From NCBI GenBank assembly GCA_029555925.1, contig JAKPQU010000341.1, forward strand, positions 1 through 25,259: a stretch of 25,259 nt of DNA, read 5' to 3'. Positions 1 through 25,259 of the stretch are shown piece after piece. Made by a program: the position numbers and the translations under genes. Origin of the DNA: Bacillota bacterium (GTDB lineage Bacteria; Eremiobacterota; SpSt-956; JAKJGF01). The notes under the pieces are model-generated. The model was given only the letters and a program-made list of their open reading frames with translations. It was not told the DNA's origin and did no database searches. How positions within the stretch are numbered: the first letter of the stretch is position 1; each line of letters opens with the position of its first letter.

Positions 1-64
1 TTCTATAGTATTAGAAATTAACCAGTGGTTAATTTATTGTCTGCAAAACAAATTAAATAAGGCA
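1..64. repeat. 64-bp terminal direct repeat, left copy
   Basis: These 64 bases are identical to the last 64 bases of the window. Inside is a 19-base perfect palindrome at 16-34, with 9-base arms AATTAACCA and TGGTTAATT around one G. Together with sequence on either side, the repeat is the centre of a larger foldback element whose arms lie at 65-139 and 25119-25195. Confidence 0.95.
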
Positions 65-134
65 AATTATTTTTCTTCGTAAGAGCCTGTCAGGCAGAAG
101 CTGATAAATGGTTACTAATTTACCTGTAGCGGTA

Positions 135-278
135 CTTAGTACCGCTCAAGGTAAAAAGGTATCCAAAAAAATTATGTATCATATTTATACATAACGTTTT
201 TGCTCCCGTCACGCGTTACGCGTTACGCGTCACGATATATAAGATTTTGGTTACCAATTTACCTGTAGCGGTACTTAG
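135..278. repeat. Foldback (MITE-like) element with about 34-bp inverted ends
   Basis: The left end at 135-168 and the reverse complement of the right end at 245-278 match over about 34 bases with a few mismatches, sharing the landmarks CTTAGTACCGCT (CTAAGTACCGCT in the other arm) and AGGTAAA. The interior holds a four-unit heptad array at 207-234. The left end overlaps the perfect hairpin AGCGGTAC-TTA-GTACCGCT at 128-146, where this element abuts the arm of the terminal element. No transposase is present, so mobility is inferred only from the structure. Confidence 0.65.
207..234. repeat. Heptad array, four units
   Basis: Four exact 7-base units of the CGTCACG/CGTTACG type lie inside the foldback element. 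The plus strand is open in all frames; the minus strand carries TRA stops. Confidence 0.9.
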
Positions 279-451
279 AGGATGAAGATCTTAAGTCTGA
301 TTTGACTGCAGATAGAAAACCTCTCTCATCAAATCATGGCCATAGACGCTGGTCATATCTTTAGCTCTCTTTGATTTCAGATACTACACCAACGGCATTC
401 CGTCAGGAGTTGCAGGGAAAGCATTGTTTATTTAGTTTCGAATTGTTAAAA

Positions 452-512
452 TACGACCAAAAAGCGCCTTTAAATCATCACGCATTACGCATTACGACCA
501 AAAAGCGCCTTT
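452..512. repeat. 20-bp direct repeat around a heptad array
   Basis: The same 20 bases, beginning TACGACCAAA, occur at 452-471 and 493-512, with a period of 41. Three heptad units lie between them at 476-496. A further four-unit heptad array follows at 523-550, directly behind the stop codon of the FecR-like gene, in stop orientation for that gene. Confidence 0.85.
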
Positions 513-552
513 TACCATTTCGCGTCACGCGTCACGCGTCACGCGTCACGAT

Positions 553-1707
553 TTATATCGGTGTTGTAGGAGAACCGGGAGTCCTTCCCCCTGTAGTTGT
601 GGTGCTGTCTCCTACTAATAATGGAATAATAATTCCTGTCAGACCTATGGGAATAAGTACAGTTGATACACTTGTCCCTGTTGTGATTACACCTGTAATT
701 ACAGCAGTTTTCTCAAGGGTTGCAGCAACCATGTTTCCTACTCTCAGTGTTCCCATTCCGCCGGGAAGAAGATGGTCATTCGTTACAAGGGATGTAGTGA
801 TATATACAATATGTTTTCCTTTCGGGATATGTGCTTTAATCGTACTTCCTCCTGCTTGAATTTCCTGAATTTCTTCATCTTTGCCGGATGCGTCATTACT
901 GGAGACAACGACGGAACCTGCACTGCCGGCACCTGCCTCTGTATTTACTTCCAGGGAAGTCTGAAGAGTTATGGGGCTTTCACCGAATACTACGACATCT
1001 TCACCTTCTGTAAGGTCTTCTACTTTGCCGAGATCGGCAGTTTTACCGGAGCTTTTGTACTTTTCATATCCGTTTTTTATAATACTATGAGGATGAAGTA
1101 CAACTACTCCTATATTATCCTTATCTATATCAAGGGTAAAGATCTGGGCCTGAGGAAATATTTCATGTATTTTCCCGCCGACATTATATCCGGGATTAAT
1201 ACTGATATCTTCGGGTACCTCTCCCTGTGTGGCAGTTACATCAAGAGACATATCGGTTTTAAGCTCTGCCATATATTCCACCTTTGAACGTACCAGCACG
1301 GCAGGGGAATCATTTAAAAAATCAGTTCCCTTTTTTTTGTCTTCTTTCGGACTGCTCATAATCTGTCCGATAAATCTGACATTATAATTCCTTGTTCCTC
1401 CCGCATCTTCTATACCGGCGACTTCAGCCATAGTTTTTTCAAATAATCTGGTAGTGCTTCCGTCCGGGTAATGAAGAAGTGCAGTACCGCCCGGACCTAC
1501 ATGAACATTATAATCAACATCCAGATCCACAATCCCGGTAGCCACATTCCATGGAACATTTCTTACGGGTTTGTATTCCACAGGCCCCTGTACTACCTCC
1601 AGGGTAAGTGTTTTTCCCGCTGCATACGCAGGCATGATTGCACCAAATGGAGACAGGGTGTTAATAAGTGATATTACCAGAAGACAGGTAATAATTTTTT
1701 TTGTCAT
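553..1707 (-). CDS. FecR-like secreted protein
   Basis: A 384-residue exported protein. It opens with a signal peptide (basic start, hydrophobic stretch to about residue 22, Ala-x-Ala near 28-30). Around residues 70-90 there is a GPGGTALLHYPDG stretch that resembles the FecR/LysM-associated secreted domain, a beta-rich fold often found beside polysaccharide export genes. Near the C-terminus lies a hydrophobic segment (about 345-365), then a Thr/Gly/Pro-rich tail, so membrane attachment is possible. A strong ribosome site (AAGGAGGTG at about 1712-1720) fixes the start, and a promoter sits at 1760-1788, so it can be transcribed apart from MazEF. The stop codon is followed at once by a heptad array. 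The function is unknown; the FecR label is a fold-level guess. Confidence 0.6.
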   Translation of the reverse strand: MTKKIITCLLVISLINTLSPFGAIMPAYAAGKTLTLEVVQGPVEYKPVRNVPWNVATGIVDLDVDYNVHVGPGGTALLHYPDGSTTRLFEKTMAEVAGIEDAGGTRNYNVRFIGQIMSSPKEDKKKGTDFLNDSPAVLVRSKVEYMAELKTDMSLDVTATQGEVPEDISINPGYNVGGKIHEIFPQAQIFTLDIDKDNIGVVVLHPHSIIKNGYEKYKSSGKTADLGKVEDLTEGEDVVVFGESPITLQTSLEVNTEAGAGSAGSVVVSSNDASGKDEEIQEIQAGGSTIKAHIPKGKHIVYITTSLVTNDHLLPGGMGTLRVGNMVAATLEKTAVITGVITTGTSVSTVLIPIGLTGIIIPLLVGDSTTTTGGRTPGSPTTPI

Positions 1708-1759
1708 ATTTCACCTCCTTTATTTTAGATCTTCTTTTTGATACAATAAGCCAAAATAA

Positions 1760-1788
1760 ATTATACTATATACTAGAAAATTTGTAAA
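1760..1788 (-). promoter_or_regulatory. Predicted sigma-70 promoter for the FecR-like gene
   Basis: On the minus strand, TTTACA (1783-1788) is followed after 17 bases by TATAAT (1760-1765). Transcription would start about 45 bases before the ribosome site, in the gap behind MazF. Confidence 0.65.
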
Positions 1789-1795
1789 TATTTTT

Positions 1796-2134
1796 TTAAT
1801 TTCCAATTATTTCATTCAGTCCTTCAATTGCCATAAGTAATTCTTCCTGAGTGGCATCACATATTTTATCTCCTATTCTTTCTACTGACAGAGTTCTTAT
1901 CTGACTGATTTTCACCCATGATTGTTTGGGCAAATCCTTTGATGTCAGTTCTAATGTAAGAGGAAAGCCGGCATGCTGCTTTTGACTTGTAATCGCCATA
2001 GCAATGACCGTACCGGAGCGAGCGTTGAACACATCATGGCTTAAAATTAACACAGGCCTGAACCCTCCCTGCTCATGACCGCAAATAGGATTCAAGTCTG
2101 CCCATCGAATCTCTCCTCTCAATATTCCGGCCAT
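1796..2134 (-). CDS. mazF: MazF/PemK-family mRNA interferase toxin
   Basis: A 112-residue protein, the usual MazF length. The N-terminus reads [11 protein letters not shown], followed by [13 protein letters not shown], the hallmark G-E-I ... P ... EQ-G-x-RP-V-L pattern of the MazF/PemK fold. ITSQ near residue 49 matches the region after the second conserved strand. Family members cut single-stranded mRNA at short sequences; the target here cannot be predicted. The start overlaps the antitoxin end by 16 bases, as expected for translational coupling. The nearest upstream promoter is that of the antitoxin. Confidence 0.92.
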
Positions 2135-2361
2135 TTGTTGACCTCCTCTGATAATCCCTGTTCTGCCAGTGATTTTTCAAATTCCCGGTCAAGTTTCTCA
2201 CACTCTCTTATTAACCGACTTTTTTTTATACGTTCCAGTTTTTCCTCTATTGCTTCCTGTATAGCTTTACTGCGGTTTTCGAAAAAATGCACTTTTATAA
2301 GTCTGTCCAGATCATTAATGATATTTTTATCAATTGTAATTGCAATTTTAGCTTTGTTCAT
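2119..2361 (-). CDS. mazE: Ribbon-helix-helix antitoxin (MazE-like)
   Basis: About 80 residues. The N-terminal part ([18 protein letters not shown], then [10 protein letters not shown]) is a classic ribbon-helix-helix DNA-binding domain, and the charged C-terminal part (about 45-80) would wrap the toxin. A longer frame starts at GTG 2370, but that GTG lies inside the ribosome site GAGGTG (2368-2373). ATG at 2359-2361, six bases downstream, is therefore the better start. A palindrome overlapping the promoter (2375-2395) suggests autoregulation by the complex, as in many type II systems. Confidence 0.85.
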
Positions 2362-2374
2362 TTTTATCACCTCT

Positions 2375-2395
2375 GGTATGACTATATATCATACC
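2375..2395. promoter_or_regulatory. Operator-like palindrome for MazEF
   Basis: GGTATGA (2375-2381), seven spacer bases, then TCATACC (2389-2395): a perfect 7-base inverted repeat covering the -10 box and lying just before the antitoxin ribosome site. This is where an antitoxin-type repressor would be expected to bind. Confidence 0.6.
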
Positions 2396-2409
2396 GGGGG
2401 GAGTGTCAA
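2381..2409 (-). promoter_or_regulatory. Predicted sigma-70 promoter for mazEF
   Basis: On the minus strand, TTGACA (2404-2409), 17 bases, TATAGT (2381-2386). The predicted start site falls almost on the ribosome site, leaving a very short leader of roughly a dozen bases. Confidence 0.7.
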
Positions 2410-2411
2410 GT

Positions 2412-2507
2412 GTGATGTTCGTGATGCGTAATGCGTGGTCAGGACTAAAAGAAAAACAACTCCGGCAAATTGTTAGAACAATTAGTATCCTCGCGTTACG
2501 CGTAACG
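2412..2507. repeat. Heptad arrays between mazE and the polymerase gene
   Basis: Units of GTGATGN/GTAATGC type occupy about 2412-2441, just upstream of the mazEF promoter, reading open towards mazE. A separate palindromic pair CGTTACGCGTAACG sits at 2494-2507, just behind the stop of the polymerase-like gene. Confidence 0.8.
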
Positions 2508-2517
2508 ATACAGATCC

Positions 2518-4440
2518 TTACTGCTTGAGCTGTTCAATGGCAGCTTTTACCCGTCCGTCTCCCGGCCTTAAGACAAGATATTTTTCATAAATCTCAATGG
2601 ATTTTGCCCTGTTTCCCTTTAACTGGTAGAAGGAACCGCATGTGAGGAGATATCTGCGATTATAGGGGTCAAGTTTTAGCATGTGTTCGAAAAGTTCCGG
2701 TACTTCTCTGTCCTGCCCCTGTTCAATATAAAGGTTTCCCAGATAGTAATATGTGGAGCTTTCCATTTTATTCAGGGCAAGGGATTTCCGGTAGTAATCT
2801 ATGGATTTTTTTAACCAGAAATCTTTTTTATCTTTTTCTATCAGTGTCATTTTACTTGATATATACCCTGCCATTGAATAATAATAGGGATTATAAGGAT
2901 TGCATTTGATGGAAGTTTCGTAGCATGGCAGGGCTTTTTCCCAGAGCAGATTTTTTTCGTATTTTTCGCCTTTTTTTAAATAAAGTTCCCCTGCGAGAAG
3001 GCTTCCTGTTATGAAAAGAGCGGTTAAGAGAATGATTGAAGATAATGCTGTTACTGCTATTGTTGTTTTTGTATAAGACCTATGTTCTTTTTCTATTATA
3101 TCTTTTTTGTCTGTGAGAGATTTTAATGACATGGTAAGTCCTGTAATCATGAAGAAATATATTACATTTGCCGGTATCTGAAAATTGAAATCTCCGATGC
3201 CGTGAAGAGATATTGAAGTAATTGCCGTTGTATAGCCGATTGCCAGAATCTGATCTTTTTTTACCAGTTCCCTTGTGAAAGCGGACAGGTCGGAACCTTT
3301 ATATTTCAGATATTTTATTACTGTAATATAGAACATGAGCAGTATGAAAAGGAAAGACAGAAGTCCCGGAAGGCCTGTTTCTACTCCCATTTGAAGATAA
3401 TCACTGTGGGCCGCATTCATGAATATATCAGGCATTTCTTTATTATAGGGAGCGTAAAGATATATGAAAGAGCCGAGTCCTCTGCCCAGGTAATTCTGAT
3501 CCTGTATCATCTTCAGAGAATTTGTCCATACAGGTATGCGAAAGGACAGAGCTTCGCTTCCTATCTGATTTTTGTCCTGCTGGAATATGGTCTTTGCCCT
3601 TTCTTTGACAAGAAGGGGTATGGAAAGGACTATTAATATTAAAACCCATGTTATGATATTGGTAATAAAGACCTTTCTTTCTCTTTCTCCCGAATAGAGA
3701 TTATCTTTTTTCCAGATAAAGAGGATTACCATAAGGATAAAGGCAGCGAGGAAAGACATCCATCCGCCGCGGGACATGCTGTACATAAGGCCGAAGCCGT
3801 TTATGACGGATATGATTGCGGCTCCTATGCTGACTGCTTTTTCTTCTGTAAATATAAGAGCAATGCTCAGAGGGAGGCACAGTTCCATAAAACCTGCATA
3901 ATGGTTATGGCACACATAGGAAGGAGTTACCATGGTGCTGGTTCCTTCCAGGTATTGTTTGAATCCGTAGATTGTCATACATGTGGCGATAATTATCATT
4001 ATCCATGTGAAAAATTTAATTCTTTTCCTGGATCTTATATGGTTGACGGCAATATAATAGACTGCGATATAGTTCAATGTTTTGCATAATTCCATAAAAC
4101 TTCCGTAAAAATATATGGTATTTACGGTGTAAAAAACGGATACTCCGAGAAAAATGAGGAAAGGAATATCAAGAGGTGTTCTATGAAAGGAAAACTTTTT
4201 TTCAATAAATCCCTTTAGCACTAACAGAATGGCAATAAAAATTGTGGTAAGATTTATTAAAAAGACAGCATACTGCTGAACTCCTCCGTAGATCAGGGGA
4301 GGGAAGAGGAGCAGAATTATGAGAATTATATCTGTTAATCGTGACGCGTAACGCGTGACGCGTGACGCGTGGTTTGTATCGTTATTCAATGGTTTTTGGT
4401 ACGTGATGCCTAATGCGTGATGTGTGATGGATATTTCCAT
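2518..4440 (-). CDS. O-antigen ligase / Wzy-like polymerase with C-terminal TPRs
   Basis: A 640-residue polytopic membrane protein. Roughly residues 37-480 contain about a dozen hydrophobic segments; the motif AHSDYLQMGVETG near residue 347 is typical of the large periplasmic loop of the WaaL/Wzy (O-antigen ligase) family. Residues about 500-640 are TPR repeats, a common fusion in exopolysaccharide polymerases. It would polymerise or transfer lipid-linked glycan outside the inner membrane. It follows the SLBB protein by 30 bases. The start is odd: ATG at 4440 lies in the loop of a two-armed heptad array, and residues about 5-36 are translated heptads. No ATG, GTG or TTG start follows in frame before the first membrane segment, so the repeat appears to supply the N-terminus. 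Confidence 0.85.
   Translation of the reverse strand: MEISITHHALGITYQKPLNNDTNHASRVTRYASRLTDIILIILLLFPPLIYGGVQQYAVFLINLTTIFIAILLVLKGFIEKKFSFHRTPLDIPFLIFLGVSVFYTVNTIYFYGSFMELCKTLNYIAVYYIAVNHIRSRKRIKFFTWIMIIIATCMTIYGFKQYLEGTSTMVTPSYVCHNHYAGFMELCLPLSIALIFTEEKAVSIGAAIISVINGFGLMYSMSRGGWMSFLAAFILMVILFIWKKDNLYSGERERKVFITNIITWVLILIVLSIPLLVKERAKTIFQQDKNQIGSEALSFRIPVWTNSLKMIQDQNYLGRGLGSFIYLYAPYNKEMPDIFMNAAHSDYLQMGVETGLPGLLSFLFILLMFYITVIKYLKYKGSDLSAFTRELVKKDQILAIGYTTAITSISLHGIGDFNFQIPANVIYFFMITGLTMSLKSLTDKKDIIEKEHRSYTKTTIAVTALSSIILLTALFITGSLLAGELYLKKGEKYEKNLLWEKALPCYETSIKCNPYNPYYYSMAGYISSKMTLIEKDKKDFWLKKSIDYYRKSLALNKMESSTYYYLGNLYIEQGQDREVPELFEHMLKLDPYNRRYLLTCGSFYQLKGNRAKSIEIYEKYLVLRPGDGRVKAAIEQLKQ
4341..4368. 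repeat. Heptad array inside the polymerase N-terminus
   Basis: Four exact units (GTGACGC, GTAACGC, GTGACGC, GTGACGC on the plus strand). The gene reads the opposite, open strand and makes a cationic His-Ala-Ser-Arg-Val-Thr-Arg type sequence directly before its first hydrophobic segment. Confidence 0.9.
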
Positions 4441-4476
4441 TCTTCACACCCTTCACTATCTCACGTCTCCTCACTT
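4403..4476. repeat. Two-armed heptad element at the export/polymerase junction
   Basis: On the minus strand, a GTGA-type arm (4476-4442) holds the stop codon of the SLBB gene, followed by a short loop containing ATG at 4440, then an open arm (4430-4403) encoding the first residues of the polymerase. One element thus ends one gene and starts the next. Confidence 0.8.
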
Positions 4477-5898
4477 CAAAACATTAATCAACGTCGTAAG
4501 AGGCCATACAAAGGTAGATATGGCCTGAAATGCCGACGCGTCAAACTTGCCTGCTTCCGGTACATATACTACATCGCCTTTAATGAGTGTTACATTTACC
4601 TTCGGGTCAGGTGTTGGAGTCGAGAACAGTTGATCTGCATCTATTTCTATTATTTCCGATTTGCCGTTTATATTGCGAAAAACTCCTATTTCCGAGAGTT
4701 TTGGTTTTTTATAGGCTCCTGCTATGACCAGGGCATCCAGAACTGTGCCGTTTTCTTCAAGTGTATATACGCCCGGTGTCTTTATATCTCCTGCAACTAT
4801 TACTCTTTTTCCCGGTTTTGTTACGAGTATTGTATCTCCCGGCAGAACCGGCACATTTGAAGCTACGTCTCCGTCTTCCATAAGTGCTTCGAAGTCAATG
4901 GTTATCACTTCGCCGTTTCTTCTTATAATACTTACCTGGTCTACGATGGATTGTTTTGTGACTCCTCCTGCCATGAGGATTGTATCCAGTACTCTGTCAC
5001 CTTCCTGTATTTCGTATATGCCTGGTTTTTCCAGTTGTCCTGCAACAGATACGAGGAATTTAAGTTTTTCTTCTGAAATAAAGAGTATGTCTCCGTCTTC
5101 AAGTTCCATATTTGCGGATATATTGCCTTTTTTATAGAGATCATTCAGATCTTCAGTGAGTATTGTCTGTCCTTTTCTTACAAGGGTAAGTTTTCTTACC
5201 ATATTACCGTCTGTAGCGGAAAGGTTCAACACTCCTCCTGCTCCGTCTATTGCTTCTATGACAGTATGCATTTTTTCATTTATCACATAGGCGCCCGGAC
5301 TTTTTACATAACCTGTGACACTGACTTTTTTATTTATTTCAGGAACATAGATAATATCTCTGGAATCGAGTCTTACGTTTTTGGACATATTTTTTTCTTC
5401 ACCCAGGAGTATTTTCTTTATATTTACTGTGGTCTGTTTATCGCCTTTAACAAGGCTTACTCTTTCCAGATCGGATTTCTCGGTAATGCCGGCAGTCACA
5501 AGGGCTTCCAGTAATTTTGCGTTTCTTCTCACTTCATATTTCCCTGCTGCTTTAACTTCTCCTGAAATATAGACTTCCAGTTTTGCAAAATTTGTTATGT
5601 CTACATTTACCATGGGGTTTTTCATGATCTTTTTCAGTCCTGCAGTTATTATATCCTTAAGCTGCGCAGGAGTTATATTACGTACATCTATTGCTCCCGA
5701 TATAAAAGGATAGGAAATTTTAAAATCTTCTCTTACAATGATTGATTTACTGTAATCAGGAAAAGGAACAACTGTTATTTCGACAGTATCTCCAGGCTGA
5801 AAAGTAAATGCTCCTTCTGCGGCAGTTTCTGCCATGGAAGGGATAGTTAAAAAGGTTATACAAAATAATATTATGGTAAATTTTAATACGGGGTTCAT
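4471..5898 (-). CDS. Wza-like polysaccharide export protein with SLBB domains
   Basis: A 475-residue protein with a signal peptide (hydrophobic residues 6-18, cleavage near Ser-Met-Ala-Glu). No lipobox Cys, so unlike E. coli Wza it is probably not a lipoprotein. Residues about 30-105 match the Poly_export domain (FQPGDTVEITV ... VREDFKISYPFIG-like). Four SLBB domains follow, each opening with a G-x-V/I-K/E-x-P-G-x-Y pattern (about 112, 195, 285 and 367). The C-terminal stretch ending STFVWPLTTLINVLK could be the membrane helix that forms the outer-membrane pore. The ribosome site AAGGAGGAT is strong. The stop codon (4471-4473) is the TGA core of a heptad unit. Confidence 0.92.
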   Translation of the reverse strand: MNPVLKFTIILFCITFLTIPSMAETAAEGAFTFQPGDTVEITVVPFPDYSKSIIVREDFKISYPFISGAIDVRNITPAQLKDIITAGLKKIMKNPMVNVDITNFAKLEVYISGEVKAAGKYEVRRNAKLLEALVTAGITEKSDLERVSLVKGDKQTTVNIKKILLGEEKNMSKNVRLDSRDIIYVPEINKKVSVTGYVKSPGAYVINEKMHTVIEAIDGAGGVLNLSATDGNMVRKLTLVRKGQTILTEDLNDLYKKGNISANMELEDGDILFISEEKLKFLVSVAGQLEKPGIYEIQEGDRVLDTILMAGGVTKQSIVDQVSIIRRNGEVITIDFEALMEDGDVASNVPVLPGDTILVTKPGKRVIVAGDIKTPGVYTLEENGTVLDALVIAGAYKKPKLSEIGVFRNINGKSEIIEIDADQLFSTPTPDPKVNVTLIKGDVVYVPEAGKFDASAFQAISTFVWPLTTLINVLK

Positions 5899-5916
5899 TT
5901 TATCCTCCTTGGAATC

Positions 5917-5977
5917 GTGACGCGTAACGCGTAATGCGTATCTTTACTTTTCACGTCTTACGACTCACGACTCACTC
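5917..5977. repeat. Two-armed heptad element between kinase and export genes
   Basis: Three exact plus-strand units at 5917-5937 (GTGACGC, GTAACGC, GTAATGC) face about five units in the opposite orientation at 5943-5977. The stop codon of the kinase gene (5965-5967) is the TGA of one unit; the open arm ends about ten bases before the ribosome site of the export gene. Confidence 0.9.
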
Positions 5978-8289
5978 TTAAACGTAAATTCCTTCTCTTT
6001 CTTTTCCAGTTTCGGCACCGTATCGTCCGAGCCTTCGAGTATCTCGTCAAGGCTGGATGCTGTGTCCAGTTTCGGTTCCGATGCTTTTCTGTCTCTTGAA
6101 TAATAGTAGCCGTATTTATATTTATAGGAATAATAGGTTCCTCTGCTTGTATCCATTTTATTGAGCACCACACCTGCAATATCTGCCTGGGCGCTGTTCA
6201 GCATTTTTATGGAATGCTGAACTGTTCGTGCATTTATGCCTGTAGATACTACCAGTAACACCTTGTCTACCATGGAAGATAGTATTATGCCGTCGCTTAC
6301 TGCCTGGCAGGGAGAGGAGTCGAATATGGCTATATCGATTTCTTTGTCTGATATCAGATCATTGATGAAGGTTTTCATCCTTTCGGACTCGAAAAGTTCT
6401 GAAGTGAATTTTATATTTTTTCCGGCAGTAAGGATTTTCAGATTCGGTATGTTTGTATTATGGATCAGATTTTTCAGGGAAAGGCTTGCAGTGAGTAAAT
6501 CTGTGAGGCCTCTTCCATTGTTGCCGATTTCAATATTAAAGGCTTTGTAAAGTGTTGGTCTGAGTAGATCTGCTTCTACTAAAAGCACTTTTTTACCCAT
6601 CTGCGCATAGGATATAGCAAGGTTTCCCGATATTGTAGATTTTCCTTCCCCGGGAACAGAACTTGTTATAAGGATAGTTTTTACCGGTCTCCCCAGCATG
6701 GCTGTATCGTCTTTTATTGAAAAATTCAAGACAGTTCTCAGAGTTCTGAATGCTTCCAGGAAAAATACATATTTTCTTTCTTTATCATCTACATTGATAA
6801 GAGAAAGATTCTGAGCTTTTTTTGAAAATTTTATCCTCGGTATGACTTCCAGAACTGAAAGATTCAGATTTTTCGAAACTTCTTCTTCATTTGTGAGAGG
6901 AATATTTAGCTGTTCCATAATAATAGCCATACCTATACCCAAACATAGTCCTATAAGCAATGCTATGGAAAGATTTTTCTTCATATCAGGCTTGAAGGGA
7001 ACGGAAGGAGTCATTGCATAACTTGCCACTTCCACATTTCCCTGCTGATCTGCTTCCATTATTTTTGCCTGCTGCGCTTTCTGGAGTAACTGTTTGTATT
7101 TATCTTCAGTTATTTCCATCTCTCTTTTAAGTCTCTTCATTTCCACGATTTTTTCAGGAAGATTTTTCAGGTTTTCACTTTCTTTTTCATATATGGCAGA
7201 AAGCCCTGATGTTTTTGCCTCTGCACCTGTATACTCTATGGAGTTATTGATAAGCATCTGATTCTTCTGAGATGAATTTTGTGCCGATATGGCTCCTTTG
7301 AGTTTTCTTTTAGTCTCTTCAATTTTTGCCTTTGTATTCAATATATCAGGATAATCGTCTGCCCATTTTTCTTTAAGCCCTGCCAGTTCTATCTCAAGAG
7401 AGGCAAGCTGTCCTTCAAGTTCTGTTACGACAGGGTCCTTTTCGTCTATTTTCATTCCTCCCTGAAAACCTGACTCTGCTTCCTGCATTTTTGCCCTGGC
7501 TACATCTTTTTCTACCTGTGCCTGTGCTTTTGATGCTTCAAGCTCTATTATCTTCTGCACCTGTGCCTGTGCCTCAGTGTCTGCATCAATCAGGTTCTCT
7601 TTTTTCTGGAAATTTTTGAATTTCTCTTCTGATTCTTTTAAATCTTTTTCTACTATGGCAAGTTGCTGTTCTATCATGTCTCTGCTCTGCTTTATTTTTA
7701 TGGAATCGAACTGTTTGTTTTTATCTCTGAACTGATCGGCACTGTAATTCGCTATAAGTCTTGCAAGTTCAGGATTTTTATTTACAGAACTTATTTCTAT
7801 CATTTCCGTGTCTTTTATTTTATTAAAGGAAAGGCTTCCCATTATAGCAGCAGAAGGCAGGTTTATTTTGTTTTTTTCCTTGAGGAGTTTTGATATATTA
7901 TCTCCTGCTTCTGCAGAAGAGCTCATCATCTGAATCTGTGATTCAACCGAAATAGAAGGCACGTATACTGTAGTTTCTTCCTGTCCCTGCTTCTGGATAG
8001 AAACAGGCCTCGGAAGGACTATTACTTTACTCGTTGCTTTATAGAGAGGTGTCGTCATCCTGGTAATTACAAATCCCAGTAAAATTATGATACTTAAGCA
8101 CTGAAGTATTACAAATTTTCGCCTTCTTATAATATTTAAATAATCTATAATTTTCTTCCAGTCAATTTCATCTTCATCTTTCTGTTCTGAAGGTGTACGG
8201 GGCATTATTGCAGGTGGCCTGTATGTTTCTATCGGAGTTGAATTGTTTTGAGGTTGCGAAGGTGCATTTTTATAAGGTTCGATATTCAT
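5965..8289 (-). CDS. Wzc-like polysaccharide co-polymerase / BY-kinase
   Basis: A 774-residue fusion. Residues 1-58 are cytoplasmic; membrane segment about 59-77; then a Wzz-type extracytoplasmic domain with long coiled coil (about 190-420) ending in a GNVR-like KRLKREMEITEDKYKQLL stretch; second membrane segment about 436-457; then a bacterial tyrosine kinase domain. Walker A is SVPGEGKST (about 545), the A' motif LLVEADLLRP (about 570) has Glu where Asp is usual, and Walker B is IAIFDSSP (about 653). A tyrosine cluster (YYSYKYKYGYYYS, about 718-731) is the likely autophosphorylation tail. It controls chain length and export of the capsule/exopolysaccharide. First gene of its operon, with ribosome site GGGAGGT and promoter at 8387-8415. 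The last residues, SES-stop, come from a heptad array. Confidence 0.93.
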   Translation of the reverse strand: MNIEPYKNAPSQPQNNSTPIETYRPPAIMPRTPSEQKDEDEIDWKKIIDYLNIIRRRKFVILQCLSIIILLGFVITRMTTPLYKATSKVIVLPRPVSIQKQGQEETTVYVPSISVESQIQMMSSSAEAGDNISKLLKEKNKINLPSAAIMGSLSFNKIKDTEMIEISSVNKNPELARLIANYSADQFRDKNKQFDSIKIKQSRDMIEQQLAIVEKDLKESEEKFKNFQKKENLIDADTEAQAQVQKIIELEASKAQAQVEKDVARAKMQEAESGFQGGMKIDEKDPVVTELEGQLASLEIELAGLKEKWADDYPDILNTKAKIEETKRKLKGAISAQNSSQKNQMLINNSIEYTGAEAKTSGLSAIYEKESENLKNLPEKIVEMKRLKREMEITEDKYKQLLQKAQQAKIMEADQQGNVEVASYAMTPSVPFKPDMKKNLSIALLIGLCLGIGMAIIMEQLNIPLTNEEEVSKNLNLSVLEVIPRIKFSKKAQNLSLINVDDKERKYVFFLEAFRTLRTVLNFSIKDDTAMLGRPVKTILITSSVPGEGKSTISGNLAISYAQMGKKVLLVEADLLRPTLYKAFNIEIGNNGRGLTDLLTASLSLKNLIHNTNIPNLKILTAGKNIKFTSELFESERMKTFINDLISDKEIDIAIFDSSPCQAVSDGIILSSMVDKVLLVVSTGINARTVQHSIKMLNSAQADIAGVVLNKMDTSRGTYYSYKYKYGYYYSRDRKASEPKLDTASSLDEILEGSDDTVPKLEKKEKEFTFKSES

Positions 8290-8386
8290 TGGTTACCTCC
8301 CTGTATTTGTAGGCTCTTCATATGTTATTATGAGGTCATTTGTTATATATATGGTAAATTTAGTTTATATCTACCTTGATCATAAC

Positions 8387-8415
8387 ATTATATAAAACTA
8401 GTATATCTTTGTCAA
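8387..8415 (-). promoter_or_regulatory. Consensus sigma-70 promoter for the export operon
   Basis: On the minus strand, TTGACA (8410-8415), 17 bases, TATAAT (8387-8392): both boxes perfect. The leader to the kinase gene would be about 90 bases. It stands back to back with the plus-strand promoter at 8422-8451; the two -35 boxes are six bases apart. Confidence 0.8.
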
Positions 8416-8421
8416 TATAAG

Positions 8422-8451
8422 TTGACTATTTACTTTTAAGTACTGTATATT
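8422..8451 (+). promoter_or_regulatory. Predicted promoter for the giant TPR gene
   Basis: TTGACT (8422-8427), 18 bases, TATATT (8446-8451). Transcription would begin at about 8458, the first base of a heptad array, so the transcript would start with GTGA units and reach the ribosome site at 8485. Confidence 0.6.
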
Positions 8452-8457
8452 ATGTTA

Positions 8458-8619
8458 GTGAGTTGTGAGTCGTGAAAAGTGATTGGAGGTAGAAATTTTG
8501 AGCATGCATGATAACAGTTCCGTATTACCCGTCACGCGTAATGCATCACGCATCACGCATTACGCGTCACGCGTCACGCGTCACGCGTCACGACTCATCC
8601 GTCACGCGTCACGATTCAC
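8458..8619. repeat. Two-armed heptad element around the start of the giant TPR gene
   Basis: Four exact units on the plus strand at 8458-8485 (GTGAGTT, GTGAGTC, GTGAAAA, GTGATTG) are followed by the ribosome site and start codon, then by about 13 units in the opposite orientation at 8524-8619, which are translated as part of the protein. Confidence 0.88.
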
Positions 8620-11600
8620 AATTATCTTCCTGTTAAGTATTTTACTTCTCAATTCTTCCTGCAATGAATCTGCAAAATTCCATAAAGAGGCAGATGAGTT
8701 ATATATAAAGGGTAAATATAAAGAAGCTCTCGAACTGTACGACAGGGCTCTGGAGATTAACTCTAAAGATGGAGAAGTCTGGTTTGATAAAGGTGAAAGT
8801 CTCTTCGGACTGGACAGATACGAAGAAGCTGTTGCCTGTTACGACAGAGCGCTGGAATTAAAACCAGAAGAAGGTCGGATATGGTACGGAAAAGGCGAAG
8901 CTCTCAGACGTAAAGGGAAGTATTATGAAGCTATTACATGTTACGATAAGGCTGTAGAAATTGACCCTCTCGCAGGTTCTGCCTGGTACGGAAGGGGAGA
9001 GGCTCTAAATAGTCTGGGTAATTATGAAGAAGCAATAAAATCATGTGATAAAGCTATTGAAATTAATTATAGAAATTTTGACGCATGGTACTGTAAAGCA
9101 ACGGCATCTGATAAACTCGGGAATTACAGGGAATCTGTCAGATGCTATGATAGAGCCCTTGAGATTAAACCCGATGATCTTAATTCATGGTACGGTAAGG
9201 GACAGGCTTTGAATAATCTGGGAGATTATGAGAATTCTATTATATGTTATGACAGGGCAATAGAGATTAATCCGAAGGATATTAAGTCATGGTATCAGAA
9301 GGGCCGGGCACTTGCTTTTCAGGGAAAAGTTCAGAAGGCTATGAAATGTGCCGATAAGGCCATAGAGATTGACCCGAAAGATGTCAGAGCCTGGTACAGT
9401 AAAGGTCTTATTCTTGTAATACTGAAAAAATACAGTGAAGCTCTTGCCTGCTGGGATAAAGGTCTTGAAATTGACCCGAAGGATAAAGATACATGGAAAA
9501 TCATGGGCTGGGCCATGGAAAAATTGAATAAATACGGAGAAGCAATTAAATGTTATGATAAAGTAATAGAAATTGACGGGAATGACCTGATGGCATGGCA
9601 CAGTAAAGCACTGGCCCTGAACCACGGAAAAAAATACGGTGAAGCTCTTGCCTGCTGGGATAAATCGGTGGAAATAGATAAAAATGATGTGTACGGCTGG
9701 TATAACAGAGGAGTTACCCTGGGAAATCTGAACAGAACTGCCGATGCTATTTTCTCTTATGATAAAGCAATAGAACTTAACCCTTATTATACAGATGCAT
9801 GGCTTGATAAGGGAAATATTTTATATAAACAGGAAAAATATGATGAAGCTCTTCTCTGTTACGATAAGGTTCTGGATATTGAACCGGATGAAAAGGGGGA
9901 AGCATGTGCCGGTAAAGGAAATGTTTTATATAAAGAAGAAAAATATGATGAAGCTCTTCTGTGTTATGATAATGCAATAAAAATTAATCCGAAAAATGCC
10001 GCTTCATGGAACGGTAAAGGCGATGTTTTATATAAAAAGAAGTACTATAAAGAAGCTCTCAAGTGTTACAATAAAGTTCTGGACATGGATTCTACCTGTG
10101 ATACGGCATGGGTAAGGAAAGGCAATATTTTATTCCTCGATAAGAAATATAATGATTCCTTTAGAAGCTATAATATAGCACTGGAATTAAATCCCCGTAA
10201 CAACCAGGCATGGCTTGGCAAAGGAATTTTGTTATATAATCAGAAAAAATACGATGATGCCTTTACCTGTTTTGACAGAGCAGTGGCATGTAACGGGAAG
10301 GATGGCGTTGCATGGATGAACAGAGGGAGAATTCTTTATGACAGAAAAAAATATAAAGAATCTCTTGCCTCGTACAGTAAAGCAGTCGAATGTGACTCGA
10401 ACAGCACGGAAGCTCTCACGGGACAGGGCGATGTTTGTTCTGCAATGAAAAAATATGATGATGCCCTTTTTTGCTACGGTAAAGCTGTTGATATGGATCC
10501 TCTCTGCAAGGAAGGCTGGCGCGGCAGGGGAGATGTTTATTTCATAGAGAAAAAATATGACGAAGCACTTTCATGTTATGATAAAGTAATACAGCTAGCT
10601 CCATCCGATTCTTCCGCCTGGCTCGGCAGGGGTAATATTTTATATGACAGGAAAAAATATGACGATGCACTTAAATCTTATAATAAAGCCCTGGAAGGAA
10701 ATCCTCTTTCTGAAGAAGCAGCATCCGCTAAAGCCTCTCTTTTAAAACAGCTCGGCAGATATGAAGAAGCTCTTAAAGCTTACGATAAAGCCATAGAACT
10801 TGACAGAAATAATCCGTCTCTCTGGTTTGAACGGGCTCTCATACTGGGCCTTCAGGAAAAATATAAAGAAGCTCTCAGATCTTATGACAGATTTCTTGAA
10901 TTAAGGCCCCTGTCTAAAACCGGATGGACCAAAAAAGCCGGTGTTTTAAGAGAGCTTGACAGAAATGATGAAGCTCTTTACTGTTATAATAAAGCCATAG
11001 GACTTGATAAAAATAATCCTGATCTCTGGAACAGCAAAGGACTGGTTTTGATAAAATCCGGTAAATATGCCGATGCTATTTCAGCATATGACAGGGTTCT
11101 GGAACTCAAACCCGACGACCTGTCTGCATGTTATTACAGAGGACTGGCTCTCCTGAAAACAGGTAAATATGAAGAATCTATCTCCGCATTTGACAGGGTT
11201 TTAAAAGTACAGCCACAGAATAAAGATGCTCTGGCAAATAAAGAACTTGCCATGAAGGAAATGAAAAAACAGAAGGAAGTGGCAAAAGCTACTCAAATTC
11301 CCGATAAACCCTCTCCGTCGCCTTCGCCGGCGGAAGATTTATTTACTAAAGGCATTTCTTTGAATAAAGAAGGTAAATATGAAGAAGCAATCAAGTGTTA
11401 TGACATGGTGCTGGAAAAAGATCCAAAAAATAAAGAAGTACTTTTCAATAAAGGTCTTTCCCTGGGTAATCTGAGAAAACATGAAGAAGCTCTTCTGTGT
11501 TATGATAAGATCCTGGCCATAGATCCTTCCAGTATAAAGACACTCTTTAAAAAAGGAACTACCCTGGTAAACCTGGGAAAAAACGAAGATGCCCTTCTGT

Positions 11601-11899
11601 GTTACAATAAAATTTTAGATATTAATCCCAAGAACGAAGATGTCTGGTTTAACAGGGGAATTATTCTGGACAACCTTGGAAAAAGCGAAGATGCCCTTTC
11701 ATCATACGATAAAGTTCTGGAGATTGAGCCGTCAAATACGGATGCATTGCTCAACAAAGGAAAAGTTTTAGAAAAGGCCGGCAAATATGAAGAAGCTGTA
11801 GCATGTTATGATAAAATACTCTCTATAAACCCCGATGACAGCCAGGCAAAAAAGAGCAGGGAAGAAGCAATAAAACATACGAATAAGGCGCCGGAGTGA
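8498..11899 (+). CDS. Giant TPR-repeat lipoprotein-like protein
   Basis: About 1,133 residues. After a basic N-terminus and a hydrophobic segment (FTIIFLLSILLLNSSC) come roughly 30 near-identical 34-residue TPRs of the AWYGKG ... YEEAI-CYDKAIEINP type, interrupted by a Lys/Pro/Ser linker (QIPDKPSPSPSPAED) near residue 940. TPR arrays bind proteins or act as scaffolds; the partner is unknown. The Cys suggests a lipoprotein signal, but the lipobox (NSSC) is weak. Start: ribosome site GGAGGT at 8485-8490 is seven bases before TTG 8498, better than ATG 8504; a longer frame from TTG 8483 would overlap the ribosome site. Residues before the hydrophobic segment are translated heptads (NASRITHYASR and so on). 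The stop codon is also a heptad core. Confidence 0.85.
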   Translation: MSMHDNSSVLPVTRNASRITHYASRVTRHASRLIRHASRFTIIFLLSILLLNSSCNESAKFHKEADELYIKGKYKEALELYDRALEINSKDGEVWFDKGESLFGLDRYEEAVACYDRALELKPEEGRIWYGKGEALRRKGKYYEAITCYDKAVEIDPLAGSAWYGRGEALNSLGNYEEAIKSCDKAIEINYRNFDAWYCKATASDKLGNYRESVRCYDRALEIKPDDLNSWYGKGQALNNLGDYENSIICYDRAIEINPKDIKSWYQKGRALAFQGKVQKAMKCADKAIEIDPKDVRAWYSKGLILVILKKYSEALACWDKGLEIDPKDKDTWKIMGWAMEKLNKYGEAIKCYDKVIEIDGNDLMAWHSKALALNHGKKYGEALACWDKSVEIDKNDVYGWYNRGVTLGNLNRTADAIFSYDKAIELNPYYTDAWLDKGNILYKQEKYDEALLCYDKVLDIEPDEKGEACAGKGNVLYKEEKYDEALLCYDNAIKINPKNAASWNGKGDVLYKKKYYKEALKCYNKVLDMDSTCDTAWVRKGNILFLDKKYNDSFRSYNIALELNPRNNQAWLGKGILLYNQKKYDDAFTCFDRAVACNGKDGVAWMNRGRILYDRKKYKESLASYSKAVECDSNSTEALTGQGDVCSAMKKYDDALFCYGKAVDMDPLCKEGWRGRGDVYFIEKKYDEALSCYDKVIQLAPSDSSAWLGRGNILYDRKKYDDALKSYNKALEGNPLSEEAASAKASLLKQLGRYEEALKAYDKAIELDRNNPSLWFERALILGLQEKYKEALRSYDRFLELRPLSKTGWTKKAGVLRELDRNDEALYCYNKAIGLDKNNPDLWNSKGLVLIKSGKYADAISAYDRVLELKPDDLSACYYRGLALLKTGKYEESISAFDRVLKVQPQNKDALANKELAMKEMKKQKEVAKATQIPDKPSPSPSPAEDLFTKGISLNKEGKYEEAIKCYDMVLEKDPKNKEVLFNKGLSLGNLRKHEEALLCYDKILAIDPSSIKTLFKKGTTLVNLGKNEDALLCYNKILDINPKNEDVWFNRGIILDNLGKSEDALSSYDKVLEIEPSNTDALLNKGKVLEKAGKYEEAVACYDKILSINPDDSQAKKSREEAIKHTNKAPE

Positions 11900-11971
11900 A
11901 GGGGCGTAATGCGTAACGCGTGATGCGTGATGGGAATTCTCAAGACTCACTACTCACTACTTACTCCTCAC
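11896..11971. repeat. Two-armed heptad element between convergent genes
   Basis: The plus-strand arm 11896-11933 (GTGAAGG, then GTAATGC, GTAACGC, GTGATGC, GTGATGG) contains the stop of the giant TPR gene. The opposite arm 11944-11971 (four exact units) contains the last codons and stop of the converging gene. I see no separate GC-rich terminator with a T-run here. Confidence 0.9.
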
Positions 11972-13306
11972 CATTCTGAACCCTATATCAATGCTCTTAC
12001 TTATGGGAAGATTGCCCCTGTATCCGGAGCGGCATTTGCCGGCATTTTCCAGGAACCCCCCTCCTTTTATTATACAGGTGGCTTCAGACGGGAAACAGCA
12101 TGTGCACCATTCCCATACATTGCCGCTCATATCATAAAGTTCAGATCTGTTTGGTTTTTTTTCTCCCACTGTGTGGGGCATAAGATGGGAATTATCGTAA
12201 TACCAGCAGTAACTGTCATCCATGCTGTTTCCCCAGTAATAATCCGTATCTGTTCCCGCTCTGCAGGCATATTCCCATTCCGCTTCTGTAGGAAGGCGGT
12301 AGCCGTTGTTTTTTATATTTATAAGTGTATAATCACCGGACGGATTTTTTTTATCATAACACAGTGCGAAACCTTCTTTCTGGCTCAGCCAGTTACAGTA
12401 ATCTGTAGCTTCCGACCATGTTATATTCACAACCGGCAGATTATCATCGGGATTTTCTTTGTTCTGATTATATTTGCAGAACTCTTTATTTGTCACTTCA
12501 TATTTACATATGTAAAAACTGCCTACTGAAACAGATTTATTGTTATTCTGACTGTCTGTGTCAATATTCAATTCAACTGTGCCGGCGGGAAGTAAAACCA
12601 TTTCAGGGACAATATAACCTTCTTTTTTCAGGAATGTTAATGTTTCTGCTTTTTTGTTTTTTACATTGTTATAATCAGGGTTTAATTCTGACACCCTGTC
12701 AAAACATGCCAGTGCCTCATCATATCGATTAAGGAATTTTAAGGCACATCCTCTGTTATACCATGCATCGATATGGTTTTTATCTGCTTCTGTGATCTTA
12801 TCATAATATTCAATCGCTTCTTCATATTTCTCCTGAATATATAGATAATTTGCTCTGTTAAACCATTCTTCTATGGTTTTTGTATCTCTGATTTCCATAA
12901 GAGATATTATGTTTTCTTTTTTCTTTTTTGCATCGCCATCATCAGGATTCAGTGTTAAAACCCTGTTAAAACATTCAAGTGCTTCTTCATATTTTTTTAC
13001 CTGTATCAAAGTACAACCTTTCCCGTACCATGCGTTACTGTAGTCCTGGCTGACTTCCAGTGCCTTATCATAACAGAGCAATGCTTTTTCATAGTTCCCG
13101 AGTTTATACAAAGCATTTCCTTTGTTATTCCAGACCTTGAAAGCCTTGGGATCATCATTCAGAACCTTGTTAAAACATTCCACCGCTTCTTTATACTGCC
13201 CTTTTTTATAAAGCTCCAGTCCTTTAGTATTCCAGTTCGTTTCTTCCGATAAAACAGGAAGCACTAACGCCAGTGCAATTGCTATCAGTATGATAAGTTT
13301 TTTCAT
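11957..13306 (-). CDS. TPR protein with formylglycine-generating-enzyme-like domain
   Basis: A 449-residue protein with a clear signal peptide (MKKLIILIAIALALVLPVLSE). Residues about 25-210 hold about five TPRs. Residues about 213-449 are an FGE/SUMF1-type domain: MVLLPAGTVEL, VTNKEFCKY, PVVNITWSEATDYCNWLS, YRLPTEAEWEYACRAG, YDMSGNVWEWC, KGGGFLENAGKCRSGYRG, IGFRMVRS. In true sulfatase-activating FGEs two Cys in the stretch after the GGS follow each other five residues apart; here the second is kept (GKC) but the first is Glu, so classical oxygen-dependent FGE activity is doubtful. The fold is also used for binding. Ribosome site GGAGAT before the ATG. The last residues VRSK come from a heptad array. 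Confidence 0.85.
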   Translation of the reverse strand: MKKLIILIAIALALVLPVLSEETNWNTKGLELYKKGQYKEAVECFNKVLNDDPKAFKVWNNKGNALYKLGNYEKALLCYDKALEVSQDYSNAWYGKGCTLIQVKKYEEALECFNRVLTLNPDDGDAKKKKENIISLMEIRDTKTIEEWFNRANYLYIQEKYEEAIEYYDKITEADKNHIDAWYNRGCALKFLNRYDEALACFDRVSELNPDYNNVKNKKAETLTFLKKEGYIVPEMVLLPAGTVELNIDTDSQNNNKSVSVGSFYICKYEVTNKEFCKYNQNKENPDDNLPVVNITWSEATDYCNWLSQKEGFALCYDKKNPSGDYTLINIKNNGYRLPTEAEWEYACRAGTDTDYYWGNSMDDSYCWYYDNSHLMPHTVGEKKPNRSELYDMSGNVWEWCTCCFPSEATCIIKGGGFLENAGKCRSGYRGNLPISKSIDIGFRMVRSK

Positions 13307-13330
13307 TGTTTCATCTCCGTTTCTTTAGTA

Positions 13331-13489
13331 GTGAGTCGTGAGTCGTGAAAATGCCCATTAGGAATGAAAATTTATTAATTGTCTCTTTCCTCGCGTCACG
13401 CGTTACGCGTTACGCGTCACGATTAATATATTTGAGACATTTATTTAACTGCCATTCCTTACTCATCATGCATTACCAGTCACGCCCCT
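13331..13489. repeat. Heptad arrays between the FGE-like and J-domain genes
   Basis: Three exact units at 13331-13351 (GTGAGTC twice, GTGAAAA) are followed by TGCCCATTA at 13352-13360, then AT-rich spacer, then four exact opposite units at 13394-13421, and a looser group at about 13456-13489 that reaches the stop of the J-domain gene. Confidence 0.85.
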
Positions 13490-15866
13490 ACAACTTGCTG
13501 TCTTCTCCGCCATCCTCAAGCTTAATATCATCATAACTCGCTTTCGCTTCTGCAGGTTCCACTGCTTTTGTCTCTTTTACTGCAGACGGTATATTTTCTT
13601 TATAATCCACGGTTTTAATATAATTATCTTCCCGGGTTTTTTCGTAATTGTAAGCTATTTCTTTATTGTTTTCTTCTTTAGAAGCAATCTGAATATTCTT
13701 ATTCTTCTCATCAGTCATAGATGCAATATAATGTCTGGCCTGCTTTTCTGCTTCTCCTCCCGTGTTGAGTCCTATAACTTTATTAAAATATTTTTTCCCT
13801 TCTTTACGATTCTTTTTATCTAAATAATTTATACCAATATGGAGATAACATCCGGCAAGTTCTTTCCTGGCAGAAAGATTATTTTTCTTTATGTTCAATG
13901 CCTCAAGGAAATATTTTTCTCCTTCTCTGTATTTTTTATCTGCTGTCATAAGACGGCCCTGGTTTAACAGAGAGTCAAAAAGTATGGTATTAACAGATTT
14001 TTTTTCTCCTTCTGTAAGGTTTAATGCGAGAGCTTTTTCAGACCAGGTGATTGAAGATTTATAGCCCTTCTGTCTGTAATAAGCCAGAGCTATATTCATG
14101 GAAGACTCTCTGTCAGAAGGCTGCAGGGAAAGGATTTTTTTGTTTGTTTCAATGGCGTTCTCATAATTACCGATCCCGAGATATGCTCCTGCTGCAATCC
14201 TGAGAGCTTTTATATCAGACGGCTCTTTTTTTAGAGCATGTTCTACACAATCCAGTGAATTTTTATAATCTTTATTTCGTAAGAAGATTTCACCCAGTTC
14301 AATACATTTATCCGATTTTATTATATTCAATTTCAGAAGTTTATGAAATTCCTTCCGGGCCGAACTGTAATCTTTACAGATTATGTAACTGTTAAGAAAT
14401 TTTAAGTGTTTTTCTGTTTCCGTTAGGGGATTACCGGAGATAGGTAATTCTTTCTCTGAGAGATTTATTCTGACTGCACCGGATCTTTTCCCATGTTCTG
14501 CTTCTTTATCTGACATGCTATAAATGAATATCGATAGTATTACAATAAAAATGCCGCTGACCATTATGGGTCTGAGTCTCATTTGCGACAGGTAACGGGT
14601 GACGCGTAACAGAATGGCCTGATAATTACATAAGATATGACGTAATATTAACAGCCGGTAGCACCTGGCTTTTTTTTCAATAAGCAGAAATTTTTCTTTT
14701 GAAATATCCTTTGTGGCCGAATAAAGTTTTTTAGATTTTTCTCCCGCATCGGCCAGGGTTTTGGTTACGGATTTTAAATTTTTTTCTGTGGCGGATTTGC
14801 CGTCTTTAAGTAATTTTCTTGATTTTTCTCCTGCTTTTGATAATTTTTCTTTCATGTAGATTAAATTTTTTTTTGAGTAATTTTTACTGTCTTTATATAA
14901 TTTTTTTATATTTTTTCCATATTTTTTAACAGAATTCCCTGTATAAGTGACATTATTTTTTACAAAGGTTTTGATGTCATTCCATTTGTTTTCTGAAAAG
15001 TGATGAATATGCTCCATTATGCTTATTCTGTCACAATGTTCTTCTTCCCATTCTTCTACCATTGGATGGCGGGGATCCAGCTTTTTTGCTTTTTTGAAAT
15101 AATCTGTGCTTTTTTCTTTATCTCCTGTCTCATTATAAAGATAGCAGATATACATGCAGAGTTCCGGTCTGTCAGGGGCTATTTCTCTGGCTTTAAGGAA
15201 ATATTTCAGAGCCTCGTCGGTCTTTTTTTCCCTCCATAATACGTGGGCTATATTTTCCATATAAAGATATTCGTAAGGTGCCATTTGAGCCGCTTTTTTA
15301 TGATAATACAGAGCTTTATCAAAATCTCTGTGCCTGAAACAGCATATGCCGAGCATGTTAAGTGCTTCATGGTTTTCGCCGTTTATTTTTATAGTTTTTT
15401 CAAAAAATATCTGTCCTTTACCGAAATGTTCCTGATTTATATAACAGAGTCCCATTAGGAAATTTGCTTTTTCTATGTGAGGATCAATATTTAATATCTT
15501 TTCCAGTTCTGATCTTGCACGGTCATAATCTTTTCTTTCAAATAAATAACTGACTTCTCTGAAGAGTTTGCTTATAAGAACAGAATCGGCATGGTGTGAG
15601 GAAAAAAAATCTCTGTCATAGATTTTTCTTTTCAGTGGATTACTTAAAACTTCATAGGCTTCATTTAATTCTTTTAACTTTTCTTCTGCAAGCCGGTGGG
15701 ACGGATGATCTTTGAATTTATCGGGATGATATTCAAAAATCAATTTTTTATATGACTGCTTGATTTCTTCCTGCCTGGCCTTATGACTTACACCGAGAAT
15801 TGAGTAATAATTTTTTATACTCATAGTAATATCCCTGTATGTATAGTTAGTTTCATAACTATCCAT
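13488..15866 (-). CDS. J-domain TPR membrane protein
   Basis: A 792-residue protein. Residues about 18-85 are a DnaJ domain with the HPD motif at 47-49, which stimulates Hsp70 (DnaK). TPRs follow (about 105-265), then a Lys-rich helical stretch with [18 protein letters not shown] repeats (about 300-395), one membrane segment ([19 protein letters not shown], about 431-449), then more TPRs (about 475-720) and an acidic tail. This predicts a cytoplasmic J-domain and an outside TPR domain. ATG 15866 has GAGGT eight bases upstream; ATG 15824 ([11 protein letters not shown]) is the alternative. Four heptad units are translated just before the membrane segment ([10 protein letters not shown]). Specific role unknown. 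Confidence 0.85.
14585..14612. repeat. Heptad array inside the J-domain gene
   Basis: Three exact units (GTAACGG, GTGACGC, GTAACAG on the plus strand, 14592-14612) plus a degenerate one at 14585-14591. The gene reads the open strand through it. Confidence 0.88.
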
Positions 15867-15879
15867 AAATAATGACCTC

Positions 15880-15949
15880 GTAATGCGTAAAGCGTAATGC
15901 GTGATGTGCAGGGATTAAACCCGTCACGCGTCACGCGTTACGCGTCACG
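15880..15949. repeat. Two-armed heptad element
   Basis: Four exact units at 15880-15907 (GTAATGC, GTAAAGC, GTAATGC, GTGATGT), a 14-base loop, and four exact opposite units at 15922-15949 (CGTCACG twice, CGTTACG, CGTCACG). Confidence 0.92.
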
Positions 15950-16071
15950 ACGACTTAAATTCTAATAAGTTATGAAATACACTATAATTGATTGGTAATG
16001 CGTCACCCGTCACGGGAGGGTATGGTATAGTATGGAATAATAATAACACAGAGTATGTGAAATTGCAAATC

Positions 16072-16158
16072 GTGAGACGTGAGACGTGAGTCGTGAGTCG
16101 TGAGTCGTGAAAAGTGAATTTGCCAATTACGCGTCACGCGTTACGCGTCACGCGTCAC
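16072..16158. repeat. Best-preserved two-armed heptad element
   Basis: Seven exact units at 16072-16120 (GTGAGAC twice, GTGAGTC three times, GTGAAAA, GTGAATT), a short centre TGCCAATTA (16121-16129), and five opposite units with TYAC cores exactly seven bases apart (127, 134, 141, 148, 155 past 16000). Confidence 0.95.
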
Positions 16159-16216
16159 GATTATAATGCATTGCATATACTATAATTTATATGTTAAATT
16201 CTTACAAAATATATAC

Positions 16217-16245
16217 TTGCAAAAAATATATTCGTATGATAAAAT
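16217..16245 (+). promoter_or_regulatory. Predicted sigma-70 promoter for the sugar transferase gene
   Basis: TTGCAA (16217-16222), 17 bases, TAAAAT (16240-16245), giving a leader of about 50 bases. Confidence 0.55.
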
Positions 16246-16300
16246 AATATAAAGTATCTGGAGTCTTTTAAATCAAGAGTAAGAAAGGTTTAATATATAC

Positions 16301-17836
16301 TTGAGTAATGTCAGAATAACAGGAGAAGCCGGTAGTGTTATTATAAGCCGGCCCTGTAAAAATGTTTTAAGAGAGAATCTTTTATTTAAGAGAAGTCTTT
16401 TAGATAGATCGATTTTTAAGAAAAACTGGCCTTTTCTATTCAGTGTTTTTCTTGTATTTACCGATCTTTTTTATTTGAATCTATCTTTCTATACAGCATT
16501 TTACCTTCGTTTCCCGGGCTATGACGGACTTCATAATTATTTTTATCCCTGGATTCTTGCCAATATTCTTTTTATTCCAGGTTCTGTCTGCTTCGGGCTT
16601 TATAGAGGAATCTTCAAGGCATCACTTGAAAAACAGAAATCTCAAATAGGGCGACTTACTTTTTATACAGGTATTTTTCTTATGTCCTATCTTTATATTA
16701 CAAAATCCGCTTATTGTTCCAGGTCTGTAATACTTATTTTTCTTATGTCCATGTATGTCATACTGGAACTCAATCATTCTATTCTGTTCAAGATTAATCG
16801 TTTTCTGGTAAAAAGGGGACTGGGAAGCAAAAAAACTCTTATAATTGGGACAGACGATTCTGCCAGCAGATTTGCCGAACAGCTTAAAGATATATACGGA
16901 GATTTCTATAAAGTAGTGGGTTTTGTGAAAAATAACCATTTGAAAGACGCTCCTGATATAGAACAGGATATTATAGGTATGTTTAAAGAGGTTAATCCGC
17001 TTATAATCTCAATGAATATAGAACAGGTTTTTATAGTCAGTGATTCTATGGATATATCAAAATATGTGAGTGTAAGACGGGCCTGTGAAAAGCATCATGT
17101 TAATCTGAAAATGGTATCTCCTCATATAAGGAGTCTGATGAAAAAGAGAAAGATAAAAGATGTAACAGGGGTGCCTCTTATTACAGATGAAGGAAGAACG
17201 AGATATCTTTTTGTTCAAAGATTGTGCAAGCGTTTACTCGACCTGTCAATCCTTGCCCTGGGCAGTATTGTCATTGTTCCTGTATGTCTTGTTACTGCGG
17301 CACTTATAAAATTAACCTCTAAAGGGCCGGTGTTTTTCAAACAGAAAAGAGCTCTTTATAAAGGCGGGCCGGAATTTGATGTTTATAAATTCCGCTCTAT
17401 GTGTGTCGATGCAGATAATATGAAAAAGGATTTATTGAAAGAAAATGAAACAAACGGCGCGTTGTTTAAAATGAAAAATGACCCCCGTATAACACCTGTG
17501 GGACATATTATAAGAAAATTAAGTCTTGATGAATTTCCTCAGTTTATAAATGTTCTTAAAGGAGAAATGTCAGTAGTAGGTCCCCGTCCTCTTCCTGTAA
17601 ATGATTATAAGATGATAAAAAATACAGATAAACTCTGTTTCGACTGGTATAAAAAGAGAGGACAGGCTGTACCCGGCATTACCGGCTTATGGCAGATTTC
17701 CGGCAGAAGTGAGTTATCCTTCGAAGAAATGTGTCTTTTAGACCTTTATTATATAGAAAACCAGTCAGTATTTTTTGACCTTGAAATCATGTTTGATACT
17801 GCATGCGTAATGGTAATGGGTGCCGGAGCGTATTGA
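16301..17836 (+). CDS. Polyprenyl-phosphate sugar-1-phosphate transferase (WbaP-like)
   Basis: A 511-residue initiating glycosyltransferase that loads the first sugar phosphate onto undecaprenyl phosphate in the inner membrane. Residues about 45-170 hold four to five membrane segments, about 175-290 a nucleotide-binding-like middle domain (KKTLIIGTDDSASRFAEQL), and about 305-511 the catalytic domain: a membrane helix after KRLLDLSILA, then KGPVFFKQKR, FDVYKFRSM (about 363), the Asp-Glu pair in SLDEFPQ (about 408), GEMSVVGPRP and GITGLWQISGRSE. All family hallmarks are present. The start is a TTG; the nearest ATG (16308) is out of frame and closes at once. GAAAGG lies 13 bases upstream, so initiation looks weak. 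The sugar cannot be predicted. Confidence 0.93.
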   Translation: MSNVRITGEAGSVIISRPCKNVLRENLLFKRSLLDRSIFKKNWPFLFSVFLVFTDLFYLNLSFYTAFYLRFPGYDGLHNYFYPWILANILFIPGSVCFGLYRGIFKASLEKQKSQIGRLTFYTGIFLMSYLYITKSAYCSRSVILIFLMSMYVILELNHSILFKINRFLVKRGLGSKKTLIIGTDDSASRFAEQLKDIYGDFYKVVGFVKNNHLKDAPDIEQDIIGMFKEVNPLIISMNIEQVFIVSDSMDISKYVSVRRACEKHHVNLKMVSPHIRSLMKKRKIKDVTGVPLITDEGRTRYLFVQRLCKRLLDLSILALGSIVIVPVCLVTAALIKLTSKGPVFFKQKRALYKGGPEFDVYKFRSMCVDADNMKKDLLKENETNGALFKMKNDPRITPVGHIIRKLSLDEFPQFINVLKGEMSVVGPRPLPVNDYKMIKNTDKLCFDWYKKRGQAVPGITGLWQISGRSELSFEEMCLLDLYYIENQSVFFDLEIMFDTACVMVMGAGAY

Positions 17837-17840
17837 GGAC

Positions 17841-17880
17841 GTGACGCGTGGGGTTCAAACATTCACTTTTCACTTTTCAC
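17841..17880. repeat. Two-armed heptad element between convergent genes
   Basis: GTGACGC at 17841 follows the sugar-transferase stop by a few bases; on the other side three TTTCACT-type units (to 17880) encode the last residues and stop of the ABC exporter. The entire 26-base gap between two convergent genes is this element. Confidence 0.85.
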
Positions 17881-19623
17881 TTCTTTTTCCTGCAGATTTA
17901 AATAATGCTGAAACTCCACATTATTCCTTACCAGCCCTTCAAATGTTCCTGTATCAATCTTTTCCGGGCTCGTAAAGAAGTATATTAAATCTACCTTCTG
18001 CATAGTGGAAAGTCTGTGGGATACGATTATTACTGTGCTGTCTTTGAGGAATTCTTTTATATGATTGATTATTTTGTTTTCCGTCTCTGCATCGACAGAG
18101 GAAAGGCCTTCGTCAAGTATAAGGATTGATGGTTTTCTTATGACCGCTCTTGCAATGGATATTCTCTGCCTCTGTCCTTCCGATATTTTACAGGCATTTT
18201 CTCCTATAACGGTTTTATATCCTTCCGGCAGTGATTCTATAAATTCATCTGCACAGGCCACTACGGCCGCTTCTTTTATTTCTTCTTCAGTAGCATTATG
18301 TTTTCCGTATTTTATATTGTTCTCTATGGTATCGTTCCAGAGAAAAGAATTTTGCAGGGCTACGCCGGTGTTTTCATAAAAAGAGTTTTTCTCCAGAGCC
18401 TTTATGTCATGCCCGTCCAGTAAAATTTCACCCTCTGTCGGCCTGTAGAGTTTCAGCAGGAGATTTATAATGGTTGTTTTCCCGCATCCTGAAGGTCCTG
18501 CAAGACCTGCAAAGGTTCCTCCTTCTATTTTAAATGACAGATCTTTCAGCACTGTCTTTTCATCACTGTAATTGAATGACACCTGTTTGAATTCTACCGT
18601 ACCTTTTGAATTTTTCAGCTTTATCAGAGATTTGCTCTCTTTCTCATCGGTTTCTTCTTTCAGTATTGTATCAAGCCTGTCACAGGAGATAAAAGACATG
18701 GAAACCTGCTGGCTTAATCCGGAAAAAGAGCCCTGAATGCTTGAAAGCTTATTTATGTAAATTCCTATTGCTATAAGGCTTCCCAGCGGTATCTCTCCTT
18801 TTATTACCTGATAGCTTCCGTACGCAAGTATAAGGCCCAGAAATATTTTTGAGAATATGCTCTGGATATTCGAAACGATTGAATGATATTTTTGAAGTTT
18901 CAGGTTGAAACGTATATTTTCTATAAGGGCTTTTATATATTTTCGTCTTTCGTCTCTTTCTTTCCCGAAAGCTTTTATCAGGTGCATATGAGTCAGTATG
19001 TCATGGAGTAATATAAAAACTTTCTGGCTTATTTCTATAGATTTTTCCCATTTTTTCTCCATTTTTTTATTAAAATAATTCGTCATATAGTATAGAAATG
19101 GCATGAGAATTACGGAACATGCAGCCATTTTCCAGTTCAGGATAAATATTATAACCATGACGGTGGCGGTTTTGAATACAAGTTGTATTAGCTGGGGAAG
19201 AACATCTGCTATCAGAGAGGAAACTATTTCTATATCATAATTGAACCGGTAGAGATTTTGGGAACTGGAACTGTCCTGAAAGTATTTCAGAGGAAGCTTC
19301 TTAAGTTTACTGAAAACCTTTACTGTCAGGTTGAATTTTATCTTTGTCCTAATGGTTATTTTCAGATAAACTGTGAGAGCAGACAGGAAATTATTAAGGA
19401 GAAACAGTATTCCTCCTGCCACAAGAAGAATTCCGAACAGCTTCAGATCTTTATTCCCATAGGCTTTATCTATAACGAGTTTTGTAAGGTATGGATTTAC
19501 AAGACCAAGATACATAGTAATGATATTTAAAAAAAGTATAAAAGCCTCTTTTTTCCAGAAAGGGAGTAAATATCTGTGATAGTTGAAATGTTTTGGGAGG
19601 GTGAGAAATTGAGTTACTTTCAT
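17863..19623 (-). CDS. ABC exporter (fused permease and ATPase)
   Basis: A 586-residue half-transporter. Residues about 25-310 carry six membrane segments of the type I exporter fold. Residues about 340-575 are the ATPase: Walker A AGPSGCGKTT (about 374), Q-loop ALQNSFLW, signature SEGQRQR (about 484; S-E-G-Q replaces the textbook S-G-G-Q), Walker B ILILDEG (about 503), D-loop SSVD, H-loop IVSHRLS. There is no N-terminal C39 peptidase domain, so leader removal must come from another protein; the S26 protease upstream is the obvious candidate. The ATG overlaps the stop of the preceding PqqD-like gene by four bases. It is the last gene of the peptide operon and most likely exports the modified peptide. 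Its C-terminal VKSEK-stop is heptad-derived. Confidence 0.93.
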   Translation of the reverse strand: MKVTQFLTLPKHFNYHRYLLPFWKKEAFILFLNIITMYLGLVNPYLTKLVIDKAYGNKDLKLFGILLVAGGILFLLNNFLSALTVYLKITIRTKIKFNLTVKVFSKLKKLPLKYFQDSSSSQNLYRFNYDIEIVSSLIADVLPQLIQLVFKTATVMVIIFILNWKMAACSVILMPFLYYMTNYFNKKMEKKWEKSIEISQKVFILLHDILTHMHLIKAFGKERDERRKYIKALIENIRFNLKLQKYHSIVSNIQSIFSKIFLGLILAYGSYQVIKGEIPLGSLIAIGIYINKLSSIQGSFSGLSQQVSMSFISCDRLDTILKEETDEKESKSLIKLKNSKGTVEFKQVSFNYSDEKTVLKDLSFKIEGGTFAGLAGPSGCGKTTIINLLLKLYRPTEGEILLDGHDIKALEKNSFYENTGVALQNSFLWNDTIENNIKYGKHNATEEEIKEAAVVACADEFIESLPEGYKTVIGENACKISEGQRQRISIARAVIRKPSILILDEGLSSVDAETENKIINHIKEFLKDSTVIIVSHRLSTMQKVDLIYFFTSPEKIDTGTFEGLVRNNVEFQHYLNLQEKEVKSEK

Positions 19624-19961
19624 GATTTTATAGAACTGTGCCAGAAGCCCTCGTCCCTTTGTGGGCTGGTGGCATTGACTATTATATGTCTTTTAAGCAG
19701 TTTCTCTGTAAAAGAGATAACATCTTTATCTATTTCTTCCTGACTTATGTCGTCTCCTTCAATTTCAGAGAAGAGTTTTTCGGAGATTTCTTTTAAGGTC
19801 TTCGTGCCGTCTATATGTTCGAGAATGAATTGTCCCGTTTCGTTTAAAATGAAAATTTCATCTTCTAAATTGCCGCTCCATGAGTCCATGATGAAAACAA
19901 CTGTTTCGTCATGGACGGTTTTTATTGCTATTGAGTTTGATTTTTTGTAAATGTTATTCAT
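19620..19961 (-). CDS. PqqD-like peptide chaperone (second copy)
   Basis: About 113 residues from ATG 19961 (MNNIYKKSN). The pattern VVHDETVVFIMD-like N-terminus, then FILNETGQFILEHIDGTKTLKEISEKL and a helical C-terminus match the PqqD winged-helix family, which binds precursor leader peptides and presents them to radical SAM or other enzymes. A GTG at 20000, three bases behind the protease stop, would add 13 residues (LPITRHLSRS) that are translated heptads; neither start has a good ribosome site, so coupling to the protease gene is plausible. It overlaps the ABC exporter by four bases. Confidence 0.85.
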   Translation of the reverse strand: MNNIYKKSNSIAIKTVHDETVVFIMDSWSGNLEDEIFILNETGQFILEHIDGTKTLKEISEKLFSEIEGDDISQEEIDKDVISFTEKLLKRHIIVNATSPQRDEGFWHSSIKS

Positions 19962-19969
19962 AATGGATC

Positions 19970-20014
19970 GTGACAGGTGACGCGTAATGGGCAGTTTCAC
20001 TTTTCACTCTTCAC
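19970..20014. repeat. Two-armed heptad element between protease and PqqD genes
   Basis: Units GTGACAG, GTGACGC and GTAATGG at 19970-19990, centre TAATGGGCA (19985-19993, the reverse complement of TGCCCATTA), and three TTTCACT-type units at about 19994-20014. The protease stop codon (20004-20006) is a unit core. Confidence 0.9.
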
Positions 20015-20633
20015 TTTTCTTAAACTTTTTCTCATCTACAAGCAATCTGAAAGGCCTTTTTATATGCCATCTCTCCCTGCCGGGAAGTAGTCTTCCTATT
20101 ACAAGACCACCTAAAAGAAGCTGAAGTTCTTTCTTATTTTCTTTTTTTATTGATATCATACGTAAAAGACCCCATTTTTGTAAGATGGAGTACGTAATAT
20201 TTTTTTCCGAAAGCCACAGATAAAGGGGCCGGAAGATTTCAATGAAATAGGATTTTATCTTTTTCAGGATATGGAGTATATTTCCTTTAATATAACCTTC
20301 TGTACTTCCTGAGACCTTTCTTTTTACACCGTTTCTTTCTGCTTCTATTACTTTTCCTGTAATATCTTCAGGCATAAGAAACCATGAGTCAGGAAGGTTA
20401 TTGTTGTCACCTCTTGTTTTTATTCCTTTACTGTCAACTGAAATGACCCTGTGTGTTATGTTTTTTTCTTCTCCTTTTGCTCTGAAAACTATGACATCTC
20501 CCGTTTTTATTTCTTTACAGTCACGTTGAATGTATAGGAGATCTCCGGGAGTGAACGTAGGTACCATGCTCTGTCCCATGTAATACATGGTATTCGGCGG
20601 AAGTATTTTTTTATTATTTATTTCATTACTCAT
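20004..20633 (-). CDS. S26-family peptidase of the Ser-His (SipW/Sec11) type
   Basis: About 209 residues from ATG 20633. GQSMVPT holds the nucleophile Ser22; GDVIVFR and ITHRVI follow, with His61 where bacterial signal peptidase I has its catalytic Lys; RGDNN gives the conserved Asp76. This is the archaeal/ER-type Ser-His arrangement. Unlike SipW or Sec11, no N-terminal membrane helix precedes Ser22, so the protease domain is probably cytoplasmic or loosely attached; the C-terminal 130 residues are basic and of unknown fold. Its place between a precursor gene and a PqqD gene suggests processing of the precursor. A longer start (20681) would include heptad sequence. No ribosome site is visible; a heptad array lies where one would be. 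The C-terminal KKSEE-stop is heptad-derived. Confidence 0.82.
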   Translation of the reverse strand: MSNEINNKKILPPNTMYYMGQSMVPTFTPGDLLYIQRDCKEIKTGDVIVFRAKGEEKNITHRVISVDSKGIKTRGDNNNLPDSWFLMPEDITGKVIEAERNGVKRKVSGSTEGYIKGNILHILKKIKSYFIEIFRPLYLWLSEKNITYSILQKWGLLRMISIKKENKKELQLLLGGLVIGRLLPGRERWHIKRPFRLLVDEKKFKKSEE

Positions 20634-20640
20634 TGTAATC

Positions 20641-20711
20641 GTAACGCGTGACAGGCAGAACATACTCTGCTTACCATTCACCAGTCACTACTCACCTTTT
20701 ATTATTTTCAC
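20641..20711. repeat. Two-armed heptad element upstream of the protease gene
   Basis: GTAACGC and GTGACAG at 20641-20654, a loop, then TYAC cores at 20671, 20678, 20685 and 20692, exactly seven apart, with another at 20708. Confidence 0.85.
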
Positions 20712-20752
20712 CTTTACCATATCTCTGTTATTTCAATGAAAACATGGTAAAG
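20712..20752 (-). terminator. Possible attenuator hairpin behind the first-named precursor gene
   Basis: CTTTACCAT (20712-20720) and ATGGTAAAG (20744-20752) are perfect 9-base inverted copies with a 23-base loop, starting nine bases beyond the precursor stop. No T-run follows in the gene direction, so a processing or stabilising hairpin is as likely as a terminator. Confidence 0.45.
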
Positions 20753-20760
20753 TTTTTATG

Positions 20761-21018
20761 TCATTCTACAACATAGAGATAGCCATTTAATTGAAGACCT
20801 TCATTGCAGCTTATAACAGAATCAAGTTTTGAGCTAAAACCTTCTTTATTACTCTTTCTAAATGTTCCTGTATTGCATGCTGCCGGTGGAGTATTTCCTG
20901 ATTTACAGGCGCCATGTTCGTTAGGAGATGCGCCGGGACTGCAGATAACTCCGATACATAGAAGATCATCTTCCAATTTTATATGGAAAAGTGCCGGTTT
21001 TTCATATTTCTTTTTCAT
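20761..21018 (-). CDS. Putative RiPP precursor peptide, short form
   Basis: 85 residues. The N-terminal block KKYEKP ... DDLLCIGVICSPG is shared with the longer peptide at 21962-22276, as is the C-terminal block DSVISCNEGLQLNGYLYVVE. Between them lie modules starting C-x-x-G: Cys26, Cys38, Cys48 (spacing 12 then 10). Cys21 and Cys71 lie in the shared blocks. A KYxKP-type start followed by an acidic-hydrophobic stretch is common among leaders of radical-SAM-modified peptides; the assignment rests on that, on the Cys modules and on the operon. It has the strongest ribosome site of the operon (AAGGAGAT), in keeping with a need for many copies. The modification, the cleavage site and the activity are unknown. 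Confidence 0.72.
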   Translation of the reverse strand: MKKKYEKPALFHIKLEDDLLCIGVICSPGASPNEHGACKSGNTPPAACNTGTFRKSNKEGFSSKLDSVISCNEGLQLNGYLYVVE

Positions 21019-21090
21019 TTTATATCTCCTTAATATTTTGATGTTATAAGTTTATAGTTAATTGTGAATAATATCCTGCTTTTTCACTTT

Positions 21091-21960
21091 TTATATATTA
21101 TTCCAAAAAGCTCCACCGGCAGAAACTCTGAGTCTGTAGCATGGAATTTTTACTGCAAGTTCCCAGGCTGTTTCAAAGAGAGTCTGTTTTTTTTGTATCA
21201 TTTCCTCTTTTTTCATACCTTCCACTGTATATACCTGTAAAGACAGATAAAAGATTTTCATTGCACCTTCCCGGGTATTTACAGGAATAACCTCATCTTT
21301 TTCCGATTTTTCGAGGAAAAATAATTTTTTTAAAGGTACGTATTCAGCAGTATTCCAGGATGATCCCGGTTGATTTTCTCTTACTCTGCTCCAGGTCGGA
21401 AGAGGGTGGGCCGGGTAAAATCCTTCTCCCTCTTTGACGATTAACGTAAGATCATCGCACATTACTTCCCATGGGAAATTTAATCTGCTGCAGCATGTGC
21501 TCTTACCAGATGTGCTTTTCCCTGCAAGTATAAAGCCACTGCCTTCTTTCTTTATAAGAGCGCCATGTATTGGAAGTCCTCCTGCTGATATTATATAATC
21601 GAAAACAGGAACGAGTAAAAACATCATTTTTGCATATCTGTCTCCCGTGCCGTATCCGTAATGAAAAATCGATATGTTACTGTACGGGTGAGTGAGAAAA
21701 TAGGACGAATATATCCTCCGCACGTTCCATCCTTTCACCGGCAGGATTACACCTGTTTCTCCGCACTTTAACAGTATATCGTCGGTTCTCTGGCTTCTCC
21801 CGTCATCTCTGTAGAGGATAATTTTATGGCTGTGTTCTCTGTTACATACGGTAAGGCCCATAATGAATGAAAATTCTTCGAGCCATTCGTTTGTTTTTTC
21901 CTCGGATAGTAAGAGCCATCCTCTGTTAGCAAAATGAATACATGACGACAGATATTTCAT
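21091..21960 (-). CDS. HprK-like P-loop kinase
   Basis: 289 residues. The centre reads GLPIHGALI, then GFILAGKSTSGKST (Walker A near residue 147), followed by EVMCDDLTLI near 168, the Asp-Asp site of the HPr kinase/phosphorylase fold, then YPAHPLPTW. It lacks the N-terminal domain of true HprK. Relatives of this kind accompany PqqD proteins and peptide-modification genes (for example the kinases of paeninodin-type lasso peptide clusters, and the families labelled HprK-related kinase). The start codon lies one base after the stop of the long precursor, so translation is tightly coupled. It may phosphorylate the peptide or a protein partner; which residue is unknown. Confidence 0.8.
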   Translation of the reverse strand: MKYLSSCIHFANRGWLLLSEEKTNEWLEEFSFIMGLTVCNREHSHKIILYRDDGRSQRTDDILLKCGETGVILPVKGWNVRRIYSSYFLTHPYSNISIFHYGYGTGDRYAKMMFLLVPVFDYIISAGGLPIHGALIKKEGSGFILAGKSTSGKSTCCSRLNFPWEVMCDDLTLIVKEGEGFYPAHPLPTWSRVRENQPGSSWNTAEYVPLKKLFFLEKSEKDEVIPVNTREGAMKIFYLSLQVYTVEGMKKEEMIQKKQTLFETAWELAVKIPCYRLRVSAGGAFWNNI

Positions 21961-21961
21961 A

Positions 21962-22276
21962 TCATTCTTCTATATACAGATAACCGTCTAACTGCATTCC
22001 GTCATTACAGCTTATAACGGAGTCGGTAATTGAACCGGTGTCTGCGGTACGTATCCTCTGGTTACCCGTTATACAGAGACGTCTTGCATGGCTGCCGGGT
22101 GTGCATCCACGACTGGCACTGCTCCCCTGCAGGCAGGAAAGTGATGCATTATTGCCTGTCCTGCAGGAACCGGTATTATTCGCATTGATGCCGGGACTGC
22201 ATATAAAACCCATACATAAAAGTTCTTCTTTCCCTGCCATAGGAATTATTACAGGTTTTTCATATTTTTTTAACAT
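21962..22276 (-). CDS. Putative RiPP precursor peptide, long form
   Basis: 104 residues, paralogue of the 85-residue peptide. Shared blocks: KKYEKP ... EELLCMGFICSPG and DSVISCNDGMQLDGYLYIEE. The middle has five modules beginning C-x-x-G: CSPG at 26, CRTG at 38, CLQG at 48, CTPG at 58 and CITG at 68, that is 12 residues then exactly 10, 10 and 10. The first three Cys positions coincide with those of the short form; two extra modules account for the length difference. The module residues between are otherwise quite different, while the flanks are conserved, as expected for leader, core and follower. The ribosome site is weak. It follows 145 bases of AT-rich sequence. Confidence 0.75.
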   Translation of the reverse strand: MLKKYEKPVIIPMAGKEELLCMGFICSPGINANNTGSCRTGNNASLSCLQGSSASRGCTPGSHARRLCITGNQRIRTADTGSITDSVISCNDGMQLDGYLYIEE

Positions 22277-22421
22277 ATTCTTTTCAATTCAATTAAATTT
22301 TAATAAATTGTACCATACACTGTATTTTTTATAATCTCTATATTATTAGAAAATTATTGTTTACCTTCTTGAAAAATAAAAAAATTACACCTTGATTTTT
22401 ATATTATATATTTTTATTTTT
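22277..22421. other. AT-rich gap upstream of the long precursor gene
   Basis: 145 bases, very AT-rich and free of heptad arrays. On the minus strand a TACAAT box occurs about 35 bases before the precursor start, but no good -35 partner is visible, so a promoter is possible but unproven. No GC-rich hairpin was seen. Confidence 0.4.
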
Positions 22422-23594
22422 TTAAATTTTTTTTCGTAATTCTGTAAATCTACGACTTTCCGGGAAAAGTCCTGTTTCTTTTGCCATCTCACAGTACCAG
22501 GACGATGACCAGAAATTTTTAGTCTGGTAGTAATTCTGGGCAATACAGGAACCGAGGCACATGGCTTTCATCAAACAATCTTTGCAGATACCTTCCAGTT
22601 TTTGTGGCAGTCCTTCTCTTATTTCATTCAGGAGTCTATTATTTTCCCATACGTCACTGAGCCGGTTTTTATCTATATATCCGAATACAAGTTCCGGCAC
22701 TGTTTCTCCGATGCCGCAGAGGGCATAAGAACCATCTGCCAGGACTCCGATTATGCCGAATATACCGCATGTGCCGCATCCGTCTGCACCGTTACCGAAC
22801 AATTTACCGAGAGGTCTGAATGCATGGGGATGGCTGTAATGAATATGCAGATTTGTTTTTTCGGAAAGTTCGTTTTCAACCCATCTGCCAATCTTAACCA
22901 GTTCTTCTATAGAGAGAGATTCACCTTTTTTATGCATTTCTTCGCCTCTTCCCGTCGGCTGCATAAGGTTAAACTTTACTGACCCTGCTCCGAGAGATTC
23001 CGCAAGCTTCACTAAAGATTCAATTTGCTCTTTATTTTTTCGCATAATGGTCATGATAATCTGCGGGGAAATTCCTGCTCCGACCAGATTTTCTATGCCT
23101 TCTATGGCTCTGTCGAAAGAACCTTTTATGCCTCTGACCCATTCATGTGTTTCTCTGTCTATCCCGTCAATACTGACGGAAACAAAAGAATTTTTGCATT
23201 TCCTTATAAGTTGTGCCATTTCTTTCGTGCACAGGACTCCGTTTGTTTCTACTATGAGTGTAAGGTCTTCCTTCTGTATAATTTTGATTATATCCTTAAT
23301 TCTTCTGTGAAGAAGCGGTTCCCCTCCCGATAGCTTGACAGCTGAGAGTCCCAGTGGTTTTGCCTGTTTAATTACTGATTTAAAAAGCTCGAAATCCAGT
23401 TCAACATGAGCTGTTTCTCCTGCAGGTTCGATCCAGCAATGTCTGCACCGCAGATTACACCCTTTTGTGAGATAAAAATAAATTGTATCCAGAACCGGTG
23501 TTTTATTTTTTTCTGCCGCTTCAGAGATTTTTTCTGTAATTATTTTATTTTCCATGTCTTTACAATATCTTTCTACTGACCTGAGCATAAGCAT
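22422..23594 (-). CDS. Radical SAM/SPASM peptide maturase
   Basis: 390 residues. The radical SAM cluster motif C46-x3-C50-x2-C53 (KGCNLRCRHC) is followed by KLSGGEPLLH, ETNGVL, VSVSIDG and a TIM-barrel core. The C-terminal SPASM region has Cys in GCGTCG, ALCG, CKDC, MCLGSC and YCEMA, enough for two extra iron-sulfur clusters. Members of this group modify ribosomal peptides, commonly forming thioether or carbon-carbon links. It is directly upstream of the long precursor. A GGGAGGAAA ribosome site lies rather far (13 bases) before ATG 23594; ATG 23555 (MENKIITEK) is an alternative. There is no clear N-terminal PqqD-like (RRE) domain, so the separate PqqD proteins may supply that role. Confidence 0.9.
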   Translation of the reverse strand: MLMLRSVERYCKDMENKIITEKISEAAEKNKTPVLDTIYFYLTKGCNLRCRHCWIEPAGETAHVELDFELFKSVIKQAKPLGLSAVKLSGGEPLLHRRIKDIIKIIQKEDLTLIVETNGVLCTKEMAQLIRKCKNSFVSVSIDGIDRETHEWVRGIKGSFDRAIEGIENLVGAGISPQIIMTIMRKNKEQIESLVKLAESLGAGSVKFNLMQPTGRGEEMHKKGESLSIEELVKIGRWVENELSEKTNLHIHYSHPHAFRPLGKLFGNGADGCGTCGIFGIIGVLADGSYALCGIGETVPELVFGYIDKNRLSDVWENNRLLNEIREGLPQKLEGICKDCLMKAMCLGSCIAQNYYQTKNFWSSSWYCEMAKETGLFPESRRFTELRKKI

Positions 23595-23613
23595 GTAATA
23601 AAGGTTTTCCTCC

Positions 23614-23627
23614 CGTCACGCGTCACG
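23614..23627. repeat. Short heptad array between the two radical SAM genes
   Basis: Two exact CGTCACG units, about 33 bases behind the stop of the upstream radical SAM gene and in stop orientation for it. It is a single-armed copy. Confidence 0.8.
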
Positions 23628-23660
23628 ACTATAACCGTCGGAATGTACACGGATTTCGCC

Positions 23661-24758
23661 TCAGGAAAATGGTAATTTTCCTCCTTCTTCTAGAAATCTT
23701 TTTATACATACGTCAGGGCTCGGGTGTTCATCATTGCCGAAGATAGTATATGCAAGGGCGGGACAGCTTCCTGTACAGTAGTTTATATATTCGCATCCGG
23801 CACAGTACTCAAATTGTTTCAACGGTATCTCACATCTGTTCCTGAATTTATTCAATGCCGGATGATTCTGCCATATGTCGACAAGTATGTCTTTATTTAT
23901 CCTGCCCAGTTCAATTCCGGGTATCTGGGCACATGGAACAATTATTCCGTCCGCTCTCACTGCCAGTCTACTCATCGGCCCGCTACATCCTGTAAGATAA
24001 CCTCTTCCGGGCATGGGACCTTTCTTTTCCTGTCTGTTTTTTTCCATTTCAAGCCACATTCTACCTTCTGCAAGTGGGCCTGCTGTGGCACTTATGCGGC
24101 CTCTGTATTTACCCTCCAGTAAAAGAAGTTGTTCCATGGCAAGTGTTCTTTCTTCGGTAGAAAGCATTATTTCATCCGTATATTGTCTGCAGAGTCCCAT
24201 ATAGGAGGCAGCGTTGGTGGAAATTGACGGAATTCCTATATCTTCAAGGAGTAATTTTGCTATATTCTCCAGGTCATGAACATTTTTTTTATGGATTGTT
24301 ACTCTTACAGTAGTTGATACATTATGCTTCTGTAAATTTTTTATGCCTTCTACGGCCCGTTTAAAGTTGCCTTCTCCTCGAAAAGAGTCATGTGTTATAT
24401 GGATTGAGCCGTCTATAGATACCTGGACATAATTGCATCTTTTTGTAGAGTAAAGAAATGCTGCCCATTCTTCCGTAATAAGCGTGCCGTTACTCAGGAT
24501 GCTGAATCTCATGCGGTTTTTTATTATGCCGTCTATGAGTTCTTTCAGATCCTTTCTGCAGAAAGGTTCACCGCCTGAAATACACAGTTCTAATACTGCA
24601 CAATCATTTAATTCTTTAAAGAATTTCAGCCATTCTTCTGTTCGGAGTTCATGACCCGTGTCGCCTTCACCTGTAAAATGAAAACAATATTTACAGCGGA
24701 GGTTGCATTTATTGGTGATAGAAAGGTCTACGGACCTGGGGCTATTCATTACTTTCAT
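23661..24758 (-). CDS. Radical SAM/SPASM protein, second enzyme
   Basis: 365 residues. Cluster motif C18-x3-C22-x2-C25 (NKCNLRCKYC), then CISGGEPFC, SILSNGTL, VQVSIDGS, and a SPASM tail (CSGP, PCAQIPG, CAGCEYINYCTGSCP, CIKRF). It is only distantly similar to the enzyme at 22422-23594, so the pair probably perform different steps or form an enzyme and partner, as in two-protein systems described for other PqqD-linked clusters. ATG 24758 is followed by another in-frame ATG three codons later. No strong ribosome site is visible; a heptad element lies 20-60 bases upstream. Confidence 0.9.
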   Translation of the reverse strand: MKVMNSPRSVDLSITNKCNLRCKYCFHFTGEGDTGHELRTEEWLKFFKELNDCAVLELCISGGEPFCRKDLKELIDGIIKNRMRFSILSNGTLITEEWAAFLYSTKRCNYVQVSIDGSIHITHDSFRGEGNFKRAVEGIKNLQKHNVSTTVRVTIHKKNVHDLENIAKLLLEDIGIPSISTNAASYMGLCRQYTDEIMLSTEERTLAMEQLLLLEGKYRGRISATAGPLAEGRMWLEMEKNRQEKKGPMPGRGYLTGCSGPMSRLAVRADGIIVPCAQIPGIELGRINKDILVDIWQNHPALNKFRNRCEIPLKQFEYCAGCEYINYCTGSCPALAYTIFGNDEHPSPDVCIKRFLEEGGKLPFS

Positions 24759-24776
24759 TTATTTTCTCATTTTGTA

Positions 24777-24817
24777 GTGAAAAGTGAATGGATGCTTTCA
24801 CCCGTCATGCGTCACGA
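24777..24817. repeat. Two-armed heptad element behind the first PqqD gene
   Basis: GTGAAAA and GTGAATG at 24777-24790, then opposite units with cores at 24798, 24805 (TCAT, one change) and 24812. The PqqD-like stop codon (24798-24800) is a unit core. Confidence 0.88.
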
Positions 24818-25085
24818 CTTCATATCCTGCAAGTCCTCTTTTTACAATTTCTTCAATAAATTCATTGCAGTGTGCTTCCACGTCATCGGGGACTTCTTCA
24901 CATTCTTTTTTCAGTGCTTCCACTATGTCTTTTACTGTGTTTTTACCGTCAAGTTTTCTCCAGATAAATACCCCAACAGGGTTTACGGTAAAACCGTCTC
25001 CTGTATCAGGGTCAAAAAGAATACCCCAGTCATCGAATTCTACTCTGAGGACTATTAAAGGGTTGGCTACCGGTTTATCGTTCAT
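24798..25085 (-). CDS. PqqD-like peptide chaperone (first copy)
   Basis: 95 residues, the usual PqqD length. DDWGILFDPDTGDGFTVNPVGVFIWRKLDGKNTVKDIVEAL is summarised by its key points: a short strand pair, then N-P-V-G-x-x-I-W-x-x-L-D-G and a helical C-terminus, the signature of PqqD relatives that act with radical SAM/SPASM enzymes. It starts the operon and is followed closely by the radical SAM gene at 23661-24758. AAGGAT lies a few bases before the ATG. The last residues (VVTHDG-stop) come from heptad units. It differs strongly from the copy at 19620, so each may serve a different enzyme. Confidence 0.87.
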   Translation of the reverse strand: MNDKPVANPLIVLRVEFDDWGILFDPDTGDGFTVNPVGVFIWRKLDGKNTVKDIVEALKKECEEVPDDVEAHCNEFIEEIVKRGLAGYEVVTHDG

Positions 25086-25118
25086 GTTTTTTTATCCTTT
25101 TTGCATTATCAAGCTCCT

Positions 25119-25195
25119 CTAAGTACCGTAACAGGTAAAAGGGTATCCATAAAAAGCTTCTGACTGGCAGGCTCTGGAGAAGAAAAATTAGTTTT
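25119..25195. repeat. Arm of the terminal foldback element
   Basis: Its reverse complement matches 65-139 over about 75 bases with scattered differences; landmarks are AGAGCCTG, CAGAAGCT and CGGTACTTAG. The 64-base terminal repeat lies between the two arms if the ends are joined. Confidence 0.75.
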
Positions 25196-25259
25196 TTCTA
25201 TAGTATTAGAAATTAACCAGTGGTTAATTTATTGTCTGCAAAACAAATTAAATAAGGCA
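25196..25259. repeat. 64-bp terminal direct repeat, right copy
   Basis: Identical to 1-64. It may reflect a circular molecule or a contig that begins and ends in two copies of one dispersed repeat. Confidence 0.95.

Follow-up and report, generated by a model that had tools for sequence, protein, structure and literature searches.

A probable RiPP cassette of SynChlorMet type with two repeat-bearing precursor peptides, a presumed kinase and a SEC11-like protease

Organization of the locus

The window, a 25,259-nucleotide contig with identical ends that may be a replicon, carries a run of nine open reading frames (ORFs) on the minus strand (17863..25085). All nine genes of the original prediction were present over this span when the ORFs were checked. 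The run begins with ScmD (24798..25085), a PqqD-like protein and presumed RiPP recognition element (RRE) that matches TIGR04248 at 127.3 bits (cut-off of 100) and PF05402 at 7e-16. ScmD is followed by two radical SAM/SPASM maturases, ScmE (23661..24758; TIGR04250, 611.4 bits, cut-off of 400) and ScmF (22422..23594; TIGR04251, 577.5 bits, cut-off of 400), by the 104-residue precursor peptide 1 (21962..22276), by ScmC, a presumed kinase of HprK/PEPCK fold (21091..21960; TIGR04249, 203.7 bits, cut-off of 125), and by the 85-residue precursor peptide 2 (20761..21018). The remaining genes encode an S26 Ser-His-Asp peptidase with a C-terminal extension (20004..20633, with an ORF that reaches GTG 20681; TIGR02228, 79.4 bits, cut-off of 51.85), a second PqqD-like protein (19620..19961, with an ORF that reaches GTG 20000; PF05402, 2.5e-11), which passes none of the NCBIfam cut-offs searched, and an ABC exporter composed of a membrane domain and an ATPase (17863..19623; PF00664, 1.1e-36; PF00005, 4.9e-31) and free of a peptidase domain by Pfam. 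These Pfam and NCBIfam matches agree with the families that had been guessed: PqqD in both small proteins, Radical_SAM and SPASM domains in both maturases, S26 and ABC.

The two coupled junctions that had been predicted are likewise present, as a 1-base gap between precursor 1 and ScmC (base 21961) and a 4-base overlap between the second PqqD-like protein and the ABC exporter (19620-19623). The S26 peptidase and the second PqqD-like protein are separated by 3 bases only if the latter starts at GTG 20000, and 39, 66, 145, 72 and 79 bases lie between the genes at the remaining junctions. Translated intergenic repeat appears to make up the 16 N-terminal residues of the S26 ORF and 13 of the second PqqD ORF; ATG 20633 and ATG 19961 are the likelier starts.

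ScmD, ScmE, ScmF and ScmC all score above the NCBIfam curated cut-offs and lie in one gene run. NCBIfam names these four enzymes as a single cassette, SynChlorMet, that is accompanied by a precursor model, ScmA (TIGR04248-TIGR04252 for ScmD, ScmC, ScmE, ScmF and ScmA). The gene set is therefore not unknown, as had been supposed, and that description of it was rejected. Judged by its sequence, the locus is a SynChlorMet-type RiPP cassette with two genuine precursors. Hence, the original prediction stands in part: the RiPP-type operon with both precursors is supported, and the novelty of the set is not. Such systems were reportedly described by Haft and Basu in 2011. In the open literature searched, outside which most subscription journals lie, neither "SynChlorMet" nor TIGR04248-TIGR04252 appears in any paper. 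Term searches returned nothing on such systems from PMC3023750, and in the matching parts of PMC11117315 and PMC12707348 the wording on RiPPs, signal peptidase or S26 means other things.

Two precursors with arrays of a ten-residue unit

Both precursors have a common YxxP leader (KKYEKPVIIP in precursor 1 and KKYEKPALFH in precursor 2) that precedes an array of C-x-x-G-x-x-[A/P]-x-x-x units. Six CxxG units are found in precursor 1 and four in precursor 2, and the C-terminal tail of precursor 1, DSVISCNDGMQLDGYLYIEE, is of the same kind as that of precursor 2. The two peptides share 47% identity, and precursor 2 carries the DNA repeat families D15 and D20. Each has an additional Cys ahead of the first CxxG and is without the small-residue stretch that many relatives have at this position.

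A search with precursor 1 as a single sequence gave three close relatives at E 0.001, one of them labelled Candidatus Eremiobacterota, and for this reason a motif rule and a profile were used. The profile, built from 30 precursors of other genomes and excluding both window peptides, picks exactly these two among 152 window ORFs (E = 1.9e-15 for precursor 1 and 2.6e-10 for precursor 2; the third-ranked ORF is at E = 0.46). This selection indicates that the two peptides, which had been predicted as precursors, are not chance ORFs. In NCBIfam, nothing matches precursor 1 up to E 10, and neither window precursor matches the ScmA model TIGR04252 (threshold of 35 bits) within that limit. Among 18 other precursors scanned with this model, the one at locus L222 alone passes (64.7 bits), for a total of 1 in 20. 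The cassette is of a kind already catalogued, and the general precursor signature goes beyond the ScmA model. Across 32 precursors with 149 repeats, a spacing of 10 is the commonest (60 of 117 gaps), and position +6 is Ala or Pro in 103 repeats. Some Scm loci encode several precursors, up to four at L218, and both length and repeat number vary.

Association of the precursor family with the cassette

The comparison set consists of 38 Scm loci, namely the window and 37 loci of 35 genomes. These genomes are the ones that pass the ScmE cut-off among 1,569 scanned, and five of them are the positive centres themselves. As controls, 35 genomes were taken as the first listed, rather than a random draw, of 1,534 ScmE-negative genomes (no match at E <= 1e-120). 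The precursor profile matches 34 of the 35 ScmE-positive genomes versus 1 of the 35 negative ones, where the match adjoins a divergent cassette. All 11 positive genomes that contributed no row to the profile were matched. The original prediction had named the absence of precursors from homologous loci as its refutation, and these counts do not refute it. G722 was missed although its own precursor is among the profile rows, and the match in G553 is weak (1.9e-4). In five of the 34 matched genomes the precursor is separate from the Scm locus. Three of these (G162, G296 and G005) gave no ScmC or S26 match next to the precursor, and in G036 the precursor, ScmC, S26 and ABC genes lie together (L264), 326 kb from ScmD/E. 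Across these genomes, the precursor family is near-universally linked to the SynChlorMet cassette.

The gene set that had been thought unfamiliar recurs elsewhere: ScmD, ScmE, ScmF, ScmC, S26, ABC and a precursor are all present in 16 of the 30 loci of at least 12 kb. Within this size class, S26 is found in 21 of the 24 loci with a precursor and in one of the 6 that have none (Fisher p 0.002), or in 22 of 25 versus 0 of 5 (p 0.0004) once L228, where a variant precursor was recognized subsequently, is moved to the precursor group. By threshold, S26 is missing from three precursor loci and ScmC from five, some of which have weak divergent hits, so neither is always nearby. The ABC protein is not tied to the precursor (19 of 25 loci with versus 2 of 5 without, p 0.14). 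Locus L211 was counted as lacking ScmC although ScmC is fused there; it is shorter than 12 kb, and the 12-kb counts are therefore unaffected. L001 does carry a 61-bit S26 domain but was scored as having no S26. Clustering of ORFs of at least 100 residues gave no extra family in at least four loci beyond the cassette, except for ORFs antisense to ScmD.

Sequence features of the maturation enzymes

The CxxxCxxC motif and seven SPASM Cys residues are present in all aligned sequences above the score threshold for both ScmE (37 of 37) and ScmF (32 of 32). The best solved relative of ScmF by sequence is SkfB (E 2.6e-18). ScmE and ScmF probably install radical-made links, of which Cys thioethers are the probable type; a C-C link, epimerisation or oxidation may instead be the outcome. 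The cassette is widespread, with 3,440 proteins that match window ScmE at E <= 1e-60 (120 listed), in addition to the 35 genomes noted above. When genome contigs were scanned with the ScmE alignment, five true ScmE loci were present among the 80 matches listed, which are crowded by general radical-SAM motifs, and the corresponding scan of viral contigs gave no match above 40% identity.

ScmC falls below the Pfam HprK cut-off (12.9 versus 33.3 bits) and has a profile match to HprK 1ko7 at E 9e-4. In the alignment, H132, G152, K153 and D169 are conserved in 25 of 25 sequences and D170 in 24 of 25, with S154 completing the P-loop motif of the window protein. The corresponding His, Gly-Lys-Ser and Asp-Asp residues are reported to be important in BsfK, a RiPP kinase that acts on precursors with a YxxPxL motif (PMC10368454, in part). 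By a hand count, the spacing of the His, P-loop Lys and Asp residues in ScmC equals that of BsfK to within one residue, and T150 occupies the place of a further P-loop Gly. The predicted model (mean pLDDT of 70.5, built from five sequences) has a PEPCK/HprK fold, for which Foldseek places PEPCK above HprK; the 50 VIA rows are all PEPCK, and the absence of HprK there carries no weight. ScmC thus has the His, P-loop GK[ST], Asp-Asp and HprK-type fold of a characterised RiPP-precursor kinase and is a presumed kinase, consistent with the HprK-like kinase predicted for this gene.

The S26 protein belongs to the archaeal-type signal peptidase family (TIGR02228) and has a profile match to SEC11C 7p2q at E 1e-14. 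Residues S38, H77, D92 and D98 (numbered from GTG 20681) are present in 27 of 27 sequences, in accord with the predicted Ser-His protease, and the C-terminal extension is conserved. The predicted model has no fold match at E <= 0.001, so that the family assignment rests on sequence profiles; the top-ranked rows for the model comprise the signal-peptidase homologue SipA (3.0e-3) along with signal peptidases and phage repressor/LexA domains. These profiles identify the protein as a SEC11-like Ser-His-Asp protease. By hydropathy only, the best 19-residue mean is 0.68 in the window protein and at most 1.59 among the 27, relative to our own anchor cut-off of 1.6. At L211, S26 and ScmC are fused in one protein (239.8 and 330.8 bits).

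A proposed pathway

Gene identities, the precursor family with its link to the cassette and the conserved catalytic residues are seen in the sequence. The reading that we favor, at a probability of roughly 0.6, is a SynChlorMet RiPP pathway in which ScmD, ScmE, ScmF, ScmC, S26 and the ABC protein act on the two precursors. ScmD, and perhaps the second PqqD-like protein, would bind the YxxP leader, a motif counted among the characterised RRE recognition motifs (PMC12710340, in part). ScmE and ScmF would then modify the core by radical chemistry, most likely by forming S-to-carbon links from the repeated Cys residues, and ScmC would phosphorylate a Ser/Thr residue of the core. Leader removal by S26 would probably occur in the cytosol, and the ABC protein would serve in export, with the order of these steps being tentative. 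Such a pathway would possibly combine radical-made crosslinks with phosphorylation of a single peptide. The general precursor signature and the linked kinase-protease pair make an orphan annotation a testable pathway. A more ambitious proposal, which we advance tentatively and think may well be wrong, is a distinct cross-domain RiPP class in which a two-enzyme complex makes one radical-made link per ten-residue CxxGxx[A/P] unit, together with HprK-like phosphorylation, cytosolic SEC11-like leader removal and a repeat number that is freely varied to diversify the product.

Alternative explanations

The precursor association could be an artefact of low-complexity Cys/Gly ORFs. Indeed, a looser motif rule, under which 14 of 37 loci (most of them short) had a precursor, also produced 5 hits across 155 control loci, and it picked up some spurious ORFs where loci were GC-rich. 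The strict rule (YxxP, at least three CxxG and a spacing of 6-16), which was set after these loci were seen, identifies a precursor in 26 of the 38 Scm loci (40 hits, 603,751 bp); a second rule-based count gives 27, and a list made by eye gives 32, or 33 with L228. As the rules were tuned on the same loci, only the controls and held-out genomes are independent. The strict rule found none in 75 non-Scm radical-SAM loci of genomic origin (1,241,952 bp), none in 190 shuffles, and a single Gly-rich stretch in 80 radical-SAM loci of viral contigs. Given these controls and the profile results in control versus independent positive genomes, the artefact was rejected as negligibly probable.

A different concern is that the CxxG arrays serve as ligands for metals or clusters, or belong to a cofactor precursor of the PQQ or mycofactocin kind, rather than to a crosslinked natural product, with the radical enzymes doing no more than trimming or oxidation. 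CxxG-like Cys motifs are found in metal sites, and the next-best families for ScmE and ScmF include PqqE, NirJ, AhbC/AhbD and mycofactocin maturases alongside peptide maturases. However, one would expect conservation of a fixed cofactor precursor, and the variable length, repeat number and copy number of these precursors, together with the disparity between three precursor relatives and thousands of ScmE matches, make this explanation quite improbable. ScmC may be a fold relative with another job, as its weak sequence tie to HprK and the Foldseek ranking of PEPCK would allow; against this stand the conserved residues at near-BsfK spacing (PMC10368454, in part), and we regard a non-kinase role as unlikely. 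Comparable odds are given to S26 being an ordinary signal peptidase next door, with the leader either retained or cut off by a different protease. Term searches of a review of RiPP leader proteases (PMC10885120) return neither "signal peptidase" nor "S26", and no described S26 leader protease was found in the portions of the RiPP literature searched. Yet S26 tracks the precursor across loci, its C-terminal extension is conserved and its fusion to ScmC occurs naturally, all of which favor a part in the pathway.

Comparison with known systems

The window resembles SynChlorMet in its four enzymes and in the general kind of its precursors, and differs in that these are unmatched by the ScmA model, number two with a shared C-terminal tail, and are accompanied by a second PqqD-like protein; S26 and ABC carry no Scm name among the matches listed. 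With kinase-bearing lasso clusters (bsf and paeninodin) it shares a separate PqqD-like RRE, an HprK-like kinase and an ABC exporter, and for bsf the leader is YxxPxL (PMC10368454 and PMC8498205, in part). In contrast to these clusters, the window has two radical SAM enzymes, an S26 protease and a Cys-rich core. A lasso peptide identity was rejected, as none of the nine proteins matched a Pfam lasso cyclase or B2 protease domain at E 0.1. Finally, the thioethers of thuricin CD are made by a pair of radical SAM enzymes that work jointly on its two precursors (PMC12093266, in part). The radical SAM pair and two precursors recur in the window, where thioethers are the probable outcome, whereas the ten-residue CxxGxx[A/P] units, the kinase and the SEC11-like protease set it apart.

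Assignment of the cassette enzymes

The nine-gene minus-strand run of the original prediction (17863-25085) is present in full, with all nine ORFs as claimed. Based on NCBIfam scores, the PqqD-like ScmD (TIGR04248, 127.3 bits, cut-off 100), the radical SAM/SPASM proteins ScmE (TIGR04250, 611.4 bits, cut-off 400) and ScmF (TIGR04251, 577.5 bits, cut-off 400) and the presumed kinase ScmC (TIGR04249, 203.7 bits, cut-off 125) are by sequence members of one named system, SynChlorMet, all above curated cut-offs. The nearest ScmE among the matches listed is 95% identical and labelled Candidatus Eremiobacterota; one relative of precursor 1 (21962-22276, minus strand) bears the same label. The window is therefore probably of Eremiobacterota origin.

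A repeat-bearing precursor accompanies the Scm enzymes

A contig scan yielded at least five true ScmE loci, in Deltaproteobacteria, Nitrospirae, Methanogenium, Victivallales and Aminicenantes records. With these five genomes as centres, genomes of their phyla were scanned for ScmE (E <= 1e-120), which was found in 17/395, 5/295, 6/294, 4/288 and 3/297 genomes, respectively (35 of 1,569, centres included). The resulting comparison set contains 38 loci, the window among them. In most loci, the Scm enzymes are flanked by small ORFs that pair a Tyr-x-x-Pro leader with Cys-x-x-Gly repeats. A strict precursor test is positive for 26 of the 38 loci versus none of 75 other genomic radical-SAM loci, none of 190 dinucleotide shuffles and one of 80 viral-contig radical-SAM loci, the last a Gly-rich sequence that is not precursor-like. 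By a looser rule read by eye, a precursor is seen in 32 loci, or 33 with a variant recognised later (locus L228). Alignment of 32 precursors gives the leader consensus K-x-x-Y-E-x-P-x-L-x-x-L, in which the Tyr is invariant. The repeats follow the pattern C-x-x-G-x-x-[A/P]-x-x-x, with a spacing of 10 in 60 of 117 gaps; position +6 is Ala in 75 and Pro in 28 of 149 repeats (3.9 and 3.8 times background).

This kind of precursor is already known in outline, as NCBIfam holds an annotated SynChlorMet precursor model, ScmA (TIGR04252). Its cut-off is passed by one of 20 precursors scanned (L222), and neither precursor 1 nor precursor 2 (20761-21018, minus strand) of the window matches it at E 10 or better. 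The breadth, repeat rule and near-universal presence of the precursors are not covered by this model. A precursor profile found 27 of 5.8 billion proteins, and the nine with a name are all annotated as hypothetical.

Linkage across whole genomes

A profile built from the 32 precursors and applied at E <= 0.01 per genome matches 34 of 35 ScmE-positive versus 1 of 35 ScmE-negative genomes, a count that is partly circular because 24 ScmE-positive genomes supplied profile rows. All 11 ScmE-positive genomes without rows are matched (weakest, 1.9e-4). The one ScmE-positive genome missed is G722, whose own precursor is a row. With window rows removed, the profile still finds both window precursors (E 1.9e-15 and 2.6e-10; next best of 152 ORFs, 0.46). 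The sole ScmE-negative match (G018) lies in a locus, L270, where ScmF scores 447 bits, ScmD 73 and the SEC11-like peptidase S26 65, alongside a divergent ScmE (264) and a weak ScmC (33). This divergent Scm-like cassette with its CxxG precursor spans L270:9107-13717.

Five genomes have no visible precursor at the Scm locus itself and carry one elsewhere (G036, G162, G296, G1335 and G005). The distant precursor of G036 is grouped with ScmC, S26 and an ABC protein, and one of two in G1335 adjoins ScmC and ScmD (L268); neither ScmC nor S26 is near that of G162, G296 or G005. The G036 set (L264:6313-10090: ABC, S26, ScmC, precursor and a 66-residue ScmF-like fragment) adjoins apparent ribosomal-operon genes, 326 kb from ScmD/E of that genome. 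Extra precursor matches adjoin ScmC (G320), a second ScmF (G359) and an S26 protein (G047). At L211:3201-4949, S26 and ScmC are naturally fused in one 582-residue protein.

Proposed maturation

The window cassette shares with kinase-bearing lasso clusters the leader motif, a separate PqqD-like RRE, an HprK-like kinase and an exporter. Where those clusters have the lasso cyclase and the B2 protease, it has two SPASM radical enzymes and S26, respectively. A PqqD-like B1 protein is known to bind a lasso leader tightly and pass it to the protease (PMC5067487). Thioether formation is the best guess for ScmE/ScmF chemistry, given the Cys array of the core and given that SkfB is the best solved relative of ScmF (E 2.6e-18). 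Thuricin CD provides a precedent for a maturase pair acting on a precursor pair (PMC12093266). Window precursor 1 has three relatives at E 0.001 versus 3,440 for ScmE at 1e-60; such divergent peptides beside conserved enzymes argue for a product that would be variable rather than a fixed cofactor.

Surroundings of the cassette

By Pfam, four of the neighbouring genes are exopolysaccharide-type (O-antigen ligase, SLBB export, Wzz/GNVR-AAA and sugar transferase; 2518-8289 and 16301-17836). This context was not seen elsewhere in a search for families common to at least four loci. An intergenic repeat built on CACGCGTCACG is matched 33 times when up to one mismatch is allowed, versus 0.04 expected (207-16159, plus 17840, 20640, 23617 and 24806). 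It also occurs at junctions within the cassette, where it seems to create false N-terminal extensions. The same 64 bases stand at both ends of the window (1-64 and 25196-25259; repeat family D18), which would fit a circular contig or closure by the assembler; a Pfam scan of eight neighbours returned no replication gene. A PemK/MazF-like toxin is encoded at 1796-2134, and a 1138-residue ORF at 8483-11899 has a 102-base repeat period with units that by eye are TPR-like.
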